This document shows positions 1-64,000 of a stretch of 64,000 nt of DNA, piece after piece. The notes under the pieces were generated by a model. The model worked only from the letters and a program-made list of their open reading frames with translations, was not told the DNA's origin and ran no database searches. Origin of the DNA: Pseudooceanicola antarcticus (GTDB lineage Bacteria; Pseudomonadota; Alphaproteobacteria; Rhodobacterales; Rhodobacteraceae); assembly GCF_900215355.1 (NCBI RefSeq), contig NZ_OBEA01000010.1, positions 62,001 to 126,000 on the forward strand. Direction: 5' to 3'. The position numbers and the translations under genes are program-made. The first letter of the stretch is position 1; every line of letters starts with the position of its first letter.

Positions 1-170
1 GGGGTCGCAACACCGTGAGCGATACAAAACAACATTAATGATAGCAAGACAATAATAACGTGTTGACGAAGTTCGCCTTGCTCCGATAACGGTGATAGCC
101 GACAGAATGATAATCTTAAAGGCGGCAAAGGAGTTTTGCCCTGCGGCTGTTTATTGCGCGCAACGCACCG

Positions 171-425
171 TTGCTGTTCGCGTTCCTGCTTGGAAGCATG
201 CCGATAGCCGCAGCAGCAGATTGCGTACCTCCCGAACGACCGTTCTTGCCTCAGTCGCAAGACGACATGCGTGCCTACGCCGATCTGATCAGAAGCGATT
301 TCGAGGCCTACATTGCCGATGTGCAGGACTACTTCCGTTGTCTCGACGCCGAGCGCGCTCGCGCCTTTGTTGAGGCGAGGGAGGTCAGTGATGACTACGC
401 TAGGTTCCTGAATGCTCTCGAGTAA
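171..425 (+). CDS. Small secreted protein, family unknown
   Basis: A short exported protein with a hydrophobic segment ending in an Ala-rich cleavage region before DC. The mature part is acidic and has two Cys. The listed start is TTG. A better start may be the in-frame CTG at 141, which lies 7 bases after an AAAGGAG ribosome site and gives a normal signal peptide beginning MRLFIARN. No function is recognised. A decayed relative lies at 38907-39029, so the family occurs on both sides of the copper island. Confidence 0.5.
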   Translation: MLFAFLLGSMPIAAAADCVPPERPFLPQSQDDMRAYADLIRSDFEAYIADVQDYFRCLDAERARAFVEAREVSDDYARFLNALE

Positions 426-671
426 GCGACTACGGGTTTGTGCCGCCAGTAGAAATCAACCGTTAGACCAACGCTCCGTCAGTCTCCAACGCAATGATGT
501 TTTTCAAGCGGGCGATCATGTCGTCACCGCTTGCGACATCTACGCTCGCACATTCATTGATCGATTAGGATTTCAGCAGTTTTTTCAAACTTCTACGAAG
601 AATGTATGAAAAATTTGCCCACACGTTTTGGTGACTTGCCGACATTTTGTTTCAGCAATACAGCTTCAAAA

Positions 672-1016
672 ATGATGTACAGGATTCGGGCCGTTTTTGG
701 GATACTCCAGATTGCCTCCATATTGGTGGCAGTGACCCTGATGCCGTCCAATGCATCAGCCATGGTTTCGTGCTCTGTTGAACAAGTCGCTCAGGAGTCT
801 TCAAACGAGCGCCACCATCATGAAACGGACATTCCGGCTGCAGATATCGACCATGGAGCAGACCACTGTGCGTCACATATCTGCGTGGTCGGTGACTTCG
901 TAGGTGCCGAAAGTTGCACAAAGCAGTCCGCTAATGTTTCCCTCCGGTCCTGGGATATTGCGTCCCTAGTCCGTTCGGCCACACCCGAAGGTTTGCGGCG
1001 CCCTCCTCGCGCCTGA
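672..1016 (+). CDS. Small His/Cys-containing exported protein (DUF2946-like)
   Basis: About 114 residues with an N-terminal hydrophobic helix ending in NASA, then a His-rich stretch (ERHHHETD) and a CASHIC Cys/His cluster. The tail ends in RRPPRA. I start at the first of two adjacent ATGs. An upstream in-frame ATG at 606 would place 22 extra residues before the signal sequence. Two similar small proteins lie elsewhere in the island (12980-13339 and 17410-17763), each with a hydrophobic N-terminus and a Cys pair five or six residues apart. A periplasmic metal-binding or sensing role is inference; the family name is a guess from overall pattern. Confidence 0.55.
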   Translation: MMYRIRAVFGILQIASILVAVTLMPSNASAMVSCSVEQVAQESSNERHHHETDIPAADIDHGADHCASHICVVGDFVGAESCTKQSANVSLRSWDIASLVRSATPEGLRRPPRA

Positions 1017-1076
1017 TGCACCTGTAGCCGCAGTTTGACTGCGACCATCTGCATCTGACATTTCGAGGAAATCTAA

Positions 1077-1292
1077 GTGAAAATTCTGCTTGCGGCATCC
1101 TTGCCGCTGTTCGGGGCCGCCTGCTCGGCGCTTCCTGAACTTGAAACCGTGCCAGCGCTTACGGCGGCGGTTACATCGCCTGTGGTCGCGTCTGCGCAAC
1201 CCGGGCCTGTTGTTGCTTACGCGGGCTACTCGGTCGGAGAACCGGCCGAATGGCGGATGCTGAATGATGAACAACGGGAGGGTGGCGAATGA
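1077..1292 (+). CDS. Small lipoprotein
   Basis: A 71-residue protein with GTG start, preceded by a GAGG ribosome site. The signal sequence ends in a lipobox-like AACS, so Cys16 would be lipidated. The rest is Ala/Val/Pro-rich with a charged tail. Its stop overlaps the ATG of the next gene (ATGA), so it is translationally coupled to the TolC-like protein. Function unknown; it may be a partner of the outer-membrane protein. Confidence 0.6.
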   Translation: MKILLAASLPLFGAACSALPELETVPALTAAVTSPVVASAQPGPVVAYAGYSVGEPAEWRMLNDEQREGGE

Positions 1293-2689
1293 AACTGCCT
1301 CTTCTCATGGGGTCCATGTTGCTGGTGTCCGCCTGCGCCAGTCCTGCCGTTCTTGAGCGTGCAAAACCAGATCGCGCGGGCTTTGGCAGTGTCGAGACGG
1401 GTGCACGCCAGGCTCTAGGGGCCACACCGATCTGGAACCTGTCTGCCGCGGACCTTGAGGAAACGCGCAAGAGGGTTCACGCCATGGTGCATGGTAAGAC
1501 CGTCAGCGCCGACACCGCAGTGCAGGTTGCCCTGATAAGCAGTCCCGCACTTCAAGCCAGCTTCGCTGAGCTAGGTCTGTCCTCAACTGACTTATGGGAA
1601 GTGGCTATGGGGCCGGTGCCCTCGATCGGTGTGTCAATCTCCGGGTTGGCTGGCGATGTCACTCGCACACTTGAGGCAACATTAATCAACTCCCTGCTCG
1701 ACGTGGCAACATCCGCACCGCGGACCCAACTTGCGGAGATTCGCTTCAGACAATCCGAACTTGCTGCGCTCGCCGACACGATAGACTTGGCCGTTGAAAC
1801 CCGCCGGGCCTGGATTGAGGCGGTTGGCGCTTTCGAAGCCGCTGCACTGATCGCTCAAACTCAGGGCACTGCCGAGGCAGCGTCCGAACTTGCTGTGCAA
1901 CTGGGCCGTACCGGCGCGATGAGCAAGGCCGATCAAGCAAGGGAGCATGCCTTTACTGCTGAGCTTGCCGCCGAACGTGCAGCCGCCCAATTGGAGGCGC
2001 AATTGGCCAAAGAAAAACTGCTTCGGCTGATGGGGCTTTGGGGTAGCGACACCACTGTATTCGTGCCGGACTCGCTGCCCGCCTTGCCTGGTGGCCCGCG
2101 CGTTGCAGGAAATATCGAACAGCTGGCACTGGCAAACCGCGTAGACCTGGCATCTGGAAAGCTGGAACTCGAGGCGCTCGCGCTGGACTACCGTCTGACC
2201 GGGCAAACCCGTATGGTCTCGGACGTCCAGTTGGTGGCTGGTTTCGACCTGGAACGTGCAGCCGGAGAAACCGAGGCCAATCCAGCGCTTGCTCTAGATT
2301 TCGAGATCCCGCTCTACGACACCGGTCCGCTGGTGTCGAAGCGTGGCCGCATGGCCTATCTGCAGGCAGCGAACAGGCTGGCCCAGCAGGCCGTCGATGC
2401 GCGTTCGGACGCACGCATGGCCTATAGGGCCATCACCGGTCGCCATAGCATCGCGCGGCATTGGCGCGACTCTGTTTTGCCTCTGCGACGCCAGATCGAT
2501 GACGAAGCGCTGCTGTCCTACAACGGCATGCTGACCTCGACCTTTGAATTGATCGCTGATGCCCAGGAGGGGCTCGCTTCGCGCCTCTCTGCCGCAGAAG
2601 CGAAACGTGACTACTGGCTTGCCGAAACAGACGCGACCGCGGCGATTTGGGGCGGGGCAATTACTCTGACCGGAGGTAGCGAAGAATGA
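1289..2689 (+). CDS. TolC family outer-membrane lipoprotein
   Basis: A 466-residue outer-membrane efflux protein of the TolC family. It has a lipobox (LVSACASP) and long alpha-helical, Ala/Glu-rich stretches repeated in two halves. TolC-family proteins form the outer-membrane duct of tripartite pumps. No CusA/CusB-type pump or adaptor is seen in this window, so the partner must lie elsewhere or the protein works with the periplasmic oxidase encoded directly after it. It overlaps both neighbours by 4 bases, indicating an operon. This lipoprotein, TolC and oxidase order recurs in copper loci such as pcoB/copB-like arrangements, but this protein is TolC-like rather than PcoB-like. Confidence 0.85.
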   Translation: MKLPLLMGSMLLVSACASPAVLERAKPDRAGFGSVETGARQALGATPIWNLSAADLEETRKRVHAMVHGKTVSADTAVQVALISSPALQASFAELGLSSTDLWEVAMGPVPSIGVSISGLAGDVTRTLEATLINSLLDVATSAPRTQLAEIRFRQSELAALADTIDLAVETRRAWIEAVGAFEAAALIAQTQGTAEAASELAVQLGRTGAMSKADQAREHAFTAELAAERAAAQLEAQLAKEKLLRLMGLWGSDTTVFVPDSLPALPGGPRVAGNIEQLALANRVDLASGKLELEALALDYRLTGQTRMVSDVQLVAGFDLERAAGETEANPALALDFEIPLYDTGPLVSKRGRMAYLQAANRLAQQAVDARSDARMAYRAITGRHSIARHWRDSVLPLRRQIDDEALLSYNGMLTSTFELIADAQEGLASRLSAAEAKRDYWLAETDATAAIWGGAITLTGGSEE

Positions 2690-4053
2690 TGAACCGTCGT
2701 CAATTACTGGGCGCGGGATTGACCGCGAGCGCTGGAGCTGTGCTGGCGAACGCCGGGGCCGCGCAAACACGCTTTCGCGATCTGCCCGAGGCCGCCTTTA
2801 CCGACAGCCCCTATACACAAGTTCCCCCAAGGCCTTCGGATCGGTTCGACTACAACCCCGTTGTAACACTGAACGGATGGTCTTTGCCGTATCGCATGAA
2901 CGGAGATGTAAAGGAGTTCCACCTCGTTGCAGAGCCTGTTGAAAGGATTATGGCGGACGGGATGATTGCGCGGCTCTGGGGCTACAATGGCCAATCCACC
3001 GGACCCACAATCGAAGCGGTCGAAGGCGAGCGGGTGCGTATTTACGTAACCAACCGTCTTCCGGAACATACCAGCGTGCATTGGCACGGACTGATCCTGC
3101 CATCGGGAATGGATGGAGTTGGTGGTTTGTCGCATCCCGGCATCCCGCCGGGTAAGACCTTCGTCTACGAGTTCGACCTCATCAAGTCCGGCACCTTCAT
3201 GTACCACCCGCATGCGGACGAGATGGTACAGATGGCCATGGGCATGATGGGGCTCTTCATCGTGCATCCGCGCGACCCGGCGTTCATGCCGGTGGACCGG
3301 GATTTCGCGTTCCTCCTTGCGGCCTATGACATCGACCCGGGGACCTACATCCCGCGCGTGGCCGAGATGACCAATTTCAACATGTGGACCTGGAACAGCC
3401 GGATCTTCCCGGACATCGATCCTCTGGTGGTCAACAAGGGGGACCGTGTCCGTGTGCGTTGTGGCAACCTGACGATGACCAACCACCCAATTCACATGCA
3501 TGGCTATGACTTTCAGGTCACCTGTACTGACGGAGGCTGGGTGCCGGAAAGTGCCCGTTGGCCCGAGGTCTCGATCGACATTCCTGTAGGCGCCATGCGC
3601 GCCTACGAGTTCGACGCGATTCACGAAGGTGACTGGGCGATCCACTGCCACAAGTCGCACCACACCATGAATGCTATGGGCCACGACATCCCTACATTTA
3701 TTGGCGCCGACAAGTCCCGCCTGACCCAAATGATCCGCCGCCAGCAGCCTGGCTACATGCCGATGGGCACGGCGGGTATGGCGGATATGGGCGAGATGTC
3801 GATGGAGATCCCCGAGAACACCGTGCCGATGATGACCGGATGGGGGCCGCATGGCCCATTGGAAATGGGTGGCATGTTTAGCGTGGTGAAGGTTCGCGAG
3901 GGCATCGACCGCGACGATTACAGCGATCCTGGCTGGTACGACAACCCGCCCGGAACACAGGCCTACGAATGGACGGGCGAGCTGCCCGAACATGCATACA
4001 ACACCAGTCCGAAAACCGTGATCACGCCGCGCGGCGGCGTGCGGCAGGGCTGA
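2686..4053 (+). CDS. Multicopper oxidase (copper resistance), first copy
   Basis: A 455-residue multicopper oxidase with a twin-arginine leader (NRRQLLGAG), so it is exported folded to the periplasm. All four copper motifs are visible: HWHG near residue 131, YHPHADEM near 172, HPIHMHGYDF near 267 and HCHKSHH near 320. After the last motif comes a Met-rich tail (MPMGTAGMADMGEMSME), typical of copper-handling oxidases. Such enzymes oxidise Cu(I) to less toxic Cu(II). It is coupled to the TolC-like gene by an ATGA overlap and followed by a cupredoxin. It is one of three multicopper oxidases in the window. Confidence 0.92.
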   Translation: MMNRRQLLGAGLTASAGAVLANAGAAQTRFRDLPEAAFTDSPYTQVPPRPSDRFDYNPVVTLNGWSLPYRMNGDVKEFHLVAEPVERIMADGMIARLWGYNGQSTGPTIEAVEGERVRIYVTNRLPEHTSVHWHGLILPSGMDGVGGLSHPGIPPGKTFVYEFDLIKSGTFMYHPHADEMVQMAMGMMGLFIVHPRDPAFMPVDRDFAFLLAAYDIDPGTYIPRVAEMTNFNMWTWNSRIFPDIDPLVVNKGDRVRVRCGNLTMTNHPIHMHGYDFQVTCTDGGWVPESARWPEVSIDIPVGAMRAYEFDAIHEGDWAIHCHKSHHTMNAMGHDIPTFIGADKSRLTQMIRRQQPGYMPMGTAGMADMGEMSMEIPENTVPMMTGWGPHGPLEMGGMFSVVKVREGIDRDDYSDPGWYDNPPGTQAYEWTGELPEHAYNTSPKTVITPRGGVRQG

Positions 4054-4079
4054 TGCCAGAGCACAGGAGAAACACGCTC

Positions 4080-4556
4080 ATGAAAACTGCACTTTTGACA
4101 TTGGGGCTGGCCCTGATTCCCGCCCTCGCAATTGCGGACGCCGGGCACGGCAACGGTCAAATGGCCATCGGCATGCCTGCGATGCATGGCCATGAACCCA
4201 CGCGAACCATCGATGTGATAATGCGTGAGGACTACGACAAGGACGCACCGTTCGTCTTCGAACCCTCCTCGGAAATGACTTTTTCTGAGGGTGAAACCGT
4301 GCGCCTGCGCATCACGAACATGGGTGAGGAAACCCACGAGTTCGTGATGGATTCGATGGCACAAAACGCTGAACACAAAGAGCTGATGGCCAAGTTCCCT
4401 GAGATGGAACATGACGACCCTAACGCTGTGCGCCTTGAACCAGGTGAAGAGGCGGAGATCCTTTGGACTTTCAACAAGGCCGGCAACTTCGAATTCGCCT
4501 GCCTGCTGCCCGGCCACTATGAAGGCGGCATGCACGGCGCCCTTACTGTCAACTGA
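4080..4556 (+). CDS. Periplasmic cupredoxin, CopI-like
   Basis: A 158-residue exported cupredoxin-fold protein. The mature N-terminus is His/Met-rich (HGNGQMAIGMPAMHGHE). The single-copper site ligands are visible as THEF and the C-terminal FACLLPGHYEGGMHG (Cys, His, Met). It resembles copper-induced periplasmic cupredoxins such as CopI; I have not verified the exact family. It likely binds or relays copper in the periplasm with the adjacent oxidase. The start is the ATG before KTALLTL, which gives a clean signal peptide ending AIA. Confidence 0.85.
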   Translation: MKTALLTLGLALIPALAIADAGHGNGQMAIGMPAMHGHEPTRTIDVIMREDYDKDAPFVFEPSSEMTFSEGETVRLRITNMGEETHEFVMDSMAQNAEHKELMAKFPEMEHDDPNAVRLEPGEEAEILWTFNKAGNFEFACLLPGHYEGGMHGALTVN

Positions 4557-4579
4557 TCTCAAATCAAAGGAAACCAATC

Positions 4580-4867
4580 ATGACCAAATTTTTGACGCTC
4601 GCCGCTGCCCTTCTGATGACCGCTGGAACTGCAATTGCTGCTAGCGATAGTGCCATGTCCTCGGGCACGGTGACCAAGATCGATGCCAAGTGGAACAAGA
4701 TTACTGTCGACCATGGCCCGCTGGAAAACCTCGACATGCCAGCAATGAAAATGGTCTTCGTTCTCGCCGATCCCGCGATGCTGGAAGGGCTGAGTGAAGG
4801 CGCACAGATCAACTTCGTTGCCGACCGTGTGAATGGCAAGCTGACTATTACAGAGCTGGTGCAGTAA
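4580..4867 (+). CDS. CusF-like periplasmic copper-binding protein
   Basis: A 95-residue exported protein. The mature part follows the CusF/CusB-tail pattern: VTKIDAKWNKITVDHGP, then LDMPAMKMVF with the Met pair that, with Trp and His, binds Cu(I) in CusF. Signal peptide ends in AIAA. It lies 23 bases after the cupredoxin with its own AAGGAAA ribosome site and ends the operon, followed by a strong hairpin. It probably shuttles periplasmic Cu(I). Confidence 0.85.
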   Translation: MTKFLTLAAALLMTAGTAIAASDSAMSSGTVTKIDAKWNKITVDHGPLENLDMPAMKMVFVLADPAMLEGLSEGAQINFVADRVNGKLTITELVQ

Positions 4868-4874
4868 CTACAGG

Positions 4875-4903
4875 TCGCGCGCCCTGTCTCGCAGGGCGCG
4901 CGA
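4875..4903. terminator. Bidirectional hairpin between convergent operons
   Basis: A perfect 12-bp GC-rich stem (TCGCGCGCCCTG paired with CAGGGCGCGCGA) with a 5-base loop, followed by TTTC. It lies between the CusF-like gene and the end of cueR, which converge. Confidence 0.75.
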
Positions 4904-4922
4904 TTTCATTCGTCGTCGGAGA

Positions 4923-5327
4923 TCATGAGAAAGTTGCGTCGTCTACGACAGAAAGATCCGCAAGAATTGGACAATCCGGTCGGTGATCGCCAGCACACTG
5001 GTGCACGAGAGACGAAAGAGTTTCTTTCATCGACATGAGTTTAGAGATCTTTTCATCAATCTGGCGCAGGTGCTCCTCTGCGACGGCCTTTACCTGCGCA
5101 CTTTCTCGATTGTCATCGTTATAGAGCGCCAAAAGCGTACGGCAGTCTTCGATTGTAAATCCCAAGGCTCGCGCTCGTCCGATGAATGCCAGCTTATGAA
5201 AATCGATCTCTCTGAAGCTTCGATACCCGTTTGCAGCGCGCAAAGGTGTTACTAGACCGATATCCTCATAGTAGCGAATGGTCTTGGCCGGCACTCCTGA
5301 CCGCTCGGCAACATCACCAATGTTCAT
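4923..5327 (-). CDS. cueR: CueR, MerR-family Cu(I) sensor
   Basis: A 134-residue MerR-family activator. It has an N-terminal winged helix (NIGDVAERSGVPAKTIRYYE), a dimer helix and a metal loop CAGDHRPDC with Cys111 and Cys119, the CueR spacing. The position that separates monovalent from divalent metal sensors is Ser76 (NRESAQVK), as in CueR. It follows copA by 12 bases on the same strand, so the regulator is in the operon it controls. Four CueR-like promoters in the window (near 7890, 7970, 14515 and 22867) are its likely targets. Confidence 0.92.
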   Translation of the reverse strand: MNIGDVAERSGVPAKTIRYYEDIGLVTPLRAANGYRSFREIDFHKLAFIGRARALGFTIEDCRTLLALYNDDNRESAQVKAVAEEHLRQIDEKISKLMSMKETLSSLVHQCAGDHRPDCPILADLSVVDDATFS

Positions 5328-5339
5328 TTCTGCCTCCTC

Positions 5340-7844
5340 TCACTCGGCCGGGACGGGGGCGAAGTCCTCCACCCGCCCAGACTCTTGGCGCTCGTCCATC
5401 GCCGGTCTTACGCGCCGCAGCCGCAAGGCGTTCGTCAAGACAAAGACCGAGCTAAGTGCCATCGCACCGGCAGCGACGACCGGTGACAGCAGCACGGCGA
5501 AACTCGGATAAAGCGCTCCGGCGGCCAAGGGTATCAAAGCCACATTGTAACCAAAGGCCCAACCAAGGTTCTGTTTGATGTTTCGCATGGTGTGTCGCGA
5601 GATCTCGAAAGCGTTCACAACGCCGCGAAGATCACCGGACATCAATACGACATCTGCGCTTTCGATCGCCACATCCGTGCCAGTGCCGATGGCGATGCCA
5701 ACATCCGCGTGGGCGAGCGCGGGTGCATCGTTGATGCCATCGCCAACAAAGGCCAATGTGCCCTGCTGGCGCAGATTTTCCAGTGCCGCCACCTTGCCGT
5801 CGGGCAAGACCCCCGCGATCACGTGGTCGATACCAGTCTCTTCGGCAATTGCTTCTGCCGTTTCGCGTTTGTCGCCGGTAATCATTGCCACCTTCAAACC
5901 CAGACTGTGCAGTGCGGCAATCGCGGCTCGGCTCGAGGGTTTGACCGGATCGGCGACGCCAATCGCAGCCACCGCCTTGCCATTGATTGCGGCGAAGAGT
6001 GCGGTGCGACCTTGCCGTGCGAGCATAGTTTCAGCCTCTGCGAGTTCACCAAGATCGATCCCTTCGCGCTGCATCATTCGGTCAGCTCCGACAACAACCT
6101 CGGCCCCGTCAACGATGGCGCGCACGCCATACCCTGTAATCGAAGTAAACGCGCTCGGTTCCGACAGTCTGATGTTTTCCGCCTGCGCGCCGCGCACGAT
6201 AGCTTCGGCGATCGGGTGTTCTGATCTGGCTTCGACCGATGCGACTGCCGCAAGAACGGTGCAGCGCTCGGCTCCTTCCGCCAGCACAAGGTCGGTCAGC
6301 GCGGGACGTCCGGCGGTGACGGTGCCGGTCTTGTCCAGAGCGACAACCTTGACGTCCCCCAATGCTTGCAGAGCATCCCCCTTGCGGAACAACACGCCCA
6401 TTTCAGCAGCGCGACCGGTCCCGACCATGATCGACGTCGGCGTCGCCAGTCCCATCGCGCAGGGACAAGCAATGATGAGAACTGAGACACCCGCGACCAG
6501 CGCATAGGTGAGGGCGGGATCAGGGCCGAATATTAGCCAGACAAGGATCGTCAAGGCGGCGAGGGTCATCACAGCGGGGACGAACCAAAGCGTGATCCGA
6601 TCCACCAACCCTTGAATGGGGAGCTTGGCGCCCTGCGCATCTTCGACCATGCGGATGATTTGGGACAACGTGGTATCCGCACCAACACGCGTTGCTTTAT
6701 AGGTCAGACTGCCCGCGCCATTGACCGTACCGCCCGTGACAGGATCACCAGCCGACTTGCCGACCGGCACGGGTTCCCCGGTGATCATGCTTTCATCGAC
6801 ATGGCTTTCGCCGTCCACAACCTCACCGTCCACGGCGAGTCGTTCTCCGGGGCGCACAACAATCAGATCTCCGGTGCGCAAGGCATCGATCTCGACCTCG
6901 ACCGCATCGCCGTCACGCAAAATACGCGCCGTACGAGCCTGTAGGCCGAGCAGCTTCTCGATTGCAGCCCCTGTTCGCCCTTTCGCTCGCGCTTCGAGCC
7001 AGCGCCCGATCAGGATCAGGACCACGATGACCGCGGCGGCCTCGAAGTAGACAGCGCGGACGGCCTCGGGCATCAGCGACGGGAAGAACGTTGCGACAAC
7101 TGAATAAAGATAAGCTGCGCCTGTGCCGACGGCGACCAGACTGTTCATGTCTGGAGCACCTTTCAGCAAGGCCGGAAACCCTTTCAGATAGAACTGTCGG
7201 CCGGGCCCAATGAGCACAGCCGTTGTGAGGATGAACTGGATCAACCAGCTGGCCTGCTGTCCTATGGTATTGTTGATCGCCATATGCACGGCCGGGATCA
7301 GGTGCCCGCCCATTTCCATCAGGAAAACCGGCAAAGCGAGTGCTGCGGCCAGTGCCACCCGGCGTGCCAACCCGCGCGCTTCCTCTTCTTTTCGCGAAGT
7401 GCGATCCTGTGTTGCCGTGGCCTCGGCCACGCTGGCTGGATATCCGGCTTGCTCGGATGCACGGATGAGGGCCACAGGGTCGGTCATGCCCTCAAGATAT
7501 GTGATGCGCGCATTTTCCGCCGCAAGATTAACGTTGACCTCCAACACGCCGGGAACCGAGGCAAGTGCCTTATCGACGCGCCCGACACAAGAAGCACATG
7601 ACATGGACGCGATGTTCAGCGTCACGGATGCCGTTCGCGCTGGATACCCGAGATCTTTCAGGGCTTGGACCGCATCTTGCAGGTGGGACGAACCATCCAC
7701 GCTGAAACGCGCAGTCTCGTTCGCGAGGTTCACCGAGACATCGGATATTCCCCTCAACGCGGCTAGGCCCCGATCCACGCGCCCTACGCATGAGGCGCAA
7801 GACATTCCTTCAATCGAGAGTGTCACTTTGGATTGATCTGTCAT
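5340..7844 (-). CDS. copA: Cu(I)-exporting P1B-type ATPase CopA, two HMA domains
   Basis: An 834-residue inner-membrane copper pump. Two N-terminal heavy-metal-associated domains carry GMSCASC and SMSCASC. The transmembrane metal site is IIACPCAMG near residue 458. The phosphorylation site DKTGTVT is near 501 and the hinge GDGINDAP near 702. The last helix has MALSS, the P1B-1 (Cu+) signature. I start at the ATG before TDQSKV, where an AGGAG site sits at the right distance, rather than 11 codons upstream. Its promoter is a textbook CueR site directly upstream, and the CopZ-like chaperone is divergent. Confidence 0.95.
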
Positions 7845-7874
7845 TTCAGTCTCCTGGAATCCCATTTGACACCC

Positions 7875-7905
7875 CAAATAGGAGTTCCAGTGACTGGAAG
7901 GTCAA
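7875..7905 (-). promoter_or_regulatory. CueR-type promoter of copA
   Basis: On the - strand: -35 TTGACC, exactly 19 bases, -10 TATTTG. The spacer holds the dyad TTCCAGTCACTGGAA. A 19-bp spacer over a dyad is the hallmark of MerR-family promoters. Confidence 0.88.
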
Positions 7906-7954
7906 TACCCAATTTGAACTTTCCTGGCTTCGCTTTAAAAATCTACGGAGACCC

Positions 7955-7985
7955 TTGACCTTCCCCCCACTGGAAGCCCCATCTG
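7955..7985 (+). promoter_or_regulatory. CueR-type promoter of copZ
   Basis: TTGACC, a 19-base spacer, then CATCTG. The spacer contains TTCCCCCCACTGGAAG, an imperfect copy of the CueR dyad. It is divergent from and about 50 bases away from the copA promoter. Confidence 0.72.
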
Positions 7986-8018
7986 CACTGAACAAGCTGT
8001 CACAGAGGAGACATCGAC

Positions 8019-8216
8019 ATGAAATTCAACGTTCCCGACATGAGTTGTGGTCATTGCACCAGTACGATCGAAAAGGCGATCAAGGCAGCTGACGCAAATG
8101 CGAGCGTATCTTGCGACATTCCGGCCCGCACGGTTTCTGTTGAAGGTGCACTGTCAACAGAACGGCTGACGGCCCTGCTTCGTGAAGCTGGGTACGAAAA
8201 TACCGTGACTGCCTAA
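8019..8216 (+). CDS. copZ: CopZ-like copper chaperone
   Basis: A 65-residue single HMA domain with the metal motif DMSCGHC near residue 7, strong GAGGAG ribosome site, no signal peptide. Such proteins deliver cytoplasmic Cu(I) to CopA or CueR. It is transcribed divergently from copA with its own CueR-like promoter, and is followed at once by a long hairpin. Mercury-binding MerP-like proteins are the alternative, but MerP is exported and this one is not. Confidence 0.9.
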   Translation: MKFNVPDMSCGHCTSTIEKAIKAADANASVSCDIPARTVSVEGALSTERLTALLREAGYENTVTA

Positions 8217-8222
8217 TCTATG

Positions 8223-8256
8223 GGTCATCGCACCCGTCGTGACGGGTGCGATGACC
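8223..8256. terminator. Perfect 16-bp inverted repeat after copZ
   Basis: Arms GGTCATCGCACCCGTC and its exact complement are separated by 2 bases, starting 7 bases after the copZ stop. There is no T-run after it in the copZ direction. It lies between convergent genes and could act as a terminator for both. Confidence 0.6.
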
Positions 8257-8304
8257 TAGCGATTTCTAGCGACGGATTTGCCTGGTTTTCTGAGGTTCCG
8301 CAGA

Positions 8305-8625
8305 TCATGAGCGCGAAGGCAACAGGATGAGAGCACTGCCTAGGAGGCAAAGAAGAATGCCTGCAATGTCCCAGCGGTCCGGTCGGCTCCCCTCCACTAG
8401 CCACATCCAGATCATGGACGCCGCTATGTAGACGCCCCCGTAAGCTGCATATGCCCGACCGGCCATTTCGCTTTCTGCGCGCGTCAAAAGCCATGCGAAG
8501 AGTGCCAAACTTACCAGACCTGGCCCGACCAAAAGCGGCGAACGATCGAGCCGCAACCATGCCCAGAAAGCAAAACATCCAGCGATCTCGGCAAAGGCAG
8601 CAATAAGATACCAAAGGTAAGTCAT
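8305..8625 (-). CDS. YnfA/UPF0060 family membrane protein, first copy
   Basis: A 106-residue protein with four hydrophobic helices. It has the YnfA-family signature regions [23 protein letters not shown] and EGSRPDRWD. The family is of unclear function; small-multidrug-resistance-like transport has been proposed. It is last in the long - strand redox run after a 118-base gap. A second copy at 46938-47264 shares the same motifs and sits in the other metal locus. Confidence 0.88.
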
Positions 8626-8743
8626 CTTCTCGCCGCCTCTTTCAGTGGTAGGCCGTGCCTAGGTCTTTTGGTCTGTAGGGGCTCCGACTCATTCGCCTGC
8701 ATCATTGCTCATCGGGCGTGATGTCAGAACCCACCGCAGAGTG

Positions 8744-9478
8744 CTAGTTTGCCGACGCCCGCACGTTGTCGACCAGTTCCGTGAGCTTATCGCTTTCCAC
8801 GAAGCCTGGAACCAGATTGTCGCCGATCACAAATGAAGGCGTGCCACTGAAGCCGAGCGACTGCGTCAACCGCATCGAGGTCGCGATATGCTCTTCAATT
8901 TCGGGGCGCTCCATGTCAGTTTGAAGGCGTTCGATGTCGAGACCGACCTCTTGTGCTATCCTGAGAACGCTTGCTTCTTCCGCCCGGCCGTTCATACCCA
9001 TTAGGGCCCAGTGGAATGCCTCATACTTGCCTTGCAGCCGCGATGCGAGTGCAGCTTTGGTTGCAAACACGGATCCGTCCCCGAGAATTGGCCATTCGCG
9101 ATAGACCAGACGCACATTGGGGTCAGCCTCCAGCAGTGCCAGAACTTCCGGCATAGCGCGGCGACAATATGGGCAGTTGTAATCGAAAAATTCGATAACG
9201 GTCACATCCCCATCGGGATTGCCGAGAACCGGTGCATTCGGGTCTTGCTCGAGCAATTGTCGCTGATCGCGCAAGACGGTTGCCTGCGCTTGTGCCTGGG
9301 CTTCGGCGTCCTGACGTTGAAGTATTTCGACTGCTTCCATGATGATTTGCGGATTCTCGCGGATAGCCTCATATACAAGTTCCTTGACCCGCGCTTCGTC
9401 CAGGTCTGCGGCCTGCACTGCCATTGGAAGTAAGGCAAATGACGATACGAGCATCAAATTTCTGAAAATCATGTCCAT
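8744..9478 (-). CDS. DsbA-family thiol oxidoreductase
   Basis: A 244-residue exported protein. It has a signal peptide ending VQAA and a charged coiled region (residues about 20-75, rich in Glu/Gln/Ala) as in Com1/BdbD-like proteins. The thioredoxin fold follows with the active site CPYC in FFDYNCPYCRR. A cis-Pro is visible in FSGTPSFVIGD. It would form or isomerise disulfides in the periplasm. It overlaps the upstream cytochrome c gene by one base, so it belongs to the oxidase-cytochrome operon. Confidence 0.87.
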   Translation of the reverse strand: MDMIFRNLMLVSSFALLPMAVQAADLDEARVKELVYEAIRENPQIIMEAVEILQRQDAEAQAQAQATVLRDQRQLLEQDPNAPVLGNPDGDVTVIEFFDYNCPYCRRAMPEVLALLEADPNVRLVYREWPILGDGSVFATKAALASRLQGKYEAFHWALMGMNGRAEEASVLRIAQEVGLDIERLQTDMERPEIEEHIATSMRLTQSLGFSGTPSFVIGDNLVPGFVESDKLTELVDNVRASAN

Positions 9479-9948
9479 TATCCCTCTTGTTCTGCTGCTG
9501 TGCGTGCGGCCTGAGCATTGCGCTCTCGCTCTGGCCAGGTCGACTTAATGAAGCCGAGAATGTTCCAAATTTCCTGATCTGTGAGTTTGCCGGCGAAGCC
9601 CGGCATGCCACTGTCGAAATCTGAGCCCTGTTGTCGCATCAGTTCCGCCCCCCCGAGCTTGGTGTAGGAGAACAAAATCTGGTCACTATGGTGCCAGGTA
9701 TGACCGTTGCGATCATGCGGCGGCGCGGGCAGGCGGCCATCTGAACCAGGGCTTCGCCAGTCTGGTTGCCCTTCGAGATTGGCGCCATGGCAGGACGCAC
9801 AGTTTTCAGAATAGAGAGCTTGCCCCAGTTCGATATTGACGTCGTCAAACGGGGAAGAACCCTGGGAGGCATTGCCGCTGAACCACCAGGTTGCACCTAG
9901 CCCAATCAGGCCAATGGATGAAATTACCGCCAGGTAAGCTGATCTCAT
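9478..9948 (-). CDS. Monoheme cytochrome c
   Basis: A 156-residue protein with an N-terminal membrane anchor or uncleaved signal (AVISSIGLIGLGATWWF) and one heme site CASCH in ENCASCHGANLEGQPDW. The axial Met is likely in GMPGFAG. The start ATG overlaps the stop of the multicopper oxidase (ATGA); a longer frame upstream lies inside that gene and is rejected. It probably passes electrons from or to the oxidase encoded immediately before it. Confidence 0.85.
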   Translation of the reverse strand: MRSAYLAVISSIGLIGLGATWWFSGNASQGSSPFDDVNIELGQALYSENCASCHGANLEGQPDWRSPGSDGRLPAPPHDRNGHTWHHSDQILFSYTKLGGAELMRQQGSDFDSGMPGFAGKLTDQEIWNILGFIKSTWPERERNAQAARTAAEQEG

Positions 9949-11339
9949 GCGACCTCCAGCCACGTCATCATGCCGGATGCCGCGTGCGAGAGCATGTGAC
10001 AGTGAAACAGCCACTTTCCCGGATTGTCGGCAACGAAGGCGATCTCGCGAGTCTCGCCACCGAACATCAGCAAGGTATCCCGCAGGGGACCAACTTCACC
10101 GCCCTCCAGCACCTCCCGGAAATGCATCCCGTGCAAATGCATGGCGTGGGGGAAGGATGTATCGTTGTAGATCTCCACTCGCGCTGTTTCACCGCGTGAC
10201 AGGCTAGCCAGTGGCTTCTCGGTCATGCCCACGGTACCATTGAAAGCCCAGAACTGGTTCGCGTCGACCAGTTGGCGGAACGTTTTTCGCTCACCCTCAA
10301 GTATGGCTGCGTCAAGGTTGCCCATTGCCCCGCCTTCCATGTTGAGCCTGATGCGTCTCGCCTGCTCCAGTCCCGGCACATCCATATTAGGGTTCGGTGG
10401 CAGAACTTGGGGGACATCCCGCACAGCGGAGGCCAAAGTGCCGGTCACGCGAAACTCGGTTTGGGCAAATCCCTGGCCGTCTTCAAGCCGCACCAGATGA
10501 GCACTTTCCCCTTCATCCGCAATGACGTCGACAAACAAATCCGCTCGTTGGCCCGGCCCAAGGATGATCGGTTCGCTGATCTCACTCGGCGTCACCAGTG
10601 GCATTCCGTCGAACGCCATCACCCACCCCTTTAGACCTGACAGGCCCAAAACAAAGATCCTGGCATTTGCCGCGTTGATCAACCGAAGCCGCATCCGCTC
10701 ACCCTGGCTCACGTTGAGCGTAGAATTGAAGCTTCCGTTGGTGGCGACAAAGTTGCCACGTCGGCCTGCATGGCTACGATCATGAACGGCTTCAAAATCT
10801 GGGTCGAGTTGTGCGGTCTCCGGGTTGAGGAGCCAATCGTCAAGAATAAGGACTTCATCGCGATCAACATCCGGGGCTATCGGTTCTTCGACGATCAACG
10901 CTCCGTAGAGCCCACGAGCGACCTGTTCGACGGAGCGATTATGCGCGTGAAACCAAAAAGTTCCTGCATCTGGAACGGCAAAATCGTAGTCGAAGGTTTC
11001 GCCTGTGGGGATGGCATCTTGGGTGAGCCCGGCCACGCCGTCCATCGCATTTGATATCCGCACGCCATGCCAGTGCAGGGACGTCGCCTGCGGCAACTTG
11101 TTGACGAGCCGACGTTGAAGACGCGCGCCCTGCCGAACACGGATCACGGGGCCAGGAAACTTTCCGTCATAGCCCCAAATCTCCGTCTTGGGGTAGTCCG
11201 GAGGGGCGAGTTGTACGGCGCCACTTTGCGCTGTCATCACCTGAAATTCAGGGGTGGCTGCAGATCCGGCCTTGGGGAAGAAGCTCAACGCACTCATTGC
11301 CAACCCCGATTGAATGAATGCTCTTCTGGTGTGTGTCAT
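9945..11339 (-). CDS. Multicopper oxidase, second copy
   Basis: A 464-residue periplasmic oxidase with a Tat-like leader (THTRRAFIQSG). Copper motifs: HWHGVRI near residue 88, FHAHN near 130, HAMHLHGMHF near 398 and HCHMLSHAASGMM near 447. It lacks a long Met-rich insert, so it is closer to laccase/FtsP-like oxidases than the copy at 2686-4053. It follows a diheme cytochrome by 56 bases and precedes a monoheme cytochrome with overlap. A role in copper or organic-substrate oxidation linked to cytochromes is inferred. Confidence 0.9.
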   Translation of the reverse strand: MTHTRRAFIQSGLAMSALSFFPKAGSAATPEFQVMTAQSGAVQLAPPDYPKTEIWGYDGKFPGPVIRVRQGARLQRRLVNKLPQATSLHWHGVRISNAMDGVAGLTQDAIPTGETFDYDFAVPDAGTFWFHAHNRSVEQVARGLYGALIVEEPIAPDVDRDEVLILDDWLLNPETAQLDPDFEAVHDRSHAGRRGNFVATNGSFNSTLNVSQGERMRLRLINAANARIFVLGLSGLKGWVMAFDGMPLVTPSEISEPIILGPGQRADLFVDVIADEGESAHLVRLEDGQGFAQTEFRVTGTLASAVRDVPQVLPPNPNMDVPGLEQARRIRLNMEGGAMGNLDAAILEGERKTFRQLVDANQFWAFNGTVGMTEKPLASLSRGETARVEIYNDTSFPHAMHLHGMHFREVLEGGEVGPLRDTLLMFGGETREIAFVADNPGKWLFHCHMLSHAASGMMTWLEVA

Positions 11340-11395
11340 TTCGTTCTCGTTTGTTGTGCGAGCCAGTTTTGGCTCACACATTGTCTCTATTGCAG

Positions 11396-12340
11396 TCACA
11401 TGTCTTTATTAGCAGCGGCGCCCTCGCCCTGAGCGACCCGGTCGGCTCGAGGTTCGTCACCATCAAGCAAGTACACGGCCATCGCTTCCAGATCATCGGG
11501 GGACAAAAAGCGCGTATTGCCCTGCACGACCTCCACCATGCTGCCGCCGAAAGCGTCGCCTGACGGCGTCACGCCAGTACGCAACGCATAGGCGAGGTTG
11601 GAAACGGTCCAGCCGCGTTCCGCCAGAGAGTTCGGCGTGATCGAAGGCGCCTTGCTCCCCCCTGGCAATGCCTCATTTCCAGCAAAAACCGCGTCAAGCA
11701 GGCGCCCGCCTCCGATATTGCGTGGCGTGTGGCAAGCACCGCAATGTGCTGCACCTCGAACCAGCTCGCGACCGCGGTTCCATTGTGCGTTTTTCTCGTC
11801 AATGGGTTCCGTGGGTGGATCGTAGAGATAGGCCGCCCGCCATAGCTTCAGGCCCCATCTCTGATCGAAAGGAAACTTGACATCATGCTCAAGCGCTGCC
11901 TCGGCGACTGGTGGCACGGTCTGGAAAGCTGCCCAAAGGTCGGCAATGTCCTGATCCGTGAAATCCGCATAGAACGGATAGGAAAAAGCGGGATAATACG
12001 GCTCTCCGCTAGGACTAATGCCCTGGCGAACCGCCTTGGCGAACTGCTCAACCGTCCACCCCCCGATGCCGTTCTCTTTGTCTGTCGTCAGATTGGGCGG
12101 AAAAAACGTGCCAAAATCTGTCGCCAGCCCCGCGCCGCCTGCGAGTGCGGCGCCGCCAGCCTCTGAATTGGTGTGGCATGAAATGCACCCGGATACGCGA
12201 GCCAAATAGGCGCCGCGCTGGACATCACCCGTTTGCGTGATCGACGCGGGCACCTTGCCAATCGGCCAGATCACAAGGCCGCCGACCACAAGGGCGCAAA
12301 GCGCCCCTGCAGCAAAGACCAGTTTTTTCATCCGGCACAT
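11396..12340 (-). CDS. Diheme cytochrome c (alcohol-dehydrogenase-subunit type)
   Basis: A 314-residue protein with an N-terminal hydrophobic segment and two heme sites, CISCHTN and CGACHTPRN. The overall pattern resembles the cytochrome subunits of membrane dehydrogenases (RGAYLARVSGCISCHT, FGTFFPPNLT). No dehydrogenase subunit is nearby. The start ATG is two bases after the stop of the cytochrome c-prime gene. Likely periplasmic and membrane-anchored, moving electrons for the adjacent oxidase. Confidence 0.87.
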   Translation of the reverse strand: MCRMKKLVFAAGALCALVVGGLVIWPIGKVPASITQTGDVQRGAYLARVSGCISCHTNSEAGGAALAGGAGLATDFGTFFPPNLTTDKENGIGGWTVEQFAKAVRQGISPSGEPYYPAFSYPFYADFTDQDIADLWAAFQTVPPVAEAALEHDVKFPFDQRWGLKLWRAAYLYDPPTEPIDEKNAQWNRGRELVRGAAHCGACHTPRNIGGGRLLDAVFAGNEALPGGSKAPSITPNSLAERGWTVSNLAYALRTGVTPSGDAFGGSMVEVVQGNTRFLSPDDLEAMAVYLLDGDEPRADRVAQGEGAAANKDM

Positions 12341-12342
12341 CT

Positions 12343-12915
12343 TTACTTCGCCTCGTAGCGGAATTTCGCGTGACATGCCGAACATGTCTGGGTCACCATG
12401 TTGAATGCCCCATCTGCGGGCATCGAGGCATAGTCCATCATCGGGCTTCCTGACGAAGTTCCCATCATGGACGAAGCTCCCATCATGCTTCCGGGGGATT
12501 GCGTGCCCATCATGGAGCCTGCATCCATTCCCGCACCTGACGCCATAAGCCCGTTGTCGGCGGCCTCGGCAAGACCTTCGCTAACCACCTTGAGCTGCTC
12601 TGCGAGCGCACTGAATTCTTCCCAATCCGACCAGATCTCGGACTTTGCTTCGGACGGTTTCCCAGCAGACCCTTCGGGAAACAATTCGGTCATGCCTTCG
12701 CTATGTTCGACAAAGACGCGTGCTCCCGTACGAACAGCTTCAGCATCATAGGTGATTTCACCACGCATCATCGGAGCCAGTTCTTTGACCGATTGCCCCA
12801 TGGCCATCATGCCGTCCATGCGTTCTTTGACGACACCTTCCGCGCCACCATGTGCAAATGCAGCTGCGGCCATTGTCGTTCCAGCCAAGAGGCCGATCAT
12901 CAGTTTGCTTTTCAT
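12343..12915 (-). CDS. Cytochrome c-prime-like protein with Met-rich insert
   Basis: A 190-residue exported class II cytochrome: helical region, then the C-terminal heme site CSACHAKFRYE, as in cytochromes c-prime/c-556. Between the last two helices there is an unusual segment (about residues 125-168) repeating SMMG, GSMMG and SPMMD. Met-rich stretches bind Cu(I) in copper-resistance proteins, so this looks like a cytochrome adapted to the copper island. It is the first gene of a tight subset after a 64-base gap. Confidence 0.85.
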   Translation of the reverse strand: MKSKLMIGLLAGTTMAAAAFAHGGAEGVVKERMDGMMAMGQSVKELAPMMRGEITYDAEAVRTGARVFVEHSEGMTELFPEGSAGKPSEAKSEIWSDWEEFSALAEQLKVVSEGLAEAADNGLMASGAGMDAGSMMGTQSPGSMMGASSMMGTSSGSPMMDYASMPADGAFNMVTQTCSACHAKFRYEAK

Positions 12916-12979
12916 CGTTCCGTATCCTGTATTTCCATGCTTGATAGATTTAATTTGATGAGGCGTGGTTGCCCCTAGG

Positions 12980-13339
12980 TCAGGATAGGTGTTTGGGAGG
13001 CGGGGTGTCCCTTAGGACATTCCGGTTAGAAAAGCTCTGATCTGGATGTTCGCGAGGCAATTGCGACAAGTTGGTCGAAGCTCTCGGAGCTGATAAAATG
13101 ACAATTACCATATTTTTCGAGCAGTCCGGCCCCGGATCGCAATGCCCGGGGAGAAGATTATCTGCATCTTCCTCATGAGAGGTCTGATGTTTTTGCGCAC
13201 TTCGTTCGGAAACTTTGGCAGCGACCGTTTCATGGCCAATTGCATCGAGAGATCCCGCCGGGAGGACGACAAATAACGCGATCGAGACCAACAGGAGAAT
13301 CTGGATCGCGCTACGGAATATGTTCAGCCTGGCGACCAA
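12980..13339 (-). CDS. Small exported protein with Cys pair (DUF2946-like)
   Basis: A 119-residue protein starting at TTG, 2 bases after the stop of the upstream cytochrome gene. It has one N-terminal hydrophobic helix, a charged stretch with His (KHQTSHEEDAD) and a Cys pair in GHCDPGPDC, and ends in TPPPKHLS. Similar design to the proteins at 672-1016 and 17410-17763. Function unknown; a metal-binding role is inference. Confidence 0.5.
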   Translation of the reverse strand: MVARLNIFRSAIQILLLVSIALFVVLPAGSLDAIGHETVAAKVSERSAQKHQTSHEEDADNLLPGHCDPGPDCSKNMVIVILSAPRASTNLSQLPREHPDQSFSNRNVLRDTPPPKHLS

Positions 13340-13341
13340 AG

Positions 13342-13806
13342 TCAGTTGATCCCGTTCGCGCGCTGCAGTTCGCGCACGTATCCCGCAATCATCTTCACAT
13401 CACCTTGGGTGAGGCCTTCAACGGGAGGCATATTGCCAAAATTCCAGTGATGAGATTGGACGCCGTTTTGCGCCGCATTCAGGAACGCGGCATCCGAATG
13501 GTGGTTCGGCTCGTAGATTTTGTGAACAAGCGGAGGAGCGACCCCATTCTGGCCTGCGGCATTTTCACCATGACAGCTGGCGCATTTTGCCTCGAACGCG
13601 CGTTGCCCCATTTGGGCTTGCGGAGAGAATTCAGCTGGAAGGAGTACATTGGCAATGGGCGCGCCCTGAGGTATGCCGCTCGTGTCCGGCGGAACCATTG
13701 AGTGTCCTTGAGCAGTCTGCGCCGGGGCCGGCTGCAACGCCTGCCAACCGACCGCTCCAAGGCCGAGCACGAAGAACCCGCCAACGAACCATCCCCAGAA
13801 ATTCAT
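13342..13806 (-). CDS. Monoheme cytochrome c, membrane-anchored
   Basis: A 154-residue protein with an N-terminal membrane helix (FVGGFFVLGLGAVGW), one heme site KCASCHGENAAG and a probable axial Met in FGNMPPVEG. It lies 29 bases after the L,D-transpeptidase gene in the same direction. Likely a periplasmic electron carrier to the operon's oxidase. Confidence 0.87.
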   Translation of the reverse strand: MNFWGWFVGGFFVLGLGAVGWQALQPAPAQTAQGHSMVPPDTSGIPQGAPIANVLLPAEFSPQAQMGQRAFEAKCASCHGENAAGQNGVAPPLVHKIYEPNHHSDAAFLNAAQNGVQSHHWNFGNMPPVEGLTQGDVKMIAGYVRELQRANGIN

Positions 13807-13835
13807 AGTGTTTTACTCTCCTGCATGTGATCCGT

Positions 13836-14399
13836 TCAGATCAACTTAACCTGCGTCCCGACCGGCGTGCGGTCGAAGACCTCTTCTATATGTTCGTTGT
13901 AAAGGCCGATGCAGCCGTTTGATGATCTACGCCCGATTTTCCGCGTGTCTTGAGTTCCGTGGATCCTGTAGTATTGCCACGACAGATAGAGCGCACGCGT
14001 TCCCAAAGGATTGGAGGGATCTCCTCCAGGCACATAGGCTGGCCATTCCGGGTTGCGTTCACGCATTGAAGGGGTCGGCGCCCAACCTGGATTTTCCCGT
14101 TTCTCGACAACTTCTGTATACCCGCGCTTCGTCAATTCATCAGTCAAGGGAACAGAGGTCGGGTAAATCCGCATCTCTTCATCTTCTGTCCAGTGTTGGA
14201 GCACCTTTGTGACAGTATCCGAAATGATGATGCCCTTCCCGAGACGGTCAAAGTGATCACGCCAATTGTGGAGAACGAACGACGAGATATTGCGTCTTAC
14301 CAAACCAGCCTCTTCCGCCCGGAGAGTGTGGGGGGTCATCAAGAATGCGCCTGAAATTGCAATCAGGCTCCGCCTGTTCAAACTCTGTCTCTCTGCCAT
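13836..14399 (-). CDS. L,D-transpeptidase (YkuD), first of three
   Basis: A 187-residue exported YkuD-domain enzyme. The catalytic motif is visible as HGT near residue 147 and GRRSSNGCIGLYNEHI (catalytic Cys). These enzymes make 3-3 cross-links in peptidoglycan or attach lipoproteins to it. Its leader has RRSLIAISG, possibly Tat-type. It heads the - strand run of cytochromes and oxidase, divergent from the CueR-type promoter near 14515. Copper is reported to inhibit L,D-transpeptidases, which may explain extra copies in a copper island. Confidence 0.9.
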   Translation of the reverse strand: MAERQSLNRRSLIAISGAFLMTPHTLRAEEAGLVRRNISSFVLHNWRDHFDRLGKGIIISDTVTKVLQHWTEDEEMRIYPTSVPLTDELTKRGYTEVVEKRENPGWAPTPSMRERNPEWPAYVPGGDPSNPLGTRALYLSWQYYRIHGTQDTRKIGRRSSNGCIGLYNEHIEEVFDRTPVGTQVKLI

Positions 14400-14481
14400 T
14401 TGTTCGTCCTTGGTTACTCAATTGGACGAGACAGGCATTGCTCAGATGGGGCTGAATCTCAACCGCAACAGGCCGCAAGAT

Positions 14482-14499
14482 TTGTATCGAAGTGTATCC
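14482..14499 (+). promoter_or_regulatory. Direct repeat, possible response-regulator site
   Basis: Two TGTATC hexamers spaced 10 bases start to start, immediately upstream of a MerR-type -35 element. OmpR-type regulators bind direct repeats with this period. Similar TTGTATC half-sites occur near 33671 and, inverted, 33702 next to the island's own response regulator. Weak evidence. Confidence 0.3.
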
Positions 14500-14530
14500 T
14501 TGACCTTCCAGCGGGAGATCAAGCTAAACA
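14500..14530 (+). promoter_or_regulatory. CueR-like promoter of the 14563-17291 operon
   Basis: TTGACC, 19 bases, then TAAACA. The left half TTGACCTTCCAG is identical to the copA promoter; the right half of the dyad is degenerate (GGGAGATC). It points to the small membrane protein and the ScsB-like reductase. Confidence 0.6.
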
Positions 14531-14562
14531 GGATACGTTGACCAAAATCAGAGGTGGATTCC

Positions 14563-14859
14563 ATGCAAGAGGATAGCGAGTCAGGTGGCAATCGCCACGG
14601 AAAGTTGATGCACTGGGGCATGATGGCTTGCTGTGCTGTCATGCTTCTACCCATCGCAGCTTTCCTGATTGGCGGAGGCACCGTCGCAGGCCTTTGGGCA
14701 AACGCTACCGTCTTTGCGCCTCTGGTGCTCTGCGTTGGCGCCCATTTTGTGATGCACAAGATGATGGGGCGTTCATGCCATGGAAGCGACAAGCACAAGA
14801 AGACCGCCCCCCAGCCAGTGCTGATTGAAGATATGACCGACAGCGCCGTCCGGCGGTAA
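14563..14859 (+). CDS. Small membrane protein, possibly DUF2933-like
   Basis: A 98-residue protein with two adjacent hydrophobic helices between a His/Met-containing N-terminus (HGKLMHWGMMACC) and a Lys/His-rich cytoplasm-like tail (MHKMMGRSCHG). I start at ATG with a GAGG site 8 bases upstream; a GTG three codons earlier is possible. It is first in the operon behind a CueR-like promoter. Its Cys, Met and His suggest copper contact but no function is established. Confidence 0.55.
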   Translation: MQEDSESGGNRHGKLMHWGMMACCAVMLLPIAAFLIGGGTVAGLWANATVFAPLVLCVGAHFVMHKMMGRSCHGSDKHKKTAPQPVLIEDMTDSAVRR

Positions 14860-14865
14860 GTCGAA

Positions 14866-15114
14866 ATGAGAACAAGAGCGCGGCTGGCGACTGTCTTCTT
14901 GGGAGCGATTTTCGTGAGCGCTTGTTCCGGCGGACCAGTCCTGTGCCCGACAAACCCGCCGCCAACTTTGTCGACAAAGTCACCAGAGCTGGAGCTGCCC
15001 AATGGATGTCGTCTGGCAGGGCCTATCTCCAACGGTGTGGGCCAGTTGGATTGTGTAAACGGCCGATCAGGCTTTGTTGCCACTCAAGTTCAAAGCCTGG
15101 AGATAGTGCGATGA
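14866..15114 (+). CDS. Small lipoprotein
   Basis: An 82-residue protein with a lipobox (FVSACSGG) and a short Pro/Thr-rich tail with two further Cys. Its stop overlaps the ATG of the DsbD-like gene. Not recognised. The coupling suggests a partner of the reductase. Confidence 0.5.
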   Translation: MRTRARLATVFLGAIFVSACSGGPVLCPTNPPPTLSTKSPELELPNGCRLAGPISNGVGQLDCVNGRSGFVATQVQSLEIVR

Positions 15115-17291
15115 CCATCTGGCGCTCGCCAATCCGTCTTGCTTTCTGCGGTACCCTCGCTGCCGCAATGTTCTGGCTCTTGATCCCCTTTGCTGCAACG
15201 GCCGAGGTATCAGTCGCCCACAAGGTCACTGCGGTGGAAGCGCGGCTGATCTCCGCCGAGGATGCCGTTTCCGCCGAAGCTCAAACGCTCTCCGCCGGTC
15301 TGGATCTGAACCTTGCTGACGGATGGAAAACCTATTGGCGTTCGCCTGGCGAGGTTGGCATTCCGCCACAGATCGACTGGAGCGGGTCGACGAATGTCGC
15401 GGGCGTTGATTTCCTATGGCCTGCGCCCGAGCGGTTCACTGCCTTTGGCATCGAAAACTTCGGCTATCATGATGAGGTTGTCTTTCCACTTCAGATCACC
15501 CTGAAGGATCCTGGGGAACCTGTCGAACTCAGAGCAAACGTCAAGCTCTTGACCTGCTCAGCAGTTTGTGTCCCCCAGGATTTTGACTTGGCACTTTCGT
15601 TGCCTCAGGGGAACTCAATCGATCAAGTCTCGGCTAATCGTATCGGGGCATTTCTCGCACGCGTTCCGGCGGAAGGAGGAGCGGCAGGCGTGACCGCCGC
15701 CACATCCCATATAAACGATGATTTCACCCGCCTATCGATAGAAATAGCTGCCACGACTGCCTTCAAAACCCCGGACGTCTTTCCTGAAATTGGTGATGGC
15801 AACACGTTGGGGAAGCCCGACATTCGCCTTGGGGCAAGCGGGCGAACGCTTTGGGCTGAATTCCCAATTCTTGCCTACATGGCAGATACAGACGCGCCGC
15901 CACGGGTAACCGTGACGGACGGGCCGGATCACGCCCTCACCGTCACGCCAGATCGGGCAACAACCGCCCCAACTCCCCCTTTCAGTATTGATCGGGTGGT
16001 CCCCGGCATTGATCAAGTGATCTGGATCGCCATCATCGCTTTTCTTGGGGGCTTGATCCTGAACGCCATGCCTTGCGTGCTTCCTGTTCTGTCGATCAAG
16101 TTATCTTCTGCCCTGAAATCCGAAGGACGCGGCAATGCCCAAGTCAGGGCAGGCTTCTTGGCCGCCGCCGCCGGAGTCATGGTCTTTATGTGGGCACTCG
16201 CGGCTGTTCTCTTCGCATTGCAAAAGATTGGCGTTGCCGTCGGTTGGGGGCTCCAGTTCCAGAGCCCAACGTTCCTGGTTCTGATGCTCCTGATCCTTGG
16301 TCTGTTCACCGCAAACCTGTTTGGACTGTTCGAATTCTCTTTGCCTGCCGCCCTGACAACGCGGTTGATGAAAGCAGGAGGTACGGCCGGGTATGGAGCG
16401 GATTTTGCCACCGGATTTTTCGGGGCGGTCATGGCTACTCCCTGCTCCGCGCCGTTTCTTGGAACAGCTATCGCATTCGCACTTGCGGGGCGGGTGATAG
16501 ACATCGCTGTCGTTTTCACCTTTCTCGGGTTAGGTCTGGCCAGCCCATATCTGTTGGTGGCCATCGTGCCGAACGTTGTTCGGTTCGTGCCCAAGCCCGG
16601 CCGCTGGATGATCGCCTTGAAAGCCGGCCTTGGCATCCTCCTGATGGGTACCGCGGCATGGCTGTTCTATGTCCTGCTCGGCGTTGCTGGATCGCGCGCG
16701 GCCCTAACAGTTGCATCTCTCGGTGCGGTTATGCTCTTCATAGCGGCATCGCCCTGGGTGCCAAGATCTCTTCGCTGGCCCTTTGGGCTGGCGCTGGCGG
16801 CACTCGCGGTCGCGGCCGCGCCATTCTTGGCAACACCCGCCGCACCCGATGCCCAAGCAGGAAAAATTGCCTGGGTCACATTTGACCGCGGCGATATTGC
16901 CCGTCGAGTATCACGCGGAGAGGTCGTTTTTGTCGATGTAACCGCCGATTGGTGTTTGACCTGCAAAGCCAACAAGGCGCTCGTTCTTGAACGCGACCCG
17001 GTTCTTTCGGCATTGAACAGCTCTGGTGTCACGCCGATGCTGGCCGACTGGACCCGCCCAGATGACGCGATCACCCGTTTTTTGGAGACCAACAACCGTT
17101 ACGGCATTCCATTCAACGCGGTTTATGGGCCGTCTGCTCCCGAAGGAATTATCCTATCTGAAATATTGTCGACTCAGGATGTTCTTGCTGCTCTGCACGC
17201 GGCGCGTCCGGGGGCCGCTCAAGCAACGCTCATCGAGGACGATGTGAAGGTTTCCAGATTTGGAAACACTTTGGAGCAAAGTGCCGACTGA
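15111..17291 (+). CDS. DsbD/ScsB-type protein-disulfide reductase
   Basis: A 726-residue protein. An N-terminal periplasmic DsbD-alpha-like domain carries Cys in LLTCSAVCVPQ. Eight hydrophobic helices follow, with the DsbD Cys motifs in AMPCVLPVLSIKL and ATPCSAPFLG. A C-terminal thioredoxin domain has the active site WCLTC in VTADWCLTCKANK. Such proteins carry electrons from cytoplasmic thioredoxin to periplasmic thiols. The long N-terminal domain and copper context match ScsB (suppressor of copper sensitivity) better than housekeeping DsbD. Third gene of the CueR-like operon. Confidence 0.88.
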   Translation: MTIWRSPIRLAFCGTLAAAMFWLLIPFAATAEVSVAHKVTAVEARLISAEDAVSAEAQTLSAGLDLNLADGWKTYWRSPGEVGIPPQIDWSGSTNVAGVDFLWPAPERFTAFGIENFGYHDEVVFPLQITLKDPGEPVELRANVKLLTCSAVCVPQDFDLALSLPQGNSIDQVSANRIGAFLARVPAEGGAAGVTAATSHINDDFTRLSIEIAATTAFKTPDVFPEIGDGNTLGKPDIRLGASGRTLWAEFPILAYMADTDAPPRVTVTDGPDHALTVTPDRATTAPTPPFSIDRVVPGIDQVIWIAIIAFLGGLILNAMPCVLPVLSIKLSSALKSEGRGNAQVRAGFLAAAAGVMVFMWALAAVLFALQKIGVAVGWGLQFQSPTFLVLMLLILGLFTANLFGLFEFSLPAALTTRLMKAGGTAGYGADFATGFFGAVMATPCSAPFLGTAIAFALAGRVIDIAVVFTFLGLGLASPYLLVAIVPNVVRFVPKPGRWMIALKAGLGILLMGTAAWLFYVLLGVAGSRAALTVASLGAVMLFIAASPWVPRSLRWPFGLALAALAVAAAPFLATPAAPDAQAGKIAWVTFDRGDIARRVSRGEVVFVDVTADWCLTCKANKALVLERDPVLSALNSSGVTPMLADWTRPDDAITRFLETNNRYGIPFNAVYGPSAPEGIILSEILSTQDVLAALHAARPGAAQATLIEDDVKVSRFGNTLEQSAD

Positions 17292-17346
17292 GTAATTTCG
17301 CCTAAGCTGCGCATCAAGGACGCCGAGTCAGGCAGCATTTAACGCC

Positions 17347-17388
17347 CTGATTTAGATCAACCACACCATCTGGATAGCGTGTTATAAT
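17347..17388 (+). promoter_or_regulatory. FNR-type site with consensus -10
   Basis: CTGAT-TTAG-ATCAA at 17347-17360 matches the FNR/FnrL consensus at 9 of 10 positions. TATAAT lies at 17383-17388. If transcription starts 7 bases after TATAAT, the site is centred at -41.5, the class II FNR geometry. It precedes the small secreted protein at 17410. Confidence 0.65.
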
Positions 17389-17409
17389 CACCTAGGAAGG
17401 ACTCAAATC

Positions 17410-17763
17410 ATGCGATCAAGGCCACATATCGATGTCAGAAGAGTGTCGCGTATTCGCGTCAGCTTCGTCCTGATATTGATCGGAGCCTTGTTTTTCGGTC
17501 TCATTGCCGATGGTTTGCATGCGCATGAGGGCGAGCCTGCCGGGTTAGAGACGCAGATTGTTCAGGTCACCGACGCAAATTCCTCCGTCCACGTTATTCT
17601 GGACGCGGATTGCGGAATTCATCCCGGTTGCGCCGCTGCTCTGATCCCTAACGGGCTTGTCAGCGCAGTAGTTTCGAACCGTAGCACGCGAATGGTAATG
17701 TCGTGGCGGCAATCGGCGTCTTTCGCCGATGACGAATTCATACACGTCCCCATTCTCTTCTGA
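17410..17763 (+). CDS. Small exported protein with Cys-His-Cys cluster
   Basis: A 117-residue protein with an N-terminal hydrophobic helix ending HAHEGEP and the cluster DCGIHPGC. AAGGA ribosome site upstream. It is the first gene behind an FNR-type promoter. It resembles the small proteins at 672 and 12980 in layout. Function unknown. Confidence 0.55.
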   Translation: MRSRPHIDVRRVSRIRVSFVLILIGALFFGLIADGLHAHEGEPAGLETQIVQVTDANSSVHVILDADCGIHPGCAAALIPNGLVSAVVSNRSTRMVMSWRQSASFADDEFIHVPILF

Positions 17764-17973
17764 GCATTCCAGTCAGCGAGGTAGCGAAGCGCCTCCCTTT
17801 CGGCTTTTACGCCAATCGTGACGCTTAGGTTTTTCGACAGGCTCGTAGTCTGGATGTCCGGATTCTACCTGACCGCGCTCCTCACTTCATTCGCTCCTAT
17901 CAACCGTGGATCCGCCGGTTTTCTGCCCTCGCCACGGCCACCGCATGATCTCGACCAGATAAAGGTTCCAAAA

Positions 17974-19035
17974 ATGAACATGTCGTCCCGCATCGCCTAT
18001 ACGCTCGCCACTTTGTTCGTGTCAGCACCAGCTTTGGCCGCTCCGCCTACGGTCTTCATTCCAGAGGGCAGCGCCAATTCAGTCCTGATGGTTCAGGCGG
18101 AGACTGGAAAAGTCCTGCGTCGGATCAATGATGTCGAGGCGGTCCACGGTCTCGCAGGCGCACCCGGCGTGCCGTATCTGGTCGCCGGCAGCTATTCGGA
18201 GATCCCGCGCGAGGATGTCGCGTCGCTAGAAAAGCCCTCCACCGTGTCTGCAGACGATCACGCCGCGCACCACGCACCAAAGGCCGCGCCAATGGGGCCA
18301 CCGGATGCCGGGATCAGTCTTCTCTCGATTCTGGACGCAAAAAGTGGCGATATCCTCCGCCGGATAGAGGTGCCGGGTGCCGTACATCATACGGCAGTTT
18401 CCCCTGATGGACGCTTTGCCGTTGCGACCCATCCGGCAGGTGACGGAATATCGGTGATTGACTTGGCGACTTTCGGCATGACGGCATTTGTCCCGACTGG
18501 ATCGATGCCGAACTATGCAGCGTTCGGAACTGATCCAAATCTCGTCTACGTCTCCAACACCGGTAACGGAACGATCAGCGAAGTAGATCTGTCGCGGGGT
18601 ATCGTTCGTCGCAACTTCATTGCAGGTGACACCCCGGAACATATGGCGGTTTCGCCCGAAACTGATCGACTCTTTGTCGCAGACGCGGACGCAGGTCAGG
18701 TTCTGGAACTGTCTTTGAGTACCGGTGAAAAGCTGCGGACCTTCGAAATTGGCGGCGAGATTCATGGACTGGGGCTGTCAAATGATGGGGCAACTTTGTT
18801 CGTCGCGGGTAGGGGAGAGGACAAACTCGCCTCAGTTGCACTCGCTACCGGGGAAGTGCGCACAGCCACGCTTGCACCAGAACCCTACCACCTGACGGTA
18901 ATTCCAGGCTCCGACATCCTTTATGTCTCAAGCCGTGCAGAGCCCGTGGTTTGGCTCATCGATACCAGCTCACTGCAAACGCGTGAAACAGTTTCTGTCG
19001 AAGGAGAAGGACATCAGATGGTGGCGCTTCCCTGA
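17974..19035 (+). CDS. YncE-like beta-propeller protein, exported
   Basis: A 353-residue protein with a signal peptide ending in ALAAPP, then repeated blades such as HHTAVSPDGRFAVATHP, YAAFGTDPNLVYVSN and EHMAVSPETDRLFVAD, typical of YncE/YVTN propellers. A His-rich insert (DDHAAHHAPKAAP) could bind metal. I start at the ATG following AAAGG rather than the GTG 52 codons upstream, since this gives a proper signal peptide. It precedes the beta-CASP gene by 33 bases. Function unknown; a periplasmic binding or sensing role is inferred. Confidence 0.8.
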   Translation: MNMSSRIAYTLATLFVSAPALAAPPTVFIPEGSANSVLMVQAETGKVLRRINDVEAVHGLAGAPGVPYLVAGSYSEIPREDVASLEKPSTVSADDHAAHHAPKAAPMGPPDAGISLLSILDAKSGDILRRIEVPGAVHHTAVSPDGRFAVATHPAGDGISVIDLATFGMTAFVPTGSMPNYAAFGTDPNLVYVSNTGNGTISEVDLSRGIVRRNFIAGDTPEHMAVSPETDRLFVADADAGQVLELSLSTGEKLRTFEIGGEIHGLGLSNDGATLFVAGRGEDKLASVALATGEVRTATLAPEPYHLTVIPGSDILYVSSRAEPVVWLIDTSSLQTRETVSVEGEGHQMVALP

Positions 19036-19068
19036 AGGGCTGCCGATGGGAATGAAAGGCACAGGATC

Positions 19069-20454
19069 ATGGCACAGGACACTCGCCCAACACTTCGTTT
19101 TCTGGGAGCCGCCGGAACAGTAACCGGATCGCGCTATCTGATTGAAACCGGGGATCGCCGCATTCTAGTTGATTGTGGCTTGTTTCAAGGCTTCAAATCG
19201 CTGCGGGACCGCAACCGCAAGGCGTTTCCGGTACGCCCCACCACCATTGACACCGTACTTCTGACGCACGCGCATCTCGATCATTCAGGCTATCTGCCTG
19301 CGCTGATCCGCGGCGGGTATCGAGGGAAGGTGATGTGTACCGAAGCGACGGAGGAACTCTGCGGCCTGATCCTGCCGGACAGCGGCCATATCCAGGAAGA
19401 GGAGGCACGTTTTGCCAAAAGGCACCGATACTCCAAGCACAAGAACCCCAAGCCGCTCTACACGTTGAAAGATGCTCAGGCGGCGCTTGAGCATTTGCAC
19501 AGAGTTCCCTTCAACAGCACAGTCGATGTTGGTGACGGAATATCCGCAGAGTTCATCCCGGCGGGCCATTTGCTCGGTGCGGCGCAGATCCGTATCAGAC
19601 TGCCAGGAAGGACAATCCACTTCAGTGGCGACCTCGGCCGACAGAACGACGCACTGATGCGACCACCACAACCGTTCTCAGGTGCGGACGTGTTGGTTTG
19701 TGAATCCACCTATGGCAATCGCCATCACGCAGCCATCGACGCGGAGGAAGAGCTTCTGCCAATCCTGAAACGTGTTTTCGGGCGGGGCGGTACGGTTCTC
19801 ATCCCCTCATTCGCGGTTGGGCGCGCGCAGGGGCTTATGTATCACATTGCACGCCTGCAAAACCGCGGCGAGATCCCATATGTGCCGGTTTATCTCAACT
19901 CGCCAATGGCGATCGACGCGACCGAAATCTACCACGGCCATCACGAAGAACATCACGTTGCCTGGGAGGATTGCCTTGCGATGTTCCAGATCGCCAAGCG
20001 GGTCACTTCGGTCGAGGAGTCGAAGAAGCTGAACACGCAGCATGGCCCGATGATCATCATTTCGGCGAGCGGCATGTTGACCGGCGGGCGGATCCTGCAT
20101 CACCTCGCCAGCTTCGGCGGCGACCCGCGCAACGCAATCCTGCTGTCGGGCTTTCAGGCTGGCGGTACCCGCGGGGCGGCACTGGCCGCTGGCGCGGACA
20201 GTCTGCGCATGTTCGGTCGAGATTTCCCGATCAGGGCAGAGGTGATCCAGCTCGAAGCCTTTTCCGGACATGCCGATGCCGAAGAGTTGCTGGCCTGGAT
20301 GCGCGCGTCGGATCGCGCGCCGCGCATGACCTATGTGACTCACGGCGAACCTTCTGCCTCGGACCGGCTGCGCTGGCGGATCGAACATGAACTCGGCTGG
20401 CCTGCCCGCGCCCCCGAACACCTCGAAACGATCCGGCTGGACAATCCAAAATGA
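19069..20454 (+). CDS. MBL-fold/beta-CASP RNA-metabolising hydrolase
   Basis: A 461-residue metallo-beta-lactamase with the zinc motif HAHLDHSG near residue 66, a beta-CASP region and the C-terminal RNA-specificity part (SGHADAEELLAWM, THGEPSASDRLRWRIEHELGW). Family members are RNA endo- or exonucleases (CPSF-73/Ysh1-like). It overlaps the next gene by 4 bases, forming a trio with an AMP-phosphorylase-like enzyme and a PRPP synthetase. RNA breakdown feeding nucleotide recycling is inferred from this context. Confidence 0.9.
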   Translation: MAQDTRPTLRFLGAAGTVTGSRYLIETGDRRILVDCGLFQGFKSLRDRNRKAFPVRPTTIDTVLLTHAHLDHSGYLPALIRGGYRGKVMCTEATEELCGLILPDSGHIQEEEARFAKRHRYSKHKNPKPLYTLKDAQAALEHLHRVPFNSTVDVGDGISAEFIPAGHLLGAAQIRIRLPGRTIHFSGDLGRQNDALMRPPQPFSGADVLVCESTYGNRHHAAIDAEEELLPILKRVFGRGGTVLIPSFAVGRAQGLMYHIARLQNRGEIPYVPVYLNSPMAIDATEIYHGHHEEHHVAWEDCLAMFQIAKRVTSVEESKKLNTQHGPMIIISASGMLTGGRILHHLASFGGDPRNAILLSGFQAGGTRGAALAAGADSLRMFGRDFPIRAEVIQLEAFSGHADAEELLAWMRASDRAPRMTYVTHGEPSASDRLRWRIEHELGWPARAPEHLETIRLDNPK

Positions 20455-21965
20455 CAGAAATCGACAATACGCTCGCCCTGTCCCGCGCGGGGATCGACAC
20501 TTACCGGCAACCCGTTGTCTTCATGCGCGAAGACTGCCACGTCTGCCGCGCCGAAGGCTTCGCAGCCCTGACCCGGATCGAGGTCACGCTCGGCGACAGG
20601 TCGGTGATTGCCACGCTGAACGTGTTGACCAATGGCGACTGGCTGCCCGACGACACTGCCGCCTTGTCGGAAGAAGCCTGGGCCGCCCTGAAGCCCCAAC
20701 CGGGGGACCGGGCAAGTTTTACGCACCCGGAGCCACCGGACTCCGTCTCAGCGATCCGCGCCAAGGTCTATGGAGAAACCCTTGAGCAGCAAAGGTTCGA
20801 CGCAATCATTCGTGACGTCCTCGATCATCGTCTCTCCGATCTCGATCTGGCAGCCTTCATCACCGCCTGCGCGGGCGACCGGCTTTCGATTGCGGAAACC
20901 ATCGCACTGACCCGATCCATGCAGGCGGCGGGCGAAACGCTGGATTGGGGCGGCGCCGAGATCTACGACAAGCATTGCGTCGGGGGGCTTCCAGGAAACC
21001 GCACCACGCCGATCATCGTTTCGATCATCGCGGCGGCGGGGCTGATGATCCCCAAGACCTCTTCTCGCGCGATCACTTCCCCCGCAGGCACGGCCGACAC
21101 GATGGAGGTCATGGCTCCCGTCTCGCTCGACATCCCCGCGTTGAGACGCGTCGTCGAGGCTGAGGGCGGGTGCATCGTTTGGGGGGGCAACCTCGCTCTC
21201 AGCCCTGCGGACGATGTTCTGATCCGGATTGAACGGCCACTCGATTTCGACAGCGACGGACAGCTGGTGGCGAGCGTCTTGTCGAAGAAGGCTGCGGTCG
21301 GTGCGAAGCGCGTGCTGATCGATGTGCCCGTCGGACCAACGGCCAAGGTCCGCTCGGCGGAAACCGCCGCTGCGCTGGCAGAGCGGCTCCGCGCCGTTGG
21401 CAAGGCCATCGGCCTGACGCTCTCGATCCATCAAAGCGACGGGACTGCACCTGTCGGACGCGGAATTGGACCCGCACTTGAAGCCCAAGATGTCCTTGCC
21501 GTGCTACGCCGCAACGAGAACTTCCCTGTCGACCTGCGCGACCGTGCACTCGACATCGCTGGAGCGCTGCTGGACCTTGTCCCCGAGACGGGCGGCGCGG
21601 GCGGGCGAAAGGTGGCCGCACAGCTGCTCGACAGCGGCGCTGCCGAGGCGAAGTTCATTGCGATTTGCGATGCACAAGGCGGTTTCACTGAGCCCGGTGA
21701 GGCGCGTTATCATGCGGTGATCACCTCCCGCACGGCGGGGCGCCTCATTGCGATTGACAATCGCCGCATCGCGCGCACAGCGAAACTCGCCGGCGCACCG
21801 CGGCAGCAGCTCGCAGGGCTGCGCCTTCTGGTCCAGATCGGTGACCATATCGAATTTGGCAAGCCGCTGTTCGAGATCCACGCCGAAACGCTGGGAGAAC
21901 TGGAATACGCCCGCTCCTATGCCGAGGCGCAATTGGGACTTTGCACAATTGAGGAGGCAAACTGA
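20451..21965 (+). CDS. Thymidine/AMP phosphorylase family protein
   Basis: A 504-residue protein. The first 80 residues form the extra N-terminal domain found in AMP phosphorylases but not in bacterial DeoA. The phosphorylase core follows with KHCVGGLPGNRTTPI and SSRAITSPAGTADTMEV. A C-terminal domain carries the GDHIEFGKPLFEIHA stretch. AMP phosphorylase converts AMP and phosphate to adenine and ribose-1,5-bisphosphate. Thymidine phosphorylase activity is the alternative. It is translationally coupled to both neighbours. Confidence 0.85.
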   Translation: MTEIDNTLALSRAGIDTYRQPVVFMREDCHVCRAEGFAALTRIEVTLGDRSVIATLNVLTNGDWLPDDTAALSEEAWAALKPQPGDRASFTHPEPPDSVSAIRAKVYGETLEQQRFDAIIRDVLDHRLSDLDLAAFITACAGDRLSIAETIALTRSMQAAGETLDWGGAEIYDKHCVGGLPGNRTTPIIVSIIAAAGLMIPKTSSRAITSPAGTADTMEVMAPVSLDIPALRRVVEAEGGCIVWGGNLALSPADDVLIRIERPLDFDSDGQLVASVLSKKAAVGAKRVLIDVPVGPTAKVRSAETAAALAERLRAVGKAIGLTLSIHQSDGTAPVGRGIGPALEAQDVLAVLRRNENFPVDLRDRALDIAGALLDLVPETGGAGGRKVAAQLLDSGAAEAKFIAICDAQGGFTEPGEARYHAVITSRTAGRLIAIDNRRIARTAKLAGAPRQQLAGLRLLVQIGDHIEFGKPLFEIHAETLGELEYARSYAEAQLGLCTIEEAN

Positions 21966-22855
21966 TGACCATTATCGCCCCCTTTCCCGGCATGGAGCCA
22001 TTGGCGCGCAGAATGGCGGCGACATCCGGTGCCGAAATCCAGCCGGTGGACTTGCACCATTTTCCCGATGGTGAAACCCTCGTGAAGCTCGGCGGCGATC
22101 CTGCAGGACGCGAAATCGCCTTCCTCGCCACGTTGCGCGATCCTGATCGGCTGGCGTTGCCTCTGCGTTTCGCAGCTCTGACGGCGCGCGAACTTGGGGC
22201 CGCGCGTGTGGGGCTGGTCGCGCCCTATCTTGGCTACATGCGCCAGGACAAGCGGTTTCATCCACGCGAAGCTGTGAGCGCCCCGATCTTCGCGGGATTT
22301 CTTGATGAATGTTTCGACTGGGTGATGACCGCTGACCCCCATCTGCATCGCAACCCGAGCCTTTCAGCGCTGTTCCGCATTCCCGCATATCGTGTCGCCA
22401 CAGCCCCTCTGCTGGCCGACTGGATTGCGGCGAACGTTCCAGAGGCCGTGCTCCTTGGGCCTGACAGCGAAAGCCAGCAATGGGTGGCTGAAGTCGCCAG
22501 GCTCGCCGGACGCCCCTACGAAGTGCTGACAAAACATCGCTCCGGGGATCGGCAGGTCGAGATCAGCCTGCCGGGCAGCGCCGTTTTCCGACAGGGGACA
22601 CCCGTGATCCTCGATGATATCGCCTCGTCCGGACACACGCTGATCCGAACGCTCGAACAACTCGAGCAGGCCGGTGCCCGACCTGCGACTTGCGTAATTA
22701 TCCACGCGGTTTTCGCACACGGCGCAGAGGAAGCAATCCGCCATGCCGGTGCCGCGCGGATCGTCAGTACCGATACGATTCCACACTCAACGAACGCAGT
22801 CTGCGTCGGCGAGCTGTTAGCGACAGAAATGAAAGTTGCTCAATGCGCCACTTGA
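21965..22855 (+). CDS. Ribose-phosphate pyrophosphokinase, short form
   Basis: A 296-residue PRPP synthetase-family protein with the N-terminal segment VDLHHFPDGETLVK, the ATP-side GYMRQDKRF and the PRPP-binding loop ILDDIASSGHTL. It is shorter than the housekeeping class I enzyme (about 310-315) and resembles archaeal-type short forms. It has a GGAGG site and overlaps the phosphorylase stop by one base. It would link ribose phosphates to PRPP; whether it acts on ribose-5-phosphate or is adapted to the phosphorylase product is unknown. Confidence 0.85.
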   Translation: MTIIAPFPGMEPLARRMAATSGAEIQPVDLHHFPDGETLVKLGGDPAGREIAFLATLRDPDRLALPLRFAALTARELGAARVGLVAPYLGYMRQDKRFHPREAVSAPIFAGFLDECFDWVMTADPHLHRNPSLSALFRIPAYRVATAPLLADWIAANVPEAVLLGPDSESQQWVAEVARLAGRPYEVLTKHRSGDRQVEISLPGSAVFRQGTPVILDDIASSGHTLIRTLEQLEQAGARPATCVIIHAVFAHGAEEAIRHAGAARIVSTDTIPHSTNAVCVGELLATEMKVAQCAT

Positions 22856-22882
22856 CCTTCCAGTTACTGGAAGAATTAGGTT
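22852..22882 (+). promoter_or_regulatory. CueR-type promoter of the second copper ATPase
   Basis: TTGACC, 19 bases, TAGGTT, with the dyad TTCCAGTTACTGGAA in the spacer. It is almost identical to the copA promoter and starts within the stop region of the PRPP synthetase gene. Confidence 0.88.
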
Positions 22883-22920
22883 TGAGGCAATGAGCTAGAA
22901 ATACGGGAAAGGATCCCCGA

Positions 22921-25281
22921 ATGAACAACCATCACGAACATGCCAACGGATCTGACGATCAAGTTCCTTCTGGCTACGCGGGCACGGTCTTCACTTGCCC
23001 GATGCACCCCGAGGTACGCCGCGCCGAACCGGGAGATTGCCCGAAATGCCAGATGCATCTGGTGCCGGAGGGCGAGCCCTCGCAACACCACGCCCATCAT
23101 CAGCACACGGGCGACGCGGTGGAGCCAAACCACTTGGACTCGGTTCCCAACGACTACACTGGCCCGGTTTATACCTGTCCGATGCACCCTCAGGTGCGCC
23201 AGACGCATCCCGGGTCTTGTCCGATCTGCGGTATGGGGCTGGAACTGGAATCGGCCGCCATGGAAGCGGAAGGCCCGAACCCGGAGCTTGTGGACTTCAG
23301 CCGTCGTTTCTGGGTGGGGGCCATTTTGACCGTACCGCTCCTTGTGCTGACCATGGGCCCCTATCTTGGCCTGAGCGGGGTGCGCGAGATATTCGGTGAA
23401 CGCGTCACCCTCTGGGTCGAACTCGCGCTCGGGACACCCGTTGTCTTTTGGTCCGGCTGGCCTTTCCTTGTTCGTGGCTGGAACTCGTTCCGGACAAGGA
23501 ACCTCAATATGTTCAGTCTCATTGCCATGGGTGTAAGCGCCGCATGGCTGTTCAGCATCATCGCCGTCCTGGCACCGGGCATATTCCCCGATGGGTTCCG
23601 GGATGCCGAAGGGCATGTCGGCGTCTATTTCGAGGCGGCGGCTGTGATCGTCACGCTGGTCCTTGTGGGACAGGTGATGGAGCTGCGCGCTCGCGAAGGC
23701 ACTGGCAAGGCGATCCGTGCTCTTCTGGATATGGCCGCCAAGACGGCACGTATTATCCGCGACGACGGAAGCGAGGAAGAGGTTCCATTGGAACAGGTCC
23801 AGGTCGGCGACCGACTACGTGTGCGACCCGGTGACAAGGTGCCGGTCGATGGTATGGTCGTCGAAGGCAGGTCCTCAGTTGACGAAAGCATGATCACGGG
23901 CGAGCCGGTACCGGTAGAAAAGGTCGGAGGAGACCCTGTAACGGGCGCCACGATCAACGGAACCGGCAGCCTGATCATGGAGGCGACGCGCGTCGGCGCC
24001 GACACGATGCTGAGCCAAATCGTCGAGATGGTGGCCAATGCGCAGCGGTCTCGCGCGCCGATCCAGAAATACGCCGACAAGGTCTCCGGATATTTCGTGC
24101 CTGCAGTTATTGGCATCGCCGTGCTGGCCTTCATTGGCTGGGCCATTTGGGGCCCGGTCCCGGCCCTTTCCTATGCTCTTATTGCGGCCGTTGCCGTTCT
24201 CATCATCGCTTGTCCCTGTGCCCTCGGCCTTGCGACACCGATGTCTATCATGACGGCGACGGGGCGCGGCGCGCAGGCGGGTGTCCTGATCAGGAATGCA
24301 GAGGCACTGGAACGGTTCGAGAAGGTCGATACCCTGATCGTCGACAAGACCGGCACGCTGACGGAAGGCAAGCCGAAACTTGTCGGCGTCTACCCTGAAC
24401 CGGGTCACGATGAGGTAGAAGTGCTTCGGCTTGCCGCATCGCTGGAACGCGGCTCCGAGCATCCTCTCGCGGAAGCCATCGTACGCGGTGCTGAAGAGCG
24501 TGGCGTCGACCTGGCAAAAGCCGACGCCTTCGAGGCGGTCACCGGCAAGGGCGTCAAAGGCACGGTGGACGGGCGGGTAGTGGCGCTCGGCAACGTGAAA
24601 CTCCTGACTGACCTCGGACTTGATGCAGCAGAGCTTCGGGACAAGGCGGATGCCCGTCGGGATAATGGCGAAACGGTTATGTTTGTCGTCGTCGAGAATG
24701 ACGTTGCCGGTCTTGTCAGCGTCGCAGACCCGGTAAAGGCGACCACACCGGCCGCCCTGAAGGAACTGCACGCACTTGGGTTCCGTATTATCATGGCGAC
24801 GGGAGACAATGAGCGTACCGCTAGGGCCGTCGCGTCCAGTCTAGGCATCGACGAGATCCGCGCCGATGTGATGCCGGAAGACAAAGCGAAGATCATCAAG
24901 GAACTTCAGGCCAAGGGGCACAAGGTTGCCATGGCCGGCGACGGTGTCAACGATGCACCTGCCCTGGCTCAGGCCGATGTCGGGATTGCCATGGGCACCG
25001 GCGCCGATGTGGCCATTGAGAGCGCAGGGTTCACGCTCGTCAAAGGGAACCTCGACGGTATCGTGCGTGCGCGCAAACTCGCCCGCGCGACCATGCGGAA
25101 CATACGCCAGAACCTGTTCTTTGCTCTGATCTACAACACTGCGGGCGTGCCCGTCGCTGCGGGGATCTTGTTCCCATTCCTCGGGATCTTGATCAGTCCG
25201 ATGTTTGCGGCCTTTGCCATGAGCGCTTCCTCAATCTCGGTCGTCCTAAACTCCCTTCGGCTACGGCGCGCGCAGATTTGA
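22921..25281 (+). CDS. Copper P1B-type ATPase with two CPMHP zinc-ribbon-like domains
   Basis: A 786-residue copper pump. Instead of HMA domains it has two tandem heavy-metal-binding domains, each with TCPMHP followed by a C-x2-C or C-x2-M-type pair (DCPKCQMH and SCPICGMG). The region between them is His-rich. The core has ACPCALG near residue 430, DKTGTLT near 474 and GDGVNDAP near 673; MSASS in the last helix marks Cu+ specificity. These N-domains are common in SilP/CopA2-like pumps. Promoter is a CueR-type site 39 bases upstream. It may differ from CopA in speed or in loading a specific periplasmic partner. Confidence 0.93.
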
Positions 25282-25402
25282 GGGGAAACAAGAACGATCG
25301 CGAGGTCCATCAGACCGTTCAATAAACAGTATTGGGTACAATCCATCGCCGGAGAAGGGGCAACAGCGTTCAGACAATCACCTGCAAACCAAGGAGACCA
25401 AA

Positions 25403-25885
25403 ATGACCTACATTTCCAGACAGATGATCTTAGCCATTGCTGTGGTGTGGGGGCTGCCAGTCGGCGCCCAAGACAGCGGGCATATGACAGATAATGGGGC
25501 GATGAGTCAGATGATGAGCTCCGGACTGTTCCTGCCAAACATGGATGCAGCCAAGGGGCGTGCGCTGTTCGCCTCGAAAGGCTGTGTCGTTTGTCATTCT
25601 ATCAACGGGGTCGGAGGCGAGGATGCCCCCGCCCTTGATGCAGCGTATATGGACCTGCCAATGAACCCGTTTGAATTTGCCGCCCGAATGTGGCGCGGCG
25701 CGCCGGCGATGGTCGCTGCCCAAGAGGATGAGCTCGGCGGGCAAATTGAATTCACAGGTCAGGAGCTTGCCGATATCATCGCGTTCGTTCACGATTCCGA
25801 AGAACAGAAGGCATTCTCTGCCGGCGACATCCCCGAAAAGATTGAAGAAATGATGCACCAAATGGGTGAGGAGGATCACGACTGA
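25403..25885 (+). CDS. Monoheme cytochrome c
   Basis: A 160-residue exported protein with one heme site GCVVCHSINGVGG. It has Met-rich flanks (GHMTDNGAMSQMMSSG and KIEEMMHQMGEEDHD) that could contact copper. A GGAG ribosome site precedes the ATG. It lies 121 bases after the ATPase with no obvious terminator between. An axial Met is likely in LPMNPFEF or near APAMVAA. Electron transfer role inferred. Confidence 0.85.
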   Translation: MTYISRQMILAIAVVWGLPVGAQDSGHMTDNGAMSQMMSSGLFLPNMDAAKGRALFASKGCVVCHSINGVGGEDAPALDAAYMDLPMNPFEFAARMWRGAPAMVAAQEDELGGQIEFTGQELADIIAFVHDSEEQKAFSAGDIPEKIEEMMHQMGEEDHD

Positions 25886-25942
25886 AGCGTCAGGGGATAT
25901 CGCAGTAGAATAAGGCAATGCGTCGAAAGTTTCATTTGCGCC

Positions 25943-26854
25943 CTAAGATGCCGATCCTATGGCGGACCGCTTCTGCGCCAGCCAAAGTAATCCAAATCCC
26001 GCGGCTAACATCGGCAAGGAAAGGACTTGCCCCATCGTAAGCCCCCAGTCACCAAACTGCACAACATACCCAATCGGATTGTTCACGTCTGCGAATTGAG
26101 CGTCGGGCTGGCGAAACAACTCTACAAAACTTCTCGCAAAACCATATCCGGCCAGGAAGAGCCCGCAAATTGCCCCTGGTGTCCTAAGCCATCCGCGCCG
26201 CCACGCAAGGAATAGGAGAGCGAAGCCAAGCAACAGGCCTTCCAAAAGGGCTTCGTACAGTTGCGAAGGATGCCGTGCGCAAATGTCGGTTATTCCCGGG
26301 CATGATTGCGCTGCGTCACCGGGAAATATGACGGCCCAGGGCATGTCCGATGGGCGGCCCCATAGTTCATTGTTTATGAAATTTGCGATCCGGCCCAAGA
26401 ACAAGCCCGGAGGCGTTGCCAGAGCGAGAAGGTCAGCCATGCTCAGGAGCGGCATACGCTGACGGATGCCATAAACAAGCGCGGCAATGGTTACTCCAGC
26501 AAACCCACCATGAAATGACATTCCCCCTTGCCAGACCTTCAGAATTTCTAACGGATTGGCAAGATAGAACCCGCGCTGATAGAACATCACGAACCCTAAC
26601 CGCCCGCCAACGATCACCCCGATGATAATCCAGGTCAAAAGATCCTCAATTTGGCGCGGTGTTAGCGGGGCGCCCGATGCAGGCCACAGAGCGGCGCGTT
26701 TGACCGTGGCAACACAAATTCTCCAGCCGACGAGAAGGCCGATGATATAGGCCAACGCATACCAGCGGAGAGTCAACGTAAACGTGCCGATCTCAACCGA
26801 AAATATATCCGGCCCGATATTTGGGAACGGAAGTGCGGACAAAGGCATGGACAT
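25943..26854 (-). CDS. lgt: Prolipoprotein diacylglyceryl transferase
   Basis: A 303-residue inner-membrane enzyme that adds diacylglycerol to the lipobox Cys of prolipoproteins. Family motifs are present: [27 protein letters not shown] and [15 protein letters not shown] housekeeping copy is expected elsewhere in the genome, so this is probably a second one carried by the island, which encodes several lipoproteins. It follows ccmI by 91 bases on the same strand; LspA and Lnt are also in this window. Confidence 0.95.
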
Positions 26855-26945
26855 TCTTTCTAGTCATTCGGGTGAGGTCGGATCGTGCACATACGCCGTT
26901 CGTGCTCTCTCATGGTTTGTTCATCGCGAGTGAAGCTTCCGCGGG

Positions 26946-28109
26946 CTATTGGCCCGACTGGAGTTCTTCCAAGGACTGCAAAATGACACTTTGGCGCGGG
27001 TCTTCGGAGGAAACGGGCACCAATAGCTCTTTGGCTCGACTGTACGCGTTCAAGGCGAGGTCAGTTTCGCCGAGCACCCTGTAGGCCCTGCCAAGACGCA
27101 TCCATCCATCGATATCGTCTGGTTCAGCCTCAAGGCGTGTTGCCAAACGTTCCACCATGGATCGGATAAATGCATCTCGATCGACATCATCCATCTGGCT
27201 GGCCGCTTCGACATCTGCAGCAGTGGGGCCGGGCGAATTGCCTGACATTACTGGAGCATAATCCGACAAACTGATAGGCGCTCGGCCTAGTGCCGCACCT
27301 ATCCGGTTTGCTTCCGCGACAAATGTTTCCATCCAGGGTGCGAACCCATCCACTTCGTCCAATCGCGTGAGAAGACGATTGTAGGCCTGCTCATTCGCAC
27401 CCGCTTGCGCAAGCCCGACAGCATCGTAAAAAGTTCCAGCAGGATTGGTCGGATCGAGCTCAAGTGCTCTTGCAATGGCCCGCTTCGCTTGGGGTGTCAC
27501 GATCCCCTGTTCGGAAACGATGAGAGCTTCCGCATAGATCGAAAACACAGCAGAATCGGCATTCATGGATTGTGTTGCACGCTCGTAGGCCGATGCGGCA
27601 TCCGAAGAGCGGCCCAATTTCATGAAGGTCTGTCCAAGGAGCATCCAGCCCTCCAAGGCTCCGCCTTCTGAATCCGCCTGCAACCGCTGCAATAGCTTCT
27701 GCGCCAACGCTTCGATTTCACGATTTTGCGCGACCTCTGCCTGGCGATCCTCGAAAGCGATGCTGGATAGGTTTGGCGCTCCAGCAAAACTGTAATACCC
27801 CGCCGCGAACAGCGGCACAAAGACCGCAGCAGCCATGAGTATGACCCTGCCGCCGCCGCTGGATTCCCCGGTGTTTTTTACTCTCCCCACGGAGAGAACC
27901 CGCCGCTTGATTTCCTGTCGCGCCGCATGCGCCTCTGCGACTGAAAGCAGGCCGCGTTCAGCATCCCGATCGACTTCAGACAACTGGTCCTTCAAAACTG
28001 CGAGAGTCCTGTCTTCGGCCGGACCTTGCACCAAGGCAGGCTTCCACGCCGAAGCCGCAACAATCCCTGAGGCAGTCAAGGCGAGGACTGCCATTGCAAT
28101 CCATATCAT
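26946..28109 (-). CDS. ccmI: Cytochrome c biogenesis protein CcmI
   Basis: A 387-residue protein with two N-terminal hydrophobic helices separated by a cytoplasmic leucine-zipper-like stretch, then a periplasmic TPR domain (EGWMLLGQTFMKLGRSSDAASAYERA; DGWMRLGRAYRVLGETDLALNAY). CcmI presents apocytochrome c to the heme lyase. Its ATG overlaps the ccmH stop. Last of a ccmF-ccmG-ccmH-ccmI operon. Confidence 0.92.
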   Translation of the reverse strand: MIWIAMAVLALTASGIVAASAWKPALVQGPAEDRTLAVLKDQLSEVDRDAERGLLSVAEAHAARQEIKRRVLSVGRVKNTGESSGGGRVILMAAAVFVPLFAAGYYSFAGAPNLSSIAFEDRQAEVAQNREIEALAQKLLQRLQADSEGGALEGWMLLGQTFMKLGRSSDAASAYERATQSMNADSAVFSIYAEALIVSEQGIVTPQAKRAIARALELDPTNPAGTFYDAVGLAQAGANEQAYNRLLTRLDEVDGFAPWMETFVAEANRIGAALGRAPISLSDYAPVMSGNSPGPTAADVEAASQMDDVDRDAFIRSMVERLATRLEAEPDDIDGWMRLGRAYRVLGETDLALNAYSRAKELLVPVSSEDPRQSVILQSLEELQSGQ

Positions 28110-28576
28110 CGGTGGTCCCCTTCGCTGGATGAAGTGAAAATGCGTGCGACCTCGGCCTCCTCGTCATCGCTCAGGTCTGCGATTTTTTTTCTTTTTCGAG
28201 AGCCCATCAGGATGCCGCCACCGATCCCCAGAGCCAAGAGCCCAAGGAGTGGGGGGGTAAACCAGAGAGCGTAGGTCTCGGGTTTAAACGGAGGCTTCAG
28301 TAGAACGTAGTCGCCGTATCTCGCTTGGATGAAAGCAATTGCATCTTCGTTCGTGTCACCCGCAACCAACCGTTCCCGGACCAAAAGTCGTAGGTCGCGC
28401 GCAACGCCGGCGTTCGAGCTGTCAATATCCTGATTTTGGCAAACTACGCAGCGAAGCTGCCTGGAAACCTCCCGTGCCCGAGCCTCGAGGATTGGGTCGG
28501 AGAGGATTTCGTCGGGCTCAACAGCCTGCGCAGACATTGGCATGATGAGTGCCAACACAAGGAAGAAACTACGCAT
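28106..28576 (-). CDS. ccmH: Cytochrome c biogenesis protein CcmH
   Basis: A 156-residue protein with a signal peptide, the thiol motif RCVVCQNQDI that reduces apocytochrome heme-binding Cys, and one C-terminal membrane helix. It overlaps ccmI by 4 bases and follows ccmG by 1 base. Confidence 0.94.
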   Translation of the reverse strand: MRSFFLVLALIMPMSAQAVEPDEILSDPILEARAREVSRQLRCVVCQNQDIDSSNAGVARDLRLLVRERLVAGDTNEDAIAFIQARYGDYVLLKPPFKPETYALWFTPPLLGLLALGIGGGILMGSRKRKKIADLSDDEEAEVARIFTSSSEGDHR

Positions 28577-28577
28577 G

Positions 28578-29138
28578 TCAGCTCCTCTCCTCTAACACAC
28601 CCGCTTGTCGGAGAGCTTGGCGAAAGGCTGATACAGCCTCTTCACCGACGATCGGGCCGACGTATCGGTAGAGCACCGTTCCATCGCCTCCGACAATGAA
28701 TGTCTCGGGCACACCCGAAATCCCCCACTCGATCCCGGCACGACCTGACAGATCCGAGCCAATACGTTCGTACGGGTTCCCGAGATTTCGAAGCCAATTG
28801 ACCGCGTCTGCGGGTTGATCCTTGTAGTTGATCCCGAACAAACGCACGCCATCGCGCTCAACCAAAGCGCTCAGAACCGCGTGTTCGGCACGACAGGGAA
28901 CGCACCAGGAAGCGAAGACATTGACGACGACTGGCGTTGGGTTTCCGAGCAGGTTTTCCCGAGACAGTCCCTGTACATCAAGACCCGGCACCGGCCCGAG
29001 ATTGAACGAGGGAGCTGGCTGAGAAATGAGAACCGAAGGAATCTCGCTTGGGTCACGATTGGGATTCAGGCCCCACAAGAAAAATCCGCCGACAATCACT
29101 GCCAGTACCAAGGGAATAATCGCTACAGCTCGTTTCAT
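28578..29138 (-). CDS. ccmG: Thioredoxin-like CcmG/DsbE
   Basis: A 186-residue membrane-anchored thioredoxin with N-terminal helix and active site WCVPC in VNVFASWCVPCRAEH; the GVPETF cis-Pro motif is visible. It keeps CcmH or apocytochrome thiols reduced. Its electron donor could be the ScsB-like reductase at 15111-17291. Confidence 0.93.
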   Translation of the reverse strand: MKRAVAIIPLVLAVIVGGFFLWGLNPNRDPSEIPSVLISQPAPSFNLGPVPGLDVQGLSRENLLGNPTPVVVNVFASWCVPCRAEHAVLSALVERDGVRLFGINYKDQPADAVNWLRNLGNPYERIGSDLSGRAGIEWGISGVPETFIVGGDGTVLYRYVGPIVGEEAVSAFRQALRQAGVLEERS

Positions 29139-29141
29139 TGC

Positions 29142-31142
29142 TCACTCCGCTGCGACCGGTTTCGTGGATCGTGCCTTGGAGCTTTGGGGTGCCCCGACAC
29201 GGAAGCGGCGATCGGACAAGGACAGACTGCCGCCTATGACAAGCATGGCCGCACCCAACCAAAGCAAGCCGACGAATGGCTCATAGAGAATACGCAGAGT
29301 CCAGGCACCGCTCTCTTCGGCTTTGTCCAGAGAGGGTTCCGTGATCGAAGCGTATAGGTCTCCCGCCAGGGTTGACCGTATCGCCGATTCTGTTGTCGTA
29401 CTTTGTGCGACCGGATAGCTGCGCCGCTCAGGTTTGAGAGCCGTCACGAAAGAGCCGCCCCTTTCGACGCGCAGGGTTCCCTGATCCGCAATATAGTTCG
29501 GGCCACGAACGCGCTGCACACCTTCAAATGTGACATCAAATCCCGCAATGTTGACACTCGTGCCGGGCTCTACAAATGCGATCTCTTCAGATTTCCAAAC
29601 CGAAGAGCCAATCATGCCGATCATCAAGACCGCAACTCCCGCATGAGCGAGCGTCATTCCATGCGCCGCGCGGGGCAAATTGCGGGCACGCCGGATGCTT
29701 TCCTGGAGCGGAACCTCGAACAAACGAACCCGCAGCGCCCATTCACGTATGGAAGCAAAAAACAACCAAAGCGCGATGAGGATCGAAAGATATGCCAACA
29801 CGGGCCCGCCTTTGGCGAAATACCAAATTGCGAGCGTTGCCAGCACCGCCAGCACCACCACGAAGCGGACACGTTGAAGCACTCCGACCAGATCGGCTCG
29901 TTTCCAGGACAAAAACGGCCCGAGACCCATGACAAAAACCAAGGGGAGCATCATTGGTACGAACGCGCCATTGAAGAACGGCGGACCGACGGAAATCTTG
30001 TCACCAGAAACGGCTTCGAGAAACAGCGGATAAAGCGTACCGAACAGAACCGTGCCAGTCGCTGTAGCCAGGATCAGGTTGTTTAGCAACAACCCTGCCT
30101 CTCGACTAATCGGCTTAAACAACCCGCCACCTTCCATCATTGGCGCCCGCCACGCATAGAGTGCAAGTGAGCCACCAATTGAAATCGCAAGCAGGCCAAG
30201 AATGTATAGGCCTCGCTCCGGATCCACGGCAAAAGCATGCACAGAGGTCAGCAAGCCAGACCGAACCACAAATGTGCCGAGGAGTGACAGCGAAAACGTC
30301 AAGATCGCGAGCAGGATTGTCCAGCTTTTGAACGCGTCACGCTTTTCAGTGACAATCGCCGAATGGAGAAGTGCTGTCCCGAGAAGCCAGGGCATAAAAC
30401 TGACATTTTCAACCGGGTCCCAGAACCACCATCCACCCCAACCCAGTTCGTAATATGCCCACCACGATCCGAGAGCTATCCCCGCAGTCAGGCTGATCCA
30501 CGCGGCCAGTGTCCAGGGTCGAACCCATCTTGCCCAGGCTGTGTCGATCCGTCCCTCGATCAAGGCTGCGGCTGCAAACGAAAAGACGATCGAGAAGCCG
30601 ACATATCCAAAATACAGCAGCGGCGGGTGCATCGCGAGGCCGATATCCTGGAGCAGAGGATTGAGGTCAGCGCCATCAAGCGGCGGAGGAAAGACGCGCT
30701 CGAACGGATTGGATGTAAAGAGAAGGAAGGACAGAAACCCGACGCTGATCCATGCCTGCATTGCCAAAGTTCGCGCTCGAAGTGTTTCCGGTAGGTTTGA
30801 GCCGAAAGCAGCAACCGCAGCACCGAAGATGGTCAGAATGAAGACCCAGAGCAGCAACGATCCTTCATGACTTCCCCAAGTCGCCGCGACTTTGAAGATC
30901 ATTGGTTTCAGCGAATGCGAATTGTTCGCGACGTTCAAAACAGTGAAATCAGAGACAACAAAAGCGCGCATCAAGGCGGCAAAGGCAAGTCCGACGAAGA
31001 CGACCTGCCCAAAAGCAGTTGACCGGGCTGAACGCATCCAGAGAAGATTGCCCCGGGCCGCGCCGAAAAGAGGAATAGTCGATTGGACGATGGCCAACGC
31101 CAATGCGAGGGCCAGCACAAAATGGCCGAGTTCCGGGGTCAT
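29142..31142 (-). CDS. ccmF: Heme lyase CcmF
   Basis: A 666-residue, multi-spanning inner-membrane protein with the tryptophan-rich heme-handling motif WGGWWFWDPVENVSFMPW and conserved His-containing periplasmic loops. It attaches heme to apocytochrome c with CcmH and CcmI. The operon has no ccmA-E, so heme delivery must rely on genes outside the window. The length is normal for the family. Confidence 0.95.
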   Translation of the reverse strand: MTPELGHFVLALALALAIVQSTIPLFGAARGNLLWMRSARSTAFGQVVFVGLAFAALMRAFVVSDFTVLNVANNSHSLKPMIFKVAATWGSHEGSLLLWVFILTIFGAAVAAFGSNLPETLRARTLAMQAWISVGFLSFLLFTSNPFERVFPPPLDGADLNPLLQDIGLAMHPPLLYFGYVGFSIVFSFAAAALIEGRIDTAWARWVRPWTLAAWISLTAGIALGSWWAYYELGWGGWWFWDPVENVSFMPWLLGTALLHSAIVTEKRDAFKSWTILLAILTFSLSLLGTFVVRSGLLTSVHAFAVDPERGLYILGLLAISIGGSLALYAWRAPMMEGGGLFKPISREAGLLLNNLILATATGTVLFGTLYPLFLEAVSGDKISVGPPFFNGAFVPMMLPLVFVMGLGPFLSWKRADLVGVLQRVRFVVVLAVLATLAIWYFAKGGPVLAYLSILIALWLFFASIREWALRVRLFEVPLQESIRRARNLPRAAHGMTLAHAGVAVLMIGMIGSSVWKSEEIAFVEPGTSVNIAGFDVTFEGVQRVRGPNYIADQGTLRVERGGSFVTALKPERRSYPVAQSTTTESAIRSTLAGDLYASITEPSLDKAEESGAWTLRILYEPFVGLLWLGAAMLVIGGSLSLSDRRFRVGAPQSSKARSTKPVAAE

Positions 31143-31189
31143 AGGAGCCTCATGATCTTTGGCAGTGGGATCGACTGGTGATCAGTTTC

Positions 31190-31489
31190 TCAGTCGTCTA
31201 AAGCGGCCTTGCGCTTGCGATACTCGTCTTCATCAATCTCACCGCGCGCGAAGCGATCCCTGAGAATGTCCTGAGCACTAGACCCGGAAACACGGTCCTT
31301 TTCGCTGAACCAGCGAACGGCGAAGAATATCAGCGCAATAATCACGCCCCAGAACACGATCATCATCAGCCCTCCCAGCATTCCAAATCCACCGCCCCAC
31401 ATGTGGCCGTAATAATCTCCGCCTGGGTCCGCCATGGCGGCCGTCGCGAACAGCGTGAATGCTGCGGTTGTGTTGGTAAGTCTAAGCAT
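31190..31489 (-). CDS. SHOCT-domain small membrane protein
   Basis: A 99-residue protein: signal-like N-terminus, one strong membrane helix (MLGGLMMIVFWGVIIALIFFAV) and a C-terminal SHOCT motif (AQDILRDRFARGEIDEDEYRKRKAAL). A Gly/His/Met segment (GGDYYGHMWGGGFGM) may face the periplasm. It is 22 bases after the histidine kinase gene with an AAGGA ribosome site. SHOCT proteins of this kind are common in copper loci; function unknown. Confidence 0.8.
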   Translation of the reverse strand: MLRLTNTTAAFTLFATAAMADPGGDYYGHMWGGGFGMLGGLMMIVFWGVIIALIFFAVRWFSEKDRVSGSSAQDILRDRFARGEIDEDEYRKRKAALDD

Positions 31490-31511
31490 GTCGGTTTCCT
31501 TTTCTGTCATT

Positions 31512-32897
31512 TCATGTTTCAGCAACTGGCAATCGAATTGTCGCGATAAGCCCGCCGTCCGGGTGGTTCGCCAGACTGATCTCCCCACCCTGCGCGCGAA
31601 GAATGGACCTTGCGATCGACAGGCCCAGCCCATGCCCGCCGGTTTCCAGAGATCGGCTTTCTTCAAGCCTGAAGAATGGGTCAAATACGCGTTCCAATTC
31701 TGCGGTTGGAATCCCCGGCCCTCTGTCAGTGACGGAAATTTCTATTTCCCCATCGGCTGATATCCAGCCCAGCGTTGCGGACCCGCCGTAGCGCACCGCG
31801 TTCTCGATCACGTTTCGCAATGCCCGTCGAATGGCATTGGGGCGCAATCGAACCGTGACTTCGGGGCCGTCAGAGAGCACAAACGGTACGACCATATCCC
31901 CCCGCAGAGCTTCTAGGAACGATTGCAGGTCAACATCCTGCATTGGTTCGTTCCCTGAGAGACCTTTCGCGAAGGTAAGGGTTGCTTCCACCATCGACTG
32001 CATTTCTTCGACGGTTGCGACGAGACTCTCTCGGGTTTCGTCTTCCTCTACCATTTCTGAATGTACTCTCATTGCGGTAAGCGGAGATCGAAGATCATGT
32101 CCAAGGGCCGCCAGAACCCTCGTTCGGTCGGCAACGAACCGTGTCAGCCTGTCCTGCATGCGGTTGAAACCAGCGGTCAGCTCCCGAACCTCCTGGGGTC
32201 CCCGTTCTGGCAACGCGTCTATGTCTTCTCCACGCCCCAATCGTTCCGACGCCCCGGCCAATCGCCGCAGAGGGCCCAGCAGTCCGGTCATGACAAACCA
32301 GCTCACTGCGACCAACAGGGCCATTGCCGTCAGACCAAATGTCAGCATGGAATAAAGCGGCCACTGGATCGGCGGACGCTCAAAGCGCGTACTTACGTTC
32401 AACCACTGGCCACCGGCGATCGAAATTGAAAGGTTCATCTCGATAGCGGACAGTTCACCTCGCATCATGGCCAAGTGCATCTCGGTCATTTCGTGCGACA
32501 GGTTCGGTAGCGGCAGGATCGCGCCTTGGATCTGGTGAAGCTCTACACGAATGTCGCGACTGTAGCTGTCGTTCAGGAGTGCGCGGACGCGGGTTTCAAC
32601 CAACCCGCCATCCGAATGGTCGCTATGTTGCACAAGCGGCTTCGTCCCGAGGTCAAAGCGAACAAGGGGCGAGTTCGCCGCGCGGATAATTGATGGGCGC
32701 AGGTCAGCGGGTGCCTCTTCAATCAAGCGCGCAACATTTGCCGCTCGTCCAGCTGCCTCAAACCCAAGAGCAGCCCGTATGGCGAGGCTTCGTTCATCGG
32801 CGAAGAGCCACAGGCTGACAAACTGTGCGATCCCCAACGCGATAATGATGAGAAGAACGAGTTGGATCCGGAGAGATCGTAGGAGCCGCCAGATCAT
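31512..32897 (-). CDS. Sensor histidine kinase
   Basis: A 461-residue membrane kinase. Two hydrophobic helices flank a periplasmic sensor domain of about 140 residues with several His and Met (HSDHSDGG, SHEMTEMHLAMM). A HAMP domain, the phosphoacceptor H-box ALGHDLRSPLTAM near residue 266 and ATP-binding boxes (NVIENAVRYGG, DRGPGIP, GHGLGLSIA) follow. Its start overlaps the response regulator. A copper or metal signal is inferred from context and the His/Met content. Confidence 0.92.
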   Translation of the reverse strand: MIWRLLRSLRIQLVLLIIIALGIAQFVSLWLFADERSLAIRAALGFEAAGRAANVARLIEEAPADLRPSIIRAANSPLVRFDLGTKPLVQHSDHSDGGLVETRVRALLNDSYSRDIRVELHQIQGAILPLPNLSHEMTEMHLAMMRGELSAIEMNLSISIAGGQWLNVSTRFERPPIQWPLYSMLTFGLTAMALLVAVSWFVMTGLLGPLRRLAGASERLGRGEDIDALPERGPQEVRELTAGFNRMQDRLTRFVADRTRVLAALGHDLRSPLTAMRVHSEMVEEDETRESLVATVEEMQSMVEATLTFAKGLSGNEPMQDVDLQSFLEALRGDMVVPFVLSDGPEVTVRLRPNAIRRALRNVIENAVRYGGSATLGWISADGEIEISVTDRGPGIPTAELERVFDPFFRLEESRSLETGGHGLGLSIARSILRAQGGEISLANHPDGGLIATIRLPVAET

Positions 32898-33616
32898 TCG
32901 GACACCTCGACGTCGACCGACAGGCAGTAGCCGCCGCTTCTGATCGTCTTGATAATACGTGGACGGAGAATGTCGGGCTCGAGCTTTCGCCGAAGGCGCG
33001 AAATCTGGTTGTCAATTTTCCTGTCCAACGGACCAGCGGAAATGCCCTGAGAAAGATCTAGCAACTGATCGCGGCTCAACACCATCCGAGGGCGCTCCAG
33101 AAGGACCGTCAGCAGTTTGAATTCTGCGACCGTAAGAGCGGTCTCTTGTCCCGCGTCGTCGAGAAGCACCTGCCGGTCTACATCCAAGGTAAGGTGTGCA
33201 AAGCGGACTTTGCGGCCGCTCAGAGATCCGGTGAAGGCTTCTTTGTGCTCGCTTCTTCGCAGGACGGCTTTGATCCTCGCAAGGAGTTCGCGTGGATTAA
33301 ACGGCTTGGGAAGATAATCGTCCGCACCGATCTCCAAACCGACAATACGGTCCGCATCTTCACCGAGCGCGGTCAACATGATGATCGGCAGTCGCCCTTC
33401 GCTTGACAGACGTTGGCAAACGGAAAGGCCATCCTCGCCAGGCATCATGATATCCAGGACCAGTAGGTCGAAGCTTCCGACAGCCAGCTTCGCGTCCATC
33501 TCCGCCGCATCCTTGGCAGCGGTTGCTCGCATGCCATTCTTTTCCAGATAGCGGGTTACACTTTTCCGGATCTGTTCATGGTCATCCACGACGAGAATAT
33601 GTGGCGCGTGTTGCAT
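32894..33616 (-). CDS. OmpR-family response regulator
   Basis: A 240-residue regulator with a receiver domain (phosphoacceptor Asp in LLVLDIMMPGEDG near residue 52, Lys in DYLPKPFN) and a C-terminal winged helix (ISRLRRKLEPDILRPRIIKTIRSGGY). First gene of a regulator-kinase-SHOCT operon. Targets are unproven; TTGTATC half-sites in the divergent intergenic region are candidates. Confidence 0.93.
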   Translation of the reverse strand: MQHAPHILVVDDHEQIRKSVTRYLEKNGMRATAAKDAAEMDAKLAVGSFDLLVLDIMMPGEDGLSVCQRLSSEGRLPIIMLTALGEDADRIVGLEIGADDYLPKPFNPRELLARIKAVLRRSEHKEAFTGSLSGRKVRFAHLTLDVDRQVLLDDAGQETALTVAEFKLLTVLLERPRMVLSRDQLLDLSQGISAGPLDRKIDNQISRLRRKLEPDILRPRIIKTIRSGGYCLSVDVEVSE

Positions 33617-33670
33617 GGGGCCCTTCTAAAGCATTGGAAATCAGACGGTCAGGTTCCTTTTTGTCGCCAA

Positions 33671-33710
33671 TTGTATCAGCCCCTGTCCATTGCGACAGAC
33701 GGATACAAAT
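33671..33710. promoter_or_regulatory. Inverted TTGTATC half-sites between regulator and EF-hand gene
   Basis: TTGTATC at 33671-33677 is mirrored by GATACAA at 33702-33708, in the gap between the response regulator (-) and the EF-hand protein (+). The same half-site is seen near 14483. Possible binding sites for the adjacent regulator. Confidence 0.35.
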
Positions 33711-33784
33711 CCACGGGTGTACGTCCTTACATTCAAATGTTTGATGCCAAGTTGTATGAGGTCAAAAGAAGGAAAGGCTTCAAA

Positions 33785-34408
33785 ATGTCCTACTCAACAA
33801 AAATTTCTACCGGTCTTCTGGTTGCCGTTCTCACAGCAGGTGCTGCGCTCGCCGATGACAGCCATCACCAAGCTGCGGGCGCTGAAAGCGTCTCTCCCAA
33901 TGTACTTGCTCAACCGATGGCAGGGACGGGCGGGCCCGGAATGCTGATGGGTGGCGGCATGATGGATCCCAGTCAGATGGCCGAGCATCTTCAGATGATG
34001 CACGGCATGATGCGCATGATGATGCAAATGCATTCGGGCATGATGAGCGGAAACGGCAGCATCATGGGACCAAGCACAACCGGTCAAGGTATGTTCCCGA
34101 TGATGGGGGGCAACATGATGTCAATGTTCGATATGGATGGAAACGGCGCAGTGTCTCCCGAAGAGGCGCATGAGGGCCTTCAGTCGATGCTGTCGGACTA
34201 TGACGCCGACGGTAACGGCACGCTCTCGATTGACGAATTCGCGTCGCTTCACGCCAAGGCGATGCGCGAGACCATGGTCGATCGTTTCCAGATGCTCGAT
34301 GCTGATGGCGACGGCCAGATTTCTCAAGGCGAAATAGTCGCCCCTGCCGACAACATGGCACAGGGTATGACAGCAAATCCCGGAATGATGACGGACCAAG
34401 ACAACTGA
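33785..34408 (+). CDS. Met-rich exported EF-hand protein
   Basis: A 207-residue exported protein. After the signal peptide comes an extreme Met-rich region (about residues 45-110, with runs such as MMHGMMRMMMQMHSGMM), then three EF-hand loops: DMDGNGAVSPEE, DADGNGTLSIDE and DADGDGQISQGE. The Met region would bind Cu(I) and the loops calcium. I start at the ATG following an AAGGAAAGG site and reject a 69-codon extension. It is divergent from the response regulator. Confidence 0.85.
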   Translation: MSYSTKISTGLLVAVLTAGAALADDSHHQAAGAESVSPNVLAQPMAGTGGPGMLMGGGMMDPSQMAEHLQMMHGMMRMMMQMHSGMMSGNGSIMGPSTTGQGMFPMMGGNMMSMFDMDGNGAVSPEEAHEGLQSMLSDYDADGNGTLSIDEFASLHAKAMRETMVDRFQMLDADGDGQISQGEIVAPADNMAQGMTANPGMMTDQDN

Positions 34409-34432
34409 ACCCCGTCGTTCAGAATTTCCCCA

Positions 34433-34477
34433 TTCAGGCAAGCCCGTCAACGGTTCGGCGCTTTGGGTTTGCCTGAA
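34433..34477. terminator. 13-bp hairpin between EF-hand and DUF302 genes
   Basis: TTCAGGCAAGCCC pairs with GGGTTTGCCTGAA (one G-U pair) over a 19-base loop. No T-run follows, and the DUF302 ribosome site begins soon after. It could be a terminator or an attenuating structure. Confidence 0.45.
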
Positions 34478-34497
34478 CAAGATCGAGAGGGCTCAAA

Positions 34498-34884
34498 ATG
34501 AGTTATACCTACAACAGACATCTGCCCAATACGGCGATTGATGATGCGGAGATGCGCCTGCGCGAAGCCCTGAAAGAAAAGGGATTTGGTGTACTGACCG
34601 AAATCGACGTCCAGGCAACAATGAAGAAAAAGATTGACCGCGACATGGATGGATACCGCATTCTGGGTGCGTGCAACCCTCATATGGCATGGGAGGCCAT
34701 TGGGCTGGAGCCCCGTATAGGATCGATGCTGCCTTGCAACGTGATCTTGCGGACGGTCGAAAACGGCACTGAAATCAGCGCTGTTGATCCTGTGGCTTCG
34801 ATGGCCGCTGTCGAGAATGAGAAGCTGCACGAAGTCGCCGCGCAGGTGCGCGATATGCTGCGATCTGCGGTTGACAACGCATAA
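34498..34884 (+). CDS. DUF302 domain protein
   Basis: A 128-residue cytoplasmic-looking protein of the DUF302 family, with typical segments GFGVLTEIDVQATMKKK, ILGACNPHMAWEA and GSMLPCNVIL. The conserved Cys in both segments could bind metal or heme. Function unknown. It precedes the rhodanese gene by 21 bases; GAGAGG ribosome site. Confidence 0.87.
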   Translation: MSYTYNRHLPNTAIDDAEMRLREALKEKGFGVLTEIDVQATMKKKIDRDMDGYRILGACNPHMAWEAIGLEPRIGSMLPCNVILRTVENGTEISAVDPVASMAAVENEKLHEVAAQVRDMLRSAVDNA

Positions 34885-34905
34885 ACTAAACTGAGGAGGC
34901 AGACC

Positions 34906-35367
34906 ATGCTGAGCCGCCGTCAAACTTTTGGCCTGTTCGCATCGAGCACCTTGCTTGCCTATTCGCCAGCTTGGGCTGACAACCATGACGTATGGGCGCT
35001 CGATACTCTCCATGATGCGCTGAAAAGCGATTTGGCAAGGCTTGTGGACATCCGCAGACCCGAGGAATGGCAAGATACCGGCGTCGCGGAGGGGGCGTGG
35101 CCAATCGACATGACCCATCCGCGGTTCGGGGAGCGCCTCTTCGCCGCCCGCGATCTTGCTGCGGGACGCCCGGTCGCCCTGATTTGTCGGACCGGCCATC
35201 GCTCAGGTCTCGTAATGAGCAAGTTGCGTGAAGCGAAAGCTGCCGGCTTTGTTGACGCCGTAGGCGGGATGCTTGGCGCCCCGGGGAGATCCGGCTGGAT
35301 CGAGCAAGGTCTGCCGACAGTAACAAGAGAAGCCGCACTGGCCGCCCTCCCAAGTGAGCTAGCGTGA
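34906..35367 (+). CDS. Exported rhodanese-like protein
   Basis: A 153-residue protein with a signal peptide ending SPAWA and a rhodanese domain: DIRRPEEW, and the active loop CRTGHRS, which holds the catalytic Cys. Periplasmic rhodanese domains move sulfane sulfur; in a copper setting it could generate copper-binding persulfide or repair thiols. It sits 15 bases before a multicopper oxidase. Confidence 0.85.
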   Translation: MLSRRQTFGLFASSTLLAYSPAWADNHDVWALDTLHDALKSDLARLVDIRRPEEWQDTGVAEGAWPIDMTHPRFGERLFAARDLAAGRPVALICRTGHRSGLVMSKLREAKAAGFVDAVGGMLGAPGRSGWIEQGLPTVTREAALAALPSELA

Positions 35368-35382
35368 GACACAAGCTATACC

Positions 35383-36831
35383 ATGACCAATCGTAGAGCC
35401 TTCATCGCCGGCTTGGCTGGCCTGCCGTTTGCCACAGGTCCGCTGGCGGCCATCGCACAGGAGAGTGTCAGGGCGTTGGCTATGCCACCATTGCTCGACG
35501 CAACCCGCGATCGGCATTTCCGTCTGACTGCCCAAAAGGGCAAGACCGATTTTACAGGACTGGGCGGCGGCGAAACCTGGGGGTTCAACCAATCCTTTTT
35601 GGGGCCTACACTACGTCTTCCCGCAGGAGCTTCGACGCAAGCACAGATCGACAATACGCTGTCAGAGAAAATCTCGGTGCACTGGCACGGTATGCTGATA
35701 CCCGGCGAAGTTGACGGCGGCCCACACCAGACGATTGAACCGGGCACGACTTGGTCTCCCGAACTGGATCTGACACAACCACCCGCTACTCTTTGGTACC
35801 ACTCGCACGTTCATGGCGACACCGGACGACAAGTTCAAAGGGGATTGGCCGGTGTGATCCACGTTGATGACGGTCGGGACGATGCTCGGGGTCTCCCGAT
35901 CTCATACGGCGTCGATGATTTGACATTGGTTCTGCAAGACCGCCGGTTCGACCGGCAGGGCCGCATCGATTATGGCCTGTCTATGCCAGATCAGATGATG
36001 GGTTTCATGGGAAATGTCATTCTTGTTAACGGTCAGCTAGGCACCCAGGCTGTCGTCCCTCGCGGTATTGTCCGTTTGCGCTTGCTCAACGGCTCGAACG
36101 CGAGGATTTATCCCCTATCGTTTTCTGACCGTCGCGAGATGCACCTCATCGCGACGGACAGTGGCTATCTTAATCAACCTGTCGCAATTGAGTCCCTCGT
36201 GATCGCTCCCGGCGAACGATACGAAGTCCTCGTCGATTTTTCGGGAGGAGAGGCTGGCACGCTGGTATCCTCTGCAAATCCCAATCAGATGATGGGTGGG
36301 ATGATGGGCGGCGCGAGCACTGCTGGGGGGAGCTTCGTAGTTCTACCCTTTGGTGTGGATGTGAGACTTCCTGCCCGCATTCTGGAAATACCCGCCGACT
36401 TGGGCGGCGTCCTGCCTGACAGTGAGGCCCGATCAGTCAATACACGTCAGATCACACTCGATATGCCAATGGGGATGGGCATGATGATGCGTAGGTCGAA
36501 TGATCGGTTTGCGATCAATGGGCAGTCCTTCGACATGGGGAGGATAGACTTGTCTCTTTCGAAGGGGGCGACCGAGATTTGGCAAGTCTCCTCAAACATG
36601 ATGATGCACCCGTTTCATGTTCATGGCGTGAGGTTTCAGGTGCTCGCCGAAAACGGAAAGAAACCAAGCATACAAAATTCTGGCTGGAAGGATACCGTGC
36701 TCGTAAATGGCCGTGTCGATATCCTGGTCAGCTTTGAGCAGACGGCAGATCGCGCCAATCCCTTCATGTATCACTGTCACATCCTTGAACACGAAGATGG
36801 AGGAATGATGGCGCAGTTCACGGTCACATGA
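35383..36831 (+). CDS. Multicopper oxidase, third copy
   Basis: A 482-residue oxidase with a Tat-like leader (TNRRAFIAGLAG). Motifs: HWHGMLIPGE near residue 100, WYHSHVHGDTGRQVQRGL near 138, HPFHVHG near 409 and HCHILEHEDGGMMAQ near 465. Two Met clusters (NQMMGGMMGG and MPMGMGMMMRR) resemble the Met-rich copper-binding inserts of CueO. It is the most CueO-like of the three. Its stop overlaps the VTT protein start (ATGA). Confidence 0.92.
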   Translation: MTNRRAFIAGLAGLPFATGPLAAIAQESVRALAMPPLLDATRDRHFRLTAQKGKTDFTGLGGGETWGFNQSFLGPTLRLPAGASTQAQIDNTLSEKISVHWHGMLIPGEVDGGPHQTIEPGTTWSPELDLTQPPATLWYHSHVHGDTGRQVQRGLAGVIHVDDGRDDARGLPISYGVDDLTLVLQDRRFDRQGRIDYGLSMPDQMMGFMGNVILVNGQLGTQAVVPRGIVRLRLLNGSNARIYPLSFSDRREMHLIATDSGYLNQPVAIESLVIAPGERYEVLVDFSGGEAGTLVSSANPNQMMGGMMGGASTAGGSFVVLPFGVDVRLPARILEIPADLGGVLPDSEARSVNTRQITLDMPMGMGMMMRRSNDRFAINGQSFDMGRIDLSLSKGATEIWQVSSNMMMHPFHVHGVRFQVLAENGKKPSIQNSGWKDTVLVNGRVDILVSFEQTADRANPFMYHCHILEHEDGGMMAQFTVT

Positions 36832-37520
36832 TCGTGCAAGCATGGGGATATGGTCGCCTGATTGGTTGTTTGGCGATAGCAACTGTTCTGTCTCTTGCAG
36901 TTTTCGGCCTTTTTTCGGGCACGGTTTCTCTGAGCAATCTTGGGGTCGCCTTTTCACAGGCTGAAGTGCAGCGCCATATTGAAAATGCCGGAGCCGTTGG
37001 CCCCCTCGCGGTTATTGCACTCATGGCCCTCGCGATTGTCGCAAGCCCCATACCGAGCGCACCAATCGCACTAGCCGCCGGGGCTGCATTTGGCCACTAT
37101 CTCGGAGCCGCCTACGTAGCCATAGGCTCGGAGCTCGGTGCTACAATCGCATTTGTCATCGCGCGAAAACTCGGTCGAAGCACAGTTCGGCGTTTTTTGG
37201 GTAAATATTCAGAGTTCGGGCTGTTGGGGTCGCAAAAGGCTCTGATGTTATCAGTGTTTGCGTCCCGCCTGCTTCCATTCGTTTCTTTCGATGCAATCAG
37301 CTATGTTGCGGGCTTGAGCCAACTTCATCTATGGCGCTTCATGCTGGCAACTTTTGCCGGGATTTTGCCGGCGAGTTTTGTTCTTGCCCATTTTGGAGCT
37401 GTGGCCATGTCAGGGGATTGGGGAACGGCTGAATGGATCACGATAGGACTTGGGGTTGTGACAGCACTGCCTTTTGTCTTTTTGACCCTCAAAAATAGAA
37501 AGCAGATCGACGATGAATAG
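36828..37520 (+). CDS. VTT/TVP38 (DedA-like) membrane protein
   Basis: A 230-residue inner-membrane protein of the TVP38/TMEM64/VTT family with the core GAAFGHYLGAAYVAIGSELGATIAFVIARKLGR and RLLPFVSFDAISYVAGL. Such proteins are thought to move or flip lipids. It is coupled to the oxidase upstream and overlaps the permease downstream. Its DNA is less GC-rich than the oxidase genes. Confidence 0.85.
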   Translation: MIVQAWGYGRLIGCLAIATVLSLAVFGLFSGTVSLSNLGVAFSQAEVQRHIENAGAVGPLAVIALMALAIVASPIPSAPIALAAGAAFGHYLGAAYVAIGSELGATIAFVIARKLGRSTVRRFLGKYSEFGLLGSQKALMLSVFASRLLPFVSFDAISYVAGLSQLHLWRFMLATFAGILPASFVLAHFGAVAMSGDWGTAEWITIGLGVVTALPFVFLTLKNRKQIDDE

Positions 37521-38835
37521 CGACTATAAAGCGGGCAGCATTTCTCTTTGGGATGCCGTCGCCATGGGGACTGGTGTCATGATTGGCGCCGGAATTCTGG
37601 CACTCACAGGCCAAATTGCGGAACTGGCCGGCCCTACCTTTCCACTTGTGTTCATCGTTGGAGCCATCGTTACAGCCTTCAGCGCTTACACTTACATAAG
37701 AATGTCCAATGCCTACCCGTCAGCTGGCGGAATTGGAATGATCCTGCAAGAGGCCTATGGACCAACCGCCGTAGCCGCTGCAGCGGCTTTGCTTATGGCT
37801 CTGTCAATGGTCATTAACGAAAGCCTAGTCGCACGGACCTTCGCAAACTATTTGCTCCGTGGACTGGGCATTGCACCAGATGGCTTACTGGTTCCGGCAA
37901 TAGGCGTTGCTCTCATTATCGCAGCCTATGTCGTCAACATCTCGGGCAACCGCTCTGTAGGCTGGATTTCCCAATTGCTCGCCGTACTGAAAGTTGGCGG
38001 TATCACTCTGTTTGGGATCTCTGCGCTTTGGGCCGGCGGGTTTACTTTTGGCACAACAGGAGATGGAACAGCTTCACAGGGTCTCAGTGGATTTGTTGGT
38101 GCCACAGCGTTGGCAATTCTGGCATTCAAAGGGTTCACGACAATCACCAACAGCGGCGCCGAGATAGTGGACCCACACCGCAACATCGGACGCGCGATCA
38201 TCATTTCATTGGCGGTCTGCGTAGTGGTGTATCTCTTGGTAGCATTTGCGGTGGGAAGCAGCTTGCCGCTTGGCAAGATCGTCGAAGCAAAAGACTATGC
38301 GCTCGCGGAAGCGGCAGCACCGTCCCTTGGGGAAACGGGCTTCTATCTGACCGTCGCGCTCGCTTTGATCGCAACTGCATCAGGCGTGATTGCCAGCATC
38401 TTTGCGGTATCTCGTATGTTGGCAATGCTGACAGAGATGAAATTGATCCCGCACAGTCATTTTGGGATGTCAGGCGGAGTCCGCGACCATACACTGATCT
38501 ACACAGTAGTGATTGCGAGCCTGCTGACCATTCTCTTCGACGTTAGCCGAATAGCTTCTATGGGGGCCTTCTTTTACCTTGTAATGGATATGGTTATTCA
38601 CTGGGGAGTGTACCGAAACCTTAGGGCCGAGCTTTCTGCGCATGGATGGATCATGTTGACTGCAATCGGTCTCGACGCGATCGTGCTTGTCGTATTCGCT
38701 TCACTAAAGTGGCAGAGCGATCCAATGATTGTAGTGGTCGCATTCGCGATCATGGCTTGTGTATTGATCTTTGAGCATTGGTTTCTTCAGCGCACAAAAA
38801 CCGAGCCACATCAACATGATCACAATGGGAATTGA
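37513..38835 (+). CDS. APC-family amino acid/polyamine permease
   Basis: A 440-residue protein with about 12 membrane helices and the APC signature near the start (VAMGTGVMIGAGILALTGQIAELAGP). The C-terminus is His-rich (TEPHQHDHNGN). Substrate unknown. It overlaps the VTT gene by 8 bases, so the two are co-translated; link to metal is only positional, apart from the His tail. Confidence 0.85.
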   Translation: MNSDYKAGSISLWDAVAMGTGVMIGAGILALTGQIAELAGPTFPLVFIVGAIVTAFSAYTYIRMSNAYPSAGGIGMILQEAYGPTAVAAAAALLMALSMVINESLVARTFANYLLRGLGIAPDGLLVPAIGVALIIAAYVVNISGNRSVGWISQLLAVLKVGGITLFGISALWAGGFTFGTTGDGTASQGLSGFVGATALAILAFKGFTTITNSGAEIVDPHRNIGRAIIISLAVCVVVYLLVAFAVGSSLPLGKIVEAKDYALAEAAAPSLGETGFYLTVALALIATASGVIASIFAVSRMLAMLTEMKLIPHSHFGMSGGVRDHTLIYTVVIASLLTILFDVSRIASMGAFFYLVMDMVIHWGVYRNLRAELSAHGWIMLTAIGLDAIVLVVFASLKWQSDPMIVVVAFAIMACVLIFEHWFLQRTKTEPHQHDHNGN

Positions 38836-38906
38836 GTGCTCGCGTGATGACCAGGTATCGAAGCAGTAATTCTTAGCGCTTCCAACATTCAAATTGGTCG
38901 GGTTTG

Positions 38907-39029
38907 AGCGATTTTGAGATCCACTTTGCCGATGTGTAGGACTACTTCCGTTGCCTCAATGCCGGGCGCCAACGCGCGTTTCACGAGGTCAGTGAAGACT
39001 ATGGAAGACTGGTCGAGCCATTGAAATGA
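38907..39029 (+). pseudogene. Remnant of the small secreted protein family
   Basis: Reading frame DFEIHFADV-stop-DYFRCLNA aligns with DFEAYIADVQDYFRCLDA of the gene at 171-425. The Gln codon CAG has become TAG, a few codons are missing further on, and the signal peptide is absent. Confidence 0.7.
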
Positions 39030-39043
39030 GGAAACGCAAGAGC

Positions 39044-39364
39044 TTAACCGCCGTCGAGACCCTCGTAGTAGACGAGCGCGGGCATGTTGCGGCGCTGGTG
39101 CACGATGCGCAGGATGACTGCCGCCCCATCCGCGGCATCTAGCCGCTTGTAGAAGATCACGTGACGTTGGCAGTTGACGGACCGCATCCCCGGAACGAAG
39201 AGACTCCTGTCCCGACCCCGGTCGGGATCCCCGGTGATCTGCTCGAAGGCGTTAACCAACTGGCGGTAATAGACGAGCCATTGATCCCTACCCCAAGTTT
39301 CGACGGTGTAGGCACGGATCTCTTCAAGGTCGGCCCTGGCCCGACCGGAAAGCCGAATAGTCAT
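39044..39364 (-). CDS. parE: ParE/RelE-family toxin
   Basis: A 106-residue toxin of a type II system. It has the ParE pattern MTIRLSGRARADLEEIRAYTVETWG at the start and RHVIFYKRLD and ILRIVHQRRNM near the end. ParE-type toxins poison gyrase. It follows its antitoxin by 5 bases. Such modules stabilise plasmids and integrative elements. Confidence 0.92.
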   Translation of the reverse strand: MTIRLSGRARADLEEIRAYTVETWGRDQWLVYYRQLVNAFEQITGDPDRGRDRSLFVPGMRSVNCQRHVIFYKRLDAADGAAVILRIVHQRRNMPALVYYEGLDGG

Positions 39365-39369
39365 GTGGG

Positions 39370-39612
39370 TCAGCGATCAAACGCATCCGGTTCGAAGGCA
39401 TGAGCATCGAACTCGGCGAAATCCCCATTTTCGGCCAGGGAGGCTGCTTCCTCTAGGTCGGCCTTGAGGGAATAGAACTGCCGGGCGCCATCCTTCTCCA
39501 TCAGCATCCTTACGCCGGCGCGCACGACTTCGCTCAGATTGGCGTAGGCGCCGGACTCGATCTGCGCCTGCACATATTTCTGCATCGGTTCGGTCAGGTG
39601 GACGTTTGGCAT
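39370..39612 (-). CDS. parD: ParD-family antitoxin
   Basis: An 80-residue protein with ribbon-helix-helix start (NVHLTEPMQKYVQAQIESGAYANLSEVVRAGVR) and an acidic C-terminal toxin-binding tail. AGGAG ribosome site. It precedes parE and probably binds the palindrome just upstream. Confidence 0.92.
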   Translation of the reverse strand: MPNVHLTEPMQKYVQAQIESGAYANLSEVVRAGVRMLMEKDGARQFYSLKADLEEAASLAENGDFAEFDAHAFEPDAFDR

Positions 39613-39637
39613 CAGACTCTCCTATCCATGCTCAATC

Positions 39638-39648
39638 GTATCAGATAC
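39638..39648. promoter_or_regulatory. Palindrome upstream of parDE
   Basis: GTATCAGATAC is a perfect 5+1+5 palindrome 26 bases before the parD start. Ribbon-helix-helix antitoxins autoregulate through such sites. Confidence 0.45.
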
Positions 39649-40085
39649 TGACATAGATATTCAAGCTCATGCTCGATCCCAACTTGGGCCCCAAATCGGC
39701 TCGCTGGCTGCTCCCGCCCTTCTGATCCCGGATTCCATGCGGAGAGCCGGGCCCGGCAGTTTCCCGATACAGCCCTTCCCGAGGCCACGAGCGCTGCGCC
39801 ACGCGGTTTGGAGGGCTCATTCGATCTGTCCTTCCGTGACCACTTTCGCGGCCACATTGGAACACCCAATTTCCCCTTTGTAACAGACGTTTGTTTAGCA
39901 GCTAACGTGAAAGGGGTCCGCAATTTTGGCCACTTTCAAGACGCAGAAGCAGCCAGAACCGGCGTCAGATCTTGGAAGCGGTCAAGCGACACAAGCGAAC
40001 AGTCGCAAGCAACCATCAATCAAATCGTCTTGCTATCATTAATGTTGTTTCGTATCGCTGCACCATTATAGATGGAGTCGGCATC
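39649..40085. other. Non-coding stretch, no gene supported
   Basis: No convincing reading frame on either strand; possible frames have no signal, ribosome site or family features. Base composition is mixed, and a short AT-rich part near 40020-40060 may hold the promoter of the next gene. Confidence 0.5.
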
Positions 40086-40739
40086 ATGAAGCACGTGATC
40101 CACAGCGTGGCAACAGCCACGGCACTAACCATATCCGGACTAATGGCCTCGTCAGGTCCGGCTCAAGCCTATCAGGTCGACTGTGCAATCCTCCTCTGCC
40201 TTGCGGGCGGCTGGCCTGCCTCCGCGCCCTGCGCGCATGCCAGAGCGGTCTTCATTCGGCGGATCACACCATGGCCGATCGAGCCGCCCTTACAAATCTG
40301 GCGGTGTCCGATGGGTGTGTCGTTCAACGATCCCAGCCCGATGTCGCCTATGGAACGCCTTAATGACACCACGTTCCGCGATCCGCCCGAACCGCAGGAA
40401 TCGACTCCGATACCCCTTGTTCACGTCCAAGCAGATGAGCAAGCTGACATCGACATCTCAGGCGACGCCTTTGATTTCGTGCGCAGCATACGGGTCTATC
40501 ACATCCAGTACCGCCAGCATGAAAACCGAGATGGCGACTGCAATCGCAGCGACTCGACGCGATTGGGGTCCTACGGCGTGCAGGGCGACTACCGATGGAC
40601 AAGATCCACCGTGGGCCAGGTGCCAGCCGCATCCGGCCTGAGCATCCCGAATGGATGTGGCAGCTACTTCTACCGTTCCGTCTTCGTCGACTGGCGTGAT
40701 CACGCCGGGAACTATGGTTCTGAAGAAGTTCGCTACTGA
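40086..40739 (+). CDS. Exported protein of a plasmid/ICE-type module, function unknown
   Basis: A 217-residue protein with a signal peptide ending AQA, then YQVDCAILLCLAGGWPASAPC and WPIEPPLQIWRCPMG, a Cys-containing segment that I associate with conjugative or plasmid-borne hypothetical proteins of Rhodobacterales and Rhizobiales (from memory, unverified). The C-terminal half looks beta-rich. I chose the ATG of MKHVIHSVATAT because it begins the signal peptide. A GC-rich hairpin follows the stop. Confidence 0.65.
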   Translation: MKHVIHSVATATALTISGLMASSGPAQAYQVDCAILLCLAGGWPASAPCAHARAVFIRRITPWPIEPPLQIWRCPMGVSFNDPSPMSPMERLNDTTFRDPPEPQESTPIPLVHVQADEQADIDISGDAFDFVRSIRVYHIQYRQHENRDGDCNRSDSTRLGSYGVQGDYRWTRSTVGQVPAASGLSIPNGCGSYFYRSVFVDWRDHAGNYGSEEVRY

Positions 40740-40747
40740 CAAAATCT

Positions 40748-40768
40748 GCGCGCGGTTTTGCCGCGCGC
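40748..40768 (+). terminator. GC-rich hairpin
   Basis: GCGCGCGG and CCGCGCGC pair over a TTTTG loop, 9 bases after the stop of the exported protein. No T-run follows. Confidence 0.5.
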
Positions 40769-40975
40769 GTCATCTCAACCCCGCACGTAAGGCTGTGCAA
40801 AACCCCCGAAAAGGAGACGACGCCAGACCGTGAAGCCTGACGCCGTGCTAGAAAACTCCGTGAACAAGAGTTTCCTAGCGCACCGCTAAAACACCTGCAA
40901 CCAGCAAAGTTGTTTTGCTGGCAAGAATGTTGTTGTCTCACGACATGGCGTCGGTTCTCCAAGGAGACCTCGACC

Positions 40976-41818
40976 ATGGAACCTACGACCGGCCTGATCC
41001 TGCGACGGATCACGCAGACAAATCTCTCTGTTGCAGCGCACAAGCTTGCTACCCTCATCCTCGATGCCATCGCCTGGAAGGATGGCTACAACGGTTTGTC
41101 GCGCGGAACGGCAGCCTTCACCCTCTCTGCCCTAGCGGAGAGGATGGGTGTTTCACGACAATATCTTTCGGTTCTTTTGAGCGAACTTGAGACGTCGGAG
41201 TTGCAGCTCGAGCGGGCGAAGCCGAATGGCAAGTTCGCGCCCTGGATCTTTCGGTTTTCCGCCTTCGACAAGGAGAGTGAACCCCATGATCTCGTGTCAG
41301 GTGAAGACGACACATCACTATCTAGAGATAATAATAACAAAACTATCTTCTCAGGGCTGATCGATATCACCGCGAGTTCGAACGTTTTTCAGACCAGTTG
41401 GGCAGAGCTCATCAAAGCGGCGAAGGCCACGTTGCCCTGCTGGAACATCGACACCCAGGTCATCTGGGATCGCTTCCTCGCCTTCAACCGATCCCGAGGC
41501 AACGGCAGGGTGCCGGCCGGCTTCCTGCTTGGCTTCATGCGCCGATGGCGAAATTCGTGGGGAACTCCAACTTGTCCCGCGGTCAAGCCGCCCGCGAGAC
41601 CAATAACGGATCCCAAAGAGCGCGAATTGCTGAGACAGATGCAAGCCGCACCAACTGCGAACCGCCAGTTCCACGCGTCCGACTTGTGTCGCTTGATCGG
41701 ACACGCTGCCTACGAAGCGCGGGTACTCGATGTGATCCGCAAGTTTGGGTGCCAGAGGTTTTCAGCAACTTTGGCGGTGCACGGACGGGCGGTGTTTGCT
41801 GGCGAGATTGCGCGGTGA
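40976..41818 (+). CDS. Helix-turn-helix protein of a mobile element, function unknown
   Basis: A 280-residue soluble protein. Residues about 35-75 look like a winged helix-turn-helix (AFTLSALAERMGVSRQYLSVLLSELE). The C-terminal half has a second conserved-looking helical region. An AAGGAG site precedes the ATG. It may be a replication or regulatory protein of an integrated plasmid or ICE; no family recognised. Confidence 0.6.
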   Translation: MEPTTGLILRRITQTNLSVAAHKLATLILDAIAWKDGYNGLSRGTAAFTLSALAERMGVSRQYLSVLLSELETSELQLERAKPNGKFAPWIFRFSAFDKESEPHDLVSGEDDTSLSRDNNNKTIFSGLIDITASSNVFQTSWAELIKAAKATLPCWNIDTQVIWDRFLAFNRSRGNGRVPAGFLLGFMRRWRNSWGTPTCPAVKPPARPITDPKERELLRQMQAAPTANRQFHASDLCRLIGHAAYEARVLDVIRKFGCQRFSATLAVHGRAVFAGEIAR

Positions 41819-41821
41819 CTT

Positions 41822-42111
41822 TCACTCAGTTGGCCAATCAAGCTCGACTTCAGCCAGATTGTGGGCGCAATAGCCGGTGTGGTCGCGCAGTGAGTTCTTG
41901 AAGCACTGCATCGGCTTGAAGCCATGTGCCTTCCTATCCGAGGGGCCGAAGCCGGAAGGGATGGCCTGAATGTCGTATGAACGGCGGTTGCCTGAGAAAG
42001 GACTCCCGTCTCCCGCTACAAGCGGCGGTTCAGCGACCGGAGTTGATGATTGCCAGCCGAAGGGGCAATCCAGTTGGGGAGGTGAAGTCGCTGTGGGCGG
42101 CTTCGACGGCC
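41822..42111 (-). other. Open frame without clear start, possibly coding
   Basis: On the - strand a frame of about 95 codons stays open up to and through the end of the next gene. It contains protein-like stretches such as FSGNRRSYDIQAIPSGFG and AEVELDWPTE before a TGA. There is no ATG, GTG or TTG near its beginning, so it could be a 3' remnant or a frameshifted gene. Not recognised. Confidence 0.3.
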
Positions 42112-42114
42112 ACG

Positions 42115-42324
42115 TCAGCGCAGCCGCTTCTTCATGCGCTCGATCTGCTCGGGCGAGCCCTCGAAGCTGTAGCCTTCGCGGGTCTTCTTCATCCGCACGC
42201 CGGGACCGGCAGCCTTCTTGAGGCTGTCTTCAACGTGCTTCTCCATGCTGCGCGTCAGCTCACGCTGAAGCTGGGCGGCAGAGGCGATCTTGCGGCCATT
42301 GAACCGCATTTCGATGCGAGCCAT
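42115..42324 (-). CDS. Small conserved-looking hypothetical protein
   Basis: A 69-residue basic, helical protein (ARIEMRFNGRKIASAAQLQRELTRSM). No family recognised. It lies 18 bases downstream of a frameshifted DUF2188 gene, in the same direction, suggesting a former small operon. Confidence 0.5.
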   Translation of the reverse strand: MARIEMRFNGRKIASAAQLQRELTRSMEKHVEDSLKKAAGPGVRMKKTREGYSFEGSPEQIERMKKRLR

Positions 42325-42342
42325 CGCGTCGTTCCTTTTCTG

Positions 42343-42568
42343 TTAGCCCTTCGGAGGGAAGGGATCGTTGCCGTAGGTGTTACGCTCGCGGATGCGACCG
42401 TTCTCGCCGTGGATCAGCATCTCGCTGCCCTGGCGCATGGCGGATTCTCGCGCGGCCGCGATGGCCTCGCGCTGCGTGCCATGGACGGAAGACGCGCGGG
42501 AGTTGCCCGCCCCCCTTCACTGCCCAACCGCCCTGATGCGGCACAACATGCTGATTTTTCTTAGACAT
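42343..42568 (-). pseudogene. DUF2188-like gene with +1 frameshift in a G run
   Basis: The frame starts MSKKNQHVVPHQGGWAVKG, the DUF2188 pattern, then goes wrong at a run of six G (C at 42510-42515). Dropping one G restores AGNSRASSVHGTQREAIAAA and a run to a TAA, 74 residues in all, ending NTYGNDPFPPKG. Either a recent mutation or a sequencing error. Confidence 0.75.
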
Positions 42569-42593
42569 TTTAAGCTCCATATGTCGATTTCGG

Positions 42594-42622
42594 TTGACGA
42601 TTCTGCCAACCTTGTGTTTAAA
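42594..42622 (+). promoter_or_regulatory. Sigma70-like promoter of the XRE-ImmA gene
   Basis: TTGACG, 17 bases, TTTAAA, between divergent genes and about 55 bases before the ATG. Confidence 0.4.
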
Positions 42623-42677
42623 TATAGATTAGGAAATGGCGCTTATCAACCAAAACAACAACCGCCGGGAGAGGACC

Positions 42678-43757
42678 ATGTTCGGACAAAGGCTCAGGCT
42701 TGCCCGCAAGCGGGCTGGCCTATCCATGCAAGCTCTCGCCGACCGCGTGACCCCAAGCGTGTCGGCGCAGGCCATCAGCAAATACGAAGCGGACAAGATG
42801 ATGCCGTCCTCGTCGGTGTTGGTCGGCCTCGGAAAGGCGCTCGGCGTGTCGCTGGATTTTCTTGTCGGTGGCCAGGTCGAAGCTCTGGAAAGCGTCGAGT
42901 GGCGGAAGAACTCGACTGCCTCGGCGCAGGATCGCGCGATGGCGGAAGCCATCGTGATCGAGAAGCTCGAAGACTATCTCGCCATCGAGGACATCCTCGA
43001 CCTGCATCCGGCTGAAGACCCGTTCGCCGCGCTGCGCGTGGACATGGTAGCCGATGAAGAGGCCATCGACGCCAAAGCGCGGGACGTGCGGCGCGAGTGG
43101 AAGCTCGGGATCGACCCCATCCCAAGCATGACCGCCCTGCTCGAAGACAAGGGGCTCAAGGTCATCGAGGCCGATCTACCTGAGCGCATCAACGGGCTGG
43201 CTTGTCATGTTGAGCGGGCGGAAGGTGCACCGACTGAGGTGATCGTCGTCTCGCGGCACACCAACGTCGAGCGCAAGCGCTTCAACCTCGCCCATGAGCT
43301 CGCGCATCGGATCATCATCGAGACCGGCAATGTCGCGCTGAAAAAGGAGCCGTCCATGCACCGCTTCGCGGGGGCGTTTCTTATCCCGCGCGAGCATCTG
43401 GAAGAGGAAGCTGGCCGGAACCGGCACGGCATGACCTGGATAGAGATCATGCGGCTCAAGCGCACCTACGGAGTCTCTGCCGCCGCGATGCTCGTGCGGC
43501 TCGGCCAAGTGGGCATTCTGTCGAAGAGCGCTGTGGAATATGCGTTCAAGACCTATGCGCGAAGCTGGCGGCGCGAAGAGCCGGAGCCTATCGGTCCCGG
43601 TGAGGGTTTCGCGGCCTTCGAGAAGCCGCAACGCTTCGAGCGCCTCGTTTGGCGCGCGCTCGGCGAGGAGTTGATTTCGCCTGTTCGCGCTGCCCAGATG
43701 CTCGGGCTCCCTTTGAGCGTTGTCGAACGTGACATCAGGGGGCCGCGTGACCAGTGA
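42678..43757 (+). CDS. XRE regulator fused to ImmA/IrrE metallopeptidase
   Basis: A 359-residue protein. The N-terminal helix-turn-helix (LRLARKRAGLSMQALADRVTP) is followed by a COG2856/ImmA-type zinc peptidase domain with HEXXH motif in FNLAHELAHRII near residue 213 and a C-terminal helical part. Such fusions cleave repressors or antitoxins in mobile elements. I start at ATG with GAGAGG upstream. It overlaps the PIN-like gene (GTGA), forming a toxin-antitoxin-like pair. Confidence 0.88.
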   Translation: MFGQRLRLARKRAGLSMQALADRVTPSVSAQAISKYEADKMMPSSSVLVGLGKALGVSLDFLVGGQVEALESVEWRKNSTASAQDRAMAEAIVIEKLEDYLAIEDILDLHPAEDPFAALRVDMVADEEAIDAKARDVRREWKLGIDPIPSMTALLEDKGLKVIEADLPERINGLACHVERAEGAPTEVIVVSRHTNVERKRFNLAHELAHRIIIETGNVALKKEPSMHRFAGAFLIPREHLEEEAGRNRHGMTWIEIMRLKRTYGVSAAAMLVRLGQVGILSKSAVEYAFKTYARSWRREEPEPIGPGEGFAAFEKPQRFERLVWRALGEELISPVRAAQMLGLPLSVVERDIRGPRDQ

Positions 43758-44062
43758 CCTGTATCGTCGTCAATGATGCGTCCTGCCTGATCGACCTGAA
43801 GAAGGGAGAGTTGCTGCACGTCCTGCTGCGGCTGCCCTATCGGTTCATCGTGCCCCTGCCCATCCGTGAGGAGGAGCTCCTCGACTTCACGGCGCAGGAA
43901 TGGCGGATGCTCGAAGATGGTGGCCTTGCCACCTATGATCTGCCGGGCGAAGAGGTCGCGCGGGTTTTCGCACTGAAGGGGAGTGGACAAAACATGGGGG
44001 TCATGCGGCGCGTTTTCTGTTTGCGACGGTCAGCCGACCATCGAGAACTGCGGCCCTTGTGA
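43754..44062 (+). pseudogene. PIN-like protein truncated by an insertion sequence
   Basis: The first 75 codons read IVVNDASCLIDLKKGELL and further PIN-domain-like sequence with the early Asp. At 43978 the element begins, and the frame continues 28 codons into it before a stop. The downstream part, including later catalytic Asp residues, is lost. It was paired with the XRE-ImmA gene. Confidence 0.75.
43979..44004 (+). repeat. Left terminal inverted repeat of the IS
   Basis: 26 bases, identical to the reverse complement of the right end. The transposase stop codon lies inside it. Confidence 0.9.
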
Positions 44063-45362
44063 CGGCTACTCGGTGAGCCCCTTTGGGCGACCACCGCATC
44101 CTTCTGCGCTTTCCCATGCGGGCATTGGCAATGTCATCGACTGATCCTTCGGCACGAGATGACGAGATGGGCAGCCCGTTACGGTACCGTCGGCCATAGT
44201 CGACAAGAGATTCCATGTTGTTCGCGAGATAGGTGTACAGTGTCCCGCATCGGGCCTGCACACGAGCGGCAGCGGTGCGGACAGCCAAAGGTTCTTCCGC
44301 AAGGCGGGTGCAATCGTGCATGAGCCCTTTCAGATAAGTTTCCGCGACCCGTGCTCTGCCATGCCACAGCCACCAGCGAAGGCTTTTCGCGGGGCGCTGG
44401 AACAGCACCGGAATTCCAGTGAATCCCGGTATCTGGACCAGACCCTGAACGGCGGCCTCGACATGTCGAATACGCATCGAGATGTGCCACCAGTCGAGGA
44501 TATGCTTCACCTGGCCGTCGCCACCCATGGCATTCCGTATGAGGTTCGGGAGAGCAAGCTCGCCATCAGAGATTACCGTCAACAGACGGCCCGGCTTCCA
44601 TCCAAAGTCTGACAGCTCTTCTCGCATCCGGCTGCCTGGCGATGCCGTCGCATTGGCGACCAAGCCAAATCGTCGGCACATATTGCGACTTTCAATCTTG
44701 CCGACCACAAGATCCAGGTGTCGCTGCTGATACTCCGGTCGACAGCGGATATGCGCACCGTCCAGAAAAACCGTCAAACCCCCTTTGGGAAGTGCTTCAG
44801 CGGGATCGCCTGATGCCCTTCGACTTTTCTCGAGCCCCGCGGCTACTCTTCCCAACCGGTCACGCACCGTGGTGTGATGGGGCGGATGGCAGGGGAGGAA
44901 GCTTTTCATCAGCCGCGCGGCTTCGCGAAAGGAATGCCGGGACCCGAGTTCCGCATGGAGCCGCTGCAGCTCCGGGGTAGCCCGGTCAGGAAAGAAATAG
45001 GCCAGCGGAGAAATAGGTCCGCCGGGCATCGCCGCTGACCTGGCATCACACGAACAGCGGCGCAAGCGCGCGGCTTTGACCCGAACCCGCCCAAAGAGCG
45101 TGTCGAGATCGCGCGTGCGATAGTCATGAATGGCACGAACCGAGGCGCAATCCGGGCATACGCGGCTTTCTCGGATGATTTCCTCAACCTGATCGCAAAG
45201 AATTGCCCGCTGAATCTGTTCGACAACCCTCTTCCCATCCTCGAGGCGCAACCCGATCCCGTCTGGACAGGTCACCCGGTAGGGTCGTGAAATGCCGTCA
45301 AGCTGATGAGTGCGCTTCTCCCCGTTGTCGAAGGTAGTTTCGATTGTAATCCGTACGTCCAT
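44001..45362 (-). CDS. Transposase, ISKra4-like
   Basis: A 453-residue transposase with a CxxC pair near residue 70 (VCPDCASV) and later Cys pairs. Segments fit a DDE fold: LTVFLDGAHIRCRP, LTVISDGELALPN and HILDWWHI, and the C-terminal SSSRAEGSVDDIANARMGKRRRMRW. The family name is from memory. The gene is intact and fills the element. Confidence 0.85.
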   Translation of the reverse strand: MDVRITIETTFDNGEKRTHQLDGISRPYRVTCPDGIGLRLEDGKRVVEQIQRAILCDQVEEIIRESRVCPDCASVRAIHDYRTRDLDTLFGRVRVKAARLRRCSCDARSAAMPGGPISPLAYFFPDRATPELQRLHAELGSRHSFREAARLMKSFLPCHPPHHTTVRDRLGRVAAGLEKSRRASGDPAEALPKGGLTVFLDGAHIRCRPEYQQRHLDLVVGKIESRNMCRRFGLVANATASPGSRMREELSDFGWKPGRLLTVISDGELALPNLIRNAMGGDGQVKHILDWWHISMRIRHVEAAVQGLVQIPGFTGIPVLFQRPAKSLRWWLWHGRARVAETYLKGLMHDCTRLAEEPLAVRTAAARVQARCGTLYTYLANNMESLVDYGRRYRNGLPISSSRAEGSVDDIANARMGKRRRMRWSPKGAHRVAVTRAAVLDGRLTVANRKRAA

Positions 45363-45413
45363 GGCAGCCCCACACGCAAAGAACTCACCTTAGCACGGGC
45401 CGCAACGACGAAG

Positions 45414-45439
45414 ATGACCCCCATGTTTTGTCCACTCCC
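45414..45439 (-). repeat. Right terminal inverted repeat of the IS
   Basis: 26 bases, perfect inverted match to the left end. Its last base provides the G of the stop codon of the neighbouring transglutaminase gene. Confidence 0.9.
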
Positions 45440-46041
45440 TAGAAGGCGTCGGGCGTATCGTACACGCCGAAATCTTGCACGATGCCGGTTTTCTGAATGT
45501 AGGTATCTTCTCCGTTCCAGGCGACGGGAGGTGCGCCAAGGCAATCTGTGCCCGCGCCATAACCGCAGAGACTGTCCGTGTCCGAGAACGATCTTTGCAG
45601 GACTTCGAAGAAAGCGTCATCCAGGATGAAGCCTTCAAGGTTGATCCAGGCCCCTTGAAATTCGATCTCTACCCACGAATGGAGAATTTCCTCTGGAGCA
45701 AGCGGATACACCAACTCTGGGACAACACCGCGCTGCAAGCCTTTGTGGATCGTAAACCCATGCAACCGGCAACGAACGCCAACACCACGCAGCAGCGCCA
45801 TTAAGAGCGTGCCTTTCGTATTGCACTGCCCGTAGCCGTCGGAAAGTACCTCGGATGCGGGGATGTCGTCAGCTCGATTGTATCCGAACGAGATTTCATT
45901 TCGAACGAAATCATAGGCAGCTCCGATCCGATCGTATTCGGATAAGTCGCGCCAGCTGCGGCTCTCTATTAGATGCGCAAGAGGCGCGGCATCAAAATCC
46001 AGTAGTTTGGTGGGTGCAAGTAGGGGGTTGGTTATCTGCAA
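45439..46041 (-). CDS. Transglutaminase-like protein, C-terminus cut by the IS
   Basis: A 200-residue protein with a transglutaminase/protease-like core: catalytic Cys in GYGQCNTKGTLLMALL, His in ILHSWVEIEF and Asp-containing NLEGFILDD. The stop codon TAG is completed by the first base of the insertion sequence, so the natural C-terminus is missing. It is the gene just downstream of a MerR-type promoter with a 19-bp spacer, linking it to the divalent-metal regulon. Confidence 0.8.
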   Translation of the reverse strand: MQITNPLLAPTKLLDFDAAPLAHLIESRSWRDLSEYDRIGAAYDFVRNEISFGYNRADDIPASEVLSDGYGQCNTKGTLLMALLRGVGVRCRLHGFTIHKGLQRGVVPELVYPLAPEEILHSWVEIEFQGAWINLEGFILDDAFFEVLQRSFSDTDSLCGYGAGTDCLGAPPVAWNGEDTYIQKTGIVQDFGVYDTPDAF

Positions 46042-46070
46042 CGGAGTCGCTCCTCGAATCGTCTTGGAAC

Positions 46071-46101
46071 AGACTAGTCTCTATAGTTACTGCAGCTTCA
46101 A
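46071..46101 (-). promoter_or_regulatory. ZntR/CadR-type promoter of the transglutaminase gene
   Basis: On the - strand: TTGAAG, 19 bases, TAGTCT, spacer dyad CTGCAGTAACTATAGAG. Same geometry as the three other sites near 47800, 58304 and 59510. Confidence 0.6.
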
Positions 46102-46130
46102 CCCCTTCTTTTAGAAACGATCTCTCGCAA

Positions 46131-46739
46131 CTACTTGTCCGTGTGAACTGCTTTGTGGTGTTCACCGTGTGCGTCGCGTAGGATATTGACGCCGCCCCAG
46201 GCCGCGATCCCGGCGATAATCACACCGACGACTAGGTCGGGCCAGTTCGTTCCCAGCCAGGCAACGAGGCCACCTGCGACCACGATTCCGAGGTTTGCCG
46301 CAAAGTCGTTCCAGCTGAAAGTATTGGCCGCGCGGATGTTGACGTCCGGATCTTTGAGCCGAGCGAGCAACCAGACACAAACTGAGTTGATGGCCGCCGC
46401 GCTCAGCGCCATGACGATCATAACGGTGCCAAGGGGATCCGACCCACCGACATAGCGGCGCCAAGCATCATAAAGGATCCCGATGGCGAACACGATCAGC
46501 AAGCAGCCCGAGACATTCGCCGCACCACGTTTCCATTTCGCAGACCGCGACAATGCAAACAGACTGATTGCGTAGACCAAGCTGTCTGAAAGGTTGTCGA
46601 GCCCGTTTGCGATCAGGGCACTGGAATCCCCGAAGGCCCCGGTCGCAAAAAAGGCCATGGCAAGACCCACGTTTAGACCGAGAACAATCCAAAGGGTGCG
46701 TCTTTCGCTTGCTCCTTTTCCTGCAGTCATACTTCCCAT
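46131..46739 (-). CDS. Cation diffusion facilitator family transporter
   Basis: About 202 residues with six hydrophobic helices. The metal-site helix reads SSALIANGLDNLSDSLVYA with Asp residues in the CDF positions, and the later helix has NIRAANTFSWNDFAANLGIV. CDF proteins export Zn, Co or Cd. It lacks the large C-terminal domain, so it is a short form. Two starts are possible: a TTG 9 codons upstream and the ATG chosen. It is downstream of a YnfA-like gene after a 170-base gap. Confidence 0.85.
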   Translation of the reverse strand: MGSMTAGKGASERRTLWIVLGLNVGLAMAFFATGAFGDSSALIANGLDNLSDSLVYAISLFALSRSAKWKRGAANVSGCLLIVFAIGILYDAWRRYVGGSDPLGTVMIVMALSAAAINSVCVWLLARLKDPDVNIRAANTFSWNDFAANLGIVVAGGLVAWLGTNWPDLVVGVIIAGIAAWGGVNILRDAHGEHHKAVHTDK

Positions 46740-46937
46740 TCCGCTTGGTCGACTATGATCCTTCAACCTCTCGGGCAGATCAGAGTTCCGGATTGATTAA
46801 TAATGGTCAGTTCCATTTACGACCGCCGGGAGCTGTCAGTCAGGCGTCTCAACCAAAGTAGAGTATAGCCCTTTTTATGGGGCGATGAGATCGCGATTTG
46901 AGACGGTTTCAAGTTCAAACCATAAAGTTCAATTGGT

Positions 46938-47264
46938 TCATGGCGCGGCCAGTATTATAGCTGCGCCGAGCAAGCAAACGGCTGTGCCAAGCGTATCCCA
47001 CCTGTCCGGTCTGTGACCCTCTGCAAGCCACATCCACAGTATCGAAGCCGCAATGTAGACTCCGCCATAGGCGGCAAACGCGCGGCCCGCAGCAACCGTT
47101 TCGACTTGCGCCAGAAGCCACCCGAATACCACCAAGGCTACAATACCGGGTACGAGCCAGGCCGCGGATGCGCCGAGGCGCCACCAACTCCAGATCGCGA
47201 AACACCCGGCGATCTCGGCCAAGGCCGCAAGCGGATAGGCAAGCGCGGCAGGCATCTCAGGCAC
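46938..47264 (-). CDS. YnfA/UPF0060 family membrane protein, second copy
   Basis: A 108-residue four-helix protein with [29 protein letters not shown] and EGHRPDRWD, clearly related to the copy at 8305-8625. It overlaps the end of the MerR gene by 8 bases, so it is co-expressed with the metal sensor. Confidence 0.9.
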
Positions 47265-47685
47265 CGATCTCGTCGTGTTCGGTCAAACATTCGGAATGAT
47301 CCCGCAACACCTCAAGCACCTTGCAATCGGCGGTACGTCCACCGCTGCATTCGTGAACCATGCGTTTCAGTTCGGTGCGCAGCGCCTTCAGACGGGCCAT
47401 GCGCTGCTCCACCTGCTTTAGCTGGCGACGCGCAATCGCGTCGACTTCTTCGCAGGGCCGATTGGGCTGGTCGCTGAGGTCGAGCAGCTCGCGGATCGCA
47501 TCAAGCGAGAAGCCGAGTTGTCGCGAATGGCGGATGAAGGACAGTCGGTCGAGCTGTGCATTGTCATAGCGCCTCTGTCCGCCTTCAGTCCGGCCAGGTT
47601 CGGGCATGAGCCCGATCTGCTCGTAGTACCGAATGGTCTGCACCTTTGTGCCGGTCTTCTTTGACAGAGTGCCGATCGTGAGCAT
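47257..47685 (-). CDS. MerR-family divalent-metal sensor (ZntR/CadR/PbrR-like)
   Basis: A 142-residue MerR activator: helix-turn-helix [20 protein letters not shown], then Cys78 in NRPCEEVD at the position where CueR has Ser, and the loop CSGGRTADC with Cys113 and Cys121 plus Cys133. The Cys at 78 is diagnostic for divalent sensors (Zn, Cd, Pb, Hg). I start at the ATG after GGAGG. Four sites with CTCTAG-type dyads are its likely targets. It leads a regulator, YnfA and CDF run. Confidence 0.9.
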
Positions 47686-47789
47686 CTTCGCCTCCATGAA
47701 AAGTTACAGTCTGTGTAGGTTTTGCCGCCTCAATAGACAAGTGCCGGATTCACAGACGCGTGAGTTTAAGCCACAACGTGATTTCGCGC

Positions 47790-47820
47790 TTGAACCTCTA
47801 GTAGCTAGAGGATGCAAACG
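47790..47820 (+). promoter_or_regulatory. ZntR/CadR-type promoter of the SCO-DsbB operon
   Basis: TTGAAC, 19 bases, CAAACG, with dyad CCTCTAGTAGCTAGAGG across the start of the spacer. Divergent from the MerR gene. Confidence 0.7.
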
Positions 47821-47856
47821 CGACAATAATCAAGAATCAAAATCAGGCGCGCAGGT

Positions 47857-48459
47857 TTGTCCCTTACATCGGCACAGAAATTTCTTTGGGTTTTGGCAGG
47901 CGTCGCGTCGCTTGCCTTCGTATGGCTTTTGCTCTGGTCGGACTATCGCGCTGACCGCGCCCGAACCGACAACGATCCAGCGTTTGTCGCTGCATTCGAA
48001 TTGACGGACCACCAAGGTGTGGTTCGCACGGAAGAAGACTTTTCGGGGCGTTGGATGTTGGTATTTTTCGGCTTCAGCAACTGCCCCGATGTCTGCCCGA
48101 CGACACTGTCTGAGGTCGCGGCGGTGATGGACGGTCTGGGCGACAATGCCGCGAGGGTCCAGCCGATTTTCATAACCATCGACCCCGAACGGGACACGCC
48201 CATGGCACTCGCCGAATTCGTTCCGCTGTTCGATGCGAACATCATCGGGCTGACAGGTACGCCCGAACAGATCGCCGCTACATCCGAAACGTTTCCGATC
48301 TTCTTTGAACGCATCGAAGAGGCTACAGCTCCGGATGGCTACACAATGGGCCACACGTCACATCTGTTTCTATTCGATCCCGAGGCAGGCTTTGCAGACT
48401 CATGGCCCTATGGCACGTCCGCTGAAGAGATTCTCGCCGATCTGGAAGAGAGGATCTGA
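47857..48459 (+). CDS. SCO-family copper chaperone, first copy
   Basis: A 200-residue membrane-anchored thioredoxin-fold protein with the copper site CPDVCPTTL near residue 76 and the conserved His in MGHTSHLFLFD. SCO proteins deliver copper to the CuA centre of cytochrome oxidase. The start is TTG with an AGG-containing upstream; no ATG fits. First gene of a long operon with DsbB, DsbA, PCu(A)C and a second SCO. Confidence 0.88.
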   Translation: MSLTSAQKFLWVLAGVASLAFVWLLLWSDYRADRARTDNDPAFVAAFELTDHQGVVRTEEDFSGRWMLVFFGFSNCPDVCPTTLSEVAAVMDGLGDNAARVQPIFITIDPERDTPMALAEFVPLFDANIIGLTGTPEQIAATSETFPIFFERIEEATAPDGYTMGHTSHLFLFDPEAGFADSWPYGTSAEEILADLEERI

Positions 48460-48464
48460 CCGAC

Positions 48465-48887
48465 ATGAACCGCGTACCCGCAGAAACCGCCCTCGGGCTG
48501 GCATGGATCGTTGCCCTCGTCGCCTCGCTTGCTGTACTTTTCATCGGCGAAGTGATGGGGCAGACACCCTGCGTGCTGTGCTGGTTCCAGCGCGCCTTCA
48601 TGTTCCCGCTCGCGATCATTCTCGGCCTCGGCCTTTGGTGGCGAGACGGCAGCGTCGGGCGCTATGGCATCGCTCTGGCGCTTGGTGGTGGCGTGGTCGC
48701 CCTGTGGCACATGGGCCTCTACGCGGGCCTGATCCCCGAACGCATCCAGCCCTGCACGGCCACCGGCCCCTCTTGCACCGATGATAACCAATTGGTCTTC
48801 GGCATTCCGATCCCGCTGATGGCGCTGGTCGCCTTCGCACTGATCGGGTTCCTGTCGGCACTTTCATTGAAGGAAACACAAACATGA
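48465..48887 (+). CDS. dsbB: Disulfide-bond formation protein DsbB
   Basis: A 140-residue four-helix membrane protein with the two Cys pairs CVLC (residues about 36-39) and CTATGPSC. It reoxidises DsbA using quinone. It overlaps the DsbA-like gene by 4 bases. Confidence 0.9.
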   Translation: MNRVPAETALGLAWIVALVASLAVLFIGEVMGQTPCVLCWFQRAFMFPLAIILGLGLWWRDGSVGRYGIALALGGGVVALWHMGLYAGLIPERIQPCTATGPSCTDDNQLVFGIPIPLMALVAFALIGFLSALSLKETQT

Positions 48888-49543
48888 ATCGACGCGGCTT
48901 AATCCTGTCCGTTCTCGCCCTCGGCGTTGCCGGTTTCGGCGGAGCCACTTGGTACGCGACTCGCCCCGGCCCCGCGGCCGAAGCAAAAACCGTTGCGCCG
49001 GAACTCGCGGACGCGATGATCCGCTCTTACTCGCCCATCCTCGGACCTGCCGACGCGCCCGTCACGATTGTCGAATTCTTTGACCCGGCCTGCGAGGCTT
49101 GCCGCGCCTTCCATCCGATCGTGAAGGACATCATGGCACAGCATGGAGATGCCGTCCGCGTCGTTGTCCGCTACACCGCGTTTCATGGCGAGGCATCCGA
49201 GGAAGCGATCCGCGTGCTCGAGGCAGCACGCATGCAAGGCGTTTACGAGCCGGTGCTCGAAGCCGTTCTGCGGGATCAGCCGAGATGGGCGTCGCACGGC
49301 GCGCCTGAGCCCGGTCTGATCCTCCAGATCGCCGCCACTGCCGGACTCGATGCAGAGGCCGCGCGCACGCAAATGCTGGCACCGGATGTCGTTGCGATCC
49401 TGAATCAGGATCGTGCGGACGTCGAAACCGTGGGAGTTCGCCAGACTCCTACTTTCTTTGTAAACGGCAAGTCGCTCGATCCATTCGGGGAGGCAGAACT
49501 GCGTCGATTAGTGGCCGCGGAAGTTGCCGCCGTGCAAAGCTGA
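48884..49543 (+). CDS. DsbA-family disulfide oxidoreductase
   Basis: A 219-residue membrane-anchored thioredoxin-fold protein with active site CEAC in EFFDPACEACRAFH and the cis-Pro loop VRQTPTFFVNG. Partner of the DsbB encoded just before it. The pair would oxidise Cys in periplasmic metal proteins. Confidence 0.9.
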   Translation: MNRRGLILSVLALGVAGFGGATWYATRPGPAAEAKTVAPELADAMIRSYSPILGPADAPVTIVEFFDPACEACRAFHPIVKDIMAQHGDAVRVVVRYTAFHGEASEEAIRVLEAARMQGVYEPVLEAVLRDQPRWASHGAPEPGLILQIAATAGLDAEAARTQMLAPDVVAILNQDRADVETVGVRQTPTFFVNGKSLDPFGEAELRRLVAAEVAAVQS

Positions 49544-49566
49544 ATGGAAAAGGCAGGACCAAAACG

Positions 49567-50034
49567 ATGAAAAAGATTATTATGACGGGCACACTGGCCG
49601 CGCTCTTGACCTTTGGAGGGCTCTCAGTACCCGCACTAGCCGGACCCGTGGATGTCGTCGTCGAAAGCGCCTGGTCCCGCGCCTCCATAGGGATGAACCG
49701 CCCCGGGGCCGTCTACATGACGATCCGCAACACTGGCGACGAGCCGGTGACGCTGATTGGTCTTTCAACACCCCTCGCGATGATGCCCGAGATCCACGAG
49801 ACGAAGACCAATGCCGAAGGTGTGAGTTCCATGAGCGCGGCAGGTGAGATCGCGATCGCCCCGGGCGAGAGCGTCGCGCTTGAGCCGGGCGGCCTCCACG
49901 CGATGTTGATGCGGCTACAACAACCCATGACGGAAGGGGAAACCTTTCCGCTGACCCTACTTTTTGTCGACGGGGGCGAGGTGACAGTCGAGGTGCCGAT
50001 CCTTGGCATCGCCGCACGCGGACCGGAAGACTAA
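49567..50034 (+). CDS. PCu(A)C periplasmic copper chaperone
   Basis: A 155-residue exported protein with the PCu(A)C copper motif: His in MPEIHETKT, then Met, then HAMLM about 40 residues later. PCu(A)C gives Cu(I) to SCO proteins and the CuA site. It lies between two SCO genes and overlaps the second SCO start by one base. Confidence 0.93.
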   Translation: MKKIIMTGTLAALLTFGGLSVPALAGPVDVVVESAWSRASIGMNRPGAVYMTIRNTGDEPVTLIGLSTPLAMMPEIHETKTNAEGVSSMSAAGEIAIAPGESVALEPGGLHAMLMRLQQPMTEGETFPLTLLFVDGGEVTVEVPILGIAARGPED

Positions 50035-50660
50035 TGCGACGAAGGACGATCGCAGGATACGGCGCGGCCGGTGCCGGTGCAATTGCCTTGACGCTCTTCG
50101 TCGGTTGGTGGCGGGTCGACGGACCCGGTGCGCCCGAACCTATTGAGCAGCGGCCTATGGCTCTGACCGAGATGGATTTCCGCCTGACTGACCATGAAGG
50201 CAACGAGGTCGGGCCGGAAACCCTGATCGGGCGACCGACGATGGCGTTCTTCGGTTTCACTTACTGCCCCGATGTCTGCCCGACCACGCTCTCGGACATT
50301 TCAGGTTGGCTCGACGATTTAGGAGACGAAGCCAAACAGCTGAACGTGGTTTTCATCACGGTCGATCCCGAGCGCGATACCGTCGAGGCGATGGCAGAAT
50401 ATGTCAGTTATTTCCACCCAGCGATCCGCGGCTGGACGGGACCGGAGGGGCAGATTGCGCGCATCGCGGACGGCTTCCGCGCTGCCTACGAGCGGGTGCC
50501 CACGGAAGGCGGCGACTACACGATGAACCACACGGCCAGCGTCTTCCTGTTCGGTGCCGCTGGACGGTTCGTCACCATGATTGACTATCATGAACCGAGG
50601 GAATTCGCGGTACCGAAGATCCGCCGCGCGTTGGAAGAAGAAACGGAGGGAGCGACATGA
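50034..50660 (+). CDS. SCO-family copper chaperone, second copy
   Basis: A 208-residue membrane-anchored protein with CPDVCPTTL near residue 78 and the His in YTMNHTASVFLF. The PCu(A)C-SCO pair is the usual cytochrome oxidase copper-insertion unit. It overlaps the M23 peptidase gene by 4 bases. Confidence 0.92.
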   Translation: MRRRTIAGYGAAGAGAIALTLFVGWWRVDGPGAPEPIEQRPMALTEMDFRLTDHEGNEVGPETLIGRPTMAFFGFTYCPDVCPTTLSDISGWLDDLGDEAKQLNVVFITVDPERDTVEAMAEYVSYFHPAIRGWTGPEGQIARIADGFRAAYERVPTEGGDYTMNHTASVFLFGAAGRFVTMIDYHEPREFAVPKIRRALEEETEGAT

Positions 50661-52030
50661 GGCTCAGAACTTTTGCGGCAGGTGTCGCGCTTGCGGGGAC
50701 CGTTTCGGGGGCGGCTATCGCATTCTTCGATGTTCTGTCGAAAGAACCCGTGCCGCCAGAACTTGCCCAGGCAGGTAGCTGGATGCCCCAGCGTCCTGAA
50801 GCTCCCCGGAGCCTGGATATTCCGTTGTCGCTGCCAGCTACGGCGTGGGCGGAAGATACACCCCGCCTCGGCCCCTTGCCCCTGCTGCAGGCCGCTGTTG
50901 TTGACAGGCCGATGCAGGCGATCGAACCGCCCCTGTTGACTTGGTCTCGCGACATATCTTCTGGTGAAACGCTCGACTCCTTGCTTTCCGAAGCCGGTCT
51001 TGCGGGAGCCGACCGGGCGGAAGTCGCCCTTGCGCTTGGCGCGGAATACGATCTGCGACGGTTGCGGCCGGGGAATTCGGTCACTGTTGTTTCGACTATG
51101 GATGGCAGCCCCCGCACCGTCTCGCTCGCCGTCGAGGACGGGGTGCGGATCGAGGTGCTTTTTGGCGAGCAGGTGTCCACGCAGGTCGTGGCGCCGGATC
51201 CGGAGATCGTAACCCTTGCTGGGGAGGCCGTGATCGACACCTCGATCTTCGCGGCACTCGACAATGCCGGCATCCCCGCCCGATTTGCCGTGGACCTTGC
51301 GCAAATGCTGGGTGGAACCGTGGATTTCCGCCGTGAGATGGCTGGAGGCGAGACACTAAGGCTTCTCTGGCGCGAGACGCGCGTCGGCGATGACAAGATC
51401 GGACAGCCGGACCTCGCCTTCGCCGCACTGGAAATCGGCGATTCGCTTTACGAGATCGTTTGGCCGGACGACGGCAGCGGTCAGGCGACGATCTACGTCG
51501 ATGGCGAGGTGCTTCGCGTCTTTGCACAGCCGGTCGAGGGCGCGCGCCTCAGCTCGGTGTTCGGGCGCCGCACACATCCGGTCTACGGAAACGTCCGGAT
51601 GCACACCGGCGTCGATTTTGCCGCGGCAAGCGGGACGCCGGTACGGACGACGGCACCGGGCCGGGTCAGCTTCATCGGCTGGCGAGGCGGCTATGGACGC
51701 GTGGTCGAAATCTCCCACGGCTCCGAGACCATGACGCGCTACGCGCATCTCAGCGCCGTGCCGGAGGGCCTATCACAGGGCCAACGCGTGGCGGCGGGAG
51801 ATGTGATCGGCCGCGTTGGCGCAACCGGCACAGCGACAGGTCCCAACCTGCACTACGAAGTCCTCGTAGATGGGCGTCCGACTGACCCTCTCTCTGACGA
51901 CCGGCTCGCAGAAGCCGCAGAGAAAGAGGTGGATGATACCGCCGCGCTGTTGCGTCTGACCGAGGCGCGCGCGCTTCTGACTGAAAACCTTGACAGCGAA
52001 ATTGCCCAGACGACAACCGAAAGGCTCTGA
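50657..52030 (+). CDS. M23-family murein endopeptidase
   Basis: A 457-residue exported protein with N-terminal signal, a LysM/OapA-like region and a C-terminal LytM domain: HTGVDFAA (zinc His and Asp) and HYEVLVDGRPTDPL. The catalytic HxH is present in MTRYAHLS and LHYEV. It would trim peptidoglycan. Position between SCO and DUF411 genes suggests envelope remodelling under metal stress. Confidence 0.88.
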   Translation: MRLRTFAAGVALAGTVSGAAIAFFDVLSKEPVPPELAQAGSWMPQRPEAPRSLDIPLSLPATAWAEDTPRLGPLPLLQAAVVDRPMQAIEPPLLTWSRDISSGETLDSLLSEAGLAGADRAEVALALGAEYDLRRLRPGNSVTVVSTMDGSPRTVSLAVEDGVRIEVLFGEQVSTQVVAPDPEIVTLAGEAVIDTSIFAALDNAGIPARFAVDLAQMLGGTVDFRREMAGGETLRLLWRETRVGDDKIGQPDLAFAALEIGDSLYEIVWPDDGSGQATIYVDGEVLRVFAQPVEGARLSSVFGRRTHPVYGNVRMHTGVDFAAASGTPVRTTAPGRVSFIGWRGGYGRVVEISHGSETMTRYAHLSAVPEGLSQGQRVAAGDVIGRVGATGTATGPNLHYEVLVDGRPTDPLSDDRLAEAAEKEVDDTAALLRLTEARALLTENLDSEIAQTTTERL

Positions 52031-52033
52031 CCC

Positions 52034-52489
52034 ATGAAACGCATGACCCAAGCTCTGACCATCGCGCTCGCCCTGTTCCCGGCGGCCCAGGCCCTCGCAG
52101 AGGCAACAGCGATAGACGTCCGCAAGACCAACGGATGCGGCTGCTGCCTGTCCTGGATGAACCATCTCGAGGAAAACGGATTCGCGCCGACGGGCGAGAA
52201 CATGTTTGGCGGGTCGCTGGTTCGTTTCAAGCTCGACAACGGCGTGCCGCAGCGCATGGTCTCCTGCCATACCGCGCTCATAGAGGGCTACGTGATTGAA
52301 GGCCATGTCCCGGCCGCTGATATCCGCCGCCTTCTTGAGGAACGCCCGGACGCCGTCGGCCTCGCCGTTCCGGGAATGCCCTATGGCTCGCCCGGCATGG
52401 GGCCGGAAGAAAACCGTGAAGCTTATGATGTCTTCCTCATCCGCGAGGACGGGTCGACCGAAGTCTTTTCAAGCTACGCCGAAGGATAA
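52034..52489 (+). CDS. DUF411 copper-binding protein (CopG-like)
   Basis: A 151-residue exported protein with the DUF411 signature KTNGCGCCLSWMNHLEENGF and later VSCHTALIEGYVIEGHVPA. The CGCC site binds copper. Such proteins, sometimes called CopG, are found in many copper and silver loci. It starts 3 bases after the M23 stop. Confidence 0.9.
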   Translation: MKRMTQALTIALALFPAAQALAEATAIDVRKTNGCGCCLSWMNHLEENGFAPTGENMFGGSLVRFKLDNGVPQRMVSCHTALIEGYVIEGHVPAADIRRLLEERPDAVGLAVPGMPYGSPGMGPEENREAYDVFLIREDGSTEVFSSYAEG

Positions 52490-52501
52490 TCTGGCCCGCT
52501 T

Positions 52502-53284
52502 ATGGAAAACCTGTCTCCGATAATGCTCGGCTTTCTCGGAAGCCTTGCCGCCGGATCGCTCACGGCAGTCGGAGCAATTCCCGTGCTGTTCGGGCGCATC
52601 CCGTCGCGGGCGACGCGCGATCTGTCGCTCGGCTTCGCTGCCGGCGTCATGCTCTCAGCCTCGTTCTTTTCTCTGATCATCCCGGCATTGGATGCGGCGG
52701 AGCCGATGTTCGAAAACGGCGCGATGCCTGCGGCCATCGTTTGCGTCTCGATCCTTTTGGGCATGGGGGCCGTTGCATTGATGAATGAAAGGCTGCCGCA
52801 CGAGCATTTCAGAACGGGACGCGAAGGGCCCGAAGCGGCGTCCTTACGGCGGGTCTGGCTGTTCATCATCGCGATCACGATCCACAACTTCCCCGAAGGC
52901 CTCGCGGTCGGAGTTGGCTTCGGTTCCGGAGGTATGGAGGGCGGTCTGCCACTCGCTATCGGCATCGGGCTTCAGAATGCGCCTGAAGGGCTGGCCGTCG
53001 CGGTATCCCTGTTGGGCGAAGGATATCCGAAGCTGCGCGCATGGGGCATCGCCGCGCTAACGGGCATGGTCGAGCCGATTGGCGGTTTGCTCGGGGCGGG
53101 CATCATCACACTGTCGGAACCGCTGCTGCCATGGGGCTTGGCCTTTGCCGCAGGCGCCATGCTCTATGTCATCAGCCACGAAATCATCCCCGAAACCCAT
53201 CGCAGCGGCCATCAGAACAAGGCAACGCTCGGCTTGGCCGTCGGGCTCGTTTTGATGCTTTTTCTCGATGTTTGGTTGGGGTGA
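52502..53284 (+). CDS. ZIP-family metal transporter
   Basis: A 260-residue, eight-helix transporter with the ZIP metal site HNFPEGLAVGVGF and EPIGGLLGAG, of the GufA-like group. ZIP proteins move Zn or other divalent ions into the cytoplasm. In a resistance island an importer is surprising; it may act with the chaperones to supply metal or run in the opposite direction. Coupled to lspA within 4 bases. Confidence 0.88.
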   Translation: MENLSPIMLGFLGSLAAGSLTAVGAIPVLFGRIPSRATRDLSLGFAAGVMLSASFFSLIIPALDAAEPMFENGAMPAAIVCVSILLGMGAVALMNERLPHEHFRTGREGPEAASLRRVWLFIIAITIHNFPEGLAVGVGFGSGGMEGGLPLAIGIGLQNAPEGLAVAVSLLGEGYPKLRAWGIAALTGMVEPIGGLLGAGIITLSEPLLPWGLAFAAGAMLYVISHEIIPETHRSGHQNKATLGLAVGLVLMLFLDVWLG

Positions 53285-53288
53285 CGCA

Positions 53289-53771
53289 ATGCCAGTGCAT
53301 AAACTATCTCCGGTGATCGGTATTTTTGCGGCGCTTACCGCTTTCGTAATCGATCAGATCACAAAAGCCATTGTTGTGGCGAATGCGGCCTCCTTAAGCA
53401 CTGGAATCGCCGTGTTTCCAGGTTTTAACCTTGTCTTTTATCGCAATGATGGCGTCACTTTCGGACTACTTGGCGGCGCACCATGGTGGAGCCTCATAGC
53501 TCTCGCTCTTGCCATCTGCGGCTGGCTGGGGGTTATGCTGTTTCGCGCCGAAAATGCGGTTGAAACGCTCGCTTACGGAGCGATCATCGGTGGGGCCTTG
53601 GGCAATGTCTTTGATCGTGTGCGGTATCGGGCTGTAACGGACTTCCTGGATTTCTACATCAACTCAACGCATTGGCCTGCCTTCAACATGGCCGATGTGT
53701 TTGTCGTCAGTGGCGTGGGGCTCTTGCTCGCCGCACCCTGGATCAGTGCGCGGCGTCCGATCAAGTCGTGA
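53289..53771 (+). CDS. lspA: Lipoprotein signal peptidase
   Basis: A 160-residue four-helix aspartyl peptidase with the catalytic Asp in VTDFLDFY and NMADVFVV and the GGALGNVFDR motif. It cuts prolipoproteins at the lipobox Cys. PbrC of the Cupriavidus lead locus is an LspA homologue, so a copy beside a Zn/Cd/Pb-type ATPase is consistent with a lead- or metal-resistance role. The stop overlaps the GTG of lnt. Confidence 0.92.
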   Translation: MPVHKLSPVIGIFAALTAFVIDQITKAIVVANAASLSTGIAVFPGFNLVFYRNDGVTFGLLGGAPWWSLIALALAICGWLGVMLFRAENAVETLAYGAIIGGALGNVFDRVRYRAVTDFLDFYINSTHWPAFNMADVFVVSGVGLLLAAPWISARRPIKS

Positions 53772-55345
53772 AGCCGGTAATTCTGAACTGCTTCGCTCTG
53801 CGCAAACGTCTGCTCTCGCGGATGACGCTTGGTTTCGCCGCCGGGGCGCTGACCGTTCTAACCTTCCCGCCTTTCTCGATTCTCCTGCTTGTTCCCGTTG
53901 CCTATTCTGCGTTGTTTGTCGGTCTTCGCGACCTCTCCTTCGGGCGTGCTTTTCTCGTCGGCTGGGCGTTTGGTCTCGGCCAGTTCGGTTTCGGGATTTC
54001 GTGGATCGCGGAAAGTTTCTACGTCGAGGCCGAGCGTTTCGGGGCGCTGGCGATCCCGGCCGTCGCGGGATTGTCCGCAGGTCTCGCGATTTTCCCGGCC
54101 ATTGCCGCCGTGCTCTTCGTCGAAATCGCGCGGCGCGGAGCCATGGGCAGTCTCCTGGCCTGCCTCCTGTTCGCGACCTCATGGACCGCGGCCGAGTGGT
54201 TGCGCGGTCACGTTCTGACAGGTTTTCCGTGGAACCTCGCCGGCTACGCTCTTGTTGATTACGCCGCCCTTCGCCAGCCCGCCGCCTGGGTGGGAAGTTA
54301 TGGGCTAAGCTTTCTCACCGTGTTCGTAGCGGCACTCCCCGGCGCGGCTCTCATGGCGGTCGGGCGACAACGATTGATCATCTCGCTCATGCCGCTGGCC
54401 GGCATCGTAACGATGTGGGCCATCGGCACGCTTCGCCTCCAGTCGGATGCACCACAGCCACCGGATGTCGACCTGCGCATCGTTCAGGGCAACGTACCCC
54501 AAGAGGAGAAATGGGCGCCCGAGAACCGCGAGGCGACCTTCGCGCGCTATATCGAGCTTTCAACCCAGCCCGGCGATTTCGACGTTCTTCTCTGGCCGGA
54601 AACTGCCTTTCCCGGTTTCCTCGATGAGGATGCCCAGGCGCGATCCCGTATCGCGGCTGCGCTTCCGGACGGCAGCGTGCTGCTCACCGGAGTGCCGGAC
54701 CGTGTACCGAGTGAGGATGGCACCCGATATTTCAACACCGTCCAGGCTTTTGACGATAACAGTGAGATCCTGACCGGATACGCGAAACACCATCTCGTGC
54801 CCTTTGGCGAATACACTCCATTCCGCGGCTGGTTGCCGATCGAGCGGCTGACAGCGGGGCTGGGCGATTTTACGCCTGGACCGGGCCTGCGAACGCTTGC
54901 GCTTCCGGGTGTGCCGCTGGTCGCCGTGGCGATCTGCTATGAGATCATCTTCCCAGGCCATGTGGTCGACGACCTGTTCCGACCCGACTGGATTTTTAAC
55001 GCGACAAACGATGCCTGGTTTGGAACCAGCATCGGACCCGAGCAGCATCTGGCTTCCGCACGTATGCGCGCCGTAGAGGAAGGCCTTCCTGTCATCCGAG
55101 CCGCGAATACGGGCATCTCTGCCGTCATCGACGCGAACGGAGAGATCGTTGCGCGGCTCGATACCGGGGAAAGGGGCATAGTCGACGCTGATCTTCCCTC
55201 TGCGCGGCCGCCTACGCCATATGCGCTTTTTGGGGACTGGATGTTGCTGGCGCTCATCTTGGCTTCGTGGAGCTGGGCTCTGGCGGCCAATGCGACGGCT
55301 AACTACCGCCGCATGAGAAAGACCGTCATGCATAGATGTGGATAG
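53768..55345 (+). CDS. lnt: Apolipoprotein N-acyltransferase
   Basis: A 525-residue inner-membrane enzyme. It has six to seven N-terminal helices and a nitrilase-type domain with Glu in LWPETAFP, Lys in YAKHHLVPFGEYTPF and Cys in VAICYEIIFP. It adds the third acyl chain to lipoproteins. I take GTG at the lspA stop (GTGA overlap). Together with lgt at 25943 the window carries a full set of lipoprotein maturation enzymes. Confidence 0.9.
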   Translation: MKPVILNCFALRKRLLSRMTLGFAAGALTVLTFPPFSILLLVPVAYSALFVGLRDLSFGRAFLVGWAFGLGQFGFGISWIAESFYVEAERFGALAIPAVAGLSAGLAIFPAIAAVLFVEIARRGAMGSLLACLLFATSWTAAEWLRGHVLTGFPWNLAGYALVDYAALRQPAAWVGSYGLSFLTVFVAALPGAALMAVGRQRLIISLMPLAGIVTMWAIGTLRLQSDAPQPPDVDLRIVQGNVPQEEKWAPENREATFARYIELSTQPGDFDVLLWPETAFPGFLDEDAQARSRIAAALPDGSVLLTGVPDRVPSEDGTRYFNTVQAFDDNSEILTGYAKHHLVPFGEYTPFRGWLPIERLTAGLGDFTPGPGLRTLALPGVPLVAVAICYEIIFPGHVVDDLFRPDWIFNATNDAWFGTSIGPEQHLASARMRAVEEGLPVIRAANTGISAVIDANGEIVARLDTGERGIVDADLPSARPPTPYALFGDWMLLALILASWSWALAANATANYRRMRKTVMHRCG

Positions 55346-55838
55346 GCGTTCCGTCCTTCACCATTGCATAGATGTCCTCGATCTGCCGATCTGTGACCGC
55401 GATGCAGCCAGCTGTCCAGTCGCGGATGTCCGTCGGGTCGATGCCGGGGCGTGGACCACCATGGATGAAGATGTCGCCGCCGGGGGAAAGGCCCTGCGCT
55501 TCGGCAAAGGCGATGTCGGCCTCATTCGGATAAGAGATGCCAACTGAAAGATGATACGTACTTTCAGGGTTGCGCTTATCGACTATGTAGGTGCCCTCCG
55601 GGGTCCGACCGTCTCCCTCGAATTGCTTGTGACCCTGAGGAGCGAAGCCCAGCCCGATCGGATAGGTTTGCAGCACGCGATCGGATCCGTCGAGAACAAG
55701 CAAACGCTGTCCCTTGTAGAGCCGAAGTCGCGTCACTTCGGGTCCGTCATAGCTGCGGAACTTGCCGGCACAGCCCGACAAAAAGGCCGCTAAGCCACCC
55801 AACAGGACGGCGCGGCGGGGAAATCGGATGGTTTTCAC
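55326..55838 (-). CDS. L,D-transpeptidase (YkuD), second of three
   Basis: A 170-residue lipoprotein-like YkuD enzyme: lipobox AFLSGCAG, then the core with FIHGGP and DWTAGCIAVTDRQIEDIY (catalytic His and Cys). GTG start with AGAGG upstream. Its 3' end overlaps the lnt 3' end by 20 bases in the opposite direction. It lies downstream of the Zn/Cd ATPase on the same strand, 63 bases away. Confidence 0.9.
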   Translation of the reverse strand: MKTIRFPRRAVLLGGLAAFLSGCAGKFRSYDGPEVTRLRLYKGQRLLVLDGSDRVLQTYPIGLGFAPQGHKQFEGDGRTPEGTYIVDKRNPESTYHLSVGISYPNEADIAFAEAQGLSPGGDIFIHGGPRPGIDPTDIRDWTAGCIAVTDRQIEDIYAMVKDGTPIHIYA

Positions 55839-55901
55839 TGCTCGATGCCTCTTTCGTGAGGTCTGATATGGAAATAATGTTACCTTGCAAATGCCGCGTG
55901 A

Positions 55902-58256
55902 TCAATGTCCGTGGGCAAGCGCGGCCTTTGCGATCTGTGGCCCAACCTGCTCGCCACCGGACGGCGGTGCCTTGGCCTCTTGGCTGTTGAGCAGGCGCAG
56001 GGCGTTCGCCACCACCAGCAATGACACACCCACGTCGGCTGCAATAGCGCCCCACATCGATGCCATTCCGAACGCGGTAGCGACAACGAAAACTCCCTTG
56101 GTCGCCAAGGAAATACCGATGTTCTGATGGATAATCGACATTGTCCGGCGCGAATGACCGATCAGCCAAGGCACCTTGCCGAGGTCGTCGGTCATAAGGG
56201 CAATGTCCGCCGTCTCGATTGCCGCGTCAGAACCAACCGCACCCATCGCGATGGCATAATGCGCGCGCGCCATTGCGGGTGCATCGTTCACCCCGTCGCC
56301 GATCATGGCAACCATGTCGTGAGTTTTGACCAGGTCTTCGATGGCTGTCACCTTGTCTTCGGGCAGAAGCTCAGCGCGCACCTCGTCGATACCGACCTCG
56401 GCGGCAACGGCGCGCGCTGTTCGCTCGTTGTCACCGGTCAGCATGACGATGGTCTTCACGCCCTGCGCGTGAAGTTGCGCCACGATGCCCTTGGCATCAG
56501 GGCGGATGCGATCGCGCAGTTCAAGAATGCCCGTCACACCGGATTCATCGCCGACAGCGACAAGGGTGCTGCCGGCGCCTTCGATCCGCTCCCGCAGATC
56601 CTTCGGAATGGCGTCGCCGAAACCCTTCTCCTCGGCAAACCGGTCCGACCCCAGCCAGATCGACCGTCCGTCAGTGCGTCCTTCAAGTCCCCTGCCGGGA
56701 ATGGTGCGGGTATCCTCTGCGGCGGACACCTTGACGCCGTCGGCCTCCGCCCGCGCGAGAATGGCACGCGCCAAAGGGTGCGACGAACGTGCCTCCAGTC
56801 CTGCGGCGAGGGTCATCAGATCTTGCGCTGAAGCCCCGCCCAGCGGGTGCACCGCCGCCACTTCCGGCTGGCCCATGGTGATTGTGCCGGTCTTGTCCAT
56901 GGCCAGCGCCGTCGTCCTGCCCGGCGCCTCTACATAGGCACCGCCCTTGATGAGGACGCCCGCCCGCGCCGAAGCGGTGAGCGCTGCGACGATGGAGACA
57001 GGGGTCGAGATGACCAGAGCACATGGGCAAGCGATCACCAGCAGCACGAGGGCATTGTAGAACCAGTAATCCCAGGCTCCGCCGAAGATAAGCGGCGGCA
57101 GTAGCGCAATTGCGACGGCGAGAGCCATGACGATAGGCGTGTAGATGCGGGCGAACTTTGCCACCCACTGTTCCACGGGCGCGCGGCGGGCATGAGCGTC
57201 GCCGACCATGCGGATGATCTTGGCCAAGACGGTATCCGAGGCGGCCTTCGTGGCGCGCACCGTTAGTGTACCTTCGCCGTTGATCGTGCCCGCATAGACC
57301 TCGTCTCCGGTCTCTTTGGGTATCAAAGCACTTTCGCCGGTGATCGGCGCCTGGTCGACCGCGCCCGCGCCACCCGTCACCAGGCCGTCGAGCGGGATAC
57401 GGTCGCCACCGCGTACAATAAAGCTTGAGCCTACGGCGACTTGCGCCGCCGGCATGTCGGTCTCGCTTCCGTCATCGCGGATCACGCGCGCGGTGGGTGG
57501 CGCAAGATCCAGGAGCGCCGACACCGCATTCCGCGCGCGCCCAACGCTCCAGCTTTCGAGAAAGAGGGACAGCGAAAAGAAAAAAGCCACTGTCGCTGCC
57601 TCGAAGAATTCACCGAGCCCGATGGCTCCGGCGACTGCGACAACCATCAGCAGGTTCATGTCGGGCGACAGCCGACGTGCGGACGACCATGCCTTCGGTG
57701 CCACAAGCCAAACGCCGAATAGGATAGCAACTGCAAAAAGCCCTGCCTCGGCCAGCGGCATCGGCGCTTCGCCGTGCCCCGCGAAGAGGCCGAGCGCCCC
57801 GCCCATACCTGTCTCGACGATGTGCCAGAGAAAACCCGCCGCCCAGAAGCCGCCGCTGAGAGCCGTAAACAGCCGCTGTCGTGCAAGATGGGCCGCTTGG
57901 TCGACCGACGCGTTCTCGGCATTCCACGGCTTCGCGGTCATGCCGGTGCTCGCGACAAGTTCCGCAACTTCGTCGTCCGATACACTCTTTGCGCTGTCGA
58001 GAATGGTCATCCTCCCGTTGATCACATCGAACGCGAGATGCTCGGCCCCGCCGATCTGCGGGCCGATTACCTTATTCAAGATCGCGACCTCCTCGGCGCA
58101 ATCGAGGCCGGACACCTGAAAACTGCGCCCGCCGGTTGGGGCGGGCGTCGTCGGTGCGATGTCGCCGCACGTTCCGGCGCTACCACAGCAACTGCCGCCG
58201 CTTGCCTGGGCATCTTCGGCGTGATCGTGATCGTGGCGGTGGGTGTCGGACGGCAT
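55902..58256 (-). CDS. Zn/Cd/Pb-type P1B-2 ATPase
   Basis: A 784-residue metal pump. The N-terminus is His-rich (HRHDHDHAEDA) with a CC and GTC cluster and a degenerate HMA region (SGLDCAEEV). The core has LVIACPCALVIST near residue 414, DKTGTITMG near 454 and [10 protein letters not shown] near 653. In the last helix ADVGVSLLVVANALRLL carries the Asp typical of P1B-2 pumps (ZntA/CadA/PbrA). Promoter is a ZntR/CadR-type site directly upstream. Confidence 0.94.
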   Translation of the reverse strand: MPSDTHRHDHDHAEDAQASGGSCCGSAGTCGDIAPTTPAPTGGRSFQVSGLDCAEEVAILNKVIGPQIGGAEHLAFDVINGRMTILDSAKSVSDDEVAELVASTGMTAKPWNAENASVDQAAHLARQRLFTALSGGFWAAGFLWHIVETGMGGALGLFAGHGEAPMPLAEAGLFAVAILFGVWLVAPKAWSSARRLSPDMNLLMVVAVAGAIGLGEFFEAATVAFFFSLSLFLESWSVGRARNAVSALLDLAPPTARVIRDDGSETDMPAAQVAVGSSFIVRGGDRIPLDGLVTGGAGAVDQAPITGESALIPKETGDEVYAGTINGEGTLTVRATKAASDTVLAKIIRMVGDAHARRAPVEQWVAKFARIYTPIVMALAVAIALLPPLIFGGAWDYWFYNALVLLVIACPCALVISTPVSIVAALTASARAGVLIKGGAYVEAPGRTTALAMDKTGTITMGQPEVAAVHPLGGASAQDLMTLAAGLEARSSHPLARAILARAEADGVKVSAAEDTRTIPGRGLEGRTDGRSIWLGSDRFAEEKGFGDAIPKDLRERIEGAGSTLVAVGDESGVTGILELRDRIRPDAKGIVAQLHAQGVKTIVMLTGDNERTARAVAAEVGIDEVRAELLPEDKVTAIEDLVKTHDMVAMIGDGVNDAPAMARAHYAIAMGAVGSDAAIETADIALMTDDLGKVPWLIGHSRRTMSIIHQNIGISLATKGVFVVATAFGMASMWGAIAADVGVSLLVVANALRLLNSQEAKAPPSGGEQVGPQIAKAALAHGH

Positions 58257-58288
58257 GAACGGACCTCTGGATTCGGGTGCTTTGTCAT

Positions 58289-58319
58289 GACATAGCCCCT
58301 ACAGTAGCTAGAGCTTCAA
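58289..58319 (-). promoter_or_regulatory. ZntR/CadR-type promoter of the P1B-2 ATPase
   Basis: On the - strand: TTGAAG, 19 bases, TATGTC, spacer dyad CTCTAGCTACTGTAGGG. Confidence 0.75.
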
Positions 58320-58438
58320 GAGAAAAGTTCGGTGGTATTTCCGTTTGTTTTCTTGCTAGACGGTCCGACGACAGCCTCAATCACGGCGTGAGGCATAAAG
58401 AGCCGATACTAAGAAAAACAGAAAGGAAAGGAAACTCG

Positions 58439-58723
58439 ATGCAGGTTTTGATGCTGAAGCAAAAAATGATGGTTGCGGTGGCGCTTTTGCTCACGACAGG
58501 ATGCGCCATCCAGCCGACAGGGCCGAACGACACGGCAGACCAGACGGGCAACGTTCCCGAAGCTGTGGTTGCGATGGCTGCTCCGGATCAGGATGTTGCA
58601 ACCGCGCGCCTCGTGCCGGAAGACGGCTGCTATTGGTACGAACATAGCGGGCCGGTCGAAACGACGCTGCTGCCGTTGCGCACGGCGAACGGTAATCCGA
58701 TCTGCGTGGCACGCGAAGCTTGA
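58439..58723 (+). CDS. Small lipoprotein
   Basis: A 94-residue protein with lipobox LLTTGCAIQ, a Cys-containing C-terminal half (EDGCYWYEHSGPVETTLLPL) and an AAGGAAAGGAAA ribosome site. Not recognised. It stands alone between the ATPase promoter and a convergent L,D-transpeptidase gene. Confidence 0.6.
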   Translation: MQVLMLKQKMMVAVALLLTTGCAIQPTGPNDTADQTGNVPEAVVAMAAPDQDVATARLVPEDGCYWYEHSGPVETTLLPLRTANGNPICVAREA

Positions 58724-58771
58724 GGACGCGCCACACGTTGGATCAACGCGCCTCAGACCTACGCACCACAC

Positions 58772-59434
58772 TCAACTTCGCGCGGTGACACTGTCCTCCG
58801 CCGAGTACAAATGTGCCGTCGATTCGATCTCAACGTTGGGATAAAGTTCGTTAATGTGAGCCATGACCATCCGCACGCAACCCGAACTGGCTCGACCGCC
58901 GATACTTCTCGGATAGGGCGTGCCGTGTATTCGAAGATAAGTGTCGCGGTCTCCGACGTACAGATAGATGGCTCGTGATCCCAAAGCGTTTTCGGGGCCG
59001 GGTTCCATCCCGTCGGCCCATCGTGCGTTTTCCGGATCCCGCTCGATCATGTTCTGGGTCGGTGTCCAATGCGGCCACCTCACCTTGCGTTTGATCGTGT
59101 AGACCCCAGGCTCATATAGGTTGCCCCGGGCAATGGCCACACCGTAGCGCATTGCGGTCCCGCTCTCCTCGATATGATAGAGATACCGCGCGACCGCATC
59201 GACATGGATGTCTCCTGGCACGAGTCCGGGTTTCGCGACCACGCGCTGGGGCAAAAAGCGCGGGTGTAGGCCCCAAGGGTTTGACGTGGCCGGATCGAAT
59301 CCGGGCGGCGTGACTTGCGCGTCCCATTCAGCCTTCTGTGCCTCGGCGGGCCAGGTATCGGCCAACAGGGGGCTGGAAACAGACGCGGAGAATAGCGCCG
59401 TTGTTGTTTGAATGAAGTGTCGTCTTGTCAGCAT
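58772..59434 (-). CDS. L,D-transpeptidase (YkuD), third of three
   Basis: A 220-residue exported YkuD enzyme with LRIHGTPYPRSIGGRASSGCVRMVMAHINELY (His and Cys of the catalytic motif). Signal peptide ends SPLLA. Its promoter has the MerR-type 19-bp spacer with a CTCTAG dyad, so this copy appears directly metal-induced. Confidence 0.9.
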   Translation of the reverse strand: MLTRRHFIQTTTALFSASVSSPLLADTWPAEAQKAEWDAQVTPPGFDPATSNPWGLHPRFLPQRVVAKPGLVPGDIHVDAVARYLYHIEESGTAMRYGVAIARGNLYEPGVYTIKRKVRWPHWTPTQNMIERDPENARWADGMEPGPENALGSRAIYLYVGDRDTYLRIHGTPYPRSIGGRASSGCVRMVMAHINELYPNVEIESTAHLYSAEDSVTARS

Positions 59435-59494
59435 GTCTTACCCTTTCGGTTCCCACCAGAATCTATGGCAAGAACGGTATCTGTTCACTTTGAT

Positions 59495-59525
59495 TAGATA
59501 GGACTTCTAGTGGCTAGAGGTTCAA
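59495..59525 (-). promoter_or_regulatory. ZntR/CadR-type promoter of the third L,D-transpeptidase
   Basis: On the - strand: TTGAAC, 19 bases, TATCTA, spacer dyad CTCTAGCCACTAGAAG. Best-formed promoter of the second regulon. Confidence 0.82.
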
Positions 59526-59537
59526 GGACATATTTTC

Positions 59538-59732
59538 GTGAAAACACACGATCCTTGTGATCCGCAATTTACCATCCGCTACTACGAAAAGATCGGCGCG
59601 CCGCCCAGCCTGACCCGGCCTGTTCCCGAGACCACGGTTGCTGCAGAGTCAGATCCTGTCGAAGCTGGCTATGGAGGAAGGCCATATCGCCCGCTTCGCC
59701 TGAGCAGCGAACGGCAGTGTGGTGAACTTTGA
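59538..59732 (+). pseudogene. Possible MerR-family fragment
   Basis: The frame begins with residues including FTIRYYEKIG, the turn-and-wing start of a MerR DNA-binding domain, but the first helix is missing and the following sequence does not continue as MerR. It is divergent from the MerR-type promoter of the L,D-transpeptidase, the place where a MerR gene is expected. The stretch from here to 59918 holds nothing else convincing. Confidence 0.4.
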
Positions 59733-59918
59733 CTTGCACGGTGACGGGGGCAGGCAAAGCAGCAACGACAAACAGGGCCGCGCAGTGTCCAAAATACCGG
59801 GCGTCTTGCTCGCCGCCTTCACCAGTCATCATAGATGGTGAAGGCACAACCGCACGGAAGCGCCGGCCACAGCGGCCTTGCGCACTGGCGAGGAGTATCT
59901 CCAAATTCGAGCACCTTG

Positions 59919-59945
59919 TGTCGCTTTGCCTTTAAATCTGAGACA
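59919..59945 (+). repeat. Left end of the Tni transposon
   Basis: Starts TGTCGCTTTGCC and includes CTTTAAATCTGAGA. A second, subterminal box reads TTTTGTCCTTAACTGTGAG at 59965, overlapping the end of tniQ. Confidence 0.75.
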
Positions 59946-59972
59946 TGGCGCTTTGAGCGTCGAGTTTTGTCC

Positions 59973-60764
59973 TTAACTGTGAGATTCGGCTGTCTTTGGT
60001 CCTGTGCTTCTGGCGCGCTGTTGCGCAACATGATCAACTGCGGCAAGCAGACGTGGCTCTCTCTCGAAGGCGCGCAACAGAGCAATTCTTACATAGTCGT
60101 CGGCACCGGCGCTGGATATGGCCGCTTTTATCAGCGGACGAGACTGGGCCGCAGCGATCGCCGCAAGGCAGAACAGCCTCACTTCCGGTCTGGGGCTCTG
60201 AAGAGCGAATAACGGATCCCCGCGGACGGCCTTGAGCGACATGCCAAAGGTGACCGCGCGCATCGCACGTCGAAGTAGGTTGGGGCGGTTTGACGTCGCT
60301 GCGTGCTCAAGCAGCCCTGCCCCGCAGCGCGCACGGTCTATCAGTTTTTCAGGCAACTTTTCGTCACCGGGCTTTGCGAGGCTCCGAACAAGTAGGGTCC
60401 CGCAAAATTGGCAATCAAATGCCCAGGATCGCCGCCAATGCCTGAGCGAGAGGCCGCGTCGGGAACACTCGGGGCAAGACTGGAAAGGAACTTGCGCTGT
60501 GAGCATCATCTCCATTTTCGTCATTGCCCTAAAAGTCATTGACTGCACGGTGTCGGGATCGACACGCGCAGCGATAGATATCTTTTCCGCATCGGCCGCC
60601 TCAACGTCGAAGTCCAGGGCGGCGCCATGTCGTGTATCGATCTCGATATGGGCCAGCAGTTCCGCGTCATTACAGTAGTTGGCCGCAGCCAGCCGAGACA
60701 ACCAACCTGACAACAACTCGTCTGGCAGCGGCGCGACAGTCTTTGGCAGCGGGCGCGGCTTCAC
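59973..60764 (-). CDS. tniQ: TniQ family protein
   Basis: About 263 residues with the N-terminal TniQ pattern PDELLSGWLSRLA and a zinc site SCPECSRRG / DCQFCGT. TniQ helps choose the target site. I take the GTG that overlaps the tniB stop (GTGA); the longer frame inside tniB is unlikely. Confidence 0.88.
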   Translation of the reverse strand: MKPRPLPKTVAPLPDELLSGWLSRLAAANYCNDAELLAHIEIDTRHGAALDFDVEAADAEKISIAARVDPDTVQSMTFRAMTKMEMMLTAQVPFQSCPECSRRGLSLRHWRRSWAFDCQFCGTLLVRSLAKPGDEKLPEKLIDRARCGAGLLEHAATSNRPNLLRRAMRAVTFGMSLKAVRGDPLFALQSPRPEVRLFCLAAIAAAQSRPLIKAAISSAGADDYVRIALLRAFEREPRLLAAVDHVAQQRARSTGPKTAESHS

Positions 60765-61642
60765 ACCCGGGACTTCTCGAGCCGCCGCCCAGCGGACGCG
60801 TGACGCGACCAAACCGGCGTCCATTTTGCGATTGCGTCATCGGTGATGCATTCATCACCAGTGACAATGGCGTCGATGGAAAGATCCTTGATCAGGGCGA
60901 AGATGCGCGAGGTCACCCCACCGGTCAGTGCAAGCATCTGCTTGAGCGACTTGACCTTCAGATTGGATTTCTTCTCGAGGGGCATTGCCGCGATGAGTGT
61001 TTGAATCATGTCCGAGAACTCGGCATCGTCGCGCCAGTTTGGCAGGTGATGTTCGTCCAGCCGCCTGGCAAGCTGGAGATCACCACGGATGGCATCGACG
61101 GCCTCGCTGACCCCGAGGCATACCAGCGACACTTCGAGTTCATTGCTGAGATACCGCAGAACATTGAGAAAGCGGCGCTGTTCGCGGTGGGTCCCGGCCA
61201 AAAGATTGTGGACCTCGTCGATCATGATCATCCGCAGGCCAAGGTCGCGCAAGAGTGCGATGACACGGACTTCGAGGGAAGCCACATTTTGAGCGCGGGC
61301 GCTCAGTGCCGTCGCCGGGGCGCCGACGGCGGCCAAGATGTGCAGATAGAACCGCCGTTCGTCGGGTGCGGGCGGCGCTTGCAACAGCAGAAGCGGTGTG
61401 CGCGTGATGCCTGACGGCGGATCGTATTCTGGTGCGTACTTGCGCGACAGGTTTCGGGCGATCATCGTCTTTCCGATCCCGGACGCGCCATGCACAAGAA
61501 GGCCAGGCATACGGGTTTGCCTTGGCGCCTCGATCATACCCTGCAAACGGTCCAGCACTTGTTCGGCCCGCGGAAAGCCGATCCAAATGTCCGATTGAAT
61601 GAGGGCGATCCGACCGTCTTCCTCAGTTGTCCCTGCCGTCAA
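60761..61642 (-). CDS. tniB: TniB transposition ATPase
   Basis: A 293-residue AAA ATPase with Walker A GASGIGKT near residue 54 and Walker B MIMIDEVHN near 140. It regulates the transposase and target choice. TTG start directly after the tniA stop. Confidence 0.9.
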   Translation of the reverse strand: MTAGTTEEDGRIALIQSDIWIGFPRAEQVLDRLQGMIEAPRQTRMPGLLVHGASGIGKTMIARNLSRKYAPEYDPPSGITRTPLLLLQAPPAPDERRFYLHILAAVGAPATALSARAQNVASLEVRVIALLRDLGLRMIMIDEVHNLLAGTHREQRRFLNVLRYLSNELEVSLVCLGVSEAVDAIRGDLQLARRLDEHHLPNWRDDAEFSDMIQTLIAAMPLEKKSNLKVKSLKQMLALTGGVTSRIFALIKDLSIDAIVTGDECITDDAIAKWTPVWSRHASAGRRLEKSRV

Positions 61643-61643
61643 T

Positions 61644-63278
61644 TCACCATCTCTCTACCTTGAACAATGGGCGCGATGTATCACCCGTATCGATCGCGCG
61701 CAGCCCTTCGGTTGTCGCGACAGCCGAGTTGGCGCCCTCCAATGTCCCTTTTCTTTCACGGGATCGGCGTTCGGCCTTCGTGAGGCCCCGGCTTTCAGCT
61801 TCGATCTGGCGTTGCTGTCGGATCAGCTCAGCCAGGACCAGCTCATTGGACCCGGACTTGCCAAGTGCACGGGCCTTCCTCATGGCTTCGCGATATTCCC
61901 AGAGCGGCACGGGCGGAATTTCCAGGTTTCTGTAACGCGCCTCAACATATCGGCCATCGTCCAATTCGACCCAGATCATTGAGATATCGCGAGGGTCGTA
62001 GCGAACGACCACCTTCCCATCGCTGCGCCCAATGTGGCCTGCAAGAGCATCCGACCAGTACCGTATCTGAAACAGATGGATGCCGTCACGCCTGACCTTG
62101 CGCAATTCGCTCGGCAAGAAGCTCACCCGAAAGGCTTCCATCTCGAAGGGGATGTCGCCCATCATTTGCTCTGAGAGCGCCTCCCATTTGGCGACGGGCG
62201 TACAGCCAAGACTTGAATGAATGCTGTTGTTGTAGCGGCAGATTTCCAGGGCAAACCAGCGATCGAAGTCGCCTAAAGTCATCGTGGCCATGCCTTCGGC
62301 ATCGTAGTCGCCCTTGGCCACGACCGAGGATTGCGTTGTTCCAGGCAACAGGTGCACGGCCCCCATCATCGTGCCGATCAATCGTTCGATGTGCCCTCCG
62401 AAATGAGGACTGCCTGGCGGCCGATAGACCAGATCGATCCCCCATTCCGCACATGCCGACCGAAAGGCATGCGACCGGAAATCGCGCCCGTTATCGACGT
62501 GGATGCTATGCGGTTTACCCTGCGCGGGCCAAGGAACATTGCACACCAATTCCGCCAGAAGTTCCGCCTTGGGGGCCACAGCCTGTGTCAGGCAAAGCGC
62601 CACTGACAGACGCGAAGGGGCCTCCAGAGAGGTGTAGTATCCAGTTACCATCCGCGTTGCGATGTCGATCGCCAGCGTGACCCAAGGCCGCCCAATTGGT
62701 TGGCGTTCAAAGCTGTCGACAAGAATGATGTCCGCCGGCGTATGATCAATTTGGACGATCTCCAGTGGCACACTGGCCTTGACCTCACCTGTGACCGGCG
62801 CAAATTTCTGGCGGGCCACCTTTGCGCCCTCTCGTGCTTTCGCAACTTCGCGGGCATCCATCGCATCCAGACGACGCTGAACCGTCCGCCGTGTCGGCGG
62901 CTGCAAGCCTTGTTGCCAGCACGCGCTGCGGATTTCTGTCACGACGCGCGACAGGCTCGAACGCTCCCGGCGCAAGAAATAACGGCGAAGATGTTCTTCG
63001 ATCACCGCTTCAACTTTGCCGGATATCAAAGTTGTTCCAGTCGGGCGGCCCCGTTTCCGCGGCACCAGAGCGCTCGTGCGCCCACCCTCTTCGGCCAGCC
63101 GCTTTAACCAACGCCATACCGTAGCCCTGCTGACACCGAGTTCCCAAACGGCATCATTGATGCCACTTTCCAGACCGCCAGTACCTTTCAGATATGCCTG
63201 AACAAGCGGACGCAGCACTGCAGCCCTGCGCGCCTCTTCTGCACCAACGGCAACTGAGTCTTCGCCATCATTTTCCAT
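61644..63278 (-). CDS. tniA: TniA DDE transposase
   Basis: About 544 residues with N-terminal DNA-binding helices (NDAVWELGVSRATVWRWLKRL), the DDE catalytic core (VQIDHTPADIILVD, then VDNGRDFRSHAFR and GSPHFGGHIERL) and a Mu-type C-terminal domain. Both ATG and a GTG five codons upstream are possible starts. The promoter region contains the transposase-binding boxes. Confidence 0.9.
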   Translation of the reverse strand: MENDGEDSVAVGAEEARRAAVLRPLVQAYLKGTGGLESGINDAVWELGVSRATVWRWLKRLAEEGGRTSALVPRKRGRPTGTTLISGKVEAVIEEHLRRYFLRRERSSLSRVVTEIRSACWQQGLQPPTRRTVQRRLDAMDAREVAKAREGAKVARQKFAPVTGEVKASVPLEIVQIDHTPADIILVDSFERQPIGRPWVTLAIDIATRMVTGYYTSLEAPSRLSVALCLTQAVAPKAELLAELVCNVPWPAQGKPHSIHVDNGRDFRSHAFRSACAEWGIDLVYRPPGSPHFGGHIERLIGTMMGAVHLLPGTTQSSVVAKGDYDAEGMATMTLGDFDRWFALEICRYNNSIHSSLGCTPVAKWEALSEQMMGDIPFEMEAFRVSFLPSELRKVRRDGIHLFQIRYWSDALAGHIGRSDGKVVVRYDPRDISMIWVELDDGRYVEARYRNLEIPPVPLWEYREAMRKARALGKSGSNELVLAELIRQQRQIEAESRGLTKAERRSRERKGTLEGANSAVATTEGLRAIDTGDTSRPLFKVERW

Positions 63279-63309
63279 CGATATCTGCCGCACAAGCCTG
63301 TGAACCCTG

Positions 63310-63370
63310 TCTCAGGTTTAAGGGCAAAAATATCGGAATTAAAGGCAAAATCTCATATTTAAGGGCAAAA
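63310..63370 (-). repeat. Three tandem transposase-binding boxes
   Basis: Three copies of a 20-21-bp box with core TTTTGCCYTTAA, side by side, 28 bases inside the right end. The terminal repeat is a fourth copy. They overlap the tniA promoter region and so may also repress it. Confidence 0.75.
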
Positions 63371-63397
63371 CACAGTCGTTGAATTCATTGAATTTCT

Positions 63398-63424
63398 CAT
63401 CTCACAATTAAGGGCTACGCGACA
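63398..63424 (-). repeat. Right end of the Tni transposon
   Basis: Reads inward TGTCGCGTAGCCCTTAATTG. Its TTAA provides the TAA stop of the interrupted neighbour gene. Confidence 0.8.
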
Positions 63425-64000
63425 GCAGGTCGGCGGCTTGCGCCATCAGGTCAAGCCAACCGCCCGCGCGATCCGCAAAGGGCTCGGCTTCATCCGCCAT
63501 GTTTTCGGGGTCACGGCGATCGAGGAAAGCGGACAGGTCCACCCCTGGGCCGGGACCGCCTGTCAGACGCCGCACTGCCCATCCGACACGCGCGAGCGCT
63601 GCGGTGTCGTCCTGCACGCCGGACAAGCGCATGGATATCCAGAGCGCCAGCCGATCCGGGCCAATTCGGTCGCCTGCAAACCAGCTGAGGTCTGCCGCCT
63701 CCATCAGCGCGAGCCTGTGCCGCCAGCCCTCCGGACCACGGTGCAGACGGTCATCCAGTGCGCCAATCCGGCCAGCCACACGGGCGAGATGGGCGGCATT
63801 GCCTGCCTCTGCCTTCCGCCAATCGTCGAGGACTGCGGTTTCACGCAGCTCTGCCCTCGGTCCGGGCGGCAGATATTCCGGCTCCACTTCCATCGGACCG
63901 GGCAGGAACCACAGGTCGTCCTCAGACGCCTCTTCGAGCCCCTCCGCATCCACTAGAGGGTCGTCAAAAATATCATACTGCGTGGAAACTTGAGGCTTCA
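63408..64000 (-). pseudogene. DUF1612-like gene, C-terminus cut by the transposon, 5' end off window
   Basis: The open frame runs past the window edge: codons for KPQVSTQYDIFDDPLVDAEG precede the GTG at 63953, and an ATG one base outside is likely. The body reads LDDRLHRGPEGWRHRLALMEAADLSW and LALWISMRLSGVQDD, which recalls the N-terminal part of DUF1612/RHE_PE00001 plasmid proteins (from memory). The last 5 codons and the stop come from the transposon end. Confidence 0.6.

Follow-up and report, generated by a model that had tools for sequence, protein, structure and literature searches.

A putative zinc/cadmium-pump operator also precedes a probable cell-wall cross-linking enzyme in many, mostly marine, bacteria

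The dyad found before zinc/cadmium-type pump genes also precedes a probable wall-cross-linking enzyme in numerous bacteria, most of them marine, and these cells therefore probably rebuild their envelope on sensing toxic metal. We analyzed a 64,000-nucleotide stretch of Pseudooceanicola antarcticus DNA (the window), in which a plasmid-borne MerR protein of the divalent-metal branch likely runs a metal-export and envelope regulon through CTCTAG-N3-CTAGAG dyads. The evidence obtained here concerns the anatomy of the sites, the specificity of the motif, its conservation between genomes and its co-occurrence with the MerR gene. An initial annotation had noted four such promoters with the genes downstream of them, and had read them as a second MerR regulon that reaches the cell wall. 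Its observation is confirmed, and its interpretation is partly supported.

The four sites are located at 47790, 46101, 58319 and 59525, each with a 19-bp spacer and a -35 box that reads TTGAAC or TTGAAG, which bears out the shared TTGAA of the initial annotation. The genes downstream are also as it described: a SCO-Dsb run, a Transglut_core gene, a heavy-metal P-type ATPase of the Zn/Cd type and a YkuD gene. The predicted MerR-type promoter/operator of the SCO run (47790..47820, plus strand; TTGAAC-CTCTAGTAGCTAGAGGATG-CAAACG) has no mismatch to TTGAANCTCTAGNNNCTAGAG and is divergent from merR. The other three are on the minus strand. The site before the L,D-transpeptidase gene LDTa (59495..59525; TTGAAC-CTCTAGCCACTAGAAGTCC-TATCTA) has one mismatch, that of the ATPase gene (58289..58319; TTGAAG-CTCTAGCTACTGTAGGGGC-TATGTC) has two, and that before the transglutaminase-like gene (46071..46101; TTGAAG-CTGCAGTAACTATAGAGAC-TAGTCT) has three and is weak when taken alone. 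These four are the best matches to TTGAANCTCTAGNNNCTAGAG within the window; the 47790 and 59525 dyads, read on the reverse strand, give the only two other matches with 3 mismatches. In six first-order Markov copies made from the window, matches averaged 0.17 per copy at 3 mismatches and 0.67 at 4, and none had 2 or fewer.

The motif is also specific across genomes. Its strict form, TTGAASCTCTAGNNNCTRKAG, was found in 74 of 295 family genomes, and the reversed control in 0 of 295. We collected 91 distinct sites from sampled loci, many of them chosen around LDTa or its neighbours; some genome-wide strict matches may lie outside this collection. A TA lies exactly 19 bp past the -35 box in 90 of the 91, and only the SCO promoter of the window, with its -10 box CAAACG, departs from this. 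The downstream genes encode a Zn/Cd-type ATPase (31 sites, a share inflated by the choice of many loci for LDTa or its neighbours), a CDF protein (30), a transglutaminase-like protein (12), SCO1 (9, located between MerR and SCO1, the window's 47790 among them) and the transpeptidase LDTc (2); 7 are unassigned. The ATPase of the window (55902..58256, minus strand) is of the Zn/Cd/Pb type (P1B-2) and scores 501.8 bits against a cut-off of 313.5 for NCBIfam TIGR01512, which places it in the Cd-type family. In all 19 of its relatives with 78% identity or more, a site of 2 or fewer mismatches lies 62-108 bp away. Two further genes are found on the merR strand: one for a CDF-like cation efflux protein (46131..46766; PF01545, 8e-16) and one for a YnfA/UPF0060 protein that overlaps the end of merR (46938..47264; PF02694, 1.7e-27).

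LDTa (58772..59434, minus strand) is a YkuD protein (PF03734, 1.8e-20) with the catalytic motif IHGTP...SSGCVRM. The HG...S-x-GC-x-R motif does not vary among the 15 close rows, and a fixed-spacing pattern of it occurs in 79 of 86 LDTa rows. A solved relative is 6v45 (2.2e-42); the AlphaFold2 model from the 15 close rows has a mean pLDDT of 40.9 and was set aside. The protein has a twin-arginine-like start (TRRHFI), and RR followed by a hydrophobic residue is found near the start in 83 of the 86 rows. Of 80 named loci (at least 88% identity), 79 keep the dyad promoter at 4 or fewer mismatches; this set overlaps in species with the other genomes examined, so their counts are not independent. 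The promoter that the initial annotation proposed for a cell-wall enzyme is thus conserved, and the inclusion of such a predicted enzyme in the regulon is well supported at the sequence level. Convergent to LDTa is a gene for a small predicted lipoprotein (58439..58723, plus strand, start read from the sequence) that matched no Pfam or NCBIfam family. A relative of it is encoded no more than 1.2 kb from LDTa in 76 of 86 rows and in all 80 named loci, and the conserved core of these proteins reads DxCYWYxHxGPVETTLLPLRTxxGxPIC. Upstream of LDTa, at 59540, there is a decayed MerR-like reading, which was left out of the system because among the relatives only the two closest (L132 and L133) have it.

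The LDTa promoter could be MerR-controlled without the enzyme having a role in metal tolerance, if the island captured the transpeptidase-lipoprotein pair with its promoter by chance and the pair hitchhikes. LDTa homologues are indeed common (219 of 295 genomes, E up to 1e-20). In the wider tree of 86 rows, the dyad occurs within a single clade, in 26 of its 45 rows, and in 0 of 41 rows outside it, where most LDTa relatives still keep the lipoprotein partner. It speaks against the proposed regulon that 19 rows of the clade lack the dyad; among them are the LDTa copies, 79-80% identical, of L121, L122, L125, L128 and L137. We nevertheless consider hitchhiking unlikely, given the retention of the site in the named loci and the separate transpeptidase lineage LDTc, some relatives of which have dyads of their own (strict in L057 and L186, with 2 mismatches in L142). 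Furthermore, in 15 divergent LDTa upstream regions the -10 hexamer averages 50% identity, compared with 29-30% in the flanks; these rows were selected for motif and distance, and the hexamer was not selected for.

The regulator encoded at 47257..47697 (minus strand; Pfam MerR_1 and MerR-DNA-bind) has Cys78, as was claimed, with numbering from the internal start MLTIG. A cysteine at the position of CueR Ser77 is what we take to mark the divalent-metal branch of the family (CadR, PbrR and ZntR), and the window MerR conforms to this rule. It also has Cys113, Cys121, His130 and Cys133. The nearest solved structures are CadR and 5gpe, which is annotated as MerR-family, and Cys113 and Cys121 align with both in the C-terminal metal-binding loop. 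Dyads of the divalent branch sit within exporter-gene promoters that have a spacer of 19-20 bp, and the dyads here do so too. The protein is under the cut-offs of the NCBIfam equivalog models for CadR-PbrR (TIGR02047; 116.7 bits, cut-off 151.45), ZntR (TIGR02043; 104.4 bits, cut-off 167.95) and CueR (TIGR02044; 123.2 bits, cut-off 147.4, with Cys78 instead of Ser), and below that of the MerR model as well.

A MerR gene is divergent from 54 of the 91 sites. The 54 proteins share most of the same residues: Cys78 in 47, Cys113 in 51, Cys133 in 53, and Cys121 and His130 in all 54. A protein that matches the window MerR at 73% identity or more was found in 31 of 31 genomes with a dyad-LDTa versus 6 of 47 dyad-less genomes, although MerR and LDTa are not independent here because both are often on the same contig. 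The sample comprised 28 + 3 dyad genomes and 16 + 31 dyad-less genomes, with an E cut-off of 1e-50 for the added part; the dyad-less ones were hand-picked from those with a sampled LDTa, and some carry further LDTa copies outside the sample. The divergent arrangement and the co-occurrence suggest that the MerR at 47257 is the cognate regulator. Only 1 of 80 named loci has a MerR within 6 kb of LDTa, one not more than 60% identical, and regulation of LDTa would therefore act from a distance. Could a MerR paralogue on contig C5, rather than the C17 MerR, be the main regulator, with cross-talk between the two? The paralogue has the same motif and the same cysteines, and a CDF gene preceded by the same dyad lies divergent from it. 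Every genome with a dyad-LDTa has the C17-type MerR, however, linkage explaining part of this, and we regard a leading role for the paralogue as improbable.

It is also conceivable, but very improbable, that the sites are bound by CueR in response to copper and not by the Cys78 MerR. The SCO and PCuAC genes are copper-associated, and the CueR consensus that we used fits the LDTa dyad with 4 mismatches. This reading is hard to reconcile with the divergent MerR genes and their Cys78, and with downstream genes that are mostly for Zn/Cd-type ATPases and CDF proteins. The window has its own CueR-type dyads, TTCCAG..ACTGGAA, at 7905 and 22852. They differ in sequence and precede two other ORFs, predicted P-type ATPases from reading of the translations. 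A further MerR of the window, encoded at about 5007-5198 on the minus strand, has a Ser where the 47257 MerR has Cys78. The different dyads and this residue support a second MerR regulon that is separate from the CueR-type sites.

The transglutaminase-like gene (45439..46041, minus strand; 200 aa; PF01841, 1.7e-11) probably belongs with the regulon, but nothing seen here connects it with the cell wall. All 12 strict sites that precede such a gene in other loci are divergent from a MerR gene. In two relatives (L142 and L145) the dyad arms, CTACAG..CTGTAG, are wholly self-complementary yet 4 mismatches from the consensus. The 3' end of the window's gene is cut by an insertion sequence (inverted repeats 43979-44004 and 45414-45439), and an intact copy is found in Phaeobacter piscinae pP71_b. 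By eye, no signal peptide was seen in the protein, which is therefore probably cytosolic; it matched no solved structure up to E = 1 and no NCBIfam family. A connection of this protein with the cell wall was thus sought and not found.

The SCO run encodes SCO1 (SCO1/SenC), DsbB, DsbA, PCuAC and SCO2 (47857..50660, plus strand; Pfam). It continues on the same strand with an M23 peptidase (50657..52030; PF01551, 6.5e-32) that resembles MepM/ShyC DD-endopeptidases, with NCBIfam similarity under the cut-offs, and with DUF411, ZIP, LspA and Lnt (52034..55345; Pfam). The M23, LspA and Lnt genes may sit in this run by positional accident. A second transpeptidase-family gene, LDTb (55326..55838, minus strand; PF03734, 6.6e-18), lies 63 bp behind the ATPase gene and is present in 55 of 80 named loci. 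Its product has a lipobox-like LSGC and weak NCBIfam similarity to LdtF/DpaA. A dyad of its own with 4 or fewer mismatches was found in 0 of 16 cases. LDTb behind the ATPase gene, and M23, LspA and Lnt after SCO, were absent from the initial annotation.

Our preferred reading is that the plasmid-borne MerR, of the CadR/PbrR/ZntR-like branch, binds CTCTAG-N3-CTAGAG inside the 19-bp-spacer promoters. Once loaded with Zn, Cd or Pb, as thiophilic divalent metals, it would switch them on through distortion of the long spacer. Here the binding, the activation by spacer distortion, the identity of the metal and the co-transcription of genes are inferred from knowledge of the family. The export arm would comprise the Zn/Cd-type ATPase and CDF proteins. 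The envelope arm would comprise LDTa, with its twin-arginine-like signal, from its own dyad promoter, LDTb after the ATPase gene, and, via the SCO run, Dsb proteins, the M23 peptidase and lipoprotein-maturation enzymes. More tentatively, the extra transpeptidases could stand in for enzymes that metal has poisoned at their catalytic cysteine, or alternatively strengthen the wall or its outer-membrane tether.

Metal-resistance regulons are usually described as a sensor and an exporter. The proposed system resembles those of CadR, PbrR and ZntR in Cys78 and the loop cysteines, the divergent merR-exporter layout, the 19-bp spacer with a central dyad and a Zn/Cd/Pb-type ATPase among the main targets. 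It differs in a MerR under the equivalog cut-offs, with conserved His130 and Cys133, and in having a transpeptidase, a transglutaminase-like protein and a Dsb/lipoprotein-maturation run among its targets. In pbr/cad operons, the signal peptidase II LspA (PbrC) also adjoins the ATPase among metal-resistance genes, whereas here LspA is paired with Lnt inside the SCO run. The CueR regulon shares MerR-family activation, and its type of dyad occurs elsewhere in the window, but the window MerR has Cys78 in place of Ser and a different dyad. Cpx is a two-component envelope sensor with Dsb proteins in its regulon; we propose instead a one-component cytosolic metal sensor. In E. coli, the L,D-transpeptidase LdtD belongs to the Cpx regulon and is induced by envelope stress (PMC12729407). 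In searches of an open-access library, no title or opening of an abstract described an L,D-transpeptidase in a MerR metal regulon.

It is possible, although we hold it only tentatively, that envelope remodelling in Rhodobacterales (two transpeptidase-family enzymes, M23, lipoprotein maturation and Dsb) answers directly to a metal sensor in the cytosol. This would be a Cpx-like response for thiophilic metals, supplying fresh cysteine transpeptidases once metal has poisoned the resident ones. Many genera, often on plasmids, keep the same operator in front of a peptidoglycan transpeptidase. Its conservation suggests that the wall is a target of metals which evolution protects, and the reported copper inhibition of L,D-transpeptidases is thereby tied to a testable response in living cells.

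The four MerR-type promoter/operator sites predicted in the initial annotation, at 46101 (transglutaminase-like gene), 47790 (SCO gene run), 58319 (Zn/Cd/Pb-type P1B-2 ATPase gene, 55902..58256, minus strand) and 59525 (the L,D-transpeptidase gene LDTa, 58772-59434, minus strand), exist and are the window's top matches to TTGAANCTCTAGNNNCTAGAG. Six Markov copies of the window gave no match with up to 2 mismatches and 0.17 per copy with 3; taken alone, the 3-mismatch site at 46101 is weak. Among 295 genomes of the family, 74 carry the strict motif TTGAASCTCTAGNNNCTRKAG and none carries the reversed pattern. TA begins exactly 19 bp past the -35 hexamer in 90 of the 91 distinct sites studied in fetched loci, and at spacings of 15-18 or 20 bp in none. 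The first downstream gene at these sites is a relative of the ATPase gene at 31 (a share inflated by the way loci were fetched), of CDF cation efflux genes at 30, of the transglutaminase-like gene at 12, of SCO1 at 9 and of LDTc, a third transpeptidase-family gene (13836-14399), at 2, with 7 unassigned. The divergent gene is a MerR at 54 sites, including 12/12 transglutaminase-like and 9/9 SCO1 sites. Contig C5 of the same genome has one further perfect dyad, flanked by a MerR gene and a CDF-like gene. Judged from sequence, the arrangement of sites and genes is that of a MerR metal regulon. The window's SCO promoter is the sole one of the 91 without TA in its -10, which reads CAAACG (47815-47820); close relatives have TAAACG or TATCCG.

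Divalent sensors are marked by Cys at position 78 of MerR. The MerR at 47257-47697 had been read as such a sensor, and its residues agree: Cys78, Cys113 and Cys121 align with those of CadR and 5gpe. Among the 54 divergent MerRs, Cys is found at 78 in 47, at 113 in 51 and at 121 in all 54; His130 is kept in 54 and Cys133 in 53. However, the protein scores under the curated cut-offs of the NCBIfam models CueR, ZntR, CadR-PbrR and MerR, so the divalent type is assigned to it by its residues. In a second MerR of the window (about 5007-5198, minus strand), position 78 is Ser, and His130 and Cys133 are missing. Because of this Ser and the CueR-type dyads close by, it is putatively CueR-like.

LDTa is a YkuD protein; of the 86 rows of the LDTa tree, 83 show a twin-arginine-like N-terminus. 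The dyad lies 91 bp upstream of the LDTa start. A site with at most 4 mismatches was found upstream of LDTa in 26 of 30 loci (79-100% identity), and a dyad site in 79 of 80 named loci (at least 88% identity), at distances clustering near 90 bp and near 150 bp. Close to LDTa, the named loci carry a close ATPase relative (76), a small convergent lipoprotein gene (80) and LDTb, a second transpeptidase-family gene (55). In 15 divergent upstream regions picked by motif and 85-95 bp distance, mean pairwise identity is 71% in the -35/dyad, 50% in the -10 hexamer and 29-30% in the flanks, the -10 value alone being independent of the picking. A quick maximum-likelihood tree (86 rows; sites counted at up to 5 mismatches, a level reached by 61 of 3000 random 250-bp control windows from the same loci, real sites among them) placed all 26 site-bearing rows inside one 45-row clade (SH-aLRT 97), with 0 of 41 rows outside; 19 of the 45 lack the dyad. 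On the simplest reading, a metal island captured a common transpeptidase-lipoprotein pair and placed it under MerR control, and the dyad has since been lost or replaced in those 19 rows. The small predicted lipoprotein (58439-58723), convergent to LDTa, belongs to no Pfam family and has a conserved core with two cysteines; a relative lies near LDTa in 76 of 86 rows. The lipoprotein may be a substrate of the transpeptidase or work as its partner. The AlphaFold2 model of LDTa was of too low quality for use. A short decayed MerR-like reading (TIRYYEKIG) at 59540-59720, divergent from LDTa, occurs only in the two closest relatives. Paired LDTa-like genes (79-80% and 48-50% identity) lie on the same strand in L121, L122, L125, L128 and L137; in L122, L125 and L128 the pair has as neighbours a MerR (about 36%) and an ATPase (about 35%) with a CueR-like site upstream.

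A MerR at least 73% identical to the 47257 MerR is present in all 31 genomes found with a dyad-bearing LDTa and in 6 of 47 genomes whose fetched LDTa genes all lack the dyad. In the first of two batches these numbers were 28 of 28 and 0 of 16, in the second 3 of 3 and 6 of 31. Physical linkage accounts for part of this co-occurrence, although just 1 of 80 named loci has a MerR less than 6 kb from LDTa; about 11 kb separate the two genes in the window.

The transglutaminase-like gene belongs to the regulon family-wide, with 12 strict sites all divergent from a MerR, but no signal peptide was seen by eye in its product and no relative up to E = 1 was found among solved structures. The protein is best left out of the cell-wall cross-linkers. 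Its gene lacks the last part in the window, the break lying at the edge of an IS-like element (43979-45439) whose perfect 26-bp inverted repeats (43979-44004 and 45414-45439) flank a transposase-like ORF. In Phaeobacter piscinae plasmid pP71_b, a 251-aa transglutaminase-like gene is followed by a CDF gene.

Other envelope genes accompany the sites. LDTb begins 63 bp behind the ATPase gene and encodes a YkuD protein with a lipobox, weakly similar to LdtF/DpaA. The SCO gene run, probably a single operon because of its gene spacing, goes on with an M23 peptidase (MepM/ShyC-like), LspA and Lnt. Among LDTc relatives, those of L057 and L186 come with strict dyads and that of L142 with a dyad of 2 mismatches, while L079, L080 and L116 show weaker, CueR-like sequences with 6 mismatches (43 of 3000 control windows are as good); neither kind of site was found for the window's own LDTc. 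A weak CueR-like sequence, TTGACCTTCCAGCGGGAGATCAAGC (more than 5 mismatches), lies at 14400-14650 (plus strand), with LDTc on one side and an apparently DsbD-like ORF on the other.

The window spans positions 62001-126000 of a 126.7-kb contig (C17), one of 17 in the 4.23-Mb genome. Positions 45440-59918 match 114 plasmid records, the first 12 of which, from Phaeobacter, Leisingera and Pseudohalocynthiibacter, cover 94-99% of the query at 98.3-99.9% identity; a single place covers at least 80% in 68 records, and 91 are of conjugative type. TniQ and TniB genes and another transposase-like ORF adjoin the island end (59973-63293).

In the MerR family, the metal-bound regulator activates by untwisting a long-spacer promoter, and the catalytic residue of L,D-transpeptidases is a cysteine. 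Most likely, the metal-bound MerR would untwist the 19-bp-spacer promoters here and jointly raise export and envelope genes. According to PMC6478713, which cites Peters 2018, copper is an inhibitor of L,D-transpeptidation and of YcbB, and E. coli LdtD is described as belonging under the Cpx envelope-stress system (PMC12729407). Given these cysteine enzymes, their reported inhibition by copper and the placement of LdtD under Cpx, additional transpeptidase copies may substitute for poisoned enzymes or strengthen the wall.
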